Source of the DNA: a virus
Length of the DNA: 64,000 nucleotides
Reading direction: 5' to 3' (one strand)
Virus record (IMG/VR): IMGVR_UViG_3300032116_021241
Location: 1 to 64,000 of that record
The position numbers and the translations under genes were made by a program. The notes beneath the pieces are model-generated. The model did no database searches, was not told where the DNA came from, and saw only the letters and a program-made list of their open reading frames with translations. How positions within the stretch are numbered: position 1 is the first letter of the stretch; each line of letters starts with the position of its first letter. Of the stretch, positions 1-64,000 are shown one piece after another.

Positions 1-429
1 GCAGGATCATCTGGTACAAGCGGTAGTGCGGGTAGTTCTGGTACATCAGGAAGTTCTGGTAGTGCAGGAACATCTGGTTCATCTGGAAGTTCGGGTACAA
101 GTGGTAGTTCGGGTAGTTCAGGAACATCTGGTTCATCTGGTAGTTCTGGTACATCTGGATCATCTGGTAGTGCAGGAACTAGCGGTAGTGCAGGTTCATC
201 TGGTACAAGTGGTAGTGCAGGTAGTTCTGGTATAGATGGAAGTTCCGGTTCATCTGGAAGTTCTGGTACATCTGGTTCATCTGGAAGTTCGGGTACAAGT
301 GGTAGTGCAGGTTCTGCTGGTACAAGTGGTAGTGCAGGTAGTTCTGGTGTAAATGGAAGTTCTGGAAGTTCTGGTGTAAATGGAAGTTCAGGATCTTCTG
401 GGGCAGCTGGTACTTCTGGTTCCTCAGGT
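1..429 (+). repeat. Gly-X-Y (GSS/GTS/GSA) coding repeat, upstream block
   Basis: A nine-base period codes Gly-X-Y triplets, with Ser, Thr or Ala in most X and Y positions and occasional I-D or V-N variants near 232-378. Repeats of this kind form collagen-like trimeric shafts in phage fibres. They also promote recombination and length change. The block runs off the left edge. Confidence 0.85.
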
Positions 430-2151
430 GTTTCACCTACTTTACCAACTCCTGCTGATTTTATTTGGACTTATGGAAACAGTTATAACACTTCTTTAAA
501 AGTTTTAAGGAATAATTATACATTAAATGTTTATAGTAACTGGAGTATCTTGGCTGGAAGAAGTAATTCGATTGCTCAGTTTGCTGATCATGCTGGAATA
601 TTAGCCGGTAGAGACAACACTATAACATCAACTACATATAGACCAAGTCAATACGCTTTAATATTCGGAGGAAATCAAAGTAAAATTAAGAGATCATCTA
701 AAAATTCAGGTATATTCAATGGATATAAAAACTACATAGGAAATAATGATGACATTTACTTTAATACAACCAAATACAATAATATTACAACTGGAAAGTT
801 AAATAGAATAAATATAAATTTTGTTCCTACTCCTCAAGATAATATTAACATTGATTATAATTTAATTTCAAACGGTATTGGTAATAAAATTTATGCTACA
901 GCCCATACTCAAAGAAACTTTATAGTAAACGGATACCAAAACTTTTTAGGTTCTGCAAAAGCAAGTTTTATAGATAATGGTGCATACAATAAAATAGAAT
1001 TAAACATAAGAGGATATAAAAACAATTCTGATTATTTCAACGTATACAATAGTGTTTATAGTAAATATCATTTTATAAACAATGGATATAGTAACTTAAT
1101 TTCGGATTACCTAAGAATATATAAAGTAGATACTAATCAAAAATTCGAAATTAAAGGAAGATCAAACAGTATATTAAACGGGACTGATAACGAGATATAT
1201 GGTGGATTAAGTTTTATTACAGATGAAAATGCTACAACAACTTCTTCGCAATCATATTTTAATACTGTTGAAAATGGAAAGCAAAATAAAATCGTAGCTT
1301 CAGGAAAAACAAATTATAATTTCATACAAAATGGTTTACAAAATACAGTAAATAACACTACTAATTCTGGAATTTTAAATGGGTATAAAAATAGAATAAT
1401 ACAAATAATCAATGCAGATATTGATGGAAGGGCAGCCAATAATCTATTAAATAAATATAATAGTATTGGTAATGGAAATAGTAATTTAATTTCTGGACAA
1501 AATAAAGCAAATTCTGATTATACTTCTAAATACAACACTGTAGCTAATGGTAGATTAAATAAAATAGAAGCTACTTCATATAGAGGATATAGTGCAAATA
1601 CAGAATATAATTTTATTGCAAATGGAAGAGGAAATGAAATTTATGCAGCAAAATTTTCTGGTATTTTGGGTGGATCTGGACACACTATTCGTTTTAATCA
1701 TTCTGTTATACTTGGAGGTACAAATCTCACATCAACAAGAGATGAAGAAGCTAGAGTTAAGAATTTAACTATTACAAATCAAGTTCTTGGTGGAGATAGA
1801 TTTTTAACTATTGACTCTGCAACAGGTTATGTTTATTATACGGGAACTACTGGAGGGGGTAGTGGTTCTGGAACTTCTGGTTCAAGTGGTAGTTCTGGAA
1901 TTAATGGAAGTTCAGGATCTTCTGGTAGCTCTGGGGCAAGCGGAAGCTCAGGTTCATCAGGAAGTGCTGGAGAAAGTGGAAGCTCAGGTTCATCAGGAAG
2001 CACTGGGGCAAGTGGAAGCTCAGGTTCATCAGGAAGTACTGGAGCAAGTGGAAGTTCAGGATCTTCTGGTAGTTCTGGTGCAAATGGTTCATCAGGAAGT
2101 TCTGGTGCAAGCTTTCAACAAATGTTAATAATAACATCATTAGGAGTGTAA
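1..2151 (+). CDS. Ser/Gly-rich tail-fibre-like protein, 5' end outside the window
   Basis: The reading frame is open from base 1, so the gene starts before the window. The TTG at 550 is only an internal codon, and 716 residues are visible. Residues 1-143 are Gly-X-Y triplets (GSS, GTS, GSA). Residues about 144-612 hold at least fourteen copies of an N-G-x-x-N-x-I/L motif, which looks like a beta-solenoid. Residues about 618-704 are a second Gly-X-Y block, and only 12 hydrophobic residues follow it. This resembles the shaft and body of a receptor-binding fibre. The next three genes lie a few bases downstream and may be associated structural proteins. The very short end after the second repeat is odd, since most fibres end in a folded tip. 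Fibre function is inferred from architecture and from linkage to tail genes, not from a recognised family. Confidence 0.75.
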   Translation, partial: AGSSGTSGSAGSSGTSGSSGSAGTSGSSGSSGTSGSSGSSGTSGSSGSSGTSGSSGSAGTSGSAGSSGTSGSAGSSGIDGSSGSSGSSGTSGSSGSSGTSGSAGSAGTSGSAGSSGVNGSSGSSGVNGSSGSSGAAGTSGSSGVSPTLPTPADFIWTYGNSYNTSLKVLRNNYTLNVYSNWSILAGRSNSIAQFADHAGILAGRDNTITSTTYRPSQYALIFGGNQSKIKRSSKNSGIFNGYKNYIGNNDDIYFNTTKYNNITTGKLNRININFVPTPQDNINIDYNLISNGIGNKIYATAHTQRNFIVNGYQNFLGSAKASFIDNGAYNKIELNIRGYKNNSDYFNVYNSVYSKYHFINNGYSNLISDYLRIYKVDTNQKFEIKGRSNSILNGTDNEIYGGLSFITDENATTTSSQSYFNTVENGKQNKIVASGKTNYNFIQNGLQNTVNNTTNSGILNGYKNRIIQIINADIDGRAANNLLNKYNSIGNGNSNLISGQNKANSDYTSKYNTVANGRLNKIEATSYRGYSANTEYNFIANGRGNEIYAAKFSGILGGSGHTIRFNHSVILGGTNLTSTRDEEARVKNLTITNQVLGGDRFLTIDSATGYVYYTGTTGGGSGSGTSGSSGSSGINGSSGSSGSSGASGSSGSSGSAGESGSSGSSGSTGASGSSGSSGSTGASGSSGSSGSSGANGSSGSSGASFQQMLIITSLGV
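1852..2112 (+). repeat. Gly-X-Y coding repeat, downstream block
   Basis: This is a second in-frame Gly-X-Y block starting at a Gly-Gly-Gly turn. Its units are GSS, GAS, GSA, GES, GST and GIN/GAN. It separates the solenoid region from a 12-residue C terminus. Near-identical units in tandem make slippage or recombination likely here. Confidence 0.85.
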
Positions 2152-2156
2152 AAATT

Positions 2157-3059
2157 ATGATAATAGATTCAACAACAGATTCAATAAATGTTTTATTGTC
2201 GGGTAATGTAATAACATCGCAATTGGATATAATATCCTCTTATAATACTATAACTACAACATCTTTAACTCCGGGAAAATTTCAAGGTACAACTAATAAT
2301 TTAACACCAGTTACCATTGTTCCCTCTCCCGGTGTCAACCAACAAAATCAACTGAGATTTTGTTCTATATATAATAATGATAGTACAAACGCTACTGTAA
2401 CAATTCAATATAGTGGAAATGCGGGACAATCAATTATATTTATATCTAGTATTGATGCTGGAGATTCCATTCAATTTACTCATGATAAGGGTTGGGGGAC
2501 TTATGGTGCAGAAGGGGAGCAAAGAGTTTTGGGAATGAATGATGCTCCCGGAGAATTAAGATTTCCAATAAATCTTAAACCAATAAATTTAACAGATATA
2601 TTAACCTTGGCATCAGGTACAGATTATGGCTTTCATTTAGGAGAGGCAGATAGGGCTTATTCCAAAGTTAGTATTAGGTATAACGTTGTGAGTAATCCCA
2701 CTCCAACAACTTATGCTGAAGTTGCTATATATAAAACTCAATTTAAATTAGCTTCAGCAACTACTGTAGTAAATCTATGTGGATTTGCTGATATATCTGG
2801 AGTTATAAATACGACCGGAAACAAAACAACAACTATTAATGTTACAGGAATAACAGAAAACGATGATTTATTTGTTGTATTTGGAACTGTTCATACTGGA
2901 ACATTTACATTAAGAGCTGGTTTGGTTGATTCATTAGAGTCCGGTGGAGCAGGTTCAGTAGCTGGAAGCTTAAGACCTTCAACAAATTCAAGTTTAACAC
3001 TAAACACTTCCGGTGTTTTAAATATTCCTTGGATTGCATATCAACCATCTCAATGGTAA
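2157..3059 (+). CDS. probable virion protein, first of three tandem paralogues
   Basis: This is a 300-residue, beta-rich, Thr/Ser/Asn-rich protein with no signal peptide. It shares with the next two genes an N-terminal block (Asp-x-Thr-x-x-Ser near residues 4-9, then a Thr-rich stretch ending in VPSP at about 57) and a C-terminal block. The C-terminal block has LGEADRAYSK near 160, an AE-x-AIYK strand near 185, and an RPSTNS motif near 275. It begins five bases after the fibre gene stop, behind an A-rich leader. The context suggests a fibre-associated or capsid-decorating protein. I do not recognise a named family. Confidence 0.6.
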   Translation: MIIDSTTDSINVLLSGNVITSQLDIISSYNTITTTSLTPGKFQGTTNNLTPVTIVPSPGVNQQNQLRFCSIYNNDSTNATVTIQYSGNAGQSIIFISSIDAGDSIQFTHDKGWGTYGAEGEQRVLGMNDAPGELRFPINLKPINLTDILTLASGTDYGFHLGEADRAYSKVSIRYNVVSNPTPTTYAEVAIYKTQFKLASATTVVNLCGFADISGVINTTGNKTTTINVTGITENDDLFVVFGTVHTGTFTLRAGLVDSLESGGAGSVAGSLRPSTNSSLTLNTSGVLNIPWIAYQPSQW

Positions 3060-3071
3060 AAAAAATAAATT

Positions 3072-4010
3072 ATGGTATTAGACGCAACAACAGATTCGCT
3101 TGAAGTTATATTATCAACGGCACACTCAGTAAGACCGCTGCAATTTTATGTATCTTATAATACTATTAATGTAACCAATTCGACAATAGTTCCCACAAAA
3201 AGTTTTGGTTCAACAAATGGTATTACATCTGTAACTATGGTTTCTGCACCATCATCTAACGAAGTAGATCAAGTAAAATTTCTTTCAATTTACAACTGTG
3301 ATAATAGACAAAATACTGTTACTGTAAGGATAAATTCATCATCTAATTTTAGAATATTATTTTCAATTCAATTGCTTAGTGGAGAGCAACTTCAATACAC
3401 AATTGCTGATGGTTTTAAAGTTTTTAATATGGATGGTATTTTAAAAACTGCAAATGCAACAGTTGGAAGTGCCGGAGTTAAATATGCTGTTTTACCTAAT
3501 CCATACTCTAATGGAACACAAACAATAACCAGTGGAACTGATTATGCATTTTATTTGGGAAAAGCAGATAGAAGATATGATTCTGTAACAATTCAATTAG
3601 CTGTTACTACAGCACTTGGAGCTACAATAACATGGGCAGAAGCAGCAATATATAAAGGTTATCCAGAAATTGCAACAAATTTGACTTTGACCAGATGTGG
3701 ATTTGTCGATGTTTCGACTGGTACAAACCACGGCGTAAATGCTACTGGAGGTAAAACTATTGTTATACCAATAGGTGATGGTAATCTTTCTGTTGGAGAG
3801 GATATTTGGTTTGTTATAGGGACTGTTACAAGTGGTACGGCTTTAGTTCTAAGATCTGTTGGGGCTGGTGGTGTAGATACTATAGGTGCAGGCATTGTTC
3901 AAACAGTAACCGGAAGTTTTAGACCATCAACAAATTCATCACTTTCTTTTACACTTCAAACAGCAGTCCAACCAGTACAAGTTGCTTGGTTTGGTGCTAT
4001 TAATGTTTAA
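3072..4010 (+). CDS. probable virion protein, second of three tandem paralogues
   Basis: This 312-residue protein is clearly related to its two neighbours. It has the same N-terminal start pattern (VLDATTDSLEVILS), a SAPSSNEVDQVKF segment that corresponds to the PSPG region of the first copy, LGKADRRYDS, AEAAIYKG and FRPSTNSS. It is predicted beta-rich, with no membrane segment. The leader is AAATAAATT with no Shine-Dalgarno sequence. Tandem duplication followed by divergence is the simplest explanation. The function is unknown, and a fibre-tip or adhesin role is an inference from position. Confidence 0.6.
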   Translation: MVLDATTDSLEVILSTAHSVRPLQFYVSYNTINVTNSTIVPTKSFGSTNGITSVTMVSAPSSNEVDQVKFLSIYNCDNRQNTVTVRINSSSNFRILFSIQLLSGEQLQYTIADGFKVFNMDGILKTANATVGSAGVKYAVLPNPYSNGTQTITSGTDYAFYLGKADRRYDSVTIQLAVTTALGATITWAEAAIYKGYPEIATNLTLTRCGFVDVSTGTNHGVNATGGKTIVIPIGDGNLSVGEDIWFVIGTVTSGTALVLRSVGAGGVDTIGAGIVQTVTGSFRPSTNSSLSFTLQTAVQPVQVAWFGAINV

Positions 4011-4022
4011 AAATAAATAAAA

Positions 4023-4937
4023 ATGCTAATAGATAATACCAATGAAACAATTGAACTAGTACTTGCTGCTAGTGTTACGACAAATCAGGCAACATTTTCT
4101 TGTTCATTTAATGAATTTTCATCTAATACGTTTTCAGGGAATGAAACTAATGGTACAAGTAATAATACCACAGCGGTGACTTTAGTAGCAAGTCCTTCAT
4201 CAGGTTTTCAAAGACAAGTTAGAGAATTAATTATTGAAAATAATGATACCGCTTCGATTACAGTCACCATAAGATTTAATAATACATCGGTTACTAGAAT
4301 AATTATGAAAGCTATATTAGCAGTTGGAGATAGTTTAACTTATTCAGCACATGACGGTTGGAATTGTAAAGATACAAACGGAGGAATTAGATTTTATAAC
4401 ATACATATCAATCCAACTGGAAGTGTTAGAGGTCCTGAATTTTTTCCAGTTTCTGCTGCTGCTACGACTACAACTTTAGGTGCGAATGTTGCAGGTCAAT
4501 ATTTGGGTAAAGCTGAAAAGGCATATTCATCAATCGATTTTAGGTATAGAGTTGATACGGCTATTGCTGGTACTCAAACATTTTCTGAACTGGCTGTTTA
4601 TAGGATTTCAAATAGAATGAGCATAGGAACACAACAAGTATGGACAAGATTGGGTTTTACAAACTGTGCTGCTGTATGGAATTCCACCGGTTTAAAAACA
4701 ACTAATGTTGCTCTTACAGGTTGTAGAACAGGTGATGATTTATATGTAATTTGGGCAAGTAATAATACTACATCTATGGCACCAAGAAGTGGCAACTATG
4801 CTGATCCAATAAGTTCAATATTACAAGTTACAACAACAACCGTAGCAAGCTGGAGACCAAGCACATCACCTCTATATCAAGCTACAAGTTTTACTGCAGC
4901 TGCATCAGCTGTATGGGTCTTGTGGCAAGGAAATTAA
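4023..4937 (+). CDS. probable virion protein, third of three tandem paralogues
   Basis: This 304-residue protein is the most diverged of the three. It keeps the LIDNTNETIELVL start, the ASPSS element, YLGKAEKAYSS, ELAVYRIS and WRPSTS. The copies differ most between the conserved blocks, as expected for surface loops under selection. Its TAA stop overlaps the stop of the convergent gene on the other strand within one TTAA sequence, and no terminator is visible. The role is inferred only from position behind the fibre gene. Confidence 0.6.
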   Translation: MLIDNTNETIELVLAASVTTNQATFSCSFNEFSSNTFSGNETNGTSNNTTAVTLVASPSSGFQRQVRELIIENNDTASITVTIRFNNTSVTRIIMKAILAVGDSLTYSAHDGWNCKDTNGGIRFYNIHINPTGSVRGPEFFPVSAAATTTTLGANVAGQYLGKAEKAYSSIDFRYRVDTAIAGTQTFSELAVYRISNRMSIGTQQVWTRLGFTNCAAVWNSTGLKTTNVALTGCRTGDDLYVIWASNNTTSMAPRSGNYADPISSILQVTTTTVASWRPSTSPLYQATSFTAAASAVWVLWQGN

Positions 4938-7297
4938 AATATAATTTTATTAATTTTATCTATTACCATATTTGAAGTAATTGATTTGGTACATTCAAAT
5001 TGTCTTGAAGTTCCTTTATGTCTTGGGCACCAATTCCAGTCAGCAGGATCTAATCTAAAATCATTGAAACATCCATTGCAAGTTTTAGTCTGATCTTCTA
5101 CAAACACTCGTTCACAATCTGTCATTTCGCAAATAGGTCTAGAAAAACCACTTATTAATACAGTTGGTTTATTCAATGACCAAGATAACCATGATAAACC
5201 ACTGCCCAATCCAATAAAACCTTCTGAGTGATAAATATAATTACATATTTCTTGAATAGTCTTACCATCTATTTTAATTACACCTTTAGGGTTTTTATTT
5301 CCCATATAATTATCAGGTTCTTTTGATAAAAGAAAAACTTCATAATCATTAGATTTCAAATAGTCAACAACTTCTTGCCAGCCGTTTGGATTATTCCAAT
5401 ATTTAGATTGAGCTGTGGAATGATTAGCAATACAAAAATATTTTTTATTAGTTGGTCTTTCAGATGGAGTAAAATCTATTTTTGGTTTTATTTCTTTGAA
5501 TTCTAATCCCAAAATATCACAAGCTGTTTTTTGTAGATGTTGATCTCTGAAATTAAAAGGATTTTTTGATGATACTATTTCGTTTTTATCATCATAAAAC
5601 CAACCTATAGTAAACATTTTATATAGATTATGAACTACTGATCCCGGTTGAACAAATTCTATTTCTGGATAATTTTTTTCAAAAAAACTATTATGGAAAG
5701 TTGAACATATTACTTTACAATTATTTTTTATTCTAAACTCTTCAACTTGTGGAAACCAAGCGATTGTGTCTCCCAGTGATGAGGAATCTAAGTGTATATA
5801 TATACGTTGATTTTCAAATGATGGTTTAATGATATGAGTTTTACCTTCAAGTTTATATTGTATATAAAAATCTCTATGATATTCTCTGTTCAACTGAGCG
5901 AACATATTATTTCTTAAAGTGGTTTCGTATAAAAGATCATTTGTTTCATTGTCAAAAAATCTGAATTTCACTTCAAATTTTTCTTCGCATTTTAAATCTA
6001 TTCTTGGTTCTTTAAAATATGAAAATAAAACTTCTGTTTTTGTTTTTTTATTTTCTTTAATTGAAATTGGTGTTTTTTCATAAACATCAATTAGTGTATC
6101 TTTAAGATTCATGTTTTCTTTTTTTTCATTATTTGATCCTTTATCAAGTTCAATAAAAGAAGCTCTAAAGTTTTGGTAATTAAAATAAATTGGAATTTTG
6201 TTTTGTATTTTTTGTTTAATCAATTCTAAATTATTTATGCCACTTCTATTGTTATTGTGTAGGTGAGTGTTATCAGAAAAATAATTTATTTTACAATTTA
6301 TATTAGAAGCAATTTCATATATAGTTTCGGCATCATCAAATGAATTTATTCTTAAAAAAGCATAATCCAAATCAATATATTCATCAAAATAAAGATCATG
6401 ATCAAAAAAAAGAATTTTTAGTTTTTCATTTTGTTTTTCATTGTAATTGAAATTAAAGAAACCTATTTTTTTTCTTGAATTTTCCCAGTTTAATGGACTT
6501 ATATATGTTGATTCGGCAGCTTCGTATATATCATCAAAGAATGTGTTTTTTCTCGGATATTCAATATTTGAATTTTTTCTTCTTTCTTTTGCTTCTTTTA
6601 TGAGAACAACCTCACCTCTTATATTCCAATTTCTAAAATTTTCAGAATCATAATGTTGTCTAGCCAAATAAACTGTTCTAGGAATAGTCAACCATTTTCC
6701 TTTTTCTTCGAGATTAATTAACCATTGAGCATCATTAGAAGTACATATTTCATTATCTTCATGTACTTTAAAATTAAGTTCTGGTAAATTTCTAAATATT
6801 CTTAAGTAGCCAAAAATTCCACTTCTTTCTGGTGTCAATCTTTCAAATGCTTCTAAAAATGAATTATTATCTCTTGATATATAAACATTGTCAACAAATC
6901 TTTCTAAAAAATTTTCTTTAGAGGAAGGTAATGAATCTTGATATTTATTAGCATTAAAATGTAGAAAAATAACTTCTGGAAATTTTTCAAAATAAAAAAC
7001 AATCTTTTCAAATGTATTTGGTAAAATTTTATCATCACCATCAATTGGACATACTATGTCTCCGGTAGCATGTAGTTGTGGATTCCACCAAATTTCTTTT
7101 TTATAATTTGGTTTTTTTAATTTTATTCTGTTATCTAGTCTTGAAAGTTCTTCGAGAATTTTACCTGTATTGTCTGAAGAAAAATCGTCAGCTATAATCC
7201 ATTCCCAATTATTATATCTTTGAGACAGAATTGAACTTGCTAATTCTTGGATATATTTTTCAGAATTATAAAAGGAAGTTATTATAGATAATTTCAT
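4934..7297 (-). CDS. GT2 glycosyltransferase fused to TibC-like protein O-heptosyltransferase
   Basis: This is a 787-residue two-enzyme protein. Residues 1 to about 230 are a GT2 (GT-A) domain with the ITSFYNSEKYI start and a DGDD metal/nucleotide motif at 86-89. Residues about 415-787 match the bacterial autotransporter heptosyltransferase family (TibC, Aah). They show an RFFDNET beta domain, LGDTIAWFPQVEEF, HSTAQSKYWNN, GLGSGLSWLSW and LISGFSRP. Four cysteines (740, 743, 757, 769; CX2CX13CX11C) match in kind the iron-binding cysteines of TibC. Family members attach ADP-heptose-derived sugar to Ser of beta-solenoid adhesins. The nearby Ser-rich solenoid fibre is the obvious candidate acceptor, but that is inference. 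The real sugar donor is unknown. Confidence 0.82.
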   Translation of the reverse strand: MKLSIITSFYNSEKYIQELASSILSQRYNNWEWIIADDFSSDNTGKILEELSRLDNRIKLKKPNYKKEIWWNPQLHATGDIVCPIDGDDKILPNTFEKIVFYFEKFPEVIFLHFNANKYQDSLPSSKENFLERFVDNVYISRDNNSFLEAFERLTPERSGIFGYLRIFRNLPELNFKVHEDNEICTSNDAQWLINLEEKGKWLTIPRTVYLARQHYDSENFRNWNIRGEVVLIKEAKERRKNSNIEYPRKNTFFDDIYEAAESTYISPLNWENSRKKIGFFNFNYNEKQNEKLKILFFDHDLYFDEYIDLDYAFLRINSFDDAETIYEIASNINCKINYFSDNTHLHNNNRSGINNLELIKQKIQNKIPIYFNYQNFRASFIELDKGSNNEKKENMNLKDTLIDVYEKTPISIKENKKTKTEVLFSYFKEPRIDLKCEEKFEVKFRFFDNETNDLLYETTLRNNMFAQLNREYHRDFYIQYKLEGKTHIIKPSFENQRIYIHLDSSSLGDTIAWFPQVEEFRIKNNCKVICSTFHNSFFEKNYPEIEFVQPGSVVHNLYKMFTIGWFYDDKNEIVSSKNPFNFRDQHLQKTACDILGLEFKEIKPKIDFTPSERPTNKKYFCIANHSTAQSKYWNNPNGWQEVVDYLKSNDYEVFLLSKEPDNYMGNKNPKGVIKIDGKTIQEICNYIYHSEGFIGLGSGLSWLSWSLNKPTVLISGFSRPICEMTDCERVFVEDQTKTCNGCFNDFRLDPADWNWCPRHKGTSRQFECTKSITSNMVIDKINKIIF

Positions 7298-7323
7298 TTA
7301 TATAATTTTATTTATTTAAAACA

Positions 7324-8805
7324 TTAAAAATTCTTGAGTTTTTTATTTTTAATCTTAATTGCAAAGTTATCCATTTTTAAATTAAAAGGGATTTTATTCA
7401 CAAAAAACTGAGTTAATCTATATTGTCCAAAATTTATTCTTAATTCATATAATTCATTTTCTTTAAGAGGTGAACTTGGAACCATATAAAAAGAGTTATT
7501 TTTTATTCTACACCCAGAAATTACAACTCCATTTTTATTATGTACAGTTGCCATTATAAATAAATTTTTTTCACATAAAAATTCAAATCTTATATAATTT
7601 TCTTCCACGTTAATTAAAAATGTAGAATTTACAAATTCTTCACTCTCTAAATATTCATTTTTGACAAATGAAATTTTAACTGCATTATCTGCTAACCAAG
7701 TTTTACCAAAAGAATGGTCACAATTTAACCAAGTTTTTTCAATATCTGGTCTAGATTTATAATCTATTAATTTTTTCTCTGTTTCACAATCTTTTGATAA
7801 AGTCCAATCTGTTTCGGTATAACTATTGTAATTTTGATTTTCACCAACCCTTAACCATTTTTCTTCGAATTGAGTGTGAGATAATCCTCTAAAAATTCCC
7901 CATGAGCTGACACGAGGTAAACATATTGATTCATTACCCCTTTCGAAAAAAGAAATATTATTCATTTTTAATCTAAAAAACCAATCTAAATCTTCACACT
8001 CACCTCCAATAAATCTTTCATCCATCAAGCCAATTTTTCTAAACAATTGTTTTGAACAACCAAAAAGTCCAAAATTAACCTCTGAAACAAATGCATAACC
8101 AGAACACAAGAGAACTAAAAGATTTTCTATAATTTCAAACGTTGTATTTACTCTTGGATGAATCCAAAAAATAAATTCACTATCATGCATACAAAATACA
8201 GACTCATTTATAATTTGAGAAAAAGAATTGTATGTGCCTGACCAAATTTCATTTCTAAACCATGTTTCATAAACAAAATTATTTTTTACACAATCTTTTA
8301 GAATTATTTTTTCATTTTCATAATTATTTTTACCTAAAAAAGCTAAACCTATTTTCGATGGTTTTAATTGACGAGCTTTAAGGAATTTGAAGTATTTATC
8401 AGTTACATCGTTCAAAAATGATATTTTTTGAGTTCCATTAAATATTAATATTAAATTTTTTTGATCTGTAATATTTATTTTAAAAGATGTTATATCAATT
8501 AAATCTTTTAATTTATTCTCAATTAAAAAATATTCTTCATTGTTTTCTGTAATAATAGCTATTGATCCCCAAAGGTTAATTTTATTTATCAAACTATGTA
8601 TGTCATTATTTTCATTATCTGATAAATCTTTAAATTTTATTATTATCAAATCAAATTTATGATTCAAAGAATTATAATAAATTTCACTTGATTGATTGCT
8701 GTAATCCTTTTTATTTTCTAAAATTGAATTTTTGTCTAAAATTTTTGAATAATTTAATAAATTACAAGTTGTAATAAGTAATTCTTTGATAAATATATAA
8801 TTCAT
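7324..8805 (-). CDS. putative GT2-like glycosyltransferase
   Basis: This 493-residue protein has a GT-A-like core between about residues 190 and 310. The core includes a SEFIFWIHPRV segment, an acceptor loop GLMDERFIGGECEDLDWFFRLK and the downstream SWGIFRGLSHTQFEEKW. The E-D-x-D pattern is typical of the catalytic-base region of family 2 enzymes. The first 180 residues and the last 130 match nothing I recognise; the C terminus looks beta-rich. It sits between the TibC-like fusion and an SDR reductase in the same direction, with gaps of 0-26 bases, which fits one operon. The specific sugar cannot be read from the sequence. Confidence 0.6.
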   Translation of the reverse strand: MNYIFIKELLITTCNLLNYSKILDKNSILENKKDYSNQSSEIYYNSLNHKFDLIIIKFKDLSDNENNDIHSLINKINLWGSIAIITENNEEYFLIENKLKDLIDITSFKINITDQKNLILIFNGTQKISFLNDVTDKYFKFLKARQLKPSKIGLAFLGKNNYENEKIILKDCVKNNFVYETWFRNEIWSGTYNSFSQIINESVFCMHDSEFIFWIHPRVNTTFEIIENLLVLLCSGYAFVSEVNFGLFGCSKQLFRKIGLMDERFIGGECEDLDWFFRLKMNNISFFERGNESICLPRVSSWGIFRGLSHTQFEEKWLRVGENQNYNSYTETDWTLSKDCETEKKLIDYKSRPDIEKTWLNCDHSFGKTWLADNAVKISFVKNEYLESEEFVNSTFLINVEENYIRFEFLCEKNLFIMATVHNKNGVVISGCRIKNNSFYMVPSSPLKENELYELRINFGQYRLTQFFVNKIPFNLKMDNFAIKIKNKKLKNF

Positions 8806-9597
8806 TTATAAATATTTTTTTTTAAAGTATATCATAGATAAAATTTGCATATCTAGACTTGGTAAATTAATATCACTTTCTAGACATTTGTTTATGTTTT
8901 TTTTATTAAGAACGGGATTTATTTTTTTATTTAAATGTAGAAAATTATTAAATTTTGATAGTAATTGATATTTGCTTAATTTTTCTGAGCCTACTTGAAT
9001 TACATTTTCAAAATTTTCAGGATTTTCTATAATAAATTCACAAATTTCAGCCCACTGCAATGTAGTTATTCCATTCCAAAAAACATTAGTAAATCCATCA
9101 ATTATTTGTCTTTCATTATTAACAAACCAATTCCAAAGAGAAAAATTAGAATTTTTTTCTGGTCCAACGATAGAAGTTCTTATTTGCTTTACATTTTTAT
9201 AGTTTTTCTCTAAGAACAATGATCCATATGCTTTGGATGAACCATAATTATCTTCAGCATTTCTTATTGTTTTTTTTGAATAAAATCCATTTTCTTCAAT
9301 ATTACCATTAAACTCACAATCTGTGCTAGGATGAATGATCAATCCATTAAAATTATCAGCCAACCATATTGGAAGCATGATGTTAATCGTTAAGTAATCA
9401 TTAAGTTTTGGATTTTTTTGAGGAATAATTCCTATGCAATTAATTAATACATCAGCTTCAGAATTTTTAATTTTCAGTTTAAAATTTTCATCAGGCCATT
9501 TCAAATCTAATGTATCAACTTTGAAACCTTTGATTTTAAAATAACTTAAAACAACATGGCCTAACATACCATTGTGGCCCAATATTAAAATTTTCAT
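8806..9597 (-). CDS. RmlD-like nucleotide-sugar reductase (extended SDR)
   Basis: This is a 263-residue extended short-chain dehydrogenase. It has the N-terminal nucleotide-binding motif GHNGMLGH (7-14), an HPSTDCEF strand and the catalytic YGSSK. Its shape matches RmlD and the SDR part of CapF/WbjC, which reduce 4-keto-6-deoxy sugars on nucleotide carriers. It abuts the next gene and lies two genes from a PseB/CapE-like dehydratase that could supply a 4-keto intermediate. Together they could make a 6-deoxy-talose, rhamnose-like or FucNAc precursor. The pairing is an inference, because the CapF cupin domain is absent. Confidence 0.72.
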   Translation of the reverse strand: MKILILGHNGMLGHVVLSYFKIKGFKVDTLDLKWPDENFKLKIKNSEADVLINCIGIIPQKNPKLNDYLTINIMLPIWLADNFNGLIIHPSTDCEFNGNIEENGFYSKKTIRNAEDNYGSSKAYGSLFLEKNYKNVKQIRTSIVGPEKNSNFSLWNWFVNNERQIIDGFTNVFWNGITTLQWAEICEFIIENPENFENVIQVGSEKLSKYQLLSKFNNFLHLNKKINPVLNKKNINKCLESDINLPSLDMQILSMIYFKKKYL

Positions 9598-9600
9598 TAT

Positions 9601-10152
9601 TTAGTAAATTAATTGTTTAAATCTACTGATTTTTTTTACCATGGTAACGCCCGGATTAAATGGTAGTGTTAGAATTTCAAAATCGTCAATTAAATTTTTT
9701 TTAATAAATAAAGGGGTTTTATATGCATCATTACAAAAACCCGGATCAAACATGTAAGGGTCATAAGGGTATGTATCATGAAAGAATATGAATCCATCTT
9801 CTATAATGTGTTTTGAGGCATTCATAAAATCTTTTAAAGATTGTTCATGTGAATGATCAGCATCAATAAAAATCATATCAAACTTAATGTTGGGATCTAG
9901 TTCTTCAAAAAATTTGTCTGTTGTCATTTGAAAATATTTCATATTACCTTTTAAGTTAAATGGACATGATGATGTGTCTACTCCCCAAGACTCTTGACAA
10001 AATTCAGAAATTGGATTAAAATTTCTTCCATCTCTCACACCAAGCTCTAAATATCTTTCAGGTTTTAAGTATGAACATATAAATGAAAAATAAGATACAT
10101 GATCAAATGTTTCAAGTGGTGGTGGTACGTTTCTTAAGTGTATTGGTTTCAT
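9601..10152 (-). CDS. class I SAM-dependent methyltransferase
   Basis: This 183-residue protein has a Rossmann methyltransferase fold of the Methyltransf_24 type. It shows YLELGVRDGRNF (motif I, near residue 35), an acidic WGVDTS strand end, and FDMIFIDADHSHEQSLKDF followed by a GFIFFHDTYPYD segment. Proteins of this kind in polysaccharide loci methylate sugars. The gene is tightly packed, with gaps of 3 and 7 bases to its neighbours in the same operon. The substrate is unknown; O-methylation of the glycan built by the adjacent transferases is the likely role. Confidence 0.7.
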   Translation of the reverse strand: MKPIHLRNVPPPLETFDHVSYFSFICSYLKPERYLELGVRDGRNFNPISEFCQESWGVDTSSCPFNLKGNMKYFQMTTDKFFEELDPNIKFDMIFIDADHSHEQSLKDFMNASKHIIEDGFIFFHDTYPYDPYMFDPGFCNDAYKTPLFIKKNLIDDFEILTLPFNPGVTMVKKISRFKQLIY

Positions 10153-10159
10153 ATTTTTT

Positions 10160-11086
10160 TTAAATATTGTTGAAGTAATTTTTGTTCAATAAAAATGTAT
10201 TTAATTCTTCTTTACTTAGACAGTGATCTTTACTTGAATATTCTTTGAAATTTAATTCATTGAAAACCTTATGATAATGCATTAACAAATAATTATCAAT
10301 TTCTTTTGTTCTAGAAACTTCTTCTTCTGCAATCATGATTTCGTGTATTTTTTCAGATATTCTTGGTTCACCTATTTTATATCTCAAACCAAATTTTTTT
10401 TGATAAATTTCGAAAAGATCTTTAATATAAAAACTTTTTATTTTAGGTATTATATTGTAGCTTTTTTGTGTCAAAGAAAATTCAACTAACTCTATAGCTT
10501 CATCAATAGTCAAAATAAATCTTGTCATATTTTCAGAATATAGAGTCAGTTCGTAGTCTTTTTTTATAGCATCCCAAATTAGAGGGATAATACTTCCAGT
10601 AGAATTAGCAACATTTCCATAAATTGCACAACTCAATCTTGTTTCTGAGCATTCAGAGTTCACTATAAAACTTTCTCCAGCTACAAATTTCATAGCTCCA
10701 TATAAAGTCGTAGCTCCTCTACTCTTATCAGAAGAAATAAAACAAGCTGATTCCATCTTATTTTCCTCTGCTACCCTTCTTGAGTTTAATGCCCCTTCTA
10801 TAATTATTTTTACTGCTTCCTCCACGTTTTGATCAACACTTTCTATTTGTTTTAGAGAAGCTGCAAAAATTCCAATATCATGTTTTGTTGAAGCTCTCTT
10901 TAATAAATCATAGTTTCTAATATCTCCAATTACAGTTTTAATTTTTGGATATTCTTTTTTTAAAAAATAATGCTTTGATTCATCTCTACTATAAACTGTA
11001 ATTTCGTTATTATTATAATATTTTTTTATAAGATTTTTACCTAAAAAACCTGCACCTCCGGTTATAAATATTTTTTTATCTTTCAT
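10160..11086 (-). CDS. UDP-GlcNAc 4,6-dehydratase-like SDR (PseB/CapE/FlaA1 family)
   Basis: This 308-residue protein belongs to the Polysacc_synt_2 group. It has GGAGFLGKNL (10-19), DIRNYDLL, the characteristic FISSDKSRG active-site segment and YGAMKFVAGE, which carries the Lys of the catalytic dyad. PseB and CapE convert UDP-GlcNAc to a 4-keto-6-deoxy sugar, some with C5 inversion. These are first steps towards pseudaminic acid or L-FucNAc. No PseC or PseI homologue was seen in this window, so the RmlD-like reductase at 8806-9597 is the more likely partner. Assignment to the family is confident; the exact product is not. Confidence 0.75.
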   Translation of the reverse strand: MKDKKIFITGGAGFLGKNLIKKYYNNNEITVYSRDESKHYFLKKEYPKIKTVIGDIRNYDLLKRASTKHDIGIFAASLKQIESVDQNVEEAVKIIIEGALNSRRVAEENKMESACFISSDKSRGATTLYGAMKFVAGESFIVNSECSETRLSCAIYGNVANSTGSIIPLIWDAIKKDYELTLYSENMTRFILTIDEAIELVEFSLTQKSYNIIPKIKSFYIKDLFEIYQKKFGLRYKIGEPRISEKIHEIMIAEEEVSRTKEIDNYLLMHYHKVFNELNFKEYSSKDHCLSKEELNTFLLNKNYFNNI

Positions 11087-11091
11087 AATTT

Positions 11092-14000
11092 TTAAATTAA
11101 ATCAAATTCATGGTCTAGGTTTTTTGAATATTGTAAATATCTTTCATATTCCTCCATAAACGGATTTAGATTTCCCCCCTGTGAAGCTCCGGGTTGATAG
11201 TACCATCTTTCGTTCAAATGATATATTTTTGGATCTAGATATTTGTTCGCAATTCTCACTGTTCCATCTATTTCATTTTTCCATGGATTTTCATTCTCTT
11301 CTAAAGAAGAAATTAGAAATTCTCTATTCCAGATACATGCATTGTGAGTCAAAAGCCATTCACTATTATTTTTTGCTTTTAATACTCTTTTACCTTCAAC
11401 AAAATGACTTGTTTTAATAAATTCATATGAACCCCAAAGCTTTTCATGTATTCTTAGACAGTTCCAATCGTTTAACCTAACCTTGTGAAGAGATTTCTTG
11501 AAAGTATTATAATCAGCTTTTACTGTAAGCCACATATCTTCCTGCATATATAATACATATTTTGTATTCAATTTACTCAAAATATCGAGTAGTCTATTTG
11601 AAAATTGAGATGAGTCAATTGATTTAGGAGATTTAATGTTATTAACCCTGAAATCATTGAATGGTAAATCTTTTTCTTCTGTACAAAAATATACCGGCCA
11701 ATTCAAACTCCAATCCCAATATCTGGAAAAAGATAAATACCAACCATTCCAAAATCTTTCATAATTATCACATGATTGAATAATTACAGTTATATCATCA
11801 TCAATATTTTCTTTTCTATATATTGGGGTATTTGGATCGATATCAGTTCCCTCTTTAAATCTCATATCTATTGATGATATTCCGGGCTGTTGAAGAAAAT
11901 AAGGTATTCTATAAATTCCTCTTTTTCTGTTCCAGAAAAATATATTACACCATAGATCATATGCATCCCAATTTGTATTTAATAGTTTATCTGCATATTC
12001 ATTTATGTGAGATTTAGTTATTAAATAACAATGTGCTTCTGATTGTTTGAACGTGAAGAACAAATCATTAACTATATTTTCGTGCTCAACTCCCGGAATT
12101 TGTTTACCAAAAGATGTTGAGATTAAATCATGTTTATTGTTTAAAAAATAGGTATCTATAATTTTTTCATAAACTTCTTTATATTCACCAAAAACTATAC
12201 AATCACATTCACAAATCAATATAGCATCATAATTTTTTATATAATCATCACAAATTGATTTTTTGTGTGAATTATAACATCCATAGTGAGATGGTGTCAA
12301 CAAATAATCTCCGGGATTTAAAGATATTGCGTGTGGTCTTTGACAATTTTCATAAGGGGGTAAATCATAATATTTTGGTGTTATTAATTGTTCATAATCT
12401 AATCCGTAAGATGATAGGTTGCGAAGAGATTCTATAGATTTAATTTCTCTTGGACCTTCGGGATTATTTAATATATGAATTATTTTGATTTTTGGTTTTT
12501 TGATACAATAAAAATTAGATAAATTTTTATCATCTGTATAATTGTCTTGATAATTGAAGCCACAATCTTTTAAAGTTTTTACTATAAAATTATACCCTTC
12601 AATTCCTATTGAATTAATATGAATCTCTCCTGTTATTTTCTTTATTTTATGTTTTAAAAAATCTTTGTCAATAGTTTCAAAAAATTCTAATTCTGCCCCT
12701 TCGCAATCAATCTTTAAATAATCGATATAATTGATATTGTTTTCAGAAATAAAATCATTTACATTTTTTATTGTGACTTTTTCTTTTTTTCTATTTAAAC
12801 CCCAATAATGTTCTATGTTTTCTGTTAATTCTTTCTTACCTGATATTGATGAAACCTCGCCTGTTAAAAATTCTACTTCTTCATTTTTAGCACCTATTCC
12901 GAAATTGAAAACTTGTATGTTGGATAAATCTTTTGTATTAAATTTTAAATATTCATATGTCTCTTTTATGGGTTCTATTGAATAAACCTTTTTAGCACCC
13001 ATCGAAGCAGCATATAATGTAAAAAGTCCTATATTAGAACCAATATCAACAACTATATCATTATTCTCTATGTTTTTATAATCTTCTCTTATGAAAATTT
13101 CATAAAAACTCCAAAATGAAGAATGATCTATTGGATTACATTTAAGTTCTATTTTTTTATTTTGTATTATTATTTCTGTTGTTGGAAATACATTTGGTTT
13201 CCATGTAGTTTTTTTTAAATCTAAAAAAGATTCACTTTGTATTATGTTTAAATCGTTGTCAAAAAATTCTACACAAATTCCATTTCTATGATTTTGTTGA
13301 GCATTTGGAATCATCCACATTCCATCTCCCTTATTGAAAGATAAGTCTGAATATAGACTTTGAAAAACTAAATTGGTTAAGGGGTCTCTCATTCTTATAT
13401 TGTATGTTTTGAGAGAAGGGTGATTGCTTATTATTGAATAATGTATTTTACCTTCATTTTCATCATAAGACACATCAAAAAATTTTTGTTTAGTTCTAAG
13501 TTTTAATTTATCTTTAATTAATTCAATATTGTTCTCTGAATTAGATAAATAATTTATATTATCAAATTTATCAAAATAATTTTGATATACATCTAAATTA
13601 TAAAGTAGAATTGGAATTTTCCAACCGATAGCTTCTCTTAAAACTAAAGGCATTGTCTCTTTATCACCATTATTGCCCCTAGATGTAAAAAGAAATAAAT
13701 CCATGCAACTGTAAAAAGTATCTGTATCATTTCTTTCACCCCATATTCTGCAATTTGCAGGTTTGTTAATTAATAAAGGTTCCCAATAGAATTTAAAATT
13801 ATCAGCCTGATTTCCTAAAAAATGAAATTCTACAGTATTGTCAAAATATTTAGCTAATTCAAATATTTCAGCTTGATTTTTTCTTGGTGTAAAAAGTCCA
13901 ACATTTAATATATGTTTTTTTTTGGGATCTAATCCTAGTTTTATTAATGTTTCCTCTCTATTGGGTCTTTCTTTGTATTCTATTGGATATTCTGCCAAAT

Positions 14001-14457
14001 ATTTAGGAACATCAATATTTTTATATTGTTCAATTTGCCAATTGCTTACAAAAAGAAATGCATCTGGAAAATATTTTTTGTTTTCATCCGGATTGTAAGA
14101 TGAATCATGACTAGTTTCAAAAATTTTATATGATCTATTTTTATTATAAATAAAATCAGCAATTTCTTTTGGTAAAAAATATTCCGGAATTTCTTCAATA
14201 TGAATGAAATCTGGTTTGATATTATCAATTAAATCTTTAATTTCATATAATTTGTTTTGTCCTAAAGAGAAAAAATGATTTTCATCTAAAATTTTTGTTA
14301 TTCTGTTTCTTTGAATTACTAAAACTCCACCAGTAATATTTTCATATTCAATACAGAAAACCTCTAATTTATCCTTAAGAAGTTCTATTTTTTTGAATAA
14401 GTATTGTGGTAGACCCCCTGTTGAAAGGTGTGGAGCAATAAATATTATTTTTTTCAT
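11092..14457 (-). CDS. multidomain glycosyltransferase / FkbM methyltransferase
   Basis: This 1121-residue protein appears to hold four modules. Residues 1 to about 320 are a GT-B glycosyltransferase (PHLSTGGLPQYL start, ILNVGLFTPRKNQ, and the donor-site E-x-x-x-W-K-x-P region near 274-285). Residues about 430-650 are an FkbM-type methyltransferase (DIGSNIGLF at 471-479, SIEP, then YLKIDCEGAE). Residues about 660-880 resemble a glycosyltransferase-like region with CECDCIVF. Residues about 890-1121 form another GT-A-like module (VIIQSCDNYERF, YVLYMQEDMW). Such fusions combine several steps of one glycan. The gene starts the first sugar block after a 41-base gap from the tail genes. Confidence 0.7.
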   Translation of the reverse strand: MKKIIFIAPHLSTGGLPQYLFKKIELLKDKLEVFCIEYENITGGVLVIQRNRITKILDENHFFSLGQNKLYEIKDLIDNIKPDFIHIEEIPEYFLPKEIADFIYNKNRSYKIFETSHDSSYNPDENKKYFPDAFLFVSNWQIEQYKNIDVPKYLAEYPIEYKERPNREETLIKLGLDPKKKHILNVGLFTPRKNQAEIFELAKYFDNTVEFHFLGNQADNFKFYWEPLLINKPANCRIWGERNDTDTFYSCMDLFLFTSRGNNGDKETMPLVLREAIGWKIPILLYNLDVYQNYFDKFDNINYLSNSENNIELIKDKLKLRTKQKFFDVSYDENEGKIHYSIISNHPSLKTYNIRMRDPLTNLVFQSLYSDLSFNKGDGMWMIPNAQQNHRNGICVEFFDNDLNIIQSESFLDLKKTTWKPNVFPTTEIIIQNKKIELKCNPIDHSSFWSFYEIFIREDYKNIENNDIVVDIGSNIGLFTLYAASMGAKKVYSIEPIKETYEYLKFNTKDLSNIQVFNFGIGAKNEEVEFLTGEVSSISGKKELTENIEHYWGLNRKKEKVTIKNVNDFISENNINYIDYLKIDCEGAELEFFETIDKDFLKHKIKKITGEIHINSIGIEGYNFIVKTLKDCGFNYQDNYTDDKNLSNFYCIKKPKIKIIHILNNPEGPREIKSIESLRNLSSYGLDYEQLITPKYYDLPPYENCQRPHAISLNPGDYLLTPSHYGCYNSHKKSICDDYIKNYDAILICECDCIVFGEYKEVYEKIIDTYFLNNKHDLISTSFGKQIPGVEHENIVNDLFFTFKQSEAHCYLITKSHINEYADKLLNTNWDAYDLWCNIFFWNRKRGIYRIPYFLQQPGISSIDMRFKEGTDIDPNTPIYRKENIDDDITVIIQSCDNYERFWNGWYLSFSRYWDWSLNWPVYFCTEEKDLPFNDFRVNNIKSPKSIDSSQFSNRLLDILSKLNTKYVLYMQEDMWLTVKADYNTFKKSLHKVRLNDWNCLRIHEKLWGSYEFIKTSHFVEGKRVLKAKNNSEWLLTHNACIWNREFLISSLEENENPWKNEIDGTVRIANKYLDPKIYHLNERWYYQPGASQGGNLNPFMEEYERYLQYSKNLDHEFDLI

Positions 14458-14498
14458 TAATTATAAAATTAATAAAAAAAACTTAAAAAAGAAATTAT

Positions 14499-15380
14499 TT
14501 ATTCTCCATTACCCCTAGAAAGTTGATCAAATTCTTGATCAAAATTCGTTATTGTTCTTTGTTCTCTGACATCGACGTTACCAAATTCAAAATCAGTTTT
14601 CCTTGTGAATAAATTGTATTGTCTGTAAATGAAATTCTGATCATTAAAATAAGTCAAAATACCATTTTGTAAATCTCTGGTCGAATTTCCATAAAGTGCA
14701 TAAGAAAGTGTTTTTATAGTTTGATCAACCATTTCCACTTCAACATAAAAAGGGTCAAAATAAGTATTTGTAATTAATACTTTTTGATTTTTTTGACCAA
14801 TATCTACTCTGACATTATTTGATATCAAACTACCCTGATCTGGTGATACTGTTAAAAACAAAATTGTTCCAGCAGGGTCTAGGACATAAGTTGTTGCCCC
14901 TTGATTTACGGTATTATTATTTACATTGATGCTTACCAAATCACTTGAAGTTATAATTCTTGTTAAATTATTGATTTTTACATCATTGCTATCAAAATAT
15001 TCAATTTGATAACCTACAAGTGAATTATTTCTAGAAAACTGTAAAGCAGGTATTACTATGCCTTTTTTTGATATATTTAGCTGATTATTATCGTTTGTTA
15101 CTACGTATGAACAATCTAATATCGTGGTTTGAAATGTTTTTGGCTTAATTAATATGCTATAATATCCCAATTTATTAAACACATTTGCCGGAAGTCTTAA
15201 TTTATACATTCCGTCAGCACCAATAAGTTTTCTAAAATCTGAATTTGTTATGGAGTTAAAAAGGGGCCTCAGTTGTATGTCGCCAATTTCCTCTCTAGAA
15301 GCACTATAGGCATAAAGAATGTCAACGTCATCAATTGACACATCTGCTAATTTGTTTACACCATATAGACCAACCGCCAT
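14499..15380 (-). CDS. probable tail/baseplate structural protein
   Basis: This 293-residue, beta-rich protein has no signal peptide, no transmembrane segment and no catalytic motif I can see. It starts MAVGLYGVNKLADVSIDDVD and ends with an acidic tail rich in Asn, Gln and Asp. It is the last gene of a run of large virion-like genes read towards the sugar block. Its composition (Asn, Thr, Ile, Gln rich) matches those neighbours and differs from the Lys/Glu/Phe-rich sugar genes. I call it structural from context only. Confidence 0.5.
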   Translation of the reverse strand: MAVGLYGVNKLADVSIDDVDILYAYSASREEIGDIQLRPLFNSITNSDFRKLIGADGMYKLRLPANVFNKLGYYSILIKPKTFQTTILDCSYVVTNDNNQLNISKKGIVIPALQFSRNNSLVGYQIEYFDSNDVKINNLTRIITSSDLVSINVNNNTVNQGATTYVLDPAGTILFLTVSPDQGSLISNNVRVDIGQKNQKVLITNTYFDPFYVEVEMVDQTIKTLSYALYGNSTRDLQNGILTYFNDQNFIYRQYNLFTRKTDFEFGNVDVREQRTITNFDQEFDQLSRGNGE

Positions 15381-15419
15381 ATTTTAATATTATTTAAAAA
15401 TAAATAGTATTTTAAAAAA

Positions 15420-17882
15420 TTATAGAGATAACATTTCTTGATATACATTATTGATTTTCGGTTGAAAATAAGCTAAAACTTCTTGCCAATTGTTAAATGT
15501 GCTATTTCTTATCTCTTCTAAGTTATCATTTGATTGTTGAATATCTAAAATTTTACCATTTTTGATTAAATCTATTGACATTTCATAACCTCGGATAACA
15601 GACCATAAAGCTTTTTGGTACCTTTCAAATTCTCTATTTTCAAAAGATTTTTGGGCTAAATTCAAATGAAAATCTCCTCTTTCTTTTTGTTTTGTTTTTA
15701 TTTTTTGTTTATCTAAAACATAATTAAATTTAATTCTTTCTAGGGCTTTAAAATCATATGATTGCGTGTTATAAACTTGCCAAACCCTATCTGTAGGAAC
15801 GTAGTCTTCTACAAATGCACTTCCAGTTACATCGTTTAATTGTTTTTCAAATTCATCTGGGTTGTAAATATAATACTCAACATTGTCCTCTTTTATAATG
15901 GTGAGAGGTTCAGCATTTTGGGCAACAATTATAATATCTATATCTGAAGTATCATTTACAGTACCAAAATAATACGAACCATAAACATAAATGTTATATA
16001 TACCACTCATGGGAACACCAATTTTTTTTGCGATATTAAATAAATTTATAGAAGAGAGTTTTAAAATACTCTGTAATTTTGAATTTACTGAATCCTCTAA
16101 ATTGGGATCAAAAATGTCTCTACTTAAAATATTTGGGTTTGGTGTTAAATAATTTATATCAATATAATCTTGTCTGTATCTCTCTAAAAAACTGTCACTA
16201 AAATTCTCGAAAACAAATCCATTATACATTAATTTACACTTGTTTGTGTTTGTAACATCGATTTGTTCATAATAATTATATGTGCTTAAGTCATAAAATT
16301 CCTCTAAATAAATTATTAAATATTGACAAATTTGATTGGGATTGTTGAAAGGTCTTAAAGATAAAACTATTGGAGATCTAACTCCCCAATTCTTGTAAAT
16401 GTTTATATTTATGGTTTTAACAGTATCTCCTATATCAAATTGCAGTTCATATGTTGGATCTAAAACATCGTTGTTTGGATTGGCTAAGTTAAAAGCACTA
16501 ATTCCGTCATCAGGACCCAGAAGGCTTGGTGAGAAGTATTCGTAGTTTAATATAACTTTATCTCTTTTATTTGGGAAATTATGTTTTATTGAAATTGAAA
16601 GTTGATTAGTATTTAAGGGATCATAAATTTGACCAATATAGTCTAAATTATACCAATTTTGATCTTGAACAAATTCAAATTCACACCTAGTTAGATTCGG
16701 TACATTTGAATTGTTATTAGAGCCCATAGACATTGATCTAGATTGTCTAATACTCAAGCTTAAATTTGGGTTAGAGCTATCTATTAAAGTATTAATTTGA
16801 GCTGATAAATCAATTACACTTTGATAAATATAGTTTTGATTTATATCCTGCACACTATTGAAGTTGGGGCTATAACTCCTATAATTCCAATTAAAATATT
16901 GTTTAAAAACATTGAAACCTCTAAAGTTTTGTATTTGATTGTCATTTGATGGTTGAGGAATATTTATGACTTGTGCTGGAGAGCTAAAATAAATACCATC
17001 TTCTAAAACTATTTGTGCTGTATTGTTTTGACTTTGACTTATTGAATTATTGGATTGATTTTGCATTCTCAAAAAATTTACCGGAAGTAAACTTTCAAGA
17101 TATTTTATTGAATTGGTATTTGGACCGAAATTAGAATTTGAACTTTGTTGAAGTCTGATAATTTCATCTATGTTACCATAAAGTGGTTGACTATTAAAGT
17201 TATTTCTATACAAATATCTAGTTACATTAATATTTCCATCACATGTGTCTTTAAAATATTGTGAAAAGTCTTCAAATGATAATAAGGCACTTTTTTTATT
17301 AATTGTTATATTAAGATAGTAATTCTCACTATCTCCAGTAAAATTAATAAAATCAGATGGTCTTGTTGCGTTTGGATAGTTATTTGGTAAAAAATTACCA
17401 TTAGGTAAAACCCTATTGGTAAAATAATTTGTTAAAGAATTAGTTTTTAGATATTTTTCATCAGCATTGAATAAACTGTTTTTTGTATCTATGAGATTAA
17501 TATCAGTGTTTTCAATATCTGTACTTTGACCTTGATTTGAATAATTAATATATTTCCTATAATAATCATTAAAAAATTCTGCTAATTTTTTATTATCATA
17601 AAATAAATCCCTAAATTCCTCAATTGTAAGGAGGCTTTTTATATAATTAATAAACTCTAAAGCAATTTTTTCATTTTCAGGTTTATCTAAAAAAGCTTTG
17701 ACATTTAAATCATTTACTAATGATACACCTACCTGAGGTGTGTAAGAGAAATATTCTTGATTTAAATTAATATTTTGTTGAGTATCATACAATACAGGCT
17801 CGTTAGAATCTAAAGTCAAAAGACTATTTAGATTTGTATTAGCACTGAAGGCAATGTTGTATAATATCTCAAATTTTTGCAT
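15420..17882 (-). CDS. large virion-like protein with C-terminal nucleotidyltransferase domain
   Basis: This is an 820-residue protein. Residues 1 to about 600 are Asn/Gln/Ser-rich and beta-rich, like the neighbouring tail proteins. At residues 625-740 it carries a polymerase-beta-type nucleotidyltransferase core: VYGSYYFGTVND with Gly635-Ser636, then DID at 647-649, which fits the hG[GS]x9-13DhD signature. A helical tail (about 745-800, with RYQKALWSVIRGYEMSIDLIK) looks HEPN-like. MNT-type enzymes transfer nucleotides to protein or RNA. Finding one in the same chain as a tail-type protein is unusual. It could be an injected effector or a host-modifying enzyme, comparable in logic to virion ADP-ribosyltransferases. 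The motif is clear; the role is inferred. Confidence 0.68.
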   Translation of the reverse strand: MQKFEILYNIAFSANTNLNSLLTLDSNEPVLYDTQQNINLNQEYFSYTPQVGVSLVNDLNVKAFLDKPENEKIALEFINYIKSLLTIEEFRDLFYDNKKLAEFFNDYYRKYINYSNQGQSTDIENTDINLIDTKNSLFNADEKYLKTNSLTNYFTNRVLPNGNFLPNNYPNATRPSDFINFTGDSENYYLNITINKKSALLSFEDFSQYFKDTCDGNINVTRYLYRNNFNSQPLYGNIDEIIRLQQSSNSNFGPNTNSIKYLESLLPVNFLRMQNQSNNSISQSQNNTAQIVLEDGIYFSSPAQVINIPQPSNDNQIQNFRGFNVFKQYFNWNYRSYSPNFNSVQDINQNYIYQSVIDLSAQINTLIDSSNPNLSLSIRQSRSMSMGSNNNSNVPNLTRCEFEFVQDQNWYNLDYIGQIYDPLNTNQLSISIKHNFPNKRDKVILNYEYFSPSLLGPDDGISAFNLANPNNDVLDPTYELQFDIGDTVKTININIYKNWGVRSPIVLSLRPFNNPNQICQYLIIYLEEFYDLSTYNYYEQIDVTNTNKCKLMYNGFVFENFSDSFLERYRQDYIDINYLTPNPNILSRDIFDPNLEDSVNSKLQSILKLSSINLFNIAKKIGVPMSGIYNIYVYGSYYFGTVNDTSDIDIIIVAQNAEPLTIIKEDNVEYYIYNPDEFEKQLNDVTGSAFVEDYVPTDRVWQVYNTQSYDFKALERIKFNYVLDKQKIKTKQKERGDFHLNLAQKSFENREFERYQKALWSVIRGYEMSIDLIKNGKILDIQQSNDNLEEIRNSTFNNWQEVLAYFQPKINNVYQEMLSL

Positions 17883-17885
17883 TCT

Positions 17886-18230
17886 TTATTTATTAATAGT
17901 TATAGAAAAAATTTCTGCCTTTTTAATTATATTCTGAGTGGTCGGTACAAGAGTATTGTTGCTATTTGTCTTACCACTAATGCCGGTAGATCTTATACTT
18001 TCAAAAAAGCCAAATTCTATAAAAGACGGATTAATTAATTGTCTTTCCATTGATACTCTTAAGGGATCTAATTCAACGTCAACATAATCATCGAATAATT
18101 TTAATTCTCTGTTTAGTTTTACATTAAGATAAAAATCTTTATGGTTTTGAGTTCCATAAGTTCCATCAGGCTGAACAATTCCCTCTGGTCTAGAATCTAT
18201 ATATAATTTTATTTTTAAATTTTTTTCCAT
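17886..18230 (-). CDS. small structural-context protein
   Basis: This 114-residue protein starts at the ATG at 18230, one base beyond the stop of the preceding gene. An upstream GTG at 18239 would overlap that gene and is less likely. It is Lys/Asp/Asn-rich with alternating hydrophobic residues that suggest beta structure (LKIKLYIDSRP, DFYLNVKLNREL). It lies between two giant tail-cluster genes with gaps of 3 and 1 bases, so it is almost certainly co-transcribed with them. No family recognised. Confidence 0.5.
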   Translation of the reverse strand: MEKNLKIKLYIDSRPEGIVQPDGTYGTQNHKDFYLNVKLNRELKLFDDYVDVELDPLRVSMERQLINPSFIEFGFFESIRSTGISGKTNSNNTLVPTTQNIIKKAEIFSITINK

Positions 18231-18231
18231 T

Positions 18232-21200
18232 TTAGTCACTTGTTTGATTAGTGCTTTTTATCCAAGTAAATCCATTTTTATTACAATAGTCACCGTTGAT
18301 AGAAATATCATTTGAAAAATAAACATCTTCTATGGGACAATTATTTGAAGCTGTTGCTAAAAATCCATTAATTTTGATTGATCTATAAATAAGACTTGTT
18401 GATACTTTTTTAAGATTTCCTAAAAAACTATTACACCAAGCCCATCCCCAAACAGGATCTGAGCCTTGCCAAGCATTAGCCGAAAATCTTGTCCTTAAGA
18501 AAAAATCGGTTTCCTGATAGGTTAATTGACTAGAGGATCCTAAAGCAGATGAAATTAAAATGGATGGAGATTTTTTAAATGTTATTGATTTATTTATAAC
18601 TTTGTTTGATGGCGTTCCATTGTAGTTATATAATACAAAGTTTAAAAATGATATTATATAATTGCCTTGAGTTAATTTATTTACCGTCCTAATTCCTGAA
18701 TTAGTATTTATTTGATATACAAATTTATCATTTGTTGGAACGTCAAATGATAAATTTTTTAATGATCTTACAACATTATAAACCCCATTTACTCTAATAC
18801 TCAAAGGTCTTTCAGATATCCATATTTTTTCATTCGGTTTAACGTTAAAACCTAAAATATTTGATGATACAATTCCATTATTTATAATTTCTATTACAGC
18901 TTGGTTTTTTGTATTAACATTTGCCTGTGACCAATCATACAAAAATAGATTTTTCTGTGTGAATGAACCACCATATTGAGTTGTTGCCAATACAAAAGAA
19001 TCATCTTGAACAGATGGAGAAGTAAATCCATTTGGAAAGGTAGTCAAAGTACCATAACCTGCCTGTATTAGTAGTTGACCAAAATATAATTTTAAATTAA
19101 TTTGATAATCTGAAAAAGGCTCGAATAATAATATATCACTTATTGGAAAATTATTTTGTGTTGAATTTAATGGTGCTACTGGAATAAAATTATTCTGCAA
19201 AATATTGATACCTTTAGTTATAAATATTTGATTATATGTTGTATCAACATTTGATAAAGAACTAAATAAATATCCATTTGGAATAATCACTGCACTTGGA
19301 TAATATAATACATTTGTTGTTTTATCTAAACTGGTTCCCGTATAAGATTCAATAAATCCTTGAGCGTCATATTGAATTTGACTAAAACAATTTTTTATTC
19401 TTGTAAAAAAATAATAAGTTTCTTTTGAATTATCATTACCTGAATTTAATGTTATATTAGTATCTGTATTTATTTTTAAAGCGTTGTTAAATTCTTCTCC
19501 TAGTAAAACCGTTTTACTTAATAGGTTACTAGTTTTAAAATTATCTGAATTAGGATCTATGTTTGGTAGATAATTATAGCTGTTATTTTCAAACGTTATA
19601 GAATACTTACACTTAAAAAAACCCCAAATTGAATTTTGATTTAAACCTAAAAATGCTGGAATTGTACCTCCAAAAAATTCATCATTTGCTGGAAGTTTTA
19701 GTTTGAATTGTTTTCCATCGTATACAAACTGATCAGTAGAAACGCCAGTTGTAAAACCTGAAGTTACAACAACACTAATTGTTTCAGAAAATTTATATAG
19801 TTTATTATCAAATACAACGTTACTTCCTAAATTTGTAAAATTTATTTTAAAATAGGGTTCTAAAACTAAACTTCTTAATAATTTGCTATCGGTATTTCCG
19901 GTTACTAGTGTATTTTTCTCAATATAACCTTGATTAGATTGGTAGTAAGTTTGTAGTCTTGTTAAATTATCATTTAACCCTTGACTAACATATGTATTTT
20001 TAGCTACGGGTTTGTTGTATAGACTTCTTAATACAGCTATTCCATTAGGGGCATCATATGGAATTATCAATTCAACATATCTTTTATCGATGTCTTTATT
20101 TACATATAAAGTATAATTTATACTTTGTCCTTGATTAAAAGAACCTGCTATTAAATTGCTTGTAAGATTTCTAAATTTTAAAACTATTTTTCTTTGAATA
20201 TCGTCTTGTCTTGCTGAAATGAAATAAAAATTGACAGAATATAATAAATCAATTTGATTTAAATTTACAACAATACTATTGCTAAACCCTGTTCCCTGTG
20301 TATTTTGAAAGCCAAATGTTGACAAACAATCAGTTTCATTTTCATCAATATATATTTCTAAACTTTGATTTGGAACTAGTAGTTTTCTGTCAAGATTTAT
20401 ATCAATAGGAATTATTAGCGGGTTATTATCTTGTCTTGGTTCTGTAAATTCAAAAGATTGACTTGAAAAAGACACTTGAGATGGAACATCGTTATCGTTT
20501 ACATATAAGGAAATCATTTGAGCCTTTTCTGGGTCTGGTAAAAGACCTAAAATTGGAGTTACTTGCAAAGTAAGTCTTTTGACAGGTTCAACATAAAAAT
20601 CATCAGTAATTCTGATTCTTATATTTTTTGTAAGATTATCATTTTTATTCCATTCAATGTCATTAAAATTTAAAATAACATCTTGAGGCAATGTTACTGT
20701 TGTATATTCATTCATGTTTTCATCAACACCATATACAACATTTAATTTTGCTTTTTCATAACCTCTCGGTGGTTTTGAAATAGATATTTCAACATCAAAA
20801 AATTTATTTTCTAATAATCTGTCGTTAGAACCACCTTCTGTAACAGTAATTTGTTCTTGTTCAAAATATATAAAAGGGGGTCCAGTAGGTTCAACTTCTC
20901 TCCTAATCCAATGTCTGTCATAAAAAAATGGATAATTATTATTTATTTCAATAATATTTCCATTATCCAAAATTTCAGCTGTTTCAGAACCATATTCAAG
21001 TGGTAACCCATCTTCATTATAATAAAAAAATGGAAATTCTTGCTCTGCAGATAAATTTGAAATAAAATTATAGGTTGAAACAAAAATTGATTTGTTAGTA
21101 TTTGTTAGACTTTTAATGTCAAGTTCAAAAGGAAAAAAATAGTGTGCCTTTTTTTTTCCGTAAAGATTTTTACTCAAATCACCATTTCTAGAATCTAGAG

Positions 21201-21546
21201 GTTTGGAAAGTACAGACCAAGTTAATGCTGATGTATTTGAACTTTTATCATATATCCAAAATGGATAATTTGTCAGACCACTAGTGGCATTTGTACTAGA
21301 ATCGCCTATTCTGAAATCTAATTTTAGATTATCACAATCGCCCCATTTAGATTCTACCATACCGTACAAACAAAATTTATAAGAAGCATTTCTTTCCTGT
21401 TCAAATTTTACAGAAAAATCAAAAACATTATCTGCTTTTTCTACTTTTAAAATACTTTCCTCTCTGGATAATTCAGCATTTACAAAAAGTGAAATGTTTT
21501 TTGCATTTACATAATCTTTACTTGGTAATAATTCTTTTATTTTCAT
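18232..21546 (-). CDS. large tail protein with Calx-beta-like domains
   Basis: This is a 1104-residue protein. Residues about 222-352 and 355-490 look like two Calx-beta-type domains. The first has FIYFEQEQITVTEGG, a PVKRLTLQVTP segment and a YVNDND end; the second has VSFSSQSFEFTEP. Such domains occur in calcium-binding adhesins and in phage fibres. The remainder is Asn/Thr/Ser-rich beta structure with no catalytic motif. The start ATG overlaps the last base of the upstream gene stop, so the two are translationally linked. It is probably part of the baseplate periphery or a fibre. The domain reading is by eye. Confidence 0.6.
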   Translation of the reverse strand: MKIKELLPSKDYVNAKNISLFVNAELSREESILKVEKADNVFDFSVKFEQERNASYKFCLYGMVESKWGDCDNLKLDFRIGDSSTNATSGLTNYPFWIYDKSSNTSALTWSVLSKPLDSRNGDLSKNLYGKKKAHYFFPFELDIKSLTNTNKSIFVSTYNFISNLSAEQEFPFFYYNEDGLPLEYGSETAEILDNGNIIEINNNYPFFYDRHWIRREVEPTGPPFIYFEQEQITVTEGGSNDRLLENKFFDVEISISKPPRGYEKAKLNVVYGVDENMNEYTTVTLPQDVILNFNDIEWNKNDNLTKNIRIRITDDFYVEPVKRLTLQVTPILGLLPDPEKAQMISLYVNDNDVPSQVSFSSQSFEFTEPRQDNNPLIIPIDINLDRKLLVPNQSLEIYIDENETDCLSTFGFQNTQGTGFSNSIVVNLNQIDLLYSVNFYFISARQDDIQRKIVLKFRNLTSNLIAGSFNQGQSINYTLYVNKDIDKRYVELIIPYDAPNGIAVLRSLYNKPVAKNTYVSQGLNDNLTRLQTYYQSNQGYIEKNTLVTGNTDSKLLRSLVLEPYFKINFTNLGSNVVFDNKLYKFSETISVVVTSGFTTGVSTDQFVYDGKQFKLKLPANDEFFGGTIPAFLGLNQNSIWGFFKCKYSITFENNSYNYLPNIDPNSDNFKTSNLLSKTVLLGEEFNNALKINTDTNITLNSGNDNSKETYYFFTRIKNCFSQIQYDAQGFIESYTGTSLDKTTNVLYYPSAVIIPNGYLFSSLSNVDTTYNQIFITKGINILQNNFIPVAPLNSTQNNFPISDILLFEPFSDYQINLKLYFGQLLIQAGYGTLTTFPNGFTSPSVQDDSFVLATTQYGGSFTQKNLFLYDWSQANVNTKNQAVIEIINNGIVSSNILGFNVKPNEKIWISERPLSIRVNGVYNVVRSLKNLSFDVPTNDKFVYQINTNSGIRTVNKLTQGNYIISFLNFVLYNYNGTPSNKVINKSITFKKSPSILISSALGSSSQLTYQETDFFLRTRFSANAWQGSDPVWGWAWCNSFLGNLKKVSTSLIYRSIKINGFLATASNNCPIEDVYFSNDISINGDYCNKNGFTWIKSTNQTSD

Positions 21547-24500
21547 TAATAATTAAATGCTTGTATATAACTTTTTGATTGTGGGGACCCTCCTCCAAAT
21601 ACACCTTCAAGATAGTATCTCATGTTATTGTAACCTTTAGGATATTCATTTGGCTGCAAAGGTTTAGGTTGAAATACTGATAAAGAAGCTCCGTTATTTA
21701 TTTGATTCAGCCAATCTGAAAAAAACCATGACCCTTGGAATGGAACATTATTTCTGATATCAAATGATCTTGCGTCTTCTAGTTCTTCTCCTACATATGG
21801 TAAAAATCCTTTAGCGTCAAAATAACTTCTACTTACTTTATATGGATTTGTAATTTCTCCATACGCCAAACCATTTATAAAAACACCATAGTAATTTTCT
21901 CTTCTAAAAGTTGAATCATAAGGTTGGCCTCCATTTGTAGCATAGTCGGATGATGCGTTGCATTTACTAGGGCCTAATCCAACTTCTCTAGGAACTAAAC
22001 TAGTCAAATAATAATTTTTTTCTTCACCCTCTGCACCTACAGCATATCTATAAACTGGTTGAACTATACCTGCAATTGATTTTATTCCTCTTGGAGTATA
22101 CGTTTGTCCTAAATAAAACAAGTATGATGCACCTTCATAAGAATTTGTATTAGGATTATATTTATCATTAGCTGGTAAAACAATTTCAAAATACGAATAT
22201 GTTTGAAAATCCATTCCTTTGTCCCAACCTCCGGGAACCACTTCTTGGCCATTGATATTAACTTTTGTTGTTCCTATATTAACAATTCTTAACTGACCTT
22301 GTCTATAATTTTCTATTCTAGTGAATTTGATTTCACATCTTTTTCTAAAAGAATAGGATGGACTTGTAGTTAGTTCTCCTTTTTGTAACCAGACAAAACC
22401 TTCAGATTTTGGACCGGGACAAGTTTTACAAGTATCTGAACTTTTTTTAGACTGATCAACAATTAATTCTTGTAAATTAAATCTTGCGAACTTAGCTGTG
22501 AAAGGAGGTTTTTTTGGATTTAAATAATACGGTTTTTCAATTCTATAGATATTTAATCTTCCAAATTTGGAAAAGAAATTTGCTCGACTTCCCATTTGAA
22601 GTGTAACTTCATCAATGTAATTGTAAATTGAAAAGTAATATGAGTTATATTCATTTGGACTTTGATAAACTGAATTTTTATCATGATTTGCAAAAATATT
22701 ATAGTCATTCTCTAATAAATGATCTCCCCAAGATTCATTTTTAATTCTTGGCCACCCTCTAGGTTTTAGCCAATATGCATATCCAGCTTCTAATCTTTGA
22801 TATCTTTCTCCAGCAATATCTGGTTTACCAGCCCAATCATAAGCTTCTGGATATTTATCTAAATCATAAGGTGTGAGTCCAGCATTATACCCATTAGACC
22901 ACTCTTCAGTCCAGTGATCAACTGCTTCATATCTCCAAATTTCATTTTTTGTTACTTCTCTTGAAAAATTATTTCCTGCATAAACTTGATTGAATGATTG
23001 TAAACCATAACCATTAGCATTTGTAGCCCAAGCATCTGGACCTCCTGCCATATCACCGTCTATAAATCTTGGTTGTAGAAAAAACTGTCCTTCAGATAAG
23101 TTGTATGTATTGGTTATTCCATTTCTATTTGTTATAGTAGGATTTAAATTTGGTGATCCATCAGGATTCCATGATTTTAATGGGTTTGTAATTATTGGTT
23201 TTCTTGCAACTCTGTATGTATCAGGATAATTTAATGACCATGGTTTTTCATAAGGATATTTTCCAATTCCGGAACCGGGAGGAGGAGAATCAGACTCATT
23301 TTCCCAACCACTAAATCTATTTAAATCAAAATGATTTACCTTAAAATATTTTACATTACCGTTTAAATCTGTTGGCCAATTTTCTGCAAAACCAGTAGTT
23401 TGAGATGAAACATTAGGGTCGGGAAAAGAAGTTTTTATTTGATATGCTCCTAGCCATAAACCTTTGTTTCCATTGGTGTCAATACCGTTTGGATCATAAA
23501 GGTTGGCAGGTAATTTAAATGCATTAAAATTAGTAGTATTAAATTCAACTTTATTATTTTTAATCTTGAATTCATCATTCCACGAAGTTTTTAAATCCAA
23601 GTTTCTATCATAAATGTCAATTATTTTTACTAATTCTACTTTTGGTAAAACATCTACGACAAAAGGTTTAGTCATGTCTCTTATAAAAACAGTAAAAGGA
23701 TTATTGACTCCAATTGCAGCCAATTCTTCAAGAACTTTTGGAGTAGATTCGACTGACTGATTAGTTATATTTTGTGGATTACCAGCTTGTGCTGAAATGG
23801 GATAAGTAAAAAAAGTTATCCATTTTCTTAAATCCAACACAATTGAAAGTTCTATTTCTGTATATCCTGTTTGAAATTCACCCCAAGACGGGACTATGTT
23901 TACTGGAAATTGATTAAAATATAAATGAGGTATTGTTGAAATATTTGGCTCATCATTTAAAGGGTATGGAAAAAAATTTAATGCAACTTCTTCTGGTTCT
24001 AACCCTTGTTTTAATAAATCTACTTCCAACATTAAAGTTTGTTGTCCAGTTGGAATGTTGTGAAGAACAAATTCTCCAAATTCGTTGGTTAAAGATGTAT
24101 ATTTATATTTTGGTGGTATGGTATCATTTCCTAAATCTTTTGGAGAATATGTGACATCAGTAAGATATGATTGAAAACTTCCATAGCTTGTTAAATTATT
24201 AGGCCCATTTACAGATGTTAAATTCTCAAATAAATTCAATTCAATTCTATTCCCATTTTCATCTACAGATCCTATTGAAGGTATTTCTTCACTCGGATTA
24301 AAAATTCCGACGACTGCATTTTTTATTGGAACTCTTAACTTATTTCCAACATCATCTAATAAAACTTGAATAGCTTCTATTTTTCCAAAAAGCACACCTC
24401 TATCATTAGTAAATTTTGGAGATTCATTTATTGGTACATTGTATACATTTAATGTATTTAAAACTTCTACCCCTCTATTAATTTTTATATTTAAAAAATA

Positions 24501-24899
24501 ATCATTAAACAAAACCTCTTCAAAAAAAACATATGAAAATAAATTGCTTAAAGGGATTTGATTTTGATTTGCTTGATATTTAATTCTATCTATGTAATCT
24601 TCCGAAATATAAGCTCTTTCGTTGGAATCTATTTTTTTAGATACTTCGTTTTGTATTACACTTCCAGTATAAATATTATAACCAGCACTTATAGCTGAAA
24701 GTGGAATGTTGTAATTATCATAATCTAATCCAAATTCTGTTTCTAAAATTGATTGACTTAGTTTTAAAGGATTGTTATTTACATCAGTTATAAGATAATA
24801 AATAGAATTGTCATCAGAGGTTTGACCACTGAATGTAGTGAAGTAATTAATTAATGTTTTTACTGCTTCTCCTTGTATAAGAATTTCTTCTTGTTGCAT
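21546..24899 (-). CDS. large tail/baseplate protein with carboxypeptidase-regulatory-like domain
   Basis: This is a 1117-residue protein. Around residues 165-330 there is a CarboxypepD_reg/Cna-B-like beta sandwich: VLFGKIEAIQVLL, IKNAVVGIFNPS, then the typical TNEFGEFVLHNIPTGQQ strand. The rest is Trp/Tyr/Pro/Asn-rich, with a CKTCPG pair near residue 820 and long aromatic loops. No signal peptide or membrane segment is visible. It sits immediately upstream of the Calx-beta protein and is probably one of the largest virion components in this cluster. The T4 equivalent, if any, cannot be identified from the sequence alone. Confidence 0.6.
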   Translation of the reverse strand: MQQEEILIQGEAVKTLINYFTTFSGQTSDDNSIYYLITDVNNNPLKLSQSILETEFGLDYDNYNIPLSAISAGYNIYTGSVIQNEVSKKIDSNERAYISEDYIDRIKYQANQNQIPLSNLFSYVFFEEVLFNDYFLNIKINRGVEVLNTLNVYNVPINESPKFTNDRGVLFGKIEAIQVLLDDVGNKLRVPIKNAVVGIFNPSEEIPSIGSVDENGNRIELNLFENLTSVNGPNNLTSYGSFQSYLTDVTYSPKDLGNDTIPPKYKYTSLTNEFGEFVLHNIPTGQQTLMLEVDLLKQGLEPEEVALNFFPYPLNDEPNISTIPHLYFNQFPVNIVPSWGEFQTGYTEIELSIVLDLRKWITFFTYPISAQAGNPQNITNQSVESTPKVLEELAAIGVNNPFTVFIRDMTKPFVVDVLPKVELVKIIDIYDRNLDLKTSWNDEFKIKNNKVEFNTTNFNAFKLPANLYDPNGIDTNGNKGLWLGAYQIKTSFPDPNVSSQTTGFAENWPTDLNGNVKYFKVNHFDLNRFSGWENESDSPPPGSGIGKYPYEKPWSLNYPDTYRVARKPIITNPLKSWNPDGSPNLNPTITNRNGITNTYNLSEGQFFLQPRFIDGDMAGGPDAWATNANGYGLQSFNQVYAGNNFSREVTKNEIWRYEAVDHWTEEWSNGYNAGLTPYDLDKYPEAYDWAGKPDIAGERYQRLEAGYAYWLKPRGWPRIKNESWGDHLLENDYNIFANHDKNSVYQSPNEYNSYYFSIYNYIDEVTLQMGSRANFFSKFGRLNIYRIEKPYYLNPKKPPFTAKFARFNLQELIVDQSKKSSDTCKTCPGPKSEGFVWLQKGELTTSPSYSFRKRCEIKFTRIENYRQGQLRIVNIGTTKVNINGQEVVPGGWDKGMDFQTYSYFEIVLPANDKYNPNTNSYEGASYLFYLGQTYTPRGIKSIAGIVQPVYRYAVGAEGEEKNYYLTSLVPREVGLGPSKCNASSDYATNGGQPYDSTFRRENYYGVFINGLAYGEITNPYKVSRSYFDAKGFLPYVGEELEDARSFDIRNNVPFQGSWFFSDWLNQINNGASLSVFQPKPLQPNEYPKGYNNMRYYLEGVFGGGSPQSKSYIQAFNY

Positions 24900-24948
24900 A
24901 TTCTATTTTTATAACTAAAATAATTTATAAACACAAAAAAATAATTAA

Positions 24949-26385
24949 TTAATAATCTTGTGGATATAACTTATCGACTATTTTGAAATTCAATTTTTCA
25001 GCAATTATTCTTCTAGTTCCTAGTTCGTTAATTCTGAATGTAATTTGATAGTTTTGATTTGACAATAGCCAAGAAGTGTCTAAGTCTAAGAAAGATTTAG
25101 CACACCCATCAATAATTGCAGAATTACATGGTGTCCAAGGAATTATCTCTATGACATTATTCATAGAAAGTCTGTATTCGAGTCCAAAATTTGTTTTTGG
25201 ACTTTTTAAAGTATAATTCACTCTCGTATCAGCATAAATTCTAATGAGTTCATCTGTTTGTAGGGTGTCATTATTATTTAACCCATATGTTGTGACCACA
25301 TAATCATTTATACTTTTAGAATTATTTGTGTAATAATTCTGATTTATATCAAAAAATTGAATAAAATCTGTTTGATCATATCCGGGTTGAAATGTTACCC
25401 CTTGCCAAACATCTTTATATCTTTGACCGGGTGTTGCACCACTCATCCAAACATCAACATAATATACGCCTTTAGAAAGTTGTTGAGGTACCAAACCTGT
25501 AAACACATTAGCATTACTCATCGTTTTTATACTCACTGTACTAGATGAATAGAAATTTGTTGCCTGATTTCCTGAAAACGTATAAAGAAATAATCTGCAA
25601 GGTCTATTATTTGTTACTATATTTCTGTCATCATTTATTGTTTGATTGTATGTAACCTCCAAATAAGGTTTAAATGATGAATTTGTTTTTTGAGTAAAAA
25701 ATGAAGCAATATTTCGTGTATCTCCACTTTCTAATTCATAGGGTCTGGAATAACTGACTGCTAATCCATAATTTATAGAACCACCAGACAACCAATCATT
25801 AACAATATTTGTAACATCCATACTTATATCTTCGCTACCCAGCTGAAAATGCTGAGTGGAATAATAAGTTGTGGATGCTGTTGGATTGTTATATATTCCG
25901 GGTTCATTCCAAGAATCATTAGATTTTGCATAAATCCAATTTGAATTACCGGTAAGTCTCAGATTGCCTGCAGACTTTATCAAATAATTTGTATCAAATA
26001 AATCATAACCTCTTCCTTCATCCCAATCTTTGTCTATTGGGAAAGAAATTAGATCAAAAGAAGCGGAAATAGCTTTATTTAAAGTCGCATTTTGATATTC
26101 TGGTATGAGAATTTTATCTGAAGGGACTGAATTTTTTAATACAATTCTAAAGGATTGTACGGTTCCAGAATTTATAATTAAATCACTAAATTTTGTTACT
26201 AAATTAGAAAGGTCAAAATACAACAATAATCTGCTTATATTATTTTCTCTATATACTCCATTTTCGGTGAATCCTCCACCATAAAATATATCAGAAACAG
26301 GATTTTGTGAAGAATTTATGTATTCAAAGGCAGAACCGCTTGCAATTGTATTGCTTTTGCTTGGATAAATGCGATAAACAGACAT
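24949..26385 (-). CDS. virion protein with DNRLRE-like beta domain
   Basis: This is a 478-residue protein. Residues about 1-245 resemble the DNRLRE / TGF-beta-propeptide-like jelly roll: SRLLLYFDLSNL near 51, DVTNIVNDWLSGG near 190, SSFKPYLEVTYN near 236. The C-terminal half has other beta domains. DNRLRE domains are found in surface and virion proteins of Bacteroidota and their phages. It is the first gene of the leftward tail-protein operon and is divergent from the gp25-like gene across a 70-base promoter region. The enzymatic role, if any, is unknown. Confidence 0.6.
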   Translation of the reverse strand: MSVYRIYPSKSNTIASGSAFEYINSSQNPVSDIFYGGGFTENGVYRENNISRLLLYFDLSNLVTKFSDLIINSGTVQSFRIVLKNSVPSDKILIPEYQNATLNKAISASFDLISFPIDKDWDEGRGYDLFDTNYLIKSAGNLRLTGNSNWIYAKSNDSWNEPGIYNNPTASTTYYSTQHFQLGSEDISMDVTNIVNDWLSGGSINYGLAVSYSRPYELESGDTRNIASFFTQKTNSSFKPYLEVTYNQTINDDRNIVTNNRPCRLFLYTFSGNQATNFYSSSTVSIKTMSNANVFTGLVPQQLSKGVYYVDVWMSGATPGQRYKDVWQGVTFQPGYDQTDFIQFFDINQNYYTNNSKSINDYVVTTYGLNNNDTLQTDELIRIYADTRVNYTLKSPKTNFGLEYRLSMNNVIEIIPWTPCNSAIIDGCAKSFLDLDTSWLLSNQNYQITFRINELGTRRIIAEKLNFKIVDKLYPQDY

Positions 26386-26401
26386 TTTTTTATATTTTTT
26401 T

Positions 26402-26409
26402 TATAAATA
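26402..26409 (+). promoter_or_regulatory. candidate late promoter, TATAAATA
   Basis: An exact match to the T4 late-promoter core lies 47 bases before the gp25-like start, in the intergenic region between divergent operons. The window encodes a gp55-like late sigma factor, which makes the motif plausible. In DNA this AT-rich, dozens of chance copies are expected, so placement is the only support. Confidence 0.35.
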
Positions 26410-26455
26410 GAACAATAAAAAAATCAATAATTTTTTAATGATATATTTATTATCA

Positions 26456-26845
26456 ATGGCTAATACAATAAATATCCGATTTCCGTTCAGAGAAACTTAT
26501 GATGGTGGTGTTTTTGATAGTACAATTACATCTGAAGCAGCTTATCAATCAGATTTAATATCTCTTTTGACAACAAAAAGAGGTCAAAGAGTTATGAGAT
26601 CTAAATTATATTCTCCAATATATGATTATTTAATGGAGCCTTTAGATACCATTACTGAACAAGAACTAAGGAGAGATATAGATTCAAAGGTTAGAGAGTA
26701 CATACCACAAATTGAGATAAAAAAAATTAGATTTAATCCAGATTATGATAATAATGCTCTCGGAATTAAAATTATTTACATTATAAAAGAATATTTTAGT
26801 ATTGAGAAAACTTTAGATTTATCTTTCCCAACTGAAATACAATAA
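26456..26845 (+). CDS. baseplate wedge protein, gp25-like
   Basis: This is a 129-residue protein of the GPW/gp25 family. It shows the early FPFRETYDGGVF, the QSDLISLLTTKRGQRVM segment, the conserved SPIYDYLMEP loop and the IDSKVREYIPQIEIKKI helix-strand. T4 gp25 is an essential wedge component that joins the baseplate to the sheath. An in-frame ATG at 26438 would add MIYLLS. I prefer 26456 because MANT... fits the family length better. It precedes the gp6 homologue by five bases, as expected for partners that interlock in the wedge. Confidence 0.88.
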   Translation: MANTINIRFPFRETYDGGVFDSTITSEAAYQSDLISLLTTKRGQRVMRSKLYSPIYDYLMEPLDTITEQELRRDIDSKVREYIPQIEIKKIRFNPDYDNNALGIKIIYIIKEYFSIEKTLDLSFPTEIQ

Positions 26846-26850
26846 TAAAA

Positions 26851-28707
26851 ATGGCTAATTTAAAACCAAAAATAAATTATTTAAATAAAGATTTCGATAG
26901 TATACGAAAAGAAATTGTAGACATTTTAAAAGTATATTATCCTGATCAATTTCAAGATTTCAATGTAACTAGCATTGGAATGTCACTGGTTGATTTATTA
27001 GCTTATGTAGGTGATATTTTATCCTATAACACAGATAAAAGGTTTAATGAACTTTTTATTGATGGAGTTTCTGAAAGGGAAGCTGTTTTCAGATTAGCAA
27101 AAACATTTGGTTATAGACCTGTAGGAAATAGACCAGCAGTTAGTATAGTTGATATTACTGTAGGGGTTCCGACTACTGCAAATGGCCCCAATACAGCTTA
27201 TTTACCAATTTTCAGACCCGGAGTTCAAGCAAAAGGTAATGGACAAGTTTTTGAAACATTTAATGAAATAGATTTTGGTAGTGATTTTTCTGCTACAGGT
27301 GTACCTAATAGAATTGTTAGTCCTGTATTTAATTCTAATCAAGATATTATTAGATACGACATAACTAAAAGGGAAGTTGTTAAGGCTGGTACTACATTAG
27401 TTTATAAAAAAGAAATTAGTACAGATGAGGCAGCAACATCATTTTATGAAATTTTATTACCTGAGACTAATGTTTTAGAAGTAGTTTCAGTGATTAACAA
27501 ACCGGGTACAGGTTATGTAACAGTTCCAACATATCAAGAATTTAATGATTATAATTTGAAATATTACGAAGTTGATTATTTAGCACAGTCACAGGTGTTT
27601 GTTGAAGATACGGCTGTATTGCCAACAAATGGTGTTTATGCTGGAAAATGGCTAGATGTTCCTCAGAGATTTATCAAAGAATATATGTCTAATGGAAGAC
27701 ATAAAATTACTTTTGGTGGAGGAACAAATAATAATAATGCTTATGAAAATTATTTGACTAACTTTAATATATATGATACTGGCTTAATAAATATTTCAGA
27801 TGTTTTAAATAATGATTCTTTAGGAACTAGATTACTCGCAAATTCTACTTTATTTGTACAGTATAGAATTGGAGGGGGCAGTTTATCAAATGTCGGTGCT
27901 GGTGCTCTGACAAATATTGCTAATATTTCAGCCGTTTTTGGAGGTAATGACCAAGGAACAATTCAAAATATTTTAGCAACAACTACAATTAATAATCCTT
28001 TGCCGGGATATGGTGGAGCTGAACCACAAAGTGTTGATGAAATTAAATTTTATATAAGTTCAAATTATGCAGCTCAAGATAGATGTGTAACATTGTCAGA
28101 TTATATTTCAAGAGTTAATCAAATACCGGGTAAATTTGGAGCACCATTTAGAACATGGGGTAAAGTTGAGGATAATAAAGTAAAATTGTATATAATAACA
28201 AAGAATGCAGATGGTAAGCTTGCAAACACATCTAATACTTATGTCAAAAACAATATTCTAAATTATCTGAAAAATTATAGAATGGTAAATGATTTTGTTG
28301 AAATAAATGATGGACAAATTGTTAATTTACAAATAGAAGCAGATTTATATATTGATAAACAATTTAATTCAAATGAAATTAAATTGGCTGCAATTACCGC
28401 TATAAAAGAATTTATGGATGTTAATAAATGGACATTCAATCAAAATATTTACATATCTCAAATTACCGATACTTTGAGAGAAATACCCGGAGTTATTAAC
28501 GTTGTTGATATTAGAGCTTATAATATGGAAGGTGGAAACTATTCAAGTTCTTTAATAACACAGGCAATTGGACCTAGACTATCTGTTATAGGAACAAGTG
28601 TATATAAAACTGAAATAGAATTTGTAGACAATACTATTTTCGGAAATTCAACTTCAATGTTTGAAATTAAATTCCCTGATGGAGATATAAAAGTACGTGT
28701 TGCTTAA
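26851..28707 (+). CDS. baseplate wedge protein, gp6/baseplate-J-like
   Basis: This is a 618-residue protein. The N terminus (NYLNKDFDSIRKEIVDILKVYYPDQFQDFN, then SLVDLLAYVGDILSYNTDKRFNELFI, and AVFRLAKTFGYRPVG) is the hallmark of T4 gp6-like Baseplate_J proteins. The C-terminal half keeps the D-x-CVTLSDY-x-x-R segment. In T4, gp6 forms the dimeric ring that ties the wedges together. It is transcribed with gp25 on the plus strand, although all nearby tail genes lie on the minus strand. Its stop overlaps that of the convergent hub gene in a TTAA. Confidence 0.88.
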   Translation: MANLKPKINYLNKDFDSIRKEIVDILKVYYPDQFQDFNVTSIGMSLVDLLAYVGDILSYNTDKRFNELFIDGVSEREAVFRLAKTFGYRPVGNRPAVSIVDITVGVPTTANGPNTAYLPIFRPGVQAKGNGQVFETFNEIDFGSDFSATGVPNRIVSPVFNSNQDIIRYDITKREVVKAGTTLVYKKEISTDEAATSFYEILLPETNVLEVVSVINKPGTGYVTVPTYQEFNDYNLKYYEVDYLAQSQVFVEDTAVLPTNGVYAGKWLDVPQRFIKEYMSNGRHKITFGGGTNNNNAYENYLTNFNIYDTGLINISDVLNNDSLGTRLLANSTLFVQYRIGGGSLSNVGAGALTNIANISAVFGGNDQGTIQNILATTTINNPLPGYGGAEPQSVDEIKFYISSNYAAQDRCVTLSDYISRVNQIPGKFGAPFRTWGKVEDNKVKLYIITKNADGKLANTSNTYVKNNILNYLKNYRMVNDFVEINDGQIVNLQIEADLYIDKQFNSNEIKLAAITAIKEFMDVNKWTFNQNIYISQITDTLREIPGVINVVDIRAYNMEGGNYSSSLITQAIGPRLSVIGTSVYKTEIEFVDNTIFGNSTSMFEIKFPDGDIKVRVA

Positions 28708-29735
28708 TTTAATCTGATGTTATTAGAAAGAATTTTAGCTGATAATGCAATTTTGTTTCTATATTTCTCTAGATTAAAAGCGAAATTATTTGGTAGTGCA
28801 GGACTTTGTGGTGGGTGAATATGAGAAAACATATAATTTATCATATTAATAATAACATCTACCAACTCATCGCCCAATACAGCTGGATGTAAAGTTTTAG
28901 CTTCTTCTCCAAAATCATTTAATCTTGGATTGTATTTAGCTTCATTATTTGCTTCTGTTATTTTTCTAAATTTTCCTTCTGGTGAAATTAAATTTATATT
29001 AGTAGCTTTAATGTTTTGTTGAGAAAACGGTTCAAATGTAGAATTTAATTGACTATCTGCTAATCGAACCCCTGAAGTAGAAATAGGTTTATCAACTATT
29101 TTTAATTCTATTTGACAAGGGAAATCCGTATTTTCTTTGAAGTCTAATAAATTTTGAAATATACCAGTTCTCAATTTAACATAATTGTTACCTAAGACCA
29201 AATCTGAATTTTGTCTACCTTGAAAAGCTACCTCATCTTGATTTGCAAATAATGTTCTTGCATCATTATCATTTCTTGTTGATGGACCGCCTCCAACTTG
29301 ATTTCCTCTGAGCGAAGCTTTATTATATACAGCTTGTGCAGATTCGAAATTTTGACTCTCTAATTTTGTTTGTTGTGTTATAAGTGGACCAATATAATAT
29401 CTGGCTGATGTAGGATCTGAAGGATTTTCCAAAAGAATTAAAACACATTCTCCAACCTTTGGTCTTACGTGTAGATATTCTGGCAGAAGAGGTACGCATA
29501 AAGGCATTTGTTGCAAAGACGAGTCTTTATCCTTGCCAGAAAATATCTTACCTTCGTTATTTATATTTACTATTTCAGCTTTAATTCTGTTGTATCCTGC
29601 ATTGTCAATAACTTCTCTAACAATAGCAGGATAAATTAATCTTTGACTTGGATTGGCTGCTTGTCTAAACAATGCCTGTCCATTAGTAGTCAAAATACTT
29701 TGAGATTCACTTGTAAAAATATTTTTTGTACCCAT
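28704..29735 (-). CDS. baseplate hub protein with gp5-like OB fold
   Basis: This is a 343-residue protein. Residues about 30-125 form an OB-fold like the N terminus of T4 gp5: AIVREVIDNAGYNRIKAEIVN, LCVPLLPEYLHVRPKVGECVLILLEN, YYIGPLI. Residues about 275-320 (HPAVLGDELVDVIINMINYMFSHIHP) match a conserved C-terminal element of phage hub proteins. No lysozyme domain and no long beta-helix repeat is visible, so the puncturing needle and cell-wall enzyme must be elsewhere. It is followed at four bases' distance by a small coiled-coil gene read in the same direction. Confidence 0.75.
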   Translation of the reverse strand: MGTKNIFTSESQSILTTNGQALFRQAANPSQRLIYPAIVREVIDNAGYNRIKAEIVNINNEGKIFSGKDKDSSLQQMPLCVPLLPEYLHVRPKVGECVLILLENPSDPTSARYYIGPLITQQTKLESQNFESAQAVYNKASLRGNQVGGGPSTRNDNDARTLFANQDEVAFQGRQNSDLVLGNNYVKLRTGIFQNLLDFKENTDFPCQIELKIVDKPISTSGVRLADSQLNSTFEPFSQQNIKATNINLISPEGKFRKITEANNEAKYNPRLNDFGEEAKTLHPAVLGDELVDVIINMINYMFSHIHPPQSPALPNNFAFNLEKYRNKIALSAKILSNNIRLN

Positions 29736-29739
29736 TAAA

Positions 29740-29904
29740 TTAATTTTTTTTAATTTGATCTACTATTTCATAATATTTTATCTCTAGTGAATCTATTATT
29801 GAAAGAAGTTTTTCAACTTCTTCTTTGTATTTTTCTATATCTTCCGCAATTATTTGTAAATCCTTTAATAATTCATTCTTAGATTTTTCTTGAACATTCT
29901 CCAT
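29740..29904 (-). CDS. 54-residue coiled-coil protein
   Basis: This short reading frame runs from ATG at 29904 to TAA at 29740. The product is almost wholly helical with heptad-like Leu/Ile spacing (ELLKDLQIIAEDIEKYKEE and on) and is rich in Glu and Lys. It ends four bases before the gp5-like start and begins 23 bases after the next upstream gene, so it fills the gap exactly and reads like a real gene of the hub operon. It may be a chaperone or assembly factor. No family recognised. Confidence 0.65.
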   Translation of the reverse strand: MENVQEKSKNELLKDLQIIAEDIEKYKEEVEKLLSIIDSLEIKYYEIVDQIKKN

Positions 29905-29926
29905 TTTTATAGTTTAAAATGTAAAT

Positions 29927-30343
29927 TTATACTCCAACCCCAGTACCTATCCAAGGTGTCAAGTTTGATCCCTGAGTAACTATTGGCCCACCTGCATTAG
30001 CACCAAAAGAAGTGACTTGTTGACCAAAATCAACCATCAAATCTACTCTCATATCGTCTTGTATTGCACCAACTATTTCTTCACATAAAATATTAGTATA
30101 AATTTCAAGTGAATTTGGAGCTCCATCTTGAAGGGGTCCGTTTGGTATTCCTGCTTCTGGAAATCTGGATGTTACTGTTGAAGCTACAACTGTAGGATCC
30201 ATTCCCGGTCTTAATTTTGCTAAGAATAAACTAGATATACTTAGTTTAGGTATTTTTAATCTTGAGTTTGTTATTAAGCCTAAAATTAAATCAGATAATT
30301 CATCTGACACTTGTAGTTTTTCATCAATTGGTATAATTCCCAT
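29927..30343 (-). CDS. hub-operon structural protein
   Basis: This is a 138-residue protein with a helical N terminus (DEKLQVSDELSDLILGLITNSRLK), a central RPGMDPTVVASTVTSRF stretch and a Gly-rich C terminus ending in WIGTGVGV. No signal sequence. It lies between the 550-residue hub-operon protein and the coiled-coil gene. Its size and Gly/Pro composition suit a small baseplate or tail-completion protein. The family is not recognised and the role is by context. Confidence 0.5.
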   Translation of the reverse strand: MGIIPIDEKLQVSDELSDLILGLITNSRLKIPKLSISSLFLAKLRPGMDPTVVASTVTSRFPEAGIPNGPLQDGAPNSLEIYTNILCEEIVGAIQDDMRVDLMVDFGQQVTSFGANAGGPIVTQGSNLTPWIGTGVGV

Positions 30344-30362
30344 TTTATTTTATTTTAAATAA

Positions 30363-32015
30363 TTAAGCAATATAATCGTAAACAACTTTTAATGCTTTCA
30401 GTGCCTGAGCTGCTTCTGCTTTCTTTTCGATTTCCTGAGCCTGTTCTTGTAAAAGCTTAGCTCTTGCTTGATATCTTTTAAATTTTCTAGCTAATTGATT
30501 TGCTTTTCTCTTAGCTAGTGCTTTAGTAATAAGCTTAGTAATTTTAGGTATTAATTTTTTTAGAATTAAACTTAAAACTAAAGCATAAATTCCATTCATT
30601 ATTACTTTATAGAAAGTTGAATTTTTATCAAACAAACTTCTGTCTTTTGAAATATCATTTTTAACACTTGTAAGCAAACCTAAAGTATTTTCTACAGTTA
30701 ATATAGGAACATTTACGGCAAATGGATCATTAGGTGTTTTTTCATACTGAGCCATTATTGCTGTACCACTAGGTAGTGGATTTGTAAGTGTTATTGAACC
30801 GACTCCTGTATTGTAGTCAATTGTTCCAGCTTCTCCTGATGGTCCTGATAAACTACCGCTACCATTATCGGTCATTGTTATGTTATTAAATGAAACTCTG
30901 AAAGTCCCGGGGACAATAGTAGTCAACATACTGGCTGTAATAACAATTTGAGAATTACTACCAGCTGTTGCCACTTGTTCATTTACAGGAATATTTGCAG
31001 GAACATTAACACTTGAGCCTGTTTGACCAGCTGCTGCTGCTTGAATCTCTAAATTTATTTTATCAAGAACTTTTTGAAGTATAGGATATAAAACAAGAGG
31101 TAATAAATTAATTATCTTATCTAATAAAATTCTTATCCAACTTTTTCTAATGGCACCTGCATTTTCTTCACTATTGATTCTTTGTGCTTCACTATCAACA
31201 TATCCATTTAATTCCACTAAAACTCCTGCAGGATTTTGATATGTTACTTGTCCTCCACCAACCGTTTGACCTTGAAGAAAAACTTTAATATTGTTATCTA
31301 TAATTGCATCTGCACTTTGTAGAATTGATTCTGGTAAATTAATTTTTACATCCTGACAAGAAACTGTGAAAGTAATAATACCTTTCTCTAATTGTTCTCT
31401 TAATTTAATTATATTATATTCTACATCACCGTAGGTGTTGCTTACTGTATTAACAGTAGTAAACATAACATCTGAAAGAGATGCATTATCTAGGTAATCA
31501 TCCGGACTTAAATCTGTATAGTTCTGAGTCAAATAGAAATTATTTCCATAATTATTTGGCGGTAATTTTAGAGGTTTAATTCTATCTTTTGGGCCATAAA
31601 TTAAAATTATAATTTTCTTTATTAATAAAGCTTTTAATAGCTCCATAGCAACATTGAGTTCTTGTTTGACATTTTGGTCTAACCAATCTTTGTTGCTAAT
31701 TCCTTGTTTAATTGTTATTGGTTTTGCGTCTAATGCTGCAGCTAAACCTTTAATTATAGCAGATACTAATTCGTCTGATCCCTTATCAAATAACCTATTA
31801 ATAAAAGACATTATTAAATTGTCTATATATCCAACACCAAGAGTTGCATCAGCAATTTTTGTTAAAAAATCTAAAAGAGAAATTTGTTGTGATTTTGGCC
31901 TATCGAAAAATTTTTTAAAAGGTATGGTAAGCAAATTATTCATAGAACTTAATTTGCTTAGAGCTTCACTTTGAGCCCCAGTTAATGGTTGTTGTATAGG
32001 TACATTAAAAGCCAT
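30363..32015 (-). CDS. tail/baseplate protein with hydrophobic helices and a beta insert
   Basis: This is a 550-residue protein. The N-terminal 160 residues are helical with hydrophobic stretches (LLKALLIKKIIILIYG). Residues about 290-330 hold another (ILLDKIINLLPLVLYPIL). About 355-440 is a beta domain with GTIDYNTGVGSITLTNP and a final AQYEK. About 455-490 is again hydrophobic (IYALVLSLILKKLIPKI). The C terminus is a basic coiled coil (KRKANQLARKFKRYQARAK). The hydrophobic helices next to the hub gene suggest a hub or tape-measure-like protein that contacts membrane. It is short for a tape measure. The assignment is tentative. Confidence 0.5.
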   Translation of the reverse strand: MAFNVPIQQPLTGAQSEALSKLSSMNNLLTIPFKKFFDRPKSQQISLLDFLTKIADATLGVGYIDNLIMSFINRLFDKGSDELVSAIIKGLAAALDAKPITIKQGISNKDWLDQNVKQELNVAMELLKALLIKKIIILIYGPKDRIKPLKLPPNNYGNNFYLTQNYTDLSPDDYLDNASLSDVMFTTVNTVSNTYGDVEYNIIKLREQLEKGIITFTVSCQDVKINLPESILQSADAIIDNNIKVFLQGQTVGGGQVTYQNPAGVLVELNGYVDSEAQRINSEENAGAIRKSWIRILLDKIINLLPLVLYPILQKVLDKINLEIQAAAAGQTGSSVNVPANIPVNEQVATAGSNSQIVITASMLTTIVPGTFRVSFNNITMTDNGSGSLSGPSGEAGTIDYNTGVGSITLTNPLPSGTAIMAQYEKTPNDPFAVNVPILTVENTLGLLTSVKNDISKDRSLFDKNSTFYKVIMNGIYALVLSLILKKLIPKITKLITKALAKRKANQLARKFKRYQARAKLLQEQAQEIEKKAEAAQALKALKVVYDYIA

Positions 32016-32017
32016 TC

Positions 32018-32362
32018 TTAAGAGTTATTTTCTACACTATTGCCTTCGTTAGTATCTAAATATTTAAGAATCTGTGATTTGATTTGATCATCGTTCATAA
32101 CAGGTTTTGATCCATTTTCATCCTTGTAAACTATCGTGCTGATCATTTTTGTCAAATTCATTAATGCATCAGTTCTGTCTGAGGCAGTTCTCAAAAAATC
32201 AACTAAATATTTACCTTGAAGAATAAATTGCTCGTTATTTTCTATAGTTTCATCCTGTCTTCTAAATCTCTCTAAAGCCAAATTTCTTTCTTCATTGATA
32301 TTGTCTTTAAGATTGTTTAAAAGGGATTTTATCCCATCTTCAGAAATTTCTACCTTTCCCAT
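32018..32362 (-). CDS. small helical protein, hub operon
   Basis: This is a 114-residue, highly charged and mostly helical protein (SLLNNLKDNINEERNLALERFRRQDETIENNEQF) with an acidic, Asn-rich end. Its stop lies two bases before the ATG of the 550-residue gene, so it is probably co-translated. It may act in tail assembly, for example as a chaperone of its hydrophobic neighbour. No recognised family. Confidence 0.5.
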   Translation of the reverse strand: MGKVEISEDGIKSLLNNLKDNINEERNLALERFRRQDETIENNEQFILQGKYLVDFLRTASDRTDALMNLTKMISTIVYKDENGSKPVMNDDQIKSQILKYLDTNEGNSVENNS

Positions 32363-32395
32363 GGTTTTTATTAATAAATATATTGAAGGAAAAAA

Positions 32396-33280
32396 TTATT
32401 TATTTTTATTTAAGAAATTAGTCTTAAATATTTTATAGAAACCTTTAAATCTACTCAAAGAATAAGTAATTTCTTTAGTTTCAAGACCTGTACGCTCTTT
32501 CAAGAGATAATAAATTGTGTTTTTATTATATAGTTTTAAAAGTTCATGATTTCTAAAAACCCACACTATGGCTTCTCCTACCCTACGATCGTTTGGAAGC
32601 ATTTTAGGTTTTTGAATTTCCTCTTCTAGTTTATTTATAATATTTTCAAAAATTTTTAAATTTACATCCTCTTTTTCGATTTCATCATAATCTAGAATAT
32701 TTTCAGGTCTACCTGAAGCCTCTTCAATGGACTCATCAATATCAACATTAGATTTTACATGTTTATATTGAATTCTCTTTTCTCCCATTAAATAGTGTTT
32801 AGCTATTGTTCCTAAATATGAAAAAGCTTGAGTACCATTTTTGGGATTGAATTTGTCTATTTTGGTTATTAAAAAAGACATACAATCTATTTGTAGTTCT
32901 TTTACTTCAACATCAGATCGAAATAGTTTATATGTAAAAATTATATTTTCAATTAATTTAGTCATAGGTTTATATAGATGTTTACTATAGATCCTATTTT
33001 TTTCTTCAATATCTTGAGAATTAATATAATCAACTATTGCTTTTTCTTGTTCAGGATACCAATATCTTTTAGAACCTTCATATTTCTTATCTAATTCATT
33101 CATTGCAATCAGATCCTTATAATATTCTCTTAATACAGAGATGTCTGGTGATCCATCATCAGATTTTAAAATATCAGAAAATGCACTTTTAAATAGAATT
33201 CCATGAAGATAGACATATTCTTCTCCAACAGTATCAAATTTTAAATCATCAAGTTTTAATAATTTTTTATTTTTTTCCAT
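32396..33280 (-). CDS. late transcription sigma factor, T4 gp55-like
   Basis: This is a 294-residue protein. The core block (EVKELQIDCMSFLITKIDKFNPKNGTQAFSYLGTIAKHYLMGEKR) matches the conserved region of T4 gp55, the small sigma that directs late promoters, including the TKIDKFNP and AFSY-x-x-x-IAK motifs. The N-terminal YWYPEQEKAIVDYI segment and a helical C terminus are also present. It would load host RNA polymerase on late virion genes, usually with a sliding clamp and co-activator that are not in this window. It starts only 18 bases downstream of a GC-rich hairpin. Confidence is high for the family. Confidence 0.82.
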   Translation of the reverse strand: MEKNKKLLKLDDLKFDTVGEEYVYLHGILFKSAFSDILKSDDGSPDISVLREYYKDLIAMNELDKKYEGSKRYWYPEQEKAIVDYINSQDIEEKNRIYSKHLYKPMTKLIENIIFTYKLFRSDVEVKELQIDCMSFLITKIDKFNPKNGTQAFSYLGTIAKHYLMGEKRIQYKHVKSNVDIDESIEEASGRPENILDYDEIEKEDVNLKIFENIINKLEEEIQKPKMLPNDRRVGEAIVWVFRNHELLKLYNKNTIYYLLKERTGLETKEITYSLSRFKGFYKIFKTNFLNKNK

Positions 33281-33298
33281 AAAAACTATAATATAAAA

Positions 33299-33327
33299 GG
33301 GGGTTTTTTAGGCCCCCCTTTTTTTTT
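33299..33327. terminator. GC-rich bidirectional hairpin
   Basis: G5 at 33299-33303 pairs with C5 at 33314-33318. Nine T follow on the plus strand and TTTTATATT on the minus strand. It closes the gene ending at 33326 and sits just before the gp55-like start, so it may act as an attenuator of the sigma gene. Confidence 0.7.
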
Positions 33328-34264
33328 AGGCTGGTTGATAGACTTTGTTTCTATCATTGTCAAAGAAATACTCTTTCTTAGCTAAATCTGTCCAATATTT
33401 GTACTCTTCAATTGAAAGTCCTCCGTTTTCAGAATTTTTCTGTACTAGGTCTGATGGTAATTTGGAACTGAAATAATCATATTTATCAATTGCTCTATTT
33501 ATTTTGGCATCATATCCCAATCTAGGTATGGTGAAAAATTTAAGATCATTATAGATCATCCTAAGCAAAAATTCATATGAATAATTAATCTTCATACTTT
33601 CTTTCATGGGCTTATATGTACCATCTTTTTCTTCTGAATAATTGATGAGTGATTTTGTTTTGAAAGTACATCCTGCGATATTTACGCAATTGAATCTTAA
33701 CATCAAATTCAAATCAAATATTCCAGCAACTTCAGCAAAACCATCAACCCAAGAAGCTTCATTCATAAATCCAGCAAAACCTAACGGGCCAGTTTGTTTT
33801 GCAAGTGGTACTAACACATCATATTCACTTTTTTCTTTAGAATATAGATTAAAATATTTTAACCAAAACCTTGTTAGAAAATCATCTTGCTCTACCAAGG
33901 AAAACCATTCATAGTTGTTTTTATTGGCATAATTTAATGATTCATTGAATACTTTTGAGAATGTATCAGAAGTGGTTTCTTGAATTATAAAATTAATTTT
34001 ATTTTTACCAACTAATGTTTTTGTTTCTTCTTCGCCAGATTTTCCGATTTTTCTTTCAATGGATGGTTTTTCCAAGATAGATTTCAATTGATCCATCATC
34101 CCAGTACTCAAATTATTAGTTAAAACCAATAAATCAACAATTTCATCTTGTTCTGCTAAAGAATATAAACATTCATTTAGATGCAAATCCTCAATTTTAT
34201 TTAGAGGCAATACAAACAAAATTTTATTATTGTTTGAGCTTTTGTAATTCGTTAATTCTTTCAT
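33326..34264 (-). CDS. GT-A glycosyltransferase-like protein
   Basis: This is a 312-residue protein. The N-terminal half resembles family 2 transferases: ILFVLPLNKIEDLHLNECLYSLAEQ, then LLVLTNNLS, and an EWFSLVEQDDFLTRFWLKYF segment whose EQDD would be the metal/nucleotide site near residue 130. The C-terminal half is specific to this group (FAGFMNEASWVDGFAEVAG). The start overlaps the upstream glycosyltransferase gene by 38 bases, so the pair is translationally coupled. It is separate from the large sugar blocks and may act on DNA, protein or a surface glycan. The target is unknown. Confidence 0.6.
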   Translation of the reverse strand: MKELTNYKSSNNNKILFVLPLNKIEDLHLNECLYSLAEQDEIVDLLVLTNNLSTGMMDQLKSILEKPSIERKIGKSGEEETKTLVGKNKINFIIQETTSDTFSKVFNESLNYANKNNYEWFSLVEQDDFLTRFWLKYFNLYSKEKSEYDVLVPLAKQTGPLGFAGFMNEASWVDGFAEVAGIFDLNLMLRFNCVNIAGCTFKTKSLINYSEEKDGTYKPMKESMKINYSYEFLLRMIYNDLKFFTIPRLGYDAKINRAIDKYDYFSSKLPSDLVQKNSENGGLSIEEYKYWTDLAKKEYFFDNDRNKVYQPA

Positions 34265-35420
34265 TTTTATATTCGTTTATGTTTTTAATAAGTGAATTTA
34301 TTTCAATATCTTCTGTATATTTATCGAGTGTGATATCATATTGTTTTTGAACTTCATCTGAATCTAATTGACCAGTTAAGAGTTTTTCTACAGCAATTCC
34401 TAACAATTCTGCCAATTGAAAAATATCACCATTAGCAGCCCAAAATCCATTGTCTGCATTCATGTATTCTTTACCACCGAGTGGTGTCCAACCTACTACG
34501 TGTGTTCCACAAGCCATAGCTTCAAGTGGCATTGTTCCAAAGCCTGCAATTTCATCGGTATATAAACAAATGGATGAGGTTCCTAATCTCTCGGCAAATT
34601 CTTCTTTGGATAAACCTTTTAATTCATCAAATCTGACCCATCTGAATTGAGGGTAAAAAGAATAGAAGGTCTTAATTACATTATATGTTTTAATTACTGC
34701 ATCTTGACTTCTTCCGGGCATGAATGCTATTTTAGGATATTTTTCAGTCAAAGGATATTTTTTAAATAAACTCTTATCAATTGATTGAGTACAATTCTTA
34801 ATGTTTAAACCCGGCATTATTGCTTTAATATACTCAGATATGCCATTTGAAATACTCATAACATCTTGTATTCCGAATTGCTGCCATTTTTGACCAATTT
34901 GCATAGCATTCAAGATGTAATACCAGCTTTGTGCTAAAACAATTTTTTTACAAGCTATTTGAGAAAATTTCTCCATCACATTTGGAAATCCTTCAGGAAT
35001 AATTACAAAATCTTCAGGATTTATTACAAGTTGTTTGGCTTGGACTGAAGTTCCATCATTAAATTTAACTTCTCCTTCTCCTAAAATGTGAAGTTCTACA
35101 TTTTCAGCTTCTTTCCCTAACCAGCTTGTATTGAATTTTTCGAATACATTTATTTGTTTTCTAGCTTTCTGTGATTCTTCATAGGAAGATTTATTATCAA
35201 TTCTTGGTTCATAGACAATACAACTATTAAAACCGCTATTCTTTAAAATGTTTACTTGTTTAAAGATAACTGATACACCACCTGATGCTACATTCATGGG
35301 AGGGCAGTAATAATAAATTTTAAAATTATTAGAACTAACCTTTTCAATCACATCGTTTAAAATTTTATTGTGATCAGGAATTTCTTGTTTAACTTCTTTT
35401 TCAATTGTTTCTTGTGACAT
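34227..35420 (-). CDS. GT-B (family 4-like) glycosyltransferase
   Basis: This is a 397-residue protein with two Rossmann halves. The acceptor half begins IYYYCPPMNVASGGVSVIFKQ near residue 35. The donor half carries IAFMPGRSQDAVIK and the diagnostic EIAGFGTMPLEAMACGTHVVGW, with the E-x7-E pair used to hold the nucleotide sugar. The extreme C terminus is helical. It resembles glycosyltransferases scattered among structural genes in large marine and flavobacterial phages. The neighbour downstream is a GT-A-like protein. The sugar donor cannot be told. Confidence 0.75.
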   Translation of the reverse strand: MSQETIEKEVKQEIPDHNKILNDVIEKVSSNNFKIYYYCPPMNVASGGVSVIFKQVNILKNSGFNSCIVYEPRIDNKSSYEESQKARKQINVFEKFNTSWLGKEAENVELHILGEGEVKFNDGTSVQAKQLVINPEDFVIIPEGFPNVMEKFSQIACKKIVLAQSWYYILNAMQIGQKWQQFGIQDVMSISNGISEYIKAIMPGLNIKNCTQSIDKSLFKKYPLTEKYPKIAFMPGRSQDAVIKTYNVIKTFYSFYPQFRWVRFDELKGLSKEEFAERLGTSSICLYTDEIAGFGTMPLEAMACGTHVVGWTPLGGKEYMNADNGFWAANGDIFQLAELLGIAVEKLLTGQLDSDEVQKQYDITLDKYTEDIEINSLIKNINEYKNERINELQKLKQ

Positions 35421-35468
35421 ATTTAAAATTTTTTATTTAAAAATATTTTTTTTGTTGGATAAAGTAAA

Positions 35469-36140
35469 TTATAAAATATTTTCTTTTATTAAATTAATAA
35501 AGAATGTGTCTTCCACTTCTGTTAAAGAGTTGAATTCGTAATCTGCTTTATCGTAACTGTTATAATCGGCTTTTATTTTAATTGATATTTTATTATCAGG
35601 TTTTGACTCTATAAATTCTGGATTATCTGTAATTACTAAATCACAATAATCCCAAACCCTATTCATATCGTTTTCAAAAATTATTTTTTTTATTCTGCAG
35701 GCAGATTTGGCTAAAAAATGATATGTTGCTTGGATTGCTTGATCTTTTTCATGAGAGAAAAGAACAATTTCATATTTACCATTGACCTCACCAATTTTTT
35801 GTAATTTATTTGCTTTGTCCATTGCTTTCGCAATAGGAGGTGCAGATCCATAAATTTCAAACACATAATCTTGATTTATGAAATTATAATATTCATCTTT
35901 AGAATCAAAATGATAATGATTTAACAAATCAAAAGTATCTATGGGATACTTTATTTTTTCGTCAACCATATTTTGTATTCTAGCATTTTCTCCTTCATCT
36001 TCTTCTTCTGGTACATATCTAAAATATTCATCCATTTTGACTATGGATTCATTTTTAATGTATTTTTTCCTATACATTTTATCAAATTGAGACAATTTAT
36101 CTCTCAATACTCCGTCTATGTTAATTCCAATTATTTTCAT
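35469..36140 (-). CDS. HAD-like hydrolase-type protein
   Basis: This is a 223-residue protein counted from the ATG at 36140. An in-frame start at 36191 would lie inside the terminator hairpin of the upstream gene and is unlikely. The first strand (IIGINIDGVLRD) resembles HAD motif I but has Asn where the nucleophile Asp is expected, followed by the second Asp. Later elements are IVLFSHEKD (motif II-like Ser) and CDLVITDNPEF (motif IV-like). It may be a nucleotidase-like phosphatase or an inactive relative. The Asn-for-Asp reading depends on alignment by eye. Confidence 0.5.
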   Translation of the reverse strand: MKIIGINIDGVLRDKLSQFDKMYRKKYIKNESIVKMDEYFRYVPEEEDEGENARIQNMVDEKIKYPIDTFDLLNHYHFDSKDEYYNFINQDYVFEIYGSAPPIAKAMDKANKLQKIGEVNGKYEIVLFSHEKDQAIQATYHFLAKSACRIKKIIFENDMNRVWDYCDLVITDNPEFIESKPDNKISIKIKADYNSYDKADYEFNSLTEVEDTFFINLIKENIL

Positions 36141-36172
36141 ATTTTTAAAAATAATTTTATTAAAAATAAAGT

Positions 36173-36206
36173 AAACAAAAAAGTCTCCCAAGTTAGAGAG
36201 ACTTTT
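36173..36206 (-). terminator. minus-strand rho-independent terminator
   Basis: AAAAGTCTC (36179-36187) pairs with GAGACTTTT (36198-36206) around a ten-base loop. Read on the minus strand it ends in a T-rich run. It follows the gene ending at 36226 and isolates the HAD-like gene start. Confidence 0.65.
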
Positions 36207-36225
36207 AAAAACATTAATTATTTTT

Positions 36226-36654
36226 TTAATATACGAATGATGATTGATTTTTGTTTACTAAATTAAAACCGAAAAGTTTATAATTTTTCTGAACTACACC
36301 ATCCCTAACTTCAGCCTTACCCTTTGGTATAATCACACAATCGTCTAAATTTATTTTCTTTGAATAAATTTCATTGGATTTAAAACCTTCTAAAAAGAAT
36401 TTAACTTTTCCAAATAGTGTGTTATCTTTTATCTTTAATTTGGTGACAATTCCGCAAACCAATTCAGAATTAGTGTATTCATATTGGATGTCTTTTGATT
36501 TTGCGTCTACTGCAAATTCTAAATCATAACCATTTTCATCTAAACCATCAATCCAAGACCTAATCAATTCTTCTGGATATCTTCTAAAGTTTTTATTTGG
36601 TTCATTTATTTTAAGAATAAAGAATTCTTTTTCAATTATTTTTTTATTATTCAT
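36226..36654 (-). CDS. unknown 142-residue protein, weakly prohead-protease-like
   Basis: The sequence opens KEFFILKINEPNKNFRRYPEELIRSWIDGL. That recalls the N-x-R-x-YP-x-E-x-L element at the start of some prohead proteases and capsid-linked proteins, and a later DNTLFGKVKFFLEG strand pair fits a beta barrel. No catalytic Ser or His pattern is evident, so no protease is claimed. It ends in a terminator and begins six bases after the metallophosphoesterase stop. Confidence 0.4.
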   Translation of the reverse strand: MNNKKIIEKEFFILKINEPNKNFRRYPEELIRSWIDGLDENGYDLEFAVDAKSKDIQYEYTNSELVCGIVTKLKIKDNTLFGKVKFFLEGFKSNEIYSKKINLDDCVIIPKGKAEVRDGVVQKNYKLFGFNLVNKNQSSFVY

Positions 36655-36660
36655 AGTAAA

Positions 36661-38331
36661 TTAATAGAGAGTGATTTTGTTGTAATCGAAACCATAACCT
36701 ACTTCAGGCTGTTTTCCAGTAATAAAACCCGGTAAATTATTGTTACCTAATTCTTCTAAAATAAATTTATCAGAAGAGGCTACAGAAGGTACTTTTAAAG
36801 CTATAAAATTAGTACCTTCTTCAACTTTTAAAGAATGCCAATGGCCCTGAACTAATATGGTAAAACAACCCGGTTCACCGTAAAGGTTTACTAATTCGCT
36901 TGGCTTCTTTTTAGATAAAGAAGAATCTCCGTGTTGAACGAAAATACAAATATTATCTTTGACAATTTTACAAAGGTTATTTTTTGGAATGAAAAATTTA
37001 AGTCTTTCATTCTCTAATTCTCTTTTTAAAACATGAGAAATAACTTTTCCAGCAGTTCTGCTTTTATCTTCATCTCTTCCAACTCCTACACGATCATGAT
37101 TACCATGTATTGAATAGAATTCAATTGGACAATTAGTATTATTATGTATTTCTGATAATAATACTTTTAAAGAATCAATAGCATAAAATATTTGTTCCTC
37201 TTGAAACAAATCCATTTCGGCAGTATGGTTTGGATGCATTCCATCTTCTAAAACACTTTCTACTAGATCTCCAAGATTAACTAAAACAATTTCCCTGCTA
37301 TTATATTGATTATATTGTTCTAATATTTTATTCTTAATTTCTAAAATTCTTTCGTGAGCTATTTCTTTATTATAACCTCTACCATAAATTGGATTGTTAT
37401 ACTTCTTTCCATAATGTATGTCTCCAAAAAAACATATTAAAGGTTTTCCAGTGTTTTTGTTATCTTTTTTATTTATTTTGCCTTTTTGAATATTTGTTAT
37501 AAGCGTTTTTTTATCTGTTTGATCGATATATCTTGACACTATACTTTCAATCCATTCCTCATTGTTTTTATACTCAATTATTAATTTATGAGCATCTTTT
37601 AGGTTTTTTTCTACATATCTTCCTCTCTCATCCTCTAATTTTTTAAGGATATTGTTTTCTTTATTTCTAAAGATTATATCCATAACTTCTTCTTCAGTAG
37701 ATTCTTCAATAATGTGTGGTGCTACGGGAATAGAAGATTTTGTAATATTAAAAGCTCTTAGAATTCTTTTAAAGTCTCTAAAAGTCAAGTTTGAAAAATA
37801 TCTAGAAACACCTCTAAGTGTCATTCCGGCACCATCCATATTAGAATATAAACGATAAACCAGATCCATTTCTTCTCTGGTAAAATATCCCTCTAAAGAT
37901 TTTTCATCTCTTATAAAAATTTTATAATGATAAGATGAAACTTTTTTATTTTCATCTCTTATGATTTCAGAAAAACTCCTTTCATCATATTTTTCATCAT
38001 TATATGCATCGTAATTTAATTCTTCTATTTCTTCCTCAGTCAAAGATTCATTCTCCAAGGCTAATTTATCAGTTATTGATAAATTTTTATTATTTTTTAT
38101 CTTTTTAGATTTTGAAAATTTATGCCCTTTTAATTCTTCATAAAGTTTAACAATTTTATCAGCTTCCTCTTTAGTGACTGAATTGTTTTTTACTCTTTCT
38201 TCGATTCTTCTACAAAATGTAGAAACATAATCTGTGCTTCTACCAGATTTTTTACAAGATTCAGGAATTGAAATTTCTTGTTTAATACATCTGTTGAGAA
38301 TTGTAAGACAGTTTTTATAGTATTGATTCAT
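36661..38331 (-). CDS. calcineurin-like metallophosphoesterase with N-terminal helical domain
   Basis: This is a 556-residue protein. Residues about 295-520 carry all the metallophosphoesterase motifs in order: GDIHYGKKY, LVNLGDLVES, IHGNHDRVG, VQHGD and GHWHS. These bind two metal ions. The N-terminal 290 residues are helical and charged, with an HTH-like start (CKKSGRSTDYVSTFCRRIEERV) and FTREEMDLVYRLYSNMDGAGMTLRGVSRYF. The extension suggests nucleic-acid binding, so it could be a phosphodiesterase, nuclease or RNA phosphatase. It marks the boundary between the second sugar block and the sigma/tail region. Confidence 0.75.
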   Translation of the reverse strand: MNQYYKNCLTILNRCIKQEISIPESCKKSGRSTDYVSTFCRRIEERVKNNSVTKEEADKIVKLYEELKGHKFSKSKKIKNNKNLSITDKLALENESLTEEEIEELNYDAYNDEKYDERSFSEIIRDENKKVSSYHYKIFIRDEKSLEGYFTREEMDLVYRLYSNMDGAGMTLRGVSRYFSNLTFRDFKRILRAFNITKSSIPVAPHIIEESTEEEVMDIIFRNKENNILKKLEDERGRYVEKNLKDAHKLIIEYKNNEEWIESIVSRYIDQTDKKTLITNIQKGKINKKDNKNTGKPLICFFGDIHYGKKYNNPIYGRGYNKEIAHERILEIKNKILEQYNQYNSREIVLVNLGDLVESVLEDGMHPNHTAEMDLFQEEQIFYAIDSLKVLLSEIHNNTNCPIEFYSIHGNHDRVGVGRDEDKSRTAGKVISHVLKRELENERLKFFIPKNNLCKIVKDNICIFVQHGDSSLSKKKPSELVNLYGEPGCFTILVQGHWHSLKVEEGTNFIALKVPSVASSDKFILEELGNNNLPGFITGKQPEVGYGFDYNKITLY

Positions 38332-38393
38332 CTTAAAATAATATTTCTGAAAAGTAAAATAAAAAAATTATAAAAACAAATTATAGATTTTAT

Positions 38394-39356
38394 TTAATTA
38401 ATACAGGAAATAGATTTGTTTAAAATCGGTTTATACCATTTAAAAGTTTCTATTAAACCTTGTTCTAATTCATAGTCAGGCTCGAAGCCATATTTTTTTA
38501 TTTTTTCTATATCTGCATGAGTTTTTGAAACATCTCCTTCTCTTTTAGGTGCATTCAATACTATAGGATTAGTTCCAAGTAAATCAGACATAATTTCTTT
38601 TATTTGTATTAAATCATAAGTTTTGTCATTTGATACATTGAAAATATTTCCATTTAATTTATTATTATATTCACCCATAATAAAATTTGCTTTGCAAACA
38701 TCTTTAACAAATACAAAACTTCTTGACTGAGATCCATCACCATCTAATCTTATCTCTGAATTTGTTATGAAGCCTTTCATCCAAGCACATATCACATTTG
38801 CATAAGAATTTGTTGCATATTGATTCGGACCATACACATTAAAATATCGAAGACAAACACTATCTAGTTGATAAAGTTCAGACCATATTTTTAAATATTG
38901 TTCAATTATCAATTTTTGTACTGCATAAGGTGATTTAAAATTTATTGAAGTGGTTTCTGGAGTAGGTAAAAAAACTGTATCACCATATATAGCAGAAGTA
39001 GAGCTGAAAACAAATTTCTTAATTCTATTTTCAGAACAATTTTTTAATAATATTAAAGTTTTTGTAACATTATTATTATTAGTAATCAATGGATTTTCAA
39101 CTGAATAACCCACACTTGGCATAGCTGCAAAATGATAAACTATATCTATGTTTTTATTTGTAAAATCAAAATTTACAAAATCATCATTTATGAAAATGAA
39201 TTTTTCATTTACTAAATTTTCTATAAAACATTTATTCTCTTCCCCGTTTATAAAATTATCTATGCCATAAATAAAATATTCAGTGTTTTCAAGTAAAAAA
39301 TTTACCATGTTGGATCCTATAAAACCTCCTGCACCAGTGACTAAAACTCTTTTCAT
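38394..39356 (-). CDS. UDP-hexose 4-epimerase-like SDR (GalE/WbpP type)
   Basis: This is a 320-residue extended SDR with GAGGFIGSNMV (8-18), IDIVYHFAAMPSVGYSVENP, FSSTSAIYG and the catalytic YAVQK. The later RYFNVYGPNQ and DGSQSRSFVFVKD segments are typical of UDP-glucose and UDP-GlcNAc 4-epimerases. The product is likely a UDP-galactose- or UDP-GalNAc-type donor for the adjoining transferases. It overlaps the GDP-fucose synthase gene stop by four bases. Exact substrate assignment would need the gate-keeper residue. Confidence 0.75.
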   Translation of the reverse strand: MKRVLVTGAGGFIGSNMVNFLLENTEYFIYGIDNFINGEENKCFIENLVNEKFIFINDDFVNFDFTNKNIDIVYHFAAMPSVGYSVENPLITNNNNVTKTLILLKNCSENRIKKFVFSSTSAIYGDTVFLPTPETTSINFKSPYAVQKLIIEQYLKIWSELYQLDSVCLRYFNVYGPNQYATNSYANVICAWMKGFITNSEIRLDGDGSQSRSFVFVKDVCKANFIMGEYNNKLNGNIFNVSNDKTYDLIQIKEIMSDLLGTNPIVLNAPKREGDVSKTHADIEKIKKYGFEPDYELEQGLIETFKWYKPILNKSISCIN

Positions 39357-40288
39357 TTTCTGATTTTATTTAAATTATTATAGAACCAATCTATTGTTTC
39401 CTTCAAACCATCCTCTATTCTGGTGAATTTATAATCTGGTAAATATTTTAATAACTTACTATTATCACTTGGTTTTCTGAGTTGACCATCTGGTTTTGAT
39501 TCATCCCAAATTATTTTATTTTTGAATCCCATTAAATCTGCTACCAATGTAGCTAGATCTTTTATTGAAATTTCTTGTGAAGTGGAGAGAATTATTGGTT
39601 CATTTTCTTCATAATTTTCTAAAACCCATAGCGATAAATCAGCTACATCTTTGGAGAATATAAATTCTCTTAGTGGTTTACCTGTTCCCCAAACTATCAA
39701 GTCTTTATTTTCTTTAATAGAATTATAGCATTTATAAATTAATGCTGGCAATACATGTGAATTCTCTAGATTAAAATTATCGTTTGGACCATAAATATTT
39801 GTAGGAATAACTGATTTATAATTTAATCCATATTGTTCTCTATAAGACCTAATTTGTATATCGGCCATTCTTTTAGCATAAGCATAAGGATAATTTGAAT
39901 CATGTGGTGGCCCTAAGTGTATTTTTTTTTCATTTAGAGGATATTCTATGTTATCTGGAAAAACACATGTAGATAAAAAACAAACTAAATTTTTTATGCC
40001 AAATTTTCTACTCGATTCTATAACATTTGTATTTATCATTATATTGTCATAGAAAAATTCTCCTTTTAAATTCATATTACTTCCTAATCCACCAACTTTT
40101 GCAGCACAATGTATAACTTTATCTACAGCAAATTCGTTTTGTATTTTTGAGTCAGTATAAAATTCAAATATTTGCTCTGTACTTTTTTTATCTCTCAAAT
40201 CACAAACCTTAGAAGATAATGCAATTAAATCTCCTTTAAATTGAGATCCAACTAAACCACTTTGACCAGTTACTAATAACCTTCCCAT
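39353..40288 (-). CDS. fcl: GDP-L-fucose synthase
   Basis: This 311-residue enzyme converts GDP-4-keto-6-deoxy-mannose to GDP-L-fucose by epimerisation and reduction. The family signature is complete: GQSGLVGS (8-15), HCAAKVGG, FLSTCVFPD, the catalytic YAYAKR, GPNDNFNLENSHVLPALI with the catalytic His, and WGTGKPLREF. It is two genes from Gmd, its pathway partner, with an FkbM methyltransferase between. The operon therefore makes its own fucose donor, and the fucosyltransferase-like gene at 47526-48389 could use it. High confidence. Confidence 0.9.
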   Translation of the reverse strand: MGRLLVTGQSGLVGSQFKGDLIALSSKVCDLRDKKSTEQIFEFYTDSKIQNEFAVDKVIHCAAKVGGLGSNMNLKGEFFYDNIMINTNVIESSRKFGIKNLVCFLSTCVFPDNIEYPLNEKKIHLGPPHDSNYPYAYAKRMADIQIRSYREQYGLNYKSVIPTNIYGPNDNFNLENSHVLPALIYKCYNSIKENKDLIVWGTGKPLREFIFSKDVADLSLWVLENYEENEPIILSTSQEISIKDLATLVADLMGFKNKIIWDESKPDGQLRKPSDNSKLLKYLPDYKFTRIEDGLKETIDWFYNNLNKIRK

Positions 40289-40294
40289 AATTAT

Positions 40295-40939
40295 TTAATT
40301 AAAGTTTTTTTTCCAATTATTATCAAATAATTCTTTTTCTTCGTAAGTATTGAATCTAAATGGACTTTTATTATTGAAAAATAATACGTGGTTTTTTATT
40401 TCTTGAACTTTTGTAAAACCAAAACTTTCAAGGTAATCAAAATTAGTCCACTCGTCATTTATTTTATGTATTTCTATGACCATACAATGTATGTAAACAT
40501 CATCAAAATTTATTCCTTCTAACACTTCTTTCTCATAACCTTCAACATCAAGGCTAAAAAAATGTATTTCATTTATATTATGTTTCTTGAGTAAGAAATC
40601 TAAAGTTTTACAAGGAAACTTAGTAGGAGACCAATTAGATTTATTATGAATGTTTATTATGCCACCAGTCATAAAATCATCAAAATCACCTTCTATGAAA
40701 TCTTCTTTATGATTTTTACTAACTAAAACATAATTTTCTAAAATTGTTTTAGGTCTAAAATCTCTATATGTAGAATTCCAATAATCTTTTGGTTCTACAA
40801 CTAAACCAGACCAACCATTTTCTTCTAAAAAAGTAGTATTACATTGATCATAAGGATTAGATCCACCAGCTTCAAAAAATATTTTTTCTTTGCCAAAAAT
40901 ATTATATATTATTTTATCAATCTGATTTTGAGAAGACAT
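40295..40939 (-). CDS. FkbM-family methyltransferase
   Basis: This is a 214-residue protein. FFEAGGSNPYDQ is the SAM-binding loop of FkbM proteins, followed by VVEP, then HFFSLDVEGYEKEVLEG, the typical D-x-E-G-x-E motif, and a VIEIHKI strand. FkbM enzymes O-methylate sugars and polyketides. Placed exactly between Fcl and Gmd, it probably methylates the sugar or glycan built in this operon. Gaps of 6 and 1 bases indicate one transcript. Confidence 0.75.
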   Translation of the reverse strand: MSSQNQIDKIIYNIFGKEKIFFEAGGSNPYDQCNTTFLEENGWSGLVVEPKDYWNSTYRDFRPKTILENYVLVSKNHKEDFIEGDFDDFMTGGIINIHNKSNWSPTKFPCKTLDFLLKKHNINEIHFFSLDVEGYEKEVLEGINFDDVYIHCMVIEIHKINDEWTNFDYLESFGFTKVQEIKNHVLFFNNKSPFRFNTYEEKELFDNNWKKNFN

Positions 40940-40940
40940 A

Positions 40941-41915
40941 TTAATTTTTATTTAACCAATACTCAATCATTTCATCAATCATACTATTAAAATTATATGA
41001 AGGGTTCCAATTTAATTCTTCTCTAATCTTAGTAGAATCCCCTCTTAAATAATTTAATTCTTCTGGTCTTTGATATTTTTCACTGGATTCAACATAAATT
41101 TCTTTTGATAAATTTAATTTATTAAAAACATAATCAACTAATTCTTGAACAGATCTACTTTCACCGGTTGCACAAACATAATCTTTTGCTTCATTGTTTT
41201 GTAGCATTAACCACATTGCTTGAACATAGTCTTTAGCATGTCCCCAATCTCTCTTTGCATTTAGATTTCCGAGTATTAATTTTTTAGACAATCCTTTATG
41301 AATCTTTACAGCTTCTGATACTACTTTATTTGTTACAAAATTTATACCTCTTCTTGGAGATTCGTGATTAAATAAAATCCCGGAGGTTATAAACATATTA
41401 TAAGAATTTCTATAGTTATTACATAAATTATGTGCAAATAATTTGCTACAACCATATGGACTAACTGGTTTCATTGGTGTAATTTCTCTTTGAAAAAAAT
41501 CTTGATCATAATTGTTGCCGAACATTTCAGAAGTTGCTGCGTGATAAATCTTTGAATCAGGTGAAAATTTTCTTACTGCTTCTAAAATAGATAGTGTACC
41601 ACCTGCATTAACGTCTAATGTATATTTTGGTAACTCAAAACTTATTTGAACATGTGATTGAGCTGCCAAATGATAAATCTCATCCGGTTTTAATTTATTT
41701 ACTATAGTTTCTATACTTATTGGATCTGTTAAGTCTGCGTAGTGTAACTGGATTAAATTATTTTTGTGTAAATGTTCAATTCTTGTTGTTTGTGATTCTG
41801 GCACTGAATTTCTTCTTATGGTTCCGTGAACACTGTAATCTTTTTCAATTAAAAATTCAGATAAATAACTTGCATCTTGACCATTTGCACCAATTATCAA
41901 AGCCGTTTTTTTCAT
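40941..41915 (-). CDS. gmd: GDP-mannose 4,6-dehydratase
   Basis: This 324-residue enzyme performs the first committed step to GDP-L-fucose. The signatures are GANGQDASYLSEFL near residue 9, HLAAQSHVQISFELP, the ATSEMFG catalytic strand, the YGCSK dyad, LFNHESPRRG, and LILGNLNAKRDWGHAKDYV. All match Gmd closely. Host GDP-mannose would be the input. It abuts the FkbM gene by one base and follows the GDP-mannose 3,5-epimerase gene, so two branches from GDP-mannose are encoded side by side. Confidence 0.92.
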   Translation of the reverse strand: MKKTALIIGANGQDASYLSEFLIEKDYSVHGTIRRNSVPESQTTRIEHLHKNNLIQLHYADLTDPISIETIVNKLKPDEIYHLAAQSHVQISFELPKYTLDVNAGGTLSILEAVRKFSPDSKIYHAATSEMFGNNYDQDFFQREITPMKPVSPYGCSKLFAHNLCNNYRNSYNMFITSGILFNHESPRRGINFVTNKVVSEAVKIHKGLSKKLILGNLNAKRDWGHAKDYVQAMWLMLQNNEAKDYVCATGESRSVQELVDYVFNKLNLSKEIYVESSEKYQRPEELNYLRGDSTKIREELNWNPSYNFNSMIDEMIEYWLNKN

Positions 41916-41923
41916 TTATTTAA

Positions 41924-43057
41924 TTATTTATTTATTTTTTTATTGATCCAATCAAAAGTTTTTTCTAGTCCTTTTGTCAATGGTTCAGAAACTTTCCATC
42001 CAATTTTTTCAAAGAATAGAGTATTATCAGATTTTCTACCTCTCACGCCTTGAGGGCATTTATGACCATATTTTTTTAAAAATTCATCACCCCAAATATT
42101 ATTTATGTTTATTTTTTTTCCAGAAATTTTAATTACTATTTCTGCCATTTCATTTATAGTGATCATTTCTTCTGAACCTATATTGACAGGTCCTATAAAT
42201 TCTGAATTCATAAATTTTTCTATTGCTTCTAAACATTCATCAATATACAAAAATGATCTTGTTTGTAATCCATCACCCCAAATTTCGATACTACCACCAT
42301 TTTGAGTTTCTGCAACCTTCCTACAAATTGCTGCAGGGGCTTTTTCTTTGCCATTATTATATGAACCAAACGGGCCAAAAATATTGTGAAATCTTGCTAT
42401 TCTGACATTTAATCCATAGTTTCTATTGAAGGCTAGATATAATCTTTCACTAAATAATTTTTCCCAACCATATTCACTATCTGGGTTGGCTGGATATGCT
42501 GAATCTTCTACACAATTCGGATTTTCAGGATCATTTTGATTGTGCTCTGGATACATACAAGCAGATGAAGAATAAAAAATTTTCTTAACTTTTTTTACAA
42601 CACACTCGTGGGATACATTTAAATTTATTATTGCTGAATTAAGCATCACGTTGGCATCATTTTCTCCTGTAAAAATGTATCCAGCACCACCCATATCAGC
42701 CGCTAATTGATATAATTCATCTGTGTTTTCTAAAATTGACTTCTTTACTATTTCTGGATTTGTCAAATCTCCGACTATGAAATCATCTGCATGAGTATTT
42801 TCATATTCAGGATATTTGATATCAACAGCTCTAACCCAGAAACCTTTATTTTTTAATTTTTTAACTAAATGGCTACCAATGAAACCGCCTCCCCCAAGTA
42901 CAATTGCAATTTTTTTATTTTCTGGACTTTGAAAAGAAGTATTTCCTACAAATCTTTTTTCATTTGTATCTAAACATTTTTGAAAAAATGTAACCTCATC
43001 ATCTGTAATATAGATTGAGTTTTTGAATGTGTAATTTTCGAAATCGTAATATTTCAT
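41924..43057 (-). CDS. GDP-mannose 3,5-epimerase-like enzyme
   Basis: This 377-residue protein matches the plant-type GDP-mannose 3',5'-epimerase. It shows VLGGGGFIGSHLV, LAADMGGAGYIFTGENDANVM, FYSSSACMYPE, the catalytic YGWEK, RFHNIFGPFG, GKEKAPAAICRK and GDGLQTRSFLYIDE. Those enzymes make GDP-L-galactose and GDP-L-gulose, and in bacteria are rare. An extra N-terminal 45 residues precede the Rossmann strand. With Gmd and Fcl it would give the phage at least two L-sugar donors from one pool. Family confidence is high; the product is by analogy. Confidence 0.85.
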   Translation of the reverse strand: MKYYDFENYTFKNSIYITDDEVTFFQKCLDTNEKRFVGNTSFQSPENKKIAIVLGGGGFIGSHLVKKLKNKGFWVRAVDIKYPEYENTHADDFIVGDLTNPEIVKKSILENTDELYQLAADMGGAGYIFTGENDANVMLNSAIINLNVSHECVVKKVKKIFYSSSACMYPEHNQNDPENPNCVEDSAYPANPDSEYGWEKLFSERLYLAFNRNYGLNVRIARFHNIFGPFGSYNNGKEKAPAAICRKVAETQNGGSIEIWGDGLQTRSFLYIDECLEAIEKFMNSEFIGPVNIGSEEMITINEMAEIVIKISGKKININNIWGDEFLKKYGHKCPQGVRGRKSDNTLFFEKIGWKVSEPLTKGLEKTFDWINKKINK

Positions 43058-43121
43058 ATAATTTATTTTGTCTTTAATGAAATAAAAATAAAATAAAATA
43101 TAGGAAATAAAATATTAAAGA

Positions 43122-43877
43122 TCAGTTTATTTTACAAACTGGTATTGGTATCATTTTATGTAAATTCTTAGAATTTAAAAAATTATATATATTAATTATC
43201 TCCAATTGTCTTTCTGAATATTTTAATGGATCAATTGTATTGCTTTTACTTAATAATTCCATAGCCCACTCTAATTCTTCGTATGAAGCACCAATTTGTT
43301 GTTCATCTGTTCTGTCATCTGACCATAATCCATCTGTAGGAGCAGCTTCAATGATTTCTGAAATTATACCTAAATTTGATGCCATTTTTCTTACTTCAGT
43401 TTTAGTCAAATCTGCTATTGGGGAAATATCAACTCCACCATCACCATATTTTGTAAAGAATCCAATTCCAAAATCTTCTATTTTGTTGCCAGTTCCAACC
43501 ACAATTCCATTAACACTTGTTGCTATTTGATAAAGAGTAATCATTCTTAACCTTGAACGAGTGTTTGCAAAAGCTAGATTGTTATTATATTCATTTGCAA
43601 ATTTTTTTAAAAAAACATCATATATGTTAGTCAAATCATATTCTTTTTCAACAACATTGTTGTATTTATTTTTTAACCAATTAATATGCTTTCTTGCTCT
43701 TGTCAATTCAAGTTCATTTTGATAAATTGGCATTGAAACTAATATGGTTTCAATTTCAGTCATAGCACAAAGAGTTGAAACTAAAGCGGAGTCTATACCC
43801 CCAGAAACACCAACAACTAACTTAAATTTTTTTTCACTACAATAATTCTTAATCCAATCTACTATTTTTCTCTTCAT
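43122..43877 (-). CDS. nadE: NAD synthetase
   Basis: This 251-residue NadE-type protein makes NAD from deamido-NAD using ammonia and ATP. SGGIDSA (25-31) is the PP-loop. VGTGNKIEDFGIGFFTKYGDGGVDISPIADLTKTEVR is the family core, and APTDGLWSDDRTDEQQIG the substrate loop. Length is normal for the ammonia-dependent class, with no glutaminase domain. It is the only cofactor gene in the sugar block, whose SDR and dehydrogenase enzymes all use NAD(P). It might support these or restore NAD depleted by host defence. Both roles are inference. Confidence 0.88.
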   Translation of the reverse strand: MKRKIVDWIKNYCSEKKFKLVVGVSGGIDSALVSTLCAMTEIETILVSMPIYQNELELTRARKHINWLKNKYNNVVEKEYDLTNIYDVFLKKFANEYNNNLAFANTRSRLRMITLYQIATSVNGIVVGTGNKIEDFGIGFFTKYGDGGVDISPIADLTKTEVRKMASNLGIISEIIEAAPTDGLWSDDRTDEQQIGASYEELEWAMELLSKSNTIDPLKYSERQLEIINIYNFLNSKNLHKMIPIPVCKIN

Positions 43878-44980
43878 GTGTGTAAAAATTTGTCTATGAA
43901 TACATTTATTTTTTCGAAATTATCTGAATTGAAATTATATGATATTGATTTTTTATTTTTTAATTCACAAACTTTTGAAACAAAAGTATTTTTATTTTGT
44001 TTGTCATCGAGTAAAACTAAATTTGTATTACAATAATATGATGCTAGATCGATTGGTGAAGTTGATGGGCTTATAAAAATTTCAGAATTATGAACCACAC
44101 TCAAAAATTTTTTTACATCGAAAAAATTTCTCATATCATATTCTATGATATAATCGTTTTCTGGAATTGGATATTTTACTAAATCGTTTATAATCACTAA
44201 AAATTTCTTTTCTGAAATAAATTTGTTCACAAGTTTATTATAGAAATCTAAATCTACAAAACCAAAACCCGGATTTCCTTTTGTTCCATCTCCAACTAAA
44301 ATTTCATTTATATTGGATGATCTAAAATTTCTACTTTTCCAAGTATTTTTTACAAATAAAGTACAATATTTCTTATCTAATTTTAAAACATCTTCAAATT
44401 CGTAATTATTTTTCCACAAATCTAAATTCCAACCTAAAGTTCCACTAGTTTTCCAAGCAGTATTTTCCGATGTATAATAATCTCTTTCCCCCGAAGCATA
44501 TTTATATGATTGTAGACTAAATAAGTTGTATTTCCAAGGCAAATCTCTTCCTATAGCATGAATTTTATTCTTAAATTTATATTTTGATAGAATTAAATCA
44601 TAATCATCCTCATTAAAATTTCTTATCGTATACCAAAAAGCAATACCTCTATCTCCTTGGTTCTGAAAATTATTAATTAATAAATCGGTTTCTTTATTAT
44701 TTTTATAAGCTTTATTTGTATCAATAAAACCTTCTAATATAATCAATTCATCTACCCAAGGTTCATAAAAAATTTCTTGACCCTCAAAACAAATTCCAAC
44801 TGTTGGCCCATTGATATTTTTGAAAAAATCTAAAAACAATTCATTGAAAAAAATAGGATAAAAACCATATTCACACCAAAAATAATTTATCAAATTATAT
44901 TGTTCCGTATTTCCAATTGAACTTAAATAAAGATCTAAATCTTTTAAATTGTTTATTTTTACTTTTTTAATTTTTTGCAT
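43874..44980 (-). CDS. unknown protein of the sugar operon, GT-B-like C terminus
   Basis: This is a 368-residue protein counted from the ATG at 44980. An in-frame TTG at 44992 is less likely. The N-terminal half is rich in aromatic and acidic residues (GPTVGICFEGQEIFYEPWVDELI). Residues about 235-345 hold a Rossmann-like stretch with FLVIINDLVKYP and HNSEIFISPSTSPIDLASYYCNTNLVLLD. This resembles the donor half of GT-B transferases, where Ser/Pro-rich loops contact the nucleotide. It overlaps nadE by four bases. A glycosyltransferase role is plausible but unproven. Confidence 0.5.
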   Translation of the reverse strand: MQKIKKVKINNLKDLDLYLSSIGNTEQYNLINYFWCEYGFYPIFFNELFLDFFKNINGPTVGICFEGQEIFYEPWVDELIILEGFIDTNKAYKNNKETDLLINNFQNQGDRGIAFWYTIRNFNEDDYDLILSKYKFKNKIHAIGRDLPWKYNLFSLQSYKYASGERDYYTSENTAWKTSGTLGWNLDLWKNNYEFEDVLKLDKKYCTLFVKNTWKSRNFRSSNINEILVGDGTKGNPGFGFVDLDFYNKLVNKFISEKKFLVIINDLVKYPIPENDYIIEYDMRNFFDVKKFLSVVHNSEIFISPSTSPIDLASYYCNTNLVLLDDKQNKNTFVSKVCELKNKKSISYNFNSDNFEKINVFIDKFLHT

Positions 44981-45698
44981 TATTGATTTCAATTATATCT
45001 TCTATATCATTTATTTCTAACATTTCTCTACTATCATTAGATGCCCATTTCATAAACCAAGGATATTGATTTGTTGAAACTATGGGTAAATTATTAAATT
45101 CTTTTGAAATAAAAAACATATTTACTCCATTTATTCCTACTAAATCATAGTTCTTAAATTTACCTAAAAGTTCTAGTGCTGGAGGAGTAGCACCGTAATA
45201 AATAGTATTGTGATGAACATAATTTTTATCATATGGCATGATGCAACTTTTTTGAATATTGCTATTATATTCGATTACTACAATTTTAGGTCTATATTTA
45301 TTTAAGCTATTCCATATCCACCAATCATTACCGTCTATGTCAATAGAGATTAAATCAAAATTTATAGGACAGTTATTTTGTTCTAAAAGATAATCTATAC
45401 AATTATCTTCTTCAATTGATATAAAAGAATTTAGACATTTAACATTAAATGATGACATATTATTTGTTAATTGATCAAATTTATTTTTATCAGCTTCTAT
45501 ACAGATACCTGAAAAATTTTTATCTTTAATTAAATGATAAACGTTACTTAAATAAATTCCATCCCAACTTCCTACATCTACGAAGTATCCATTTTCATTT
45601 ATATTTAAGGACTCGAGACATTCTTTAATCATTCCGTCTTCTCCATATTGAGAATAATAATTTTCTTGGTACTTATTTAAACCGTAATTTTTTGACAT
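44967..45698 (-). CDS. FkbM-like methyltransferase
   Basis: This is a 243-residue protein. The N terminus YYSQYGEDGMIKECL is the usual lead-in of FkbM-related proteins. YFVDVGSWDGIYLSNVYHL is motif I, followed by CIEADKNKFDQL. FDLISIDIDGNDWWIWNSL replaces the common D-x-E-G-x-E with D-x-D-G-x-D, a variant seen in this group. A late IVVIEYNS strand completes the fold. It ends inside the start of the next gene, a 14-base overlap. Likely role: O-methylation of a glycan. Confidence 0.68.
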   Translation of the reverse strand: MSKNYGLNKYQENYYSQYGEDGMIKECLESLNINENGYFVDVGSWDGIYLSNVYHLIKDKNFSGICIEADKNKFDQLTNNMSSFNVKCLNSFISIEEDNCIDYLLEQNNCPINFDLISIDIDGNDWWIWNSLNKYRPKIVVIEYNSNIQKSCIMPYDKNYVHHNTIYYGATPPALELLGKFKNYDLVGINGVNMFFISKEFNNLPIVSTNQYPWFMKWASNDSREMLEINDIEDIIEINNAKN

Positions 45699-45707
45699 AA
45701 TTTTAAT

Positions 45708-46379
45708 TTATAGAATTGAATAATTAATATTGTTTTCTTTTTTAATCAAGTAATCTTCCTTTATATCTAATTCTTCAAAAGAGTTTTTTGGTAAAACATA
45801 AATTTTTCCAACACCACCTATACTACCATCCCTAATTGGTAATTTTCTGTTAGTGGAATTAAGATAATAATATAGATATCCATTATCATCATAACAAGTA
45901 TTTAATTCTTTTTCAATAAAAGAAAAATCACATTTTACGTTATGATATGAATCATATTGAAAATTTCTATTAGGTACGAAAAAATCATCAATTACTATAA
46001 TTGCTCTGTTTTTGAAAGATTTAGATATTGCAATTAATTCGTCTTGTAATGGCCAATAATTTTCCCAGTGTGCATCCAAATAAAACATCACAAAATTATA
46101 GTCATTTTCAATTTTTGGTAAAATTTCAGAAAGAAATTTTTCTGAGGAATCTTTGTATATTTCAACATTTTTTAAATGATTACATTTTTGATTTGACAAT
46201 TGGAAAAAATGATCTGTAATTTCTACACTTAAAACTTTTTCAAAATTTTCGCCTAAAAATTTTGTTGTATTACCCTCATATGAACCTGTTTCTATTACAC
46301 ATTTTATGTCAAATAGATTCTTTAATTTTAATATTTCCTCACAAACTTTTGTGTCTGAGTTGAAAGCTGTTGTTTCCAT
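45708..46379 (-). CDS. class I SAM-dependent methyltransferase
   Basis: This is a 223-residue protein counted from the ATG at 46379. The in-frame ATG at 46427 would overlap the upstream dehydrogenase gene. Motif I is KCVIETGSYEGNTTKFLG, then VLSVEIT with the acidic SAM ribose contact, and FVMFYLDAHWENYWPLQDEL and IIVIDDFFVPN as the metal-type DAH/DD motifs. This layout resembles cephalosporin-hydroxylase/macrocin-type O-methyltransferases. Target unknown, probably sugar. Confidence 0.65.
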   Translation of the reverse strand: METTAFNSDTKVCEEILKLKNLFDIKCVIETGSYEGNTTKFLGENFEKVLSVEITDHFFQLSNQKCNHLKNVEIYKDSSEKFLSEILPKIENDYNFVMFYLDAHWENYWPLQDELIAISKSFKNRAIIVIDDFFVPNRNFQYDSYHNVKCDFSFIEKELNTCYDDNGYLYYYLNSTNRKLPIRDGSIGGVGKIYVLPKNSFEELDIKEDYLIKKENNINYSIL

Positions 46380-46398
46380 ATTTATTATTTTAATTTGT

Positions 46399-47496
46399 TT
46401 AATTAGATGTATATTCGAATAAATCACCGTAAATTTTTTTGACTTGAGTTATTACTTCTATTTTATCTTTTATTACTATTTTTAAACCTTTTTTTGCCAA
46501 TTCTACAGCGAATTTTAGTTGTTGAGATTCTTCGATTATAATAGAATCTTTTTTATAACTAACACCATCAATTTCTATAGTTTGTTTTTCATTTTTTCTA
46601 ATAAAATCTTCTATTTGATAATTTAAATGAATGTTGTTATATTGATCTGATGCTTTTGGTATTAAAGGATCAATGTTTATTTCTTCAGCAAAAATTCCCA
46701 ATGCTCTATTATCTCTTGGAAAACAAGGGCCACCAAACCCATAACCCCATTTCAGATATTTATTATTTATTCTCGAATCACAACCGATAGCATTGAGAAC
46801 ATTAAAATGAGAAATTTCTAATTTGTTACAAATATCGCCTATCATATTGGCAAAAGATATTTTTGTAGTTACAAAACAATTAATTGAAATTTTCGTTATT
46901 TCAGCTTCTGTTCTTGACATTTTACAAAAAACAGGTTGATTTTCTACTAAATTTTTATATACATTTTCAATCAGATTTCCAGATATTTCATCTGCTTGTC
47001 CTATTAAAACCATGTCTGGATATAATTGGTCCTTTATAATGCTACCCTGTGCTATGAATTCAGGATTATAAGATATTTTGTAATTATAAGAATCTAATTC
47101 TTCTTGGATTTTATCACAATAAGTTGGCATAGTAGTGCAACAAATTACTAAATCTTTTCTTTTTTGTTGTTTTCCTATTTTTTTTAATTTACTCACTAAA
47201 ATATCTATTTGTTCGTGATTGTATTTTCCGTTAGGAAGAGAGGGTGTTGCAACTACTACAAATATTATATCATTTTCTAATGCTAACTCTAGATTGTTAG
47301 ATGCATATAAATTTTCACATCTACTTAATAATAATTCAACATCTTTTTCAAGAGATTTCAATGTTTTATAATTTATAGAATTTATATAATTTTCATCAAT
47401 GTCAATTCCTGTAATTTGAAAACCTTTTTTTTCTAGATTAAGAGCAAAACACAAGCCTAATTTTCCTAATCCTATAACACTTATTTTTTTATTCAT
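46399..47496 (-). CDS. UDP-glucose/GDP-mannose dehydrogenase family protein
   Basis: This is a 365-residue protein. It has an N-terminal Rossmann motif GLGKLGLCFA (9-18), IFVVVATPS, SYNPEFIAQGS, the central helix EAEITKISINCFVTTKISFAN, and the catalytic segment YGFGGPCFPRDNRA with the nucleophilic Cys. The C-terminal domain is shorter than in Ugd but present. The enzyme would oxidise a nucleotide hexose to the uronic acid, most likely UDP-glucose to UDP-glucuronate. Each turnover reduces two NAD, which may tie it to nadE nearby. Confidence 0.85.
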   Translation of the reverse strand: MNKKISVIGLGKLGLCFALNLEKKGFQITGIDIDENYINSINYKTLKSLEKDVELLLSRCENLYASNNLELALENDIIFVVVATPSLPNGKYNHEQIDILVSKLKKIGKQQKRKDLVICCTTMPTYCDKIQEELDSYNYKISYNPEFIAQGSIIKDQLYPDMVLIGQADEISGNLIENVYKNLVENQPVFCKMSRTEAEITKISINCFVTTKISFANMIGDICNKLEISHFNVLNAIGCDSRINNKYLKWGYGFGGPCFPRDNRALGIFAEEINIDPLIPKASDQYNNIHLNYQIEDFIRKNEKQTIEIDGVSYKKDSIIIEESQQLKFAVELAKKGLKIVIKDKIEVITQVKKIYGDLFEYTSN

Positions 47497-47525
47497 ATGT
47501 TGTAATGTTGATTTTATTAAATTTA

Positions 47526-48389
47526 TTACATTCCATGTAAATTTTCAAGACTTGGAAAGAAATTGTATTTAATTTTATTATTAATAATTAATATTCCAAA
47601 AACCATATTACTTGTTGACATAATTAATTCATCACACATTGTCAAATTATATACATCAGTAAAACAATTTACAATTTCTTCGTTGTAACAAAAATTCGGT
47701 TTATCTCTCCAGTCCATGTTACCTACCCCTCTTTGGTAATCATGATATATGATTTTATGTTTTGGTATATATAGTTCTATTTTTTCTATAAATTCTGAAA
47801 TATCACATGCAATATATATCTCGTCAAAATTATTATTTTCGAAGTAATCTCTTACGAATTTTGCATTCTCAGAATAAAAATTGGAATTTTCAACTCTTAG
47901 TTGAGGACCATTATGTTTTCCTATACAATAATGTTGTGGAGATCTTAGATGTACACCTAATATTTTTTTATTTGAATTATCAATTATTTTTTTTGAAGAA
48001 TCAATAAATGATTTTTTAAATTTCAAGTTTTTATTAAAAACTAAATTCCATTCATTTCTTAATATTTCAAAATCTTTTTCTCTATAAATTTCTGGTGTGG
48101 TATAAAAATAGCCATTATATTTATTGTAGAAGGGAATTTTATCTATAAAATTTTGATATTTTTCATTTAATCTATAATTTGAGTAATTAACCCAATTATT
48201 GGTATTTAAATTTATTTTTTCGTTGATGACAGGATTTGAATAATCAAAAACTAAATTAAGTAGGTCTATGTTATTAAAGTGCCAGTCAATAAAAACTTTT
48301 TCTCCAGTGTATTCTTGATAGCAATACCAATCTATAATTCTTAAAAAATTCGAGAAAATACCATTTTCATCTTTTTTTAAAACTATCAT
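47526..48389 (-). CDS. fucosyltransferase-like protein
   Basis: This is a 287-residue protein. ILGVHLRSPQHY contains the V-H-x-R strand of the fucosyltransferase superfamily (GT11/GT23/O-FucT) that binds the GDP pyrophosphate. NFDEIYIACDISEFIEKI and a C-terminal CDELIMSTSNMVFGI match the later donor-binding elements. The N terminus has the W-C-Y-x-E-x-T pattern of proteins acting on sugars. GDP-L-fucose is made by enzymes of the same operon, which supports the call. The acceptor is unknown. Confidence 0.62.
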   Translation of the reverse strand: MIVLKKDENGIFSNFLRIIDWYCYQEYTGEKVFIDWHFNNIDLLNLVFDYSNPVINEKINLNTNNWVNYSNYRLNEKYQNFIDKIPFYNKYNGYFYTTPEIYREKDFEILRNEWNLVFNKNLKFKKSFIDSSKKIIDNSNKKILGVHLRSPQHYCIGKHNGPQLRVENSNFYSENAKFVRDYFENNNFDEIYIACDISEFIEKIELYIPKHKIIYHDYQRGVGNMDWRDKPNFCYNEEIVNCFTDVYNLTMCDELIMSTSNMVFGILIINNKIKYNFFPSLENLHGM

Positions 48390-48391
48390 AT

Positions 48392-49207
48392 TTATTTAGT
48401 TTTTATAATAATATTTTCATCGTTAAAATCTGAAAATATCTTACAGTGTGAAATATCTGCAAATTTATTTGACAGTTTTGAATTTTTACTGAAATCGTCA
48501 TGAACGCTGGATAAAAAATTATTAAAATCTAAATTACCCTCCTCTCCATATTTATGATCTTGATGTATAGAAAAAATTGTCTTAGTAACATCAATAGTAA
48601 ATTGATTATTAGATATTGCATTAGATACAAGCCAATTATCATATCTCATTCTTGCAATATAAAAATCAGGAATATTATCAAATGTTTTTTCACTACATAC
48701 GAAATAATCAATAGCACATGCTGGATTAAGAACACCATCATTTCTCAAATTAGAGATTAATTTTTTGCTCCAATCAGTATCTTCGAAATTTATAGGTTCA
48801 GGCGTTTTCCAACTGGTTCTTTGTCCTATAAAACAGAAATTTCTTGTATTAATTTGATCTATAATTTCGTTAATTGTTTTTGAAAAATCGTCAAATAATA
48901 TCATGTCAGCATTTATCTGACAAATAAAATCGTTTTCAGATTTTATTTCGCTGACTGCTTTCGAGTAAAGTGACCTAAAAGTAGGTATTTGTGTTGAAGG
49001 ACTTTTTTCAAAATCTTTGATTATCTTTATTTTGTTTTCATTATTTTTAAGTTTATTTATTTCATCTTCAATATTTTCTTGGGTCAAAATAAAAATTTCT
49101 TTGTCAATATTCTTTAACAATAGCCAACTTTGAATAGCGTTTAATTGTCTAAATTTGAATACTTCATTAAAAGGTTTTATAGTTGTAACAAATATTACTT
49201 TTTTCAT
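48392..49207 (-). CDS. GT-A glycosyltransferase-like protein
   Basis: This is a 271-residue protein that starts with KKVIFVTTIKPFN and has FICQINADMILFDDF, where the D-x-D region resembles the metal site of nucleotide-diphospho-sugar transferases. Later CAIDYFVCSEKTF and RMRYDNWLVSNAI fit acceptor-site helices. It is packed two bases from the fucosyltransferase-like gene. The fold call is reasonable but the sugar is not readable. Confidence 0.6.
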   Translation of the reverse strand: MKKVIFVTTIKPFNEVFKFRQLNAIQSWLLLKNIDKEIFILTQENIEDEINKLKNNENKIKIIKDFEKSPSTQIPTFRSLYSKAVSEIKSENDFICQINADMILFDDFSKTINEIIDQINTRNFCFIGQRTSWKTPEPINFEDTDWSKKLISNLRNDGVLNPACAIDYFVCSEKTFDNIPDFYIARMRYDNWLVSNAISNNQFTIDVTKTIFSIHQDHKYGEEGNLDFNNFLSSVHDDFSKNSKLSNKFADISHCKIFSDFNDENIIIKTK

Positions 49208-49213
49208 GCCAAT

Positions 49214-49837
49214 TTATTTTTTTTTATTTTTTGCAATCAAAAAACCATTCCTATCATTTTCATCTTCTGCAATTATTTCATAATCAATATTGTTTTTCAT
49301 AATTTTTGCAACTTCAATATTTTTCATCAAATTAGTATCGTCTAAAATAAAATATTTAGATCTAGATTCCAATTTTTTAAATTCTGCAAAACTGCTAAAT
49401 TCACCACCATCTAAAATTAAAACATCAATTTTATTAGGTAATTTGTCAATGATATTAGGTATTTTTTTATAATTTAAAATATCTTCTTTAAGCCATTTTT
49501 CTAAATGAAATCTAGCAATTTTATTAAAATATTCTGATCCAAGAGAATCTTCATTTAATAATTCATTTAATTCAATTATTCTGCCTAACAATAAATTGAA
49601 ATTATCAATTTTAGGAATATTTAATACAGCTTGATTGTACATGTCTTCATTAGATTCTATAGAGAAAACTTCATAATTTTCTTTAGATGAATCTATTATT
49701 GCATCATAAATACATTTTGTTGTCCCCAATCCATTCCAAGTGCCAATGTCAACTATGATTTTATTTTCATCAAGTTTGCAAATATTATATATTAATTCTC
49801 CTAATTTGCTACCTCTGTTAATTTGGCCTAATTGCAT
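49214..49837 (-). CDS. class I SAM-dependent methyltransferase
   Basis: This is a 207-residue protein with IIVDIGTWNGLGTTKCI as motif I, YEVFSIESNEDMYNQA with the acidic ribose contact, IDVLILDGGEF and KYFILDDTNLMKN. The pattern fits the small-molecule methyltransferases common in polysaccharide loci. It begins the group of genes between the 49838-49878 gap and the dehydrogenase. The target is unknown. Confidence 0.65.
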   Translation of the reverse strand: MQLGQINRGSKLGELIYNICKLDENKIIVDIGTWNGLGTTKCIYDAIIDSSKENYEVFSIESNEDMYNQAVLNIPKIDNFNLLLGRIIELNELLNEDSLGSEYFNKIARFHLEKWLKEDILNYKKIPNIIDKLPNKIDVLILDGGEFSSFAEFKKLESRSKYFILDDTNLMKNIEVAKIMKNNIDYEIIAEDENDRNGFLIAKNKKK

Positions 49838-49878
49838 ATATTATAAAATTTTTTTTGTAATATTAATTAATTAAACAA

Positions 49879-50700
49879 TTATAGTAAATATTTGTCTTGT
49901 ATAATTTTAGGATGTTCTCCTATAAATTTTATATTGTGACAACCAAATGGTTTATAATTTTTATCTTTATCAAATTTGTTCCATTCCTCTAAACATTTTT
50001 CGTTTTTATAAAAAGAAGCTTTGAATTTAACTTGATTTAATTCTACGTAACTATAATGATATAATTTGATTCCTAATGCGAGTGTTTGGTCTCTAGTAAG
50101 TACTTTTCCTGTATTGCATACTGTATTATCACATACATAGTTAGGTGGTTCATGCGATATCCAATATGATTTACCCGGTACATTTCTGAATATTCTCATC
50201 CATGGTATTTGATTTGCCCATTTACTGTCAGTTTCATTTATACAATAATCATAACCGCCAAAAAAATGATTTGCATAAAAATGCACAGCATCAATTTTCT
50301 TTTTCTCTAATATTAATAATAAAGACTCTATGTCTTCATGATGATAAAATTCATCTGAATCTAATTGCCAAATATAATCTCCGGTTGCAATTTTTGCATA
50401 TTCATTACACATTTGAGTTTTACCATCCCAAAACCCTTTGGATTCAATTAGTTTTATTTTATTTTGAGGATCAGGAAAAGATTTTATAATATCTAAAGTT
50501 CCATCATTTGATTTTCCATCATTTGTGAATTTACTTGTATCCCCATCAAAATAATGATTTACTGCTTTTGTAGCTCCCTCTACTATTATAATTTCGTGTG
50601 CAAAGTCATAAATATTTTTAATGCAATTGTATAACATACCGTCTGGTAAGTTTTTTTCTGCATTAAAAACTATCATTCCAAAAGTAATTTTTATGCTCAT
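49879..50700 (-). CDS. GT2-like glycosyltransferase
   Basis: This is a 273-residue protein. FGMIVFNAEKNLPDGMLYNC is the GT2 first strand and helix. HEIIIVEGATKA and SNDGTLDIIKSF follow. GDYIWQLDSDEFYHHEDIESLL carries the DSDE metal motif near residue 120. The region from about 160 on (WMRIFRNVPGKSYWISHEPPNYV) is the acceptor-specific part. Its start overlaps the upstream SDR-like gene stop by four bases. Confidence is good for fold, none for linkage. Confidence 0.78.
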   Translation of the reverse strand: MSIKITFGMIVFNAEKNLPDGMLYNCIKNIYDFAHEIIIVEGATKAVNHYFDGDTSKFTNDGKSNDGTLDIIKSFPDPQNKIKLIESKGFWDGKTQMCNEYAKIATGDYIWQLDSDEFYHHEDIESLLLILEKKKIDAVHFYANHFFGGYDYCINETDSKWANQIPWMRIFRNVPGKSYWISHEPPNYVCDNTVCNTGKVLTRDQTLALGIKLYHYSYVELNQVKFKASFYKNEKCLEEWNKFDKDKNYKPFGCHNIKFIGEHPKIIQDKYLL

Positions 50701-51482
50701 AATTTTGATTCTATATCTTCTATTGTATAGTTTAATAATTCTTTATATGTAAACAAACATTTATCACTTTTAAGATAATATTCATTGTTTTTTTCATATT
50801 CATTGAATCTGTCAAAATTTTCTGTTATATAATTATCATATCTTAAATTAAAGTGATGATACAAATCTTTTATAAAATCATTGACAAAAATCATTCTGCC
50901 AGAACCTATGAGTTGATGCTTTTCCGCTATTAAAGAAGTTTTTACAACTAATTTAGGATGTATTATATCTCTATAAAAATATGTGTTTCCTATTTGTGTT
51001 GGTTGTTTATTGATAATTGAATTAAATATTTTACCAAATAAAAAATTTTCATTTCTATAAATCGAGTTGAAATTAAATGGAAACATTATTAAAACATTTC
51101 TATAAATTTCATTATTTTTTAAAATATAGTCAGTGATTTTAAATTTAGATGATAGATAACTAGTATTAAAGAATTTTATTTCTTTTTTCAAGTCTACGGG
51201 TCCTGAATATTGGTTCCATAATTCACATGTTGAATAAATTATTACTTTATTTGCCCTATCTTTAAAAAAATCTATAATTTTTAAAGTTAAAAAAAAATTA
51301 ATGTCATCATATGTATTTTTATCTTCTAAAAACTTTCTTGATTCCCCAAAACATAAAAAAACTTTATCATAATTTTCATTTAAAGAATTGTAATTTATAT
51401 TTCTAGATGAAATAAAATCGAAGTTTTCTTTTGGAAAATAATGTGATAATTGTGAAGTATTGCCAATAACTAAATTTCTCAT
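50697..51482 (-). CDS. extended SDR-like sugar reductase, divergent
   Basis: This is a 261-residue protein. The N terminus (NLVIGNTSQLSHYFP) is a weakened form of the GxxGxxG loop. KVIIYSTCELW resembles the S-T-x-x-V/L-Y strand, and YLSSKFKITDYIL keeps a Y-x-x-x-K dyad. FYRDIIHPKLVV and SGRMIFVNDFIKDL follow. It may be an active GDP-6-deoxy-sugar reductase or a degenerate relative. The weak cofactor loop lowers confidence in activity. It lies between two transferases in the same operon. Confidence 0.55.
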   Translation of the reverse strand: MRNLVIGNTSQLSHYFPKENFDFISSRNINYNSLNENYDKVFLCFGESRKFLEDKNTYDDINFFLTLKIIDFFKDRANKVIIYSTCELWNQYSGPVDLKKEIKFFNTSYLSSKFKITDYILKNNEIYRNVLIMFPFNFNSIYRNENFLFGKIFNSIINKQPTQIGNTYFYRDIIHPKLVVKTSLIAEKHQLIGSGRMIFVNDFIKDLYHHFNLRYDNYITENFDRFNEYEKNNEYYLKSDKCLFTYKELLNYTIEDIESKL

Positions 51483-51486
51483 ACTC

Positions 51487-52554
51487 TTATTTATTGGATA
51501 ATCTATTTAATAGATCTTTCCATTTATCTAAAATAAGATTTTTTCTTTTTAAATTAAACTCTTCCATTTTATTACTGATTGAATCAAGATCTGTATTTTT
51601 TATTTTATATTTTAAATCGTCAAATGAATCAAAATAAGTTATGTATGGCATCCATTCTTGATTATAAAAATCAGACAACTCGATCCATCTTCTAATATTT
51701 TCAGTATTATTATAGTCATTTGGATCATCATTTTTTTTGTTATTAAACAAAATGGATCCGGAAGGCAAATTGAATACTTGATTCCAAGTTAATTCAGATA
51801 AAACACCATTGTTTTTATGTTCTTTAAACAGCTCTAACATAAAATTTATGCTAGGTACAAATAATGGTATATTTGCAGTATAATGTTCAAATATTGACAT
51901 TATAGAACAGTTATATGGTATCAGAACTATTCCTTTAAAGTTTGCTAAATCTTGCCAATCATATTTGCCTAAAAGTTTTTTATTAAAAAATTCAGAACCC
52001 AAATTTATATCTAATTTGCTCGAATAGAGGAATTTTTTATTTATGGGATCGTATTTGCTTTTAGTGTATTCACAAATATTTGGTATATAATTACAATCTT
52101 TTTCGACAAAATATTCAAAATATTTTTTATCATATAAAGAATTAGATACTGGAAAAATAATATTTTTATCTATATTTTTTCTTAGAAAGTTATTAAACTT
52201 AATCCAATTGTTTTGATTATTGTGAAAAGGAACTTCATATCTTATTGGAATTTGTATTATGATAGGTTTTTCAAATTTTTCAAATAACATTGAAAAAGAT
52301 GGTGGATATGTCAATACAAAACCATCATATTCACTTAATTCTTCTTTGTAAGTATTATAAAAATCATCTGCTAATTTTTGATCCAAATTCCACCAATTAT
52401 TTGAGTTAATAACTTCTATTTGATCGGGGTTTTTACCGAAAATCCAGTTGTGTCCAGAAATTGATTTACTATCAATTGAGTGTCCTAAATCTTCAAATAT
52501 TTTTTTTAAATCTGCTATAACAGATATGTGGCAGTCTAAATTGAAAAATTTCAT
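51487..52554 (-). CDS. putative GT-B glycosyltransferase
   Basis: This is a 355-residue protein. The first half has the FVLTYPPSFSMLFEKFEKPIIIQIPIR strand pattern of an acceptor Rossmann domain. NIIFPVSNSLYDKKYFEYF matches the usual hinge. In the second half, IVLIPYNCSIMSIFEHYTANIPLFVPS has a Glu followed by AN-x-P that resembles the nucleotide-sugar contact. No GT1/GT4 signature is complete. It overlaps the next gene by four bases. Tentative. Confidence 0.5.
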   Translation of the reverse strand: MKFFNLDCHISVIADLKKIFEDLGHSIDSKSISGHNWIFGKNPDQIEVINSNNWWNLDQKLADDFYNTYKEELSEYDGFVLTYPPSFSMLFEKFEKPIIIQIPIRYEVPFHNNQNNWIKFNNFLRKNIDKNIIFPVSNSLYDKKYFEYFVEKDCNYIPNICEYTKSKYDPINKKFLYSSKLDINLGSEFFNKKLLGKYDWQDLANFKGIVLIPYNCSIMSIFEHYTANIPLFVPSINFMLELFKEHKNNGVLSELTWNQVFNLPSGSILFNNKKNDDPNDYNNTENIRRWIELSDFYNQEWMPYITYFDSFDDLKYKIKNTDLDSISNKMEEFNLKRKNLILDKWKDLLNRLSNK

Positions 52555-53240
52555 AATTGATTTGTTTGTTTTAAATAATTCTTTAGCAATTCAGTGTGTT
52601 CGGGTACATTGTTGTTTTTTTCATCAAATACTTCTCCAACAAATTCTAATTCTTTCCTTGGTGTAGGAAAAGGAAGATTGCATGGAAAATTAAATATTTC
52701 ATCGTGACATATATGACTTTTAAAATATTTTCTATATAAATCAGTCAAAAAAATTTGATCATCCATGTACTTGAAATCTGGTTTTATTTCTAAGAATTTA
52801 ATTATTGCATCCTTCATATTAAAATCAAATGAGTTCAATAATCCCCATGTTCCTCCTAAAATTTGAATTCCATGACTTGGATGATCTCTCATTATATGTA
52901 ATTTTTTATCTGTTTCTATCCATTCGTCTACAGCATATTTTTCTCTGAAGTTTAGTCTTGAATCAGTGTCTCTAACAATAAATCTTTCAACACTTTTATC
53001 ATCATATACTAGAAATCTCCAAAACATTCCATGATTGTCCATTCCTGAATTTGTCATATCTACAAGTTCAATCTTTAAATCTCTTAACTCGTCAATATAT
53101 TTTTCTGGAACTGAATTGTCATAATATATTCGACAGATCCAATCTGGATATATAAGTGGTTGCAATTTGACATTTTCGATTGCCCCAATACAATATTTCG
53201 GATTTTCTCCGTACAAACTGAAACTTATAATTTTTTTCAT
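52551..53240 (-). CDS. GT-A-like protein with RDTDSR motif
   Basis: This is a 229-residue protein using the ATG at 53240, which avoids overlap with the upstream gene that a start at 53258 would create. It shows KKIISFSLYGENPKYCIGAIENV, MFWRFLVYDD, then RFIVRDTDSRLNFREKYAV, in which D-x-D-S-R looks like the donor metal site. HIMRDHPSHGIQILGG and YMDDQIFL follow. Proteins with this pattern occur in cyanobacterial, proteobacterial and phage glycan loci. A glycosyltransferase role is likely. Confidence 0.6.
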   Translation of the reverse strand: MKKIISFSLYGENPKYCIGAIENVKLQPLIYPDWICRIYYDNSVPEKYIDELRDLKIELVDMTNSGMDNHGMFWRFLVYDDKSVERFIVRDTDSRLNFREKYAVDEWIETDKKLHIMRDHPSHGIQILGGTWGLLNSFDFNMKDAIIKFLEIKPDFKYMDDQIFLTDLYRKYFKSHICHDEIFNFPCNLPFPTPRKELEFVGEVFDEKNNNVPEHTELLKNYLKQTNQL

Positions 53241-53241
53241 T

Positions 53242-54066
53242 TTACCAATAGCAGCCACCCTCTACCATTTTAAATTTTTCTGGAATTTCTATATCAAAAG
53301 GTCTTCTCCAATGTTCATTATAGAATTTATTGATATTTTTATTTTCGTCCCATCTTTTTCCTTTTATTCCAAATAATATTTGAGTCGCACCACCAACATA
53401 AATTCCAGATTTTTTCATTTCATTTTTTATGAAATTTAATAATGGTAGCCCATATGAACCACAACCAAGTAAGGCTATATCGAAATTTAATTCTGAAATT
53501 TCTTTCTTCATTATTTCGAGAGATTCTTTCCAGCTTGAATGAGGCCCTTCAGCACCAACAGATTGTACTGAAGTATAATTTATAAGATTAAATTTAGGTA
53601 ACATTTTTCCATCTGGCCAAATTTTTTCTCTTTTTTTATATTGATATCTTATTGATTGACTAAATGGATTTATAATTAATACATTCTTACCTTCTAGTTC
53701 TTGACTCCATGGATCATCAAAGTAATAAGGCTCAACTATTTTGAATCCTACTTTTGTTGAATTAGGAGAAAGTTTTTCGAATATTTTATGTTGTATATTA
53801 TCTATCATACTTCCATTCCATACCACTTGTAGATCTCCACAAGCTATTCCCTTTGAGTATTCTTCGAAAAAATCTTCTATTTTACCCCCATAAAATCCTG
53901 CTTGAATTGAAAGATAATATAATTGTTCATCTGTCACTTTTAAACCAGATAAAATTTGATTAGTCACAATTGTTTCAAAACCTGTTGCTATTCTCGAAAC
54001 TGCAAAAAGTTTATTGTTCTTAATATTTTGTTTAATTATTTCGTTCCCTTCTATTTCAGTTATCAT
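53242..54066 (-). CDS. GT-D-like sugar-locus protein
   Basis: This is a 274-residue protein from the ATG at 54066; a TTG at 54072 is the only longer choice. It shows KLFAVSRIATGFETIV, LSIQAGFYG, GKNVLIINPFSQSIRYQYKKRE, FDIALLGCGSYGLPLLNFIK and GGATQILFGIKGKRW, then HWRRP. As far as I recall, this set marks a family of polysaccharide-locus proteins described as GT-D fold. It may transfer a sugar with a distinct fold. The name rests on memory of motifs, not on an alignment. Confidence 0.55.
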   Translation of the reverse strand: MITEIEGNEIIKQNIKNNKLFAVSRIATGFETIVTNQILSGLKVTDEQLYYLSIQAGFYGGKIEDFFEEYSKGIACGDLQVVWNGSMIDNIQHKIFEKLSPNSTKVGFKIVEPYYFDDPWSQELEGKNVLIINPFSQSIRYQYKKREKIWPDGKMLPKFNLINYTSVQSVGAEGPHSSWKESLEIMKKEISELNFDIALLGCGSYGLPLLNFIKNEMKKSGIYVGGATQILFGIKGKRWDENKNINKFYNEHWRRPFDIEIPEKFKMVEGGCYW

Positions 54067-54068
54067 GA

Positions 54069-54692
54069 TCAAATTATTTTTTTATTAATACAAAAGCATT
54101 GATATGGTTTTTGACTATCGTAACTTACTTTTTTCATATTTTCTAAATCAATACAAGTTAATTCATATTTTTTTATAATTAAATCTTTTATAATGTCCCA
54201 ATCTTGTTGTAAATGACATTCAACCAAGATATATTTTGTTTTATAGATTATTTTTTCTAATCCCTCAAGAACAAATTTTTCTGCTCCTTCAACATCAATT
54301 TTAATTAGTTTAATAGATTCTTCATTCGAAAAAAAAGTATCGAGCCTTATTGATTCAACTTTTCCAGCTATTGGGTTTTCTACAAAATTCATGTCATGTC
54401 CAATTATATTATTTGTCCACGCATCTTTGCCTTTATAATAATTTATGATAGAATTTTCATTAGACACTGCTTTATTGTGTATGATTACATTTTGATTATT
54501 TTCAAATCTATTCAATAAAACTTTTGTTGTATCAGGGTCTAATTCAAAAGAATAAATTTTTCCTGTATTTTCTAGATTTTTCAAAAAAAATTCAGTGTAA
54601 TCTCCATAATTAGCACCTACATCAATTATAATATCACCTTTTTCGATGAATGATTTTAGAAATTCAAAATTTCTTATGTCGTTGTGGTCCAT
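54069..54692 (-). CDS. FkbM-family methyltransferase
   Basis: This is a 207-residue protein with DIIIDVGANYGDYTEFFL as motif I, IYSFELDPDT, then VESIRLDTFF and LIKIDVEGAEKFVLEGL, the standard FkbM D-x-E-G-x-E motif. YILVECHLQQ follows. It is the most canonical FkbM protein of the operon. It overlaps the upstream gene by 19 bases. Likely target: a hydroxyl of a glycan sugar. Confidence 0.78.
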   Translation of the reverse strand: MDHNDIRNFEFLKSFIEKGDIIIDVGANYGDYTEFFLKNLENTGKIYSFELDPDTTKVLLNRFENNQNVIIHNKAVSNENSIINYYKGKDAWTNNIIGHDMNFVENPIAGKVESIRLDTFFSNEESIKLIKIDVEGAEKFVLEGLEKIIYKTKYILVECHLQQDWDIIKDLIIKKYELTCIDLENMKKVSYDSQKPYQCFCINKKII

Positions 54693-55354
54693 TGTATAAA
54701 AAAATTTTCTTTTTTTCTTTTTTCGTAATTTAATTTATCAATATTGTTAAATGAATCATTTTTAATTTGTAGTGGATCCCATATTTCGCCTAACCAAACT
54801 GGATGTTCGTGCTTAATAATAACATGAGGTATATATTTTACTTTTTTCAGAATTTTGGATATATCTGTAAATTCAGTATCACACCAAAGAGATATATAGG
54901 TTGGGTTGTAGATGTAATTAAATCTTTTATAATATTTTTTCCCTAAAATACAAAGTGTATTAAGATTGTTTCCTTGATATCCGTCATTGAACCAAAGAAC
55001 ACCGTCAGTATCTGGAAAAAACTTGTTAAAGCTTTGTCTAATTATTGTATCATATCCTTTTTCTTGAGGTATCATATCATCTGAAGCTAGTAGAATAATG
55101 TCATAATCCTCATCATTCATATCAGCATTAATAGCTTCAACTTTATTTTTGTTATTCCCAAAGAAAAATTCTAAATTTTTATACTCTTTAAATTTATTAA
55201 TAACATTGTCACAATTCATGGATAAATCATCAGAATCACAACTTATTATGAAACGGGTTTTTGACAATTCATCTAGCAATTCATAATATTTATCTAAAAC
55301 TGAAAAAAACTTATCCGGTCTTGATCTTGTTGGAAATTTAATTAATAAATTCAT
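54674..55354 (-). CDS. GT-A glycosyltransferase-like protein
   Basis: This is a 226-residue protein with LLIKFPTRSRPDKFFSVLDKYY, a start shared by a group of short family 2-like transferases, then FIISCDSDDLSM, VEAINADM and YDIILLASDDMIPQEKGYD, whose SDD is the probable metal site near residue 93. LWFNDGYQGNNLNTLCILGKKYY and SLWCDTEFTD form the acceptor part. Length fits a minimal GT-A domain. Confidence 0.65.
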   Translation of the reverse strand: MNLLIKFPTRSRPDKFFSVLDKYYELLDELSKTRFIISCDSDDLSMNCDNVINKFKEYKNLEFFFGNNKNKVEAINADMNDEDYDIILLASDDMIPQEKGYDTIIRQSFNKFFPDTDGVLWFNDGYQGNNLNTLCILGKKYYKRFNYIYNPTYISLWCDTEFTDISKILKKVKYIPHVIIKHEHPVWLGEIWDPLQIKNDSFNNIDKLNYEKRKKENFFIQWTTTT

Positions 55355-56042
55355 TAGTTATTTTTGATTCTATAATAAATTTAGTTCTGTCTATTTTTAG
55401 ACTATTATAATCAAAATTAATAATTTCTTCCTTATTTTCAAAAATAACTTCTATTATTTTATTTTTATTGAAACATGACATGATATTTTTAGGATAATTA
55501 TCAAAGATTTGTAAGTTATTCTCCAGTTCTAGTGGGTTTTCAAAATTTATATTTTTTATAAATTTTAATAATTCTTTGCCTCTATATACTGTTCCGTCTA
55601 AATTTAATGGATAACCAAAATCCATATAGTGAACCGACCAATCCCAGTATAATAAATTGTTTTTTTCTTCTATAGGTTTAAAAATATTGTCACAATTCAT
55701 ATTTGAACAAAAAGTAATATTTTTCCCTAAGGATAAACTAAAACAAAAAACTTCATCATTTTTTAGACAATTATCAATTTCCTCTATACGAAATTCATCG
55801 TAACATAGTTTATTTTCATCAAGGATCATATAATTGATACTTGTATTTTCATTAATTTCTGAAATTAAATCATTCTTTAAATTATTGGTTTTTATTATTT
55901 TACATCCCAATATTTCAGTATATAATTTATTGTTTTGATCAAAAATTACAATTTGATTATCACCAATCGCTTTTTGATTTAAACTTTTAATTAGAATGTT
56001 TAAATTCTCTTTATTTTTATTAAAAAAAATTATAGTTTTCAT
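55338..56042 (-). CDS. unknown sugar-operon protein, possible short GT2 relative
   Basis: This is a 234-residue protein. The opening KTIIFFNKNKENLNILIKSLNQKAIG and YMILDENKLCYD recall a family 2 fold without a clear DxD. It has Asn/Phe/Ile-rich composition. It overlaps the upstream GT2 gene by four bases and the downstream one by 17. It may be a degenerate or specialised transferase. No firm call. Confidence 0.42.
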   Translation of the reverse strand: MKTIIFFNKNKENLNILIKSLNQKAIGDNQIVIFDQNNKLYTEILGCKIIKTNNLKNDLISEINENTSINYMILDENKLCYDEFRIEEIDNCLKNDEVFCFSLSLGKNITFCSNMNCDNIFKPIEEKNNLLYWDWSVHYMDFGYPLNLDGTVYRGKELLKFIKNINFENPLELENNLQIFDNYPKNIMSCFNKNKIIEVIFENKEEIINFDYNSLKIDRTKFIIESKITNEFIN

Positions 56043-56869
56043 GCTTTTAATTGTTTTTTATTTTGAATTATTTCTAAAGTATCATAATAAAGATCGGAAT
56101 TAATTTTTTCCGAATTTAAAGGATTGTCAATATTATAAAAATACATTACATCGCTTATGTGAAATGTTTTTTCAAATCCTGCCAAATCAGCCAAAGGATA
56201 AAATAATGCATAGTTAGAACAGGTTGAAAACCATTCACCTTTATCATCAGTAAAATATTCGAATTTCGGGTCTAATTGACAAAATTTATCATAAAGTGAT
56301 TTTCTAAAAGTAATTGGATGGGAAAATTTAGGTGTTATTCTTCTTAATATAGGAAATTCTTTTTCTTGATAAGTGGTAGAATAGCATTTTTTACCATCTG
56401 TCAATTTAGAAGATCCATAAGTCATCAAACAATCTTTTTCATTATAGATTTCATTTATTTTTTTTAGAACGTTTTTATTTGATAACCAGTCGTCACCATA
56501 TAAAATAAAAATAATATCATCAGGATCCGTCGAAGCATTTATAATAGCATTGTGAATATTCGGTAGAGCAGTAAGTCTTCTACTTGATTTCCAAGCATTT
56601 ACCTTTAAACATTTGGTTATTTCTAGTATGGGATGAATTTCGGTGATTATTAATTCTCCTTTTTCATCCCTGACAGGTTCATTTTTATCATCTGTCTGGT
56701 AAATACAAGCAGGTATTTTATTATAGCTATCGTCATTTGAAAAATCGTCTATAAATAAAACTTCATAATTATCATAATCTTGAGTCAGTACTGAATTAAC
56801 ACACATGTCAAAATAATCTCCGGGATTATGCAAGGGAATGATGACCTTAATTTTGTTATTTTTTATCAT
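56039..56869 (-). CDS. family 2 glycosyltransferase
   Basis: This 276-residue canonical GT2 is the first gene of the leftward sugar operon. IKVIIPLHNPGDYFDMCVNSVLTQDYDNYEVLFIDDFSNDDS is the textbook N terminus, and ILYGDDWLSNKNVL supplies the G-D-D site near residue 127. SSKLTDGKKCYSTTYQ and ITPKFSHPITFRKSLYDKF follow, with TDDKGEWF as catalytic base region. A loop at about 55-80 is longer than usual. It is read away from the plus-strand virion genes across an 80-base divergent region. Confidence 0.82.
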   Translation of the reverse strand: MIKNNKIKVIIPLHNPGDYFDMCVNSVLTQDYDNYEVLFIDDFSNDDSYNKIPACIYQTDDKNEPVRDEKGELIITEIHPILEITKCLKVNAWKSSRRLTALPNIHNAIINASTDPDDIIFILYGDDWLSNKNVLKKINEIYNEKDCLMTYGSSKLTDGKKCYSTTYQEKEFPILRRITPKFSHPITFRKSLYDKFCQLDPKFEYFTDDKGEWFSTCSNYALFYPLADLAGFEKTFHISDVMYFYNIDNPLNSEKINSDLYYDTLEIIQNKKQLKA

Positions 56870-56927
56870 GCATTAAAATTATAAGCAAACTTTTTAATTG
56901 AAATAATTGATTTTAAAAAAATTGTAA

Positions 56928-56935
56928 TATTTATA
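56928..56935 (-). promoter_or_regulatory. candidate late promoter for the second sugar operon
   Basis: TATAAATA reads on the minus strand 59 bases before the first gene of the leftward sugar operon, in the divergent gap with the coiled-coil gene at 56950. If real, it would make sugar synthesis late, together with virion assembly. Chance copies are common in this DNA. Confidence 0.35.
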
Positions 56936-56949
56936 AGAAAATATTTAAC

Positions 56950-57303
56950 ATGAAGACAAATAAAATTACAAAAGATTTTATTTTAGAATCAATTGAAAAA
57001 CAAGCTAAAATATACGCTAGAAAAGCTGAGCTTTATGATCTTATAAAAGAAGTTAATGAAGAATTAAAAAGTTTAAATGAAAATTCTCCAGTTGCATCTT
57101 TTGGTTTTATAGCATCTAATGATGCTTTTGGAAGAAGTAAAACTGGTTTTGCCTCTACTCCTAATATTTCTTATATAGCTCAACTTGAACAAGAAATGAA
57201 TTCTAATAATATAAATGAAGAAAATCTAATGGAAATAGATGAGTTGAAAAAAGAAAACGAAACTCTAAAAAAAGAAATCGAAGATTTAAAGAAGAAAAAA
57301 TAA
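56950..57303 (+). CDS. coiled-coil protein, possible prohead-core component
   Basis: This is a 117-residue protein. The N-terminal half is a charged helix (ITKDFILESIEKQAKIYARKAELYDLIKEV). A Ser/Gly/Phe-rich linker with FGFIASNDAFGRSKTGF comes next, and the last 35 residues are a perfect-looking coiled coil rich in Glu and Lys. It begins the rightward virion-like group and is followed by an acidic protein with related helical start. A scaffolding or core role is inferred from neighbours. Confidence 0.5.
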   Translation: MKTNKITKDFILESIEKQAKIYARKAELYDLIKEVNEELKSLNENSPVASFGFIASNDAFGRSKTGFASTPNISYIAQLEQEMNSNNINEENLMEIDELKKENETLKKEIEDLKKKK

Positions 57304-57356
57304 TTTTTTCACATATTTAATATTATATACACAAATTAATAAAAAATTCAAATAAA

Positions 57357-58001
57357 ATGAAAATCACAAAATCACAGCTTGTGCAAATTATAAAAGAAGA
57401 AGCAGATTCTTTCAAAAAAGAATTAAAACTTAAAAAAGAATTAGCTGAAATTGAAAAGCAATTGAACGAAGTTCATGCAAATGGAGAAATGAGTTCTACT
57501 GAAGATGATGGAGTTCATTCTGGTCAGAGAAAACCAGTATTCAAGAAAAAGGGAAGTCATTTGATTGAAGTAGAAGATGAAGGTAATGATCAAGAAGCTT
57601 TGTTAAATGCTTTAAAAACAATTGCATCTGCTTGTGGTTTGACTGGTACTATTGAGTTAGATTCTGAAGAAGAAGTTGAAATGGGTGATGAAGAAGATGT
57701 TGATGTTGATGTAGTTGAGCCAGAAACTTCTGATGAAGAAGGTGAAGAGGATGAAGAAGGTGAAGAAGAGAAAGAAGATGAACAAGAAGAAGGTGAAATA
57801 GAAGAAGTAGATATGGAAGAAGAATCTATGGAAGAAGGTGAAATGGAAGAAGAAGGCGTTAAAGAAGAAGGTGAAATGGAAGAGGAAGGTGTTAAAGAAG
57901 AAGGTGAAATGGAAGAAGAAGGTACCAAAGAAGAAAATAAAATCATGAACGAATCTTTCGAAAGAAAGAGAATGATGGAATTGGCAGGTATCAAGAAGTA
58001 A
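57357..58001 (+). CDS. highly acidic protein, probable prohead core/scaffold
   Basis: This is a 214-residue protein. It opens with KITKSQLVQIIKEEAD, a helix found at the start of several phage prohead proteins. Residues about 100-195 are almost entirely Glu/Asp and include three 11-residue repeats. It ends ESFERKRMMELAGIKK. Long acidic proteins of this type act as internal scaffolds, and T4 gp22-like core proteins are acidic and later degraded. The ending is related to the start of the gene at 60076. A terminator follows at 58038. Confidence 0.58.
   Translation: MKITKSQLVQIIKEEADSFKKELKLKKELAEIEKQLNEVHANGEMSSTEDDGVHSGQRKPVFKKKGSHLIEVEDEGNDQEALLNALKTIASACGLTGTIELDSEEEVEMGDEEDVDVDVVEPETSDEEGEEDEEGEEEKEDEQEEGEIEEVDMEEESMEEGEMEEEGVKEEGEMEEEGVKEEGEMEEEGTKEENKIMNESFERKRMMELAGIKK
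57831..57929 (+). repeat. three 33-base tandem repeats, acidic
   Basis: Three in-frame copies at 57831, 57864 and 57897 each encode EEGEMEEEGVK or EEGEMEEEGTK, with only a few base differences. Copy number could vary by slippage without breaking the frame. Confidence 0.85.
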
Positions 58002-58037
58002 ATTACCACTACCAAATCAATATATATAATTTGAATT

Positions 58038-58066
58038 AGCCCGAAGAAATTCGGGCTTTTTCTTTT
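58038..58066 (+). terminator. rho-independent terminator
   Basis: AGCCCGAA (58038-58045), a GAAA loop, TTCGGGCT (58050-58057), then TTTTCTTTT. It ends the acidic-protein transcript. Confidence 0.85.
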
Positions 58067-58083
58067 AATAATTTTTTATAAAT

Positions 58084-58111
58084 AAAAAAACCCGAAAAAA
58101 ATTCGGGTTTT
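58084..58111 (-). terminator. rho-independent terminator for the convergent gene
   Basis: AAAACCCGAA (58087-58096) pairs with TTCGGGTTTT (58102-58111). On the minus strand the stem is followed by a T run. It closes the zinc-ribbon gene and shares its CCCGAA core with the plus-strand terminator 30 bases away. Confidence 0.8.
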
Positions 58112-58132
58112 GAAATATTTTATATAATTCAA

Positions 58133-58345
58133 TTAAAGAATTATATTATTATTTTTTTGATACATTTCAAATGTAGATCCACAACAATTGCAATTATATA
58201 CTTTTACTTTTTTAACTTTTGGTTGTTGATGTGATGACTCATTTAATAGTTGATGTGAGTTTTCCACTATTGTTTTAATAGACTCTGTAAAAATTGGATT
58301 TGAGCAACCATTGGGACAATTAACTCTGTTTAGTAATTCTGACAT
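58133..58345 (-). CDS. small zinc-ribbon protein
   Basis: This is a 70-residue protein with two Cys pairs: C-P-N-G-C near residues 10-14 and C-N-C-C-G near 52-56. The Ser/Gln/Lys linker between them is compatible with a split zinc ribbon. Small proteins of this type often bind nucleic acid or RNA polymerase. It is isolated by terminators from the convergent acidic gene and reads away from PhoH in the same direction. Specific role unknown. Confidence 0.65.
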   Translation of the reverse strand: MSELLNRVNCPNGCSNPIFTESIKTIVENSHQLLNESSHQQPKVKKVKVYNCNCCGSTFEMYQKNNNIIL

Positions 58346-58374
58346 TTTACTTTTTTTATATAAATAGATTAAAA

Positions 58375-59082
58375 TTATTTATATTTATCTAAAATTTTTG
58401 AGATAACTTTATTTCTAACTATGTCGTTCTCAGAAAATCTAAACACCCCTATTTCTTCTAAATCAGATAATCTCGTCAGAGCATCATATAATCCAGTTTC
58501 TTTTGTGTCTTTGTATCTATCAGACTGTTCAAGATCTCCACTTATTATAAACTTTGAATTATATCCTATTCTTGTTAGTAAAGTTTTTACTTGTCTTGGT
58601 GTTGCGTTTTGAAATTCTTCAGCAATTACTATGGCATTGTCTATATTTATACCTCTCATAAAAGCAAGCGGTATAACTTTTATATATTCTCTTTCGATTA
58701 AACTTTGTACTCTATTTTTTCCTAATGCTTTTTCAAATAGATAAATTGAAGAATAAATATACGGTTCCATTTTTTCCTCTAATGAACCTTTTAAATATCC
58801 AAGTTTTTCATCAGCTTCAACTGCTGGTGTACATAGAATAATCTGATAAAAATCTGTATTTGGATTTTTTAAAAGCTCTAATGCTTTGAGAATAGATATC
58901 ATCGATTTTCCGACACCCGCTGGTCCAGAACAAATAATTATTTCCTTATTATCTATGAGTTCTAAAAATTCTTTTTGACTATTATTTTTTGGTTGGAAAT
59001 ATAAATCTCCTATTAAAATTTCTAAATCTTTTTTGGTTTCATTTTGGTAACCACTGATTCTAGTCTTTTTCTTAGATGCCAT
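58375..59082 (-). CDS. PhoH-like ATPase
   Basis: This 235-residue P-loop protein has CSGPAGVGKSMISILKAL as Walker A near residue 54, QIILCTPAVEADEKLGYLKGSLEEKMEPY as the family-specific segment, and AIVIAEEFQNATPRQVKTLLTRIG as Walker B with the E-F-Q-N variant of the D-E-A-Q-N box. FIISGDLEQSD follows as motif III. PhoH-like genes are very frequent in marine and large phages and are probably RNA helicase or nucleotide-metabolism ATPases. Full-length for the short phage form. Confidence 0.88.
   Translation of the reverse strand: MASKKKTRISGYQNETKKDLEILIGDLYFQPKNNSQKEFLELIDNKEIIICSGPAGVGKSMISILKALELLKNPNTDFYQIILCTPAVEADEKLGYLKGSLEEKMEPYIYSSIYLFEKALGKNRVQSLIEREYIKVIPLAFMRGINIDNAIVIAEEFQNATPRQVKTLLTRIGYNSKFIISGDLEQSDRYKDTKETGLYDALTRLSDLEEIGVFRFSENDIVRNKVISKILDKYK
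58376..58383 (-). promoter_or_regulatory. candidate late promoter before the zinc-ribbon gene
   Basis: TATAAATA on the minus strand, 31 bases before the start codon and overlapping the end of the PhoH-like gene. Support is positional only. Confidence 0.3.
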
Positions 59083-59093
59083 ATAAAATCATT

Positions 59094-59105
59094 TATTTAT
59101 AAATA
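59094..59105. promoter_or_regulatory. palindromic TATTTATAAATA, candidate divergent late promoters
   Basis: The 12-base palindrome contains TATAAATA on both strands and lies in the 118-base gap between the divergent PhoH-like gene and the coiled-coil gene at 59201. The minus-strand copy lies very close to the PhoH start, which would leave a short leader. Confidence 0.35.
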
Positions 59106-59200
59106 TATTATAATTATTATTATATGTAATCAATTGATAAAATTAATTTTTTAAAAGATTAATAATTTTAGTTGACTATTTATTATAATAAATTAGGATC

Positions 59201-60079
59201 ATGAAAAAAAGAATTTCTATTGAAGAAATTGAGGATATAATTAAAGAAAAACTAAAACAAAATGGTGTTTTAGAGGTAATTAGTCAAGAAAAAATTTCTG
59301 AAATAAAAAATAAAATTAAAGATATTTTGGAAGCTGGTAAAAAACTTGATGAACAAGAATTAGATGTAAAACCTGTTCAAACTGTTAATCCTAATATTAC
59401 TGTGAAAACTACAGAAGATCCTGAAAAAACAGATATTATAAAGAAAGAGACTGAGCTTGATATAAAAGAAAAAGAATTAATTAATAAAGAAATAGAATTA
59501 GAAGATAAAGAAAAAAAACTAGAAGATAAACAAGAGGAATTGAGCTATAAGCCAGAAATTCCTGAAGTTTTAAGAAATATAAAACCCGGTGAAATTATTG
59601 TTTTTGATACTAATGAATTGAGTTTGGGGTTTGAAAATTTATCTAACAGGAAATTCAGATTAAAATCAGATCCTGATGACAAGAAATCAATTAAAGATTT
59701 ATGGTTGTTAAGTGCAATTACTAAAACAGACGTTTATAAAATAGAGTTAAAGAAAATTGGAGAACTGGATTTTAACCCATATGAAGGGACTACTGAATTT
59801 AAAAATATCACACAGTTTGATATAGAATCTACTAATGAAAGTAATGAATCTGATCATAATGTGCAATCAGCTGTGAAAAGTCAATTTCCTAATGAGGAAC
59901 AAGAGATGTTAGATTCTGTAGAGCCGATTAAAAATGTTACTCAACCATTAATGAATGTAAATGATTTAGAGAAAGAAAAATTTGAGAATAATTTTAAAGA
60001 TGTGATTACTAAAATAGTCAGTGATCAACTTAATAAAATTAGTTCAGAGACCACTAAAAAAAATATTTTCAGTTTATGA
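59201..60079 (+). CDS. coiled-coil virion-like protein, possible prohead core
   Basis: This is a 292-residue protein. The N terminus KKRISIEEIEDIIKEKLKQNGVLEVI resembles the start of the acidic protein at 57357. Residues about 84-118 are a strong coiled coil (KKETELDIKEKELINKEIEL and on). About 125-210 is a compact beta region (PGEIIVFDTNELSLGFENLSNRKF). The last third is acidic and helical. It has one of few Shine-Dalgarno-like leaders, AGGA eight bases ahead. Its stop overlaps the next start as ATGA. Structural by context. Confidence 0.5.
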   Translation: MKKRISIEEIEDIIKEKLKQNGVLEVISQEKISEIKNKIKDILEAGKKLDEQELDVKPVQTVNPNITVKTTEDPEKTDIIKKETELDIKEKELINKEIELEDKEKKLEDKQEELSYKPEIPEVLRNIKPGEIIVFDTNELSLGFENLSNRKFRLKSDPDDKKSIKDLWLLSAITKTDVYKIELKKIGELDFNPYEGTTEFKNITQFDIESTNESNESDHNVQSAVKSQFPNEEQEMLDSVEPIKNVTQPLMNVNDLEKEKFENNFKDVITKIVSDQLNKISSETTKKNIFSL

Positions 60080-60546
60080 TATCCGAATCATATAAAAATA
60101 GAATAAAAAAATTAAGTGGTATTAGACTTAATGAGGTAGAATTAAATGCCACTTCTGGAAGGAGTGGTAAAAATACATTTGGATATTTTGTCGAAGAATA
60201 CTTATTAAATGTAGGGGAAATTTTCTTTAATGATCTCAAGAAAAAAATAAACGAAAACCAAAATAAAAATTTGGAAATAAAAAATTCCAATAATAAAATA
60301 CAAAATAATTCAGTTTTAATAAATTTTCAAATAGAAGATACTACAGATAGAAATAATATTGAAGAACTTGATTTCTCTATAACTTTTTTGGTAAAAATAG
60401 AGTCTAATTCTAATACTGTTGCTTTATTAAAATATGAAAATGTAAATGACGAATTCAATCTGCAATCAAAACATTCAGAAAATGACTTGCAAGATTTTAT
60501 AAATGAAATCACTTTGAGAGTGATTAATGTGGAAAAGACAAATTAA
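60076..60546 (+). CDS. small protein with LSGI/LAGI N-terminal motif
   Basis: This is a 156-residue protein. ISESYKNRIKKLSGIRLNE at the start is the same kind of motif as the ESFERKRMMELAGI end of the acidic core-like protein. Later comes a helix with KNTFGYFVEEYLLNVGEIFFNDLKKKI and a beta segment. It is coupled to the preceding gene by ATGA. A capsid-assembly role is possible; no family recognised. Confidence 0.5.
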   Translation: MISESYKNRIKKLSGIRLNEVELNATSGRSGKNTFGYFVEEYLLNVGEIFFNDLKKKINENQNKNLEIKNSNNKIQNNSVLINFQIEDTTDRNNIEELDFSITFLVKIESNSNTVALLKYENVNDEFNLQSKHSENDLQDFINEITLRVINVEKTN

Positions 60547-60593
60547 TATTCTTTTTTTCTATATTTTAATTTAATTTAACAAAAACAATAAAT

Positions 60594-60911
60594 ATGATTT
60601 ACTGGAAAATTACAAATTTATCAAATCAAAACGCTAAATTAATTGTTAGCACAGCACCAAACCATTCAAAAGGTTTAATTATAAAACCCGGAGAGTTTTG
60701 CCTATCTAATCCGAAACAAACCCCGGTGATGGATGCCCAAATAAGAAGAGGACTTATTAGTGTTGAAAAAGAATTTGATAATTCAAAATATGGATTTAAA
60801 ATAGCAGAGGCTTATAATTTAGACATTCTAAATAATTTAATTCAGCAGGAAGAAGATAAAATGAAACAAGCTAAAATTGATGCTGAAAACTATATAAACA
60901 ATCCTGAATAA
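60594..60911 (+). CDS. small virion-context protein
   Basis: This is a 105-residue protein with a beta N terminus (WKITNLSNQNAKLIVSTA, then SKGLIIKPGEFCL), a PKQTPVMDAQIRRGLI segment, and a helical charged C terminus. It precedes by five bases a beta-rich protein at 60916. No membrane segment, no catalytic motif. Likely a small structural or accessory virion protein. Confidence 0.45.
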   Translation: MIYWKITNLSNQNAKLIVSTAPNHSKGLIIKPGEFCLSNPKQTPVMDAQIRRGLISVEKEFDNSKYGFKIAEAYNLDILNNLIQQEEDKMKQAKIDAENYINNPE

Positions 60912-60915
60912 TTTT

Positions 60916-61533
60916 ATGAAAGAAACTTTTAATTATATAGCAAATAATTATACTTATATAGATTCAACTGAAATATCCAATATAACAACCACAACATCAT
61001 TAACAGGTGTAAGTAGTTCTAATTCTGGATACATTACGTTGAGTAATCCAATCACATACAATGGTACAGATTTCATTACTCTTCAGGGAAATACAACAGC
61101 AGGAATCAATACTAATATAGTTAATGTTGATAATTTAAATATCAAACAATCTTTTATAAAAAATATTTTAGATAGAGTTATTGAAATTAGAAGTTTAACC
61201 AAAAAAGCTTTTTATGAATTTTTTGACATTAAAAAAATAGTTTATTATAAAAACAGTACTAAAATTGTTTGTACAAAAAATGTGGATTTAGAATACATAG
61301 ATGAACTTAAAGACACGTCAGAACTTTTGTTGGAATGTATTGACGTTCCTTTTGACGACTACAAAAAAAAAGCTATTAGAAAAACAGATAATAATATCAA
61401 TTTAAACGGCAGTAATTCAATATGGGTTACTTCAGGTACTAATACTATTACTATAAATAATTCAAACACTTATATAAGTCCTAATAATTTTAATTGGATT
61501 TACAATACAAATAATATAACTTATACGGCTTAG
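60916..61533 (+). CDS. beta-rich virion-like protein
   Basis: This is a 205-residue protein. Thr/Ser/Asn-rich ends (SNITTTTSLTGVSSSNSGYITLSNPITYNG, and a C-terminal NSIWVTSGTNTITINNSNT) flank a Lys-rich helical centre (FIKNILDRVIEIRSLTKKAFYEFFDI). The ends look like phage fibre or decoration beta repeats. It is two genes upstream of a GT-B transferase. Serine and threonine density makes it another possible glycosylation substrate, which is speculative. Confidence 0.45.
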   Translation: MKETFNYIANNYTYIDSTEISNITTTTSLTGVSSSNSGYITLSNPITYNGTDFITLQGNTTAGINTNIVNVDNLNIKQSFIKNILDRVIEIRSLTKKAFYEFFDIKKIVYYKNSTKIVCTKNVDLEYIDELKDTSELLLECIDVPFDDYKKKAIRKTDNNINLNGSNSIWVTSGTNTITINNSNTYISPNNFNWIYNTNNITYTA

Positions 61534-61584
61534 TATTTTATTTGTTTTTTTTATTTAGTATTTTTTGAGAAATAATTAAAAAAT

Positions 61585-62847
61585 ATGTCAGATAATCAAA
61601 TTAAAATTTTAATGGTGCCAAGTGATTTGGCGGGTGTTGGTCATTACAGAAATATTTGGCCCGGTCAAGAAATTAATAAAAAATTCGGTAATCAATTCAA
61701 AATTGAGATTGATCATACACCAGATTTTAATAATGTTGATTTTTTCGCTCAATTTGATATTGTTCATTTTCATAGACAGTTAGGTCCATTTGAAAATCAA
61801 GAAAAATTAATTAAGGAACTTAGAAGCAGAGGTGTTGTAGTTGTGATGGATTTAGATGATTACTGGATGCCATCAAAAGATCATCCTATGTACGGTGCAG
61901 CCCTCAAAGAGAAATTGGCAGAGAAAGTTACTGCTACATTTAAAATGGTAGATTATGTGACCACAACTACTGATATTTTTGCAAGTCATATTAAGAGATA
62001 TAATCCAAATGTAAAAGTCGTTCCAAATGCTATTGATATGGCACATCCTATGTGGGCTCAAGAGAATACAAAAAAAACAGACAGAGTTAGAATATCTTGG
62101 ATTGGTGGTTCCAGTCATGCAAAAGATTTAGAGTTGCTTAAGAACTCTATGAATATATTGCACAATGACTCGAATTTGAGAAACAAATATCAAATTGTAA
62201 TGTGTGGTTATGATATTCGTGGCTATATAACAGAAGTCGACCAAGATGGTAATGTAATTAATAACAGAAAAATAACTCCTCAAGAAACAATATGGAACGT
62301 ATTTGAAGGAGTTTTTACAGATAATTATAATCCTAATTTTATATCAGAAGATTATAAAAAATATTTATTGAAGTGTGAAAACGCTCAATTTAAAGGATTT
62401 GATGTTTATGAAGGACCATATGTTAGAAGGTGGACTCTTCCACTTACTCAGTATGGAAAACACTATAATTATTGTGATGTTTGTTTGGCTCCCTTAGCTG
62501 AAAATACATTTAATGAAGTTAAGTCTGAATTGAAAATCATAGAAGCTGGTTTGACTAAGAAAGTTCTTATAGCACAAGAATATGGTATTTATAAAGAATT
62601 GATAAAGAATGGTGAAAATGGAATTTTAATTCCTAAATCTAAAAACGTAAGAGGTTGGTATGAGGCAATTAGAAAGGTCGTAAACGATAAAGAATACAGA
62701 GAGAAATTAGCGAACAATCTTTATGAATTTGTGAAAGACAAATATACTTTGGAGATAGTAACCGCAAATAGGGTTCAGTGGTATAAAGAAATTGTTGAAA
62801 AAGCTCAAAAAAATAAACCAATTCTTCAAGAGTCTTACTCAAACTAA
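61585..62847 (+). CDS. GT-B (family 4-like) glycosyltransferase
   Basis: This is a 420-residue protein. VPSDLAGVGHYRNIWPGQEI is the acceptor-side loop, VVVVMDLDDYWMPS follows, then VVPNAIDM at the hinge and RISWIGGSSHAKDLELL in the donor domain. APLAENTFNEVKSELKIIEAGLTKKVLIA gives the E-x-K-x-x-E-A-G donor site near residue 320. The same type occurs in large marine phages among head genes. It stands apart from the sugar islands, within virion genes, and may modify virion protein or host glycan. Confidence 0.78.
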   Translation: MSDNQIKILMVPSDLAGVGHYRNIWPGQEINKKFGNQFKIEIDHTPDFNNVDFFAQFDIVHFHRQLGPFENQEKLIKELRSRGVVVVMDLDDYWMPSKDHPMYGAALKEKLAEKVTATFKMVDYVTTTTDIFASHIKRYNPNVKVVPNAIDMAHPMWAQENTKKTDRVRISWIGGSSHAKDLELLKNSMNILHNDSNLRNKYQIVMCGYDIRGYITEVDQDGNVINNRKITPQETIWNVFEGVFTDNYNPNFISEDYKKYLLKCENAQFKGFDVYEGPYVRRWTLPLTQYGKHYNYCDVCLAPLAENTFNEVKSELKIIEAGLTKKVLIAQEYGIYKELIKNGENGILIPKSKNVRGWYEAIRKVVNDKEYREKLANNLYEFVKDKYTLEIVTANRVQWYKEIVEKAQKNKPILQESYSN

Positions 62848-62883
62848 TTAAATTTCTTAATATTTATAATTAAAAATATAATT

Positions 62884-63699
62884 ATGAAGAATATTAGTTT
62901 AAATTTTGGTTCTATAAAAGATACTATTTTTAGGTATTCATCGAAAACCATTATAAACGAAGGAAAAACATCCAGTTTTGTCGATTTATTTGTTGAAGAA
63001 TTAAAGAAAAAGCCAATTCTCAAACTTCAGTATTTGATCTATAAAAATATAGAAAATGCTAATTTTAAGAAAGAATACCTTGCTGAAAGATATTTGAATC
63101 AAAATATAAACTTGATAAAAGATTATAATTGGAATGATATTTTGAAGGAAAATAAAGATTTTAGAGTTGATATTCTTAAGAATTTCCATGTAGAATCTTC
63201 TCCGGAAAAAGCAGGTCTCTTTGAATCAATACATATTCTGATCAAATCTAAAACAATGAAAAATTTTAATGATTTAGATGATGAAAACAGGTCATATGAA
63301 ACAGTAATAAATTATTTGACCAGAGATATAGAAGTAGAAAAAAGCTCATTACAAGAAAATAAAACTAACGAAGAAATAGAGTTTCCTAAATTATTATCTT
63401 GGAAGTATGTGACTGAACTTGCAGTGAACAATTTTAACGAAAGATATTCTCACTTAAATGAATCAGAACAAAATTTAGTTAAAATTCTTATGTCTGAAGA
63501 AAATTACAAGGTAAATTATTTAGAGGATTTAAAACAAGAAAATCTTACATTGATAAATACTTTTCTCACTAATGCAGTTGATTCTGAAACAGCAAACAAT
63601 CTCAATAAATTTAAAAATAAAATAGAGAATTTAACGAACTCAAACTTAGATGAATCTATTATAAATCTCTATGAATTGAATTTGAACCTGAAAGATTAA
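62884..63699 (+). CDS. helical protein of unknown function
   Basis: This is a 271-residue protein, Lys/Glu/Asn/Leu-rich and almost wholly helical, with no signal peptide. It has TIINEGKTSSFVDLFVEELKKKPILKLQYLIYKNI near the start and a helical C terminus. Charge pattern and place at the end of the core-like gene run suggest a scaffold or internal head protein. It is closed by a strong terminator. No family recognised. Confidence 0.5.
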   Translation: MKNISLNFGSIKDTIFRYSSKTIINEGKTSSFVDLFVEELKKKPILKLQYLIYKNIENANFKKEYLAERYLNQNINLIKDYNWNDILKENKDFRVDILKNFHVESSPEKAGLFESIHILIKSKTMKNFNDLDDENRSYETVINYLTRDIEVEKSSLQENKTNEEIEFPKLLSWKYVTELAVNNFNERYSHLNESEQNLVKILMSEENYKVNYLEDLKQENLTLINTFLTNAVDSETANNLNKFKNKIENLTNSNLDESIINLYELNLNLKD

Positions 63700-63717
63700 A
63701 AAGTTTTTTTTAAAAAT

Positions 63718-63742
63718 AAACCCCCTAATTGGGGGTTTTTTT
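63718..63742. terminator. bidirectional terminator between convergent genes
   Basis: C5 (63721-63725), TAATT loop, G5 (63731-63735), then seven T on plus. On minus the stem is followed by TTTATTTTTA. It overlaps the stop codon of the exonuclease fragment. Confidence 0.85.
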
Positions 63743-64000
63743 ATTGTAGGTTATACTTCTTTCTGTGTTCTACCATTAAATCAACTATTATTTTACGAGT
63801 TTGGGTTGTGAACTCACCCTTGGTCATAATCCAATCATAATAAGATTTATCTTTTTCAAGAACTAATGTTACTGATTGACCTTGATATTTGCCAAATCCA
63901 AATACAGGAATATTGTCAGTATTTAATTTAATTGTTCCAGCAAAATCTACACTATCAAAATCTTTTGTAAAATCAGATAAAGCTTGAACATCGTTAATAA
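63741..64000 (-). CDS. DnaQ-type exonuclease, C-terminal fragment (gene continues past the window)
   Basis: The last 86 residues are visible, with the stop at 63741-63743 and the 5' part outside the window. The stretch VDFAGTIKLNTD, then VFGFGKYQGQSV, LEKDKSYYDWIM and FTTQTRKII matches the C-terminal F-G-K-Y/H-K-G domain of Bacteroidota DNA polymerase III epsilon-like 3'-5' exonucleases (related to DUF3820). The catalytic domain itself is not in view. It supports a Bacteroidota host or ancestry. It may act in replication proofreading or DNA degradation. Confidence 0.75.
   Translation of the reverse strand, partial: INDVQALSDFTKDFDSVDFAGTIKLNTDNIPVFGFGKYQGQSVTLVLEKDKSYYDWIMTKGEFTTQTRKIIVDLMVEHRKKYNLQ

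What the first reader, a model, noticed from the sequence alone, without database searches (positions are those of the whole stretch)
4934..7297. GT2 fused to a TibC-like protein O-heptosyltransferase, next to a Ser-rich solenoid fibre
The sequence shows a complete TibC-type domain, including four cysteines (740, 743, 757, 769), behind a GT2 domain. Known members glycosylate serines of beta-solenoid autotransporters. Here the nearest upstream genes are a beta-solenoid-like fibre with Ser/Thr repeats and three paralogues. This suggests a phage-encoded protein glycosylation machine for its own fibre, with GT2 extending the first sugar. I know of no described phage with this arrangement, though that is not a literature search.
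Basis: partly seen in the sequence, partly recalled or inferred. Interest (0 to 1): 0.88.

Follow-up and report, generated by a model that had tools for sequence, protein, structure and literature searches.

The report
Phage enzyme paired with collagen-like fibre
A large phage known from metagenomes carries an enzyme closely related to one that bacteria use to attach sugars to serines of surface proteins, and in phages and some bacteria genes of this kind tend to sit near serine-rich collagen-like proteins, which suggests that these viruses sugar-coat their own collagen-like tail fibres.

Summary
ORF 4934-7297(-), 787 aa, has a GT2 domain before a full-length TibC/BAHT domain (TIGR04414, 286.9 bits against a cut-off of 200; TibC is best hit by sequence and fold). 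Cys740/743/757/769 and the catalytic Asp align. The interpretation changes in three ways. (1) It is not unique: a scan found 130 viral relatives; the 80 kept, with the window and one isolate, form 34 clusters. GT2 fusion is one lineage. (2) The likely acceptor is not the solenoid but the Pro-free Gly-(Ser/Thr)-Ser collagen-like tract. Such ORFs lie within about 10 kb in 23 of 34 phage clusters and beside chromosomal bacterial homologues: 39 of 56 tree rows outside the autotransporter clade, 0 of 72 inside. Conversely, 17 of 30 viral records with such tracts match TIGR04414, against 4 of 37 neutral ones. (3) 'Heptose' is unproven: TibC Arg-286, which reads adenine, is Ile684 here and non-Arg in 32 of 34 clusters; the three heptose-synthesis-type families searched are absent from this (partial) record, though five of 26 related records carry a kinase-nucleotidyltransferase pair at the gene. 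Best reading: a dedicated O-glycosyltransferase for collagen-like fibres, a new branch of the BAHT family. No biochemistry is shown.

The parts
4934..7297 (-). 787-aa fused glycosyltransferase (GT2 - linker - TibC/BAHT-type)
6944..7288 (-). GT2 domain, residues 4-118; DGDD motif by eye; nearest solved relative by phmmer GalT1 5hea
4937..6055 (-). TibC/BAHT-type domain, residues 415-787
4991..5080 (-). iron finger, Cys740, Cys743, Cys757, Cys769 (TibC Cys339/342/358/370); all four kept in 34 of 34 phage clusters
5768..5770 (-). Asp510 = TibC catalytic Asp110
5246..5248 (-). Ile684 = TibC Arg286 (adenine contact); Arg lost
1..2151 (+). collagen-like tail fibre, 5' end cut by record start; proposed acceptor
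121..429 (+). Gly-(S/T/A)-Ser collagen-like tract (two listed Pfam Collagen stretches)
1942..2112 (+). second Gly-X-Ser collagen-like tract (listed Pfam Collagen stretch)
2157..4937 (+). three ~300-aa paralogues (2157-3059, 3072-4010, 4023-4937), no PHROG hit; fibre-tip or accessory proteins by position (inference)
7324..8805 (-). 493-aa protein, no significant family hit; GT-A/GT2-like by eye
8806..9597 (-). RmlD-like sugar-nucleotide reductase (NCBIfam rmlD below cut-off)
9601..10152 (-). Methyltransf_24 methyltransferase
10160..11086 (-). PseB/FnlA-like UDP-GlcNAc 4,6-dehydratase (below equivalog cut-offs)
11092..14457 (-). 1121-aa protein: GT group 1 (PF00534), FkbM methyltransferase, C-terminal part without Pfam hit

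Best explanation
The protein is a phage-encoded, two-domain protein glycosyltransferase. Its C-terminal TibC/BAHT-type domain puts the first sugar on serines (most likely the Y-position Ser of Gly-X-Ser triplets) of the phage's own Pro-free collagen-like tail fibre. The fused GT2 domain and the same-strand genes 7324-14457 (another GT, sugar-nucleotide enzymes, methyltransferases) extend and cap that sugar. Shown: family, predicted fold, kept iron-finger and catalytic residues, and co-occurrence of this enzyme branch with Gly-(S/T)-Ser collagen-like proteins in phages and bacteria. Inferred: the acceptor, the order of sugars, and the benefit (stability, recognition or shielding of the fibre). 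Open: the donor; heptose is credible for relatives with a kinase-nucleotidyltransferase pair, not shown here.
For: TIGR04414 over cut-off; TibC best by sequence and fold. Asp110, Lys230, Trp305 and the 4 Cys kept in 34 of 34 phage clusters. Collagen-like ORF with S/T-rich X/Y in the flanks of 23 of 34 clusters, nearest distances 57-6703, median 1295 bases. Quick tree: 39 of 56 rows outside the autotransporter clade have such a neighbour, 0 of 72 inside; SH-aLRT 100 for the clade (57, recounted in 96). Seven chromosome-type bacterial genes lie 8-176 bp from small Gly-Thr-Ser/Gly-Ser-Ser repeat proteins: L088, L091, L092, L095, L098, L099, L131 (40, 42; context of L091, L095, L131 seen in 79). 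Converse test: TIGR04414 in 17 of 30 viral records of 40 kb or more with such tracts, against 4 of 37 neutral records (64, 81; Fisher p 1e-4, 95). Whole-record distances, 12 genes in 11 records, combined p 0.0014 (58; two records are one phage). In neutral collagen-positive records Ser at Y is 0.47-0.74 in 3 of 3 with the gene and 0.08 or less in 5 of 6 without. The domain is fused to other glycan enzymes: PF00534 in 16 of 24 fused members scanned, FkbM in 3, GT2 in 2.
Against: 11 of 34 clusters have no such ORF in the flank held; eight of these have a flank under 6 kb, but L011, L015 and L046 have about 9-10 kb on both sides. In two whole records the nearest is 25.7 and 28.2 kb away; 2 of 26 records have no Collagen match; the huge-phage locus L661 has none within 15 kb. 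13 of 30 records with Gly-X-Ser tracts lack TIGR04414, and 12 of those 13 have Ser at Y of 0.51 or more, so such tracts exist without a detected enzyme; contigs may be incomplete. One pattern-set record with the gene (L283) has Pro-rich tracts in the stretch held. G086 has the gene and no Collagen match; G069 has Ser-Y tracts and no gene. Neutral controls were matched for size only, and the AT-rich set alone gave 4 of 18. No glycan, activity or virion data exist here for any member of this branch.
Confidence: 0.62

Rival explanations
1. One reading: a true BAHT that adds heptose from ADP-heptose to serines of a beta-solenoid fibre.
For: TIGR04414 equivalog cut-off passed; the fibre has a repeat region between its collagen tracts (by eye); a PfkB kinase plus CTP_transf_like pair lies at the gene in 5 of 26 related records, best NCBIfam names rfaE domains I and II where tested.
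Against: Arg286 is Ile684; alanine at Arg286 abolished or largely diminished TibC activity (PMC4358343 passage). No SIS_2 match in 26 records; no PF01467 or PF00294 match in this record or its 216-kb relative. In L005 the solenoid-like insert is gone while the enzyme and a collagen tract remain.
Confidence: 0.2
2. The enzyme cluster remodels host surface glycan (LPS or O-antigen conversion, superinfection exclusion), and the place next to the fibre only reflects the host-recognition island.
For: Phage GTs in host-recognition regions have been read this way (PMC7029224 passages); the GT2 part weakly matches a GtrB-like PHROG (14); sugar-nucleotide genes are present (24).
Against: Characterised BAHT enzymes act on protein serines (PMC4358343 passages) and the iron finger is kept in 34 of 34 clusters; bacterial members of this branch sit beside Gly-X-Ser proteins in chromosomal context; the autotransporter clade has no such neighbours.
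Confidence: 0.13
3. The enzyme glycosylates a host collagen-like or surface protein, not the phage fibre.
For: Some bacteria carry Gly-X-Ser proteins with their own TibC-like gene (42).
Against: The phage gene lies beside phage fibre genes, and most phage records with the gene carry Gly-X-Y tracts of their own (24 of 26; 23 of 34 clusters in the near flank).
Confidence: 0.05

Closest known systems
TibC/AAH, bacterial autotransporter heptosyltransferases (BAHT; TIGR04414; PDB 4rap, 4rb4; PMC4358343, passages read)
   Same: Full-length domain, predicted fold (TM 0.87), catalytic Asp, Thr226/Lys230/Trp305, iron-finger Cys
   Different: Adenine-contact Arg286 is Ile; fused to GT2; no autotransporter beside it; partner is a collagen-like phage fibre; lies outside the autotransporter clade in the tree (57)
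Glycosylated bacterial collagen-like proteins such as BclA of Bacillus spores (PMC8968730, passages)
   Same: Collagen-like Gly-X-Y protein reported as glycosylated
   Different: In bacterial collagens X is most often Pro and Y Thr (passage); here Pro is 0-1% and Y mostly Ser (60); relation of their enzymes to TibC not tested
Prophage collagen EPclA of E. coli O157 (PMC3368898, passages)
   Same: Collagen-like protein of a phage
   Different: Reported there as not glycosylated in recombinant form and stabilised by unusually much Pro; the fibre here has no Pro in its tracts
Virion-protein glycosylation suggested for mycobacteriophage GTs (seen only in an abstract, PMC11256854; otherwise recalled)
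   Same: Phage GTs proposed to act on the phage's own virion
   Different: Capsid protein there; GT family not compared
GalT1 (5hea); its role in the Ser-rich-repeat adhesin pathway is recalled
   Same: Nearest solved relative of the GT2 part (E 4.1e-10)
   Different: No TibC domain in the matched chain
Microcystis phage Mel-JY01 CDS 4750-8430 (WWT39291.1)
   Same: 46% identical TibC-type domain, collagen-like ORFs nearby
   Different: Behind an 868-residue N-terminal part, annotated FkbM methyltransferase (10, 32)

Membership tests
BAHT / TIGR04414 | Full-length profile match over curated cut-off | tested here: met
   286.9 bits against 200, 7-374 of 374
BAHT / TIGR04414 | Iron finger, four Cys | tested here: met
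   Cys740/743/757/769; 34 of 34 clusters
BAHT / TIGR04414 | Catalytic Asp110, sugar-site Thr226, Lys230, Trp305 | tested here: met
   D510, T628, K632, W703
BAHT / TIGR04414 | Arg286 reading adenine of ADP-heptose | tested here: not met
   Ile684; non-Arg in 32 of 34 phage clusters; Arg in 72 of 72 bacterial rows of the autotransporter clade
BAHT / TIGR04414 | Autotransporter acceptor encoded beside it | tested here: not met
   Neighbour is a collagen-like tail fibre (14). In the autotransporter clade 27 of 59 loci have an ORF of 500 aa or more with over 38% S/T/G/N within 250 bp (96); such ORFs were not checked for an autotransporter domain
BAHT / TIGR04414 | Dodecamer and heptose transfer to Ser | not testable with these tools
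   needs protein
Phage GtrB-type O-antigen conversion | Strong family match of the whole protein | tested here: not met
   phrog_841 only, E 7.8e-5 over residues 1-94
Collagen-like protein (PF01391), for the acceptor | Gly-X-Y tracts over cut-off | tested here: met
   5 matches in this record, listed ones over cut-off
Collagen-like protein (PF01391), for the acceptor | Triple helix | not testable with these tools
   needs circular dichroism or structure; Pro is 0 in the window record's tracts

The most novel reading that the evidence does not exclude
A previously unrecognised branch of the TibC family is a dedicated O-glycosylation system for Pro-free Gly-(Ser/Thr)-Ser collagens, shared by phages (tail fibres) and bacteria (small lipo- or secreted proteins). 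The serine-linked sugar takes the stabilising role that proline/hydroxyproline has in animal collagen, so fibre folding depends on the enzyme, and loss of the adenine-reading Arg in most phage members marks a switch to another activated sugar.
Probability: 0.35. Interest if true: 0.9.

Novelty: new variant of a known kind. Interest (0 to 1): 0.73.

Why it matters
It gives a concrete enzyme-substrate pairing for some of the many glycosyltransferases in large phages, which have been read as LPS or DNA modifiers, and suggests a modification for Gly-X-Ser collagen-like proteins. It makes two questions directly testable: how proline-free collagen-like fibres are made stable, and whether phages glycosylate their own fibres. 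It also warns that 'O-heptosyltransferase' names given by TIGR04414 in this branch may state the wrong sugar and the wrong acceptor.

Tried and rejected
Heptose supply by this phage: not found with PF01467, PF13580 and PF00294 in the record held or its 216-kb relative; both may be fragments, and the epimerase and phosphatase steps were not searched in whole records. Baseplate-gene control set to match phages by kinship: only 6 relatives found, not usable. Two arbitrary DNA words were used to draw neutral contigs instead, matched for size only. ARAGORN tRNA-Arg at 1844-1932 lies inside the repeat-coding region; taken as a false positive. Promoter/terminator scan not above shuffles. A Fisher value printed used 39/55 against 0/73; the right split is 39/56 against 0/72, so I give counts only.

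Papers. Searches listed no paper that by title or abstract joins this family to collagen-like proteins or to phage fibres; subscription journals and preprints are not held. Listings and abstract starts only: (no paper). Passages by word search: PMC4358343, PMC8968730, PMC7029224, PMC10202952, PMC5328975 (97: terms only in its reference list), PMC12474301 (98: unrelated), PMC3368898. No paper was read whole.
Full report
OBSERVATION. GT2 covers residues 4-118. Residues 418-785 match TIGR04414, autotransporter strand-loop-strand O-heptosyltransferase, over the length of the profile at 286.9 bits against a curated cut-off of 200. In the PDB the C-terminal half matches only TibC at E up to 1, best E 2.1e-54. 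A ColabFold model of residues 415-787, from an alignment of 27 sequences, has mean pLDDT 90.5; its first 21 Foldseek hits are TibC chains (query TM 0.82-0.87), and GT9 enzymes follow at 0.55 or less. The record is a virus contig of 103,946 bases with two baseplate wedge genes.

SURROUNDINGS. On the minus strand six genes follow each other from 14457 to 4934 with gaps of 0-26 bases (coordinates): a GT group 1-FkbM protein, a PseB/FnlA-like dehydratase, a methyltransferase, an RmlD-like reductase, an unassigned 493-aa protein, and the fused enzyme last. This run meets the fibre run on the plus strand tail to tail, overlapping by 4 bases (4934-4937). The fibre gene is cut by the record start; PHROGs call it tail fibre and Pfam finds Collagen in it. 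The contig L003, with an identical enzyme, continues the fibre upstream, but its long repeat is broken by a frame change, which I read as assembly trouble.

RELATIVES. The viral scan found 130 stretches that encode relatives, best 80 kept. With the window and Mel-JY01, 83 domains from 82 loci fall into 34 clusters at 90% identity, 26 fused and 8 stand-alone. In all 34: Asp110, Lys230, Trp305 and the four Cys; Thr226 is Thr in 31, Ser in 2, Gly in 1. Among 24 of the 26 fused ones that were scanned, PF00534 (GT4-type) occurs in 16, FkbM in 3, GT2 in 2 (the window and its relative L005). So the GT2 fusion in the title is one lineage of a wider habit. In 50,697 phage records the TibC part is matched in four: Mel-JY01 and three uncultured records of 636-735 kb. 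Of two loci of the latter looked at, one (L660) has a Gly-X-Ser ORF about 3.7 kb away, the other (L661) none within 15 kb.

ACCEPTOR. Counting ORFs with at least six Gly-X-Y triplets of which at least 40% of X/Y are Ser or Thr, 23 of 34 phage clusters have one in the flanks held, nearest distances 57 to 6703 bases, median 1295. Of the 11 without, eight have a flank under 6 kb, but L011, L015 and L046 have about 9-10 kb on both sides. The genome scan found 384 relatives and kept 80 loci, many of them MAG contigs. On a quick tree of 129 rows, TibC and 72 bacterial rows from 59 loci form one clade on a long branch (SH-aLRT 100); 0 of those 72 rows has such a neighbour, and 27 of the 59 loci have a large S/T/G/N-rich ORF within 250 bases. 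Outside it, 39 of 56 rows have one: 22 of 34 phage rows and 17 of 22 others. Rows are not independent, and some of the 'others' (L087, L089, L090, L094) look like phage contigs by their large fibre-like ORFs. The window's own row counts as 'no' there only because its locus was 5.4 kb. Seven bacterial genes lie 8-176 bases from small lipo- or secreted proteins that are largely Gly-Thr-Ser or Gly-Ser-Ser repeat; L095 and L131 are ordinary chromosome by eye. The pairing therefore does not depend on phages.

CONVERSE AND CONTROLS. Records of 40 kb or more drawn by two arbitrary words: 0 of 19 and, for an AT-rich word, 4 of 18, three over the cut-off; 17/30 against 4/37 has Fisher p 1e-4. Within those 37, Pfam Collagen is in 9: enzyme and collagen 3, enzyme only 1, collagen only 6, neither 27 (Fisher p 0.04). 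In the collagen-positive ones, Ser at Y is 0.47, 0.56 and 0.74 with the enzyme (one of these three is a weak partial enzyme match), and 0-0.08 in five of six without, whose tracts are Pro-rich or carry other residues; the exception is G069 at 0.67. In the pattern-drawn set composition does not separate the two groups, as expected from the selection: 12 of 13 enzyme-negative records have Ser at Y of 0.51 or more, and one enzyme-positive stretch (L283) is Pro-rich. In eleven whole records (two of the same phage, 12 genes) the fraction of other ORFs as near or nearer to such an ORF ranges from 0.04 to 0.39, combined p 0.0014, with two genes at 25.7 and 28.2 kb. Of 26 related records, 24 have a Collagen match. 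These controls are matched for size, not for kinship or habitat, and the tests partly overlap.

COMPOSITION. In phage tracts (chosen for S/T) X is Thr 0.51, Ser 0.38; Y is Ser 0.72, Asn 0.15; Pro is 1.3% and 0.5%. The window record's 90 triplets have no Pro. Tracts beside ten bacterial genes look the same. Bacterial collagens reviewed in PMC8968730 most often have Pro at X and Thr at Y (passages). TibC was reported to modify Ser and not Thr (PMC4358343 passage), which fits Ser at Y. PMC3368898 names glycosylation of threonine as a way to stabilise collagen, citing Bann et al. 2000 (passage; that paper not seen), and reports its own prophage collagen as unglycosylated and unusually rich in Pro; the contrast with the Pro-free tracts here is my inference.

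DONOR. PMC4358343 says Arg286 contacts adenine N1 and gives ADP specificity, and that alanine there abolished or largely diminished activity (passages). It is Ile684 in the window and non-Arg in 32 of 34 phage clusters, Arg in 72 of 72 rows of the autotransporter clade and in 11 of the 22 other non-phage rows; on the tree this state changes at least four times. No SIS_2 match in 26 records. PF01467 is in 14 of 26, PF00294 in 7 of 26, the two side by side in those 7. In 5 of the 7 (G005-G008, G014) the pair lies directly behind the enzyme gene or one gene away, seen for four and by coordinates for G007. Where tested (L008, L009, L012, L044) the best NCBIfam matches are rfaE domain II and domain I, below cut-off. 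So a heptose-like donor is credible for that sub-branch even without Arg286, while the window's record and its 216-kb relative have neither family. I leave the donor open.

MECHANISM. Most likely the TibC-type domain primes Ser of the fibre's Gly-X-Ser tract and the fused GT2 plus neighbours extend it. Shown are homology, kept active-site and iron residues, and gene association; acceptor, product and benefit are inferred. The older reading of phage glycosyltransferases as LPS modifiers (PMC7029224) remains the main rival in kind, the solenoid-heptose version the main rival in detail.

NOVELTY. The enzyme belongs to the BAHT family by profile, fold and iron finger, but fails two features (Arg286, autotransporter beside it), so I call it a new variant. 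Searches of the open-access library listed no paper that by title or abstract joins this family to collagen-like proteins or to phage fibres.

Noticed in passing
L008:11104-12232, L009:2947-4081, L012:11101-12235, L021:11098-12232; L044:11426-12567: Phages with the stand-alone enzyme carry a split rfaE/HldE-like pair right behind it (nucleotidyltransferase then kinase), the first overlapping the enzyme gene by 4 bases; in L044 a small cupin-like gene lies between. A phage heptose-nucleotide supply is likely.
   Followed up: partly
L088:11130-11438, L091:11013-11714, L092:8876-9847, L095:8829-9779, L098:11234-11641, L099:3730-4128, L131:8446-8826 and 11189-11815: Small bacterial lipo- or secreted proteins (signal judged by eye) largely of Gly-Thr-Ser/Gly-Ser-Ser repeats beside a TibC-like gene, in methanotroph and other proteobacterial genomes; function unknown.
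   Followed up: partly
window 2157-4937; L005:11110-14836: Three ~300-aa paralogues behind the fibre (four similar ORFs in L005), no PHROG match; possible fibre-tip or receptor-binding variants.
   Followed up: partly
L003:15818-18826: The upstream half of the fibre is a very long Gly-Ser-Ser repeat that ends in a frame change; repeat-length or assembly error, or real slippage.
   Followed up: no
L003:17079-18746, antisense to the repeat: Long open frames opposite the collagen repeat (Pro-Glu/Leu-rich) arise mechanically from the codon pattern; they should not be called as genes.
   Followed up: no
window 1844-1932: ARAGORN tRNA-Arg call inside the fibre's repeat-coding region; probably false.
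   Followed up: no
record 12550-13047, 40430-40849, 54204-54623: Three FkbM methyltransferase domains in one phage record, one inside the glycan cluster.
   Followed up: no
L096:997-3348: A relative from an archaeal MAG contig in which the iron-finger Cys do not align (K, Y, N, gap), although the catalytic residues do.
   Followed up: no
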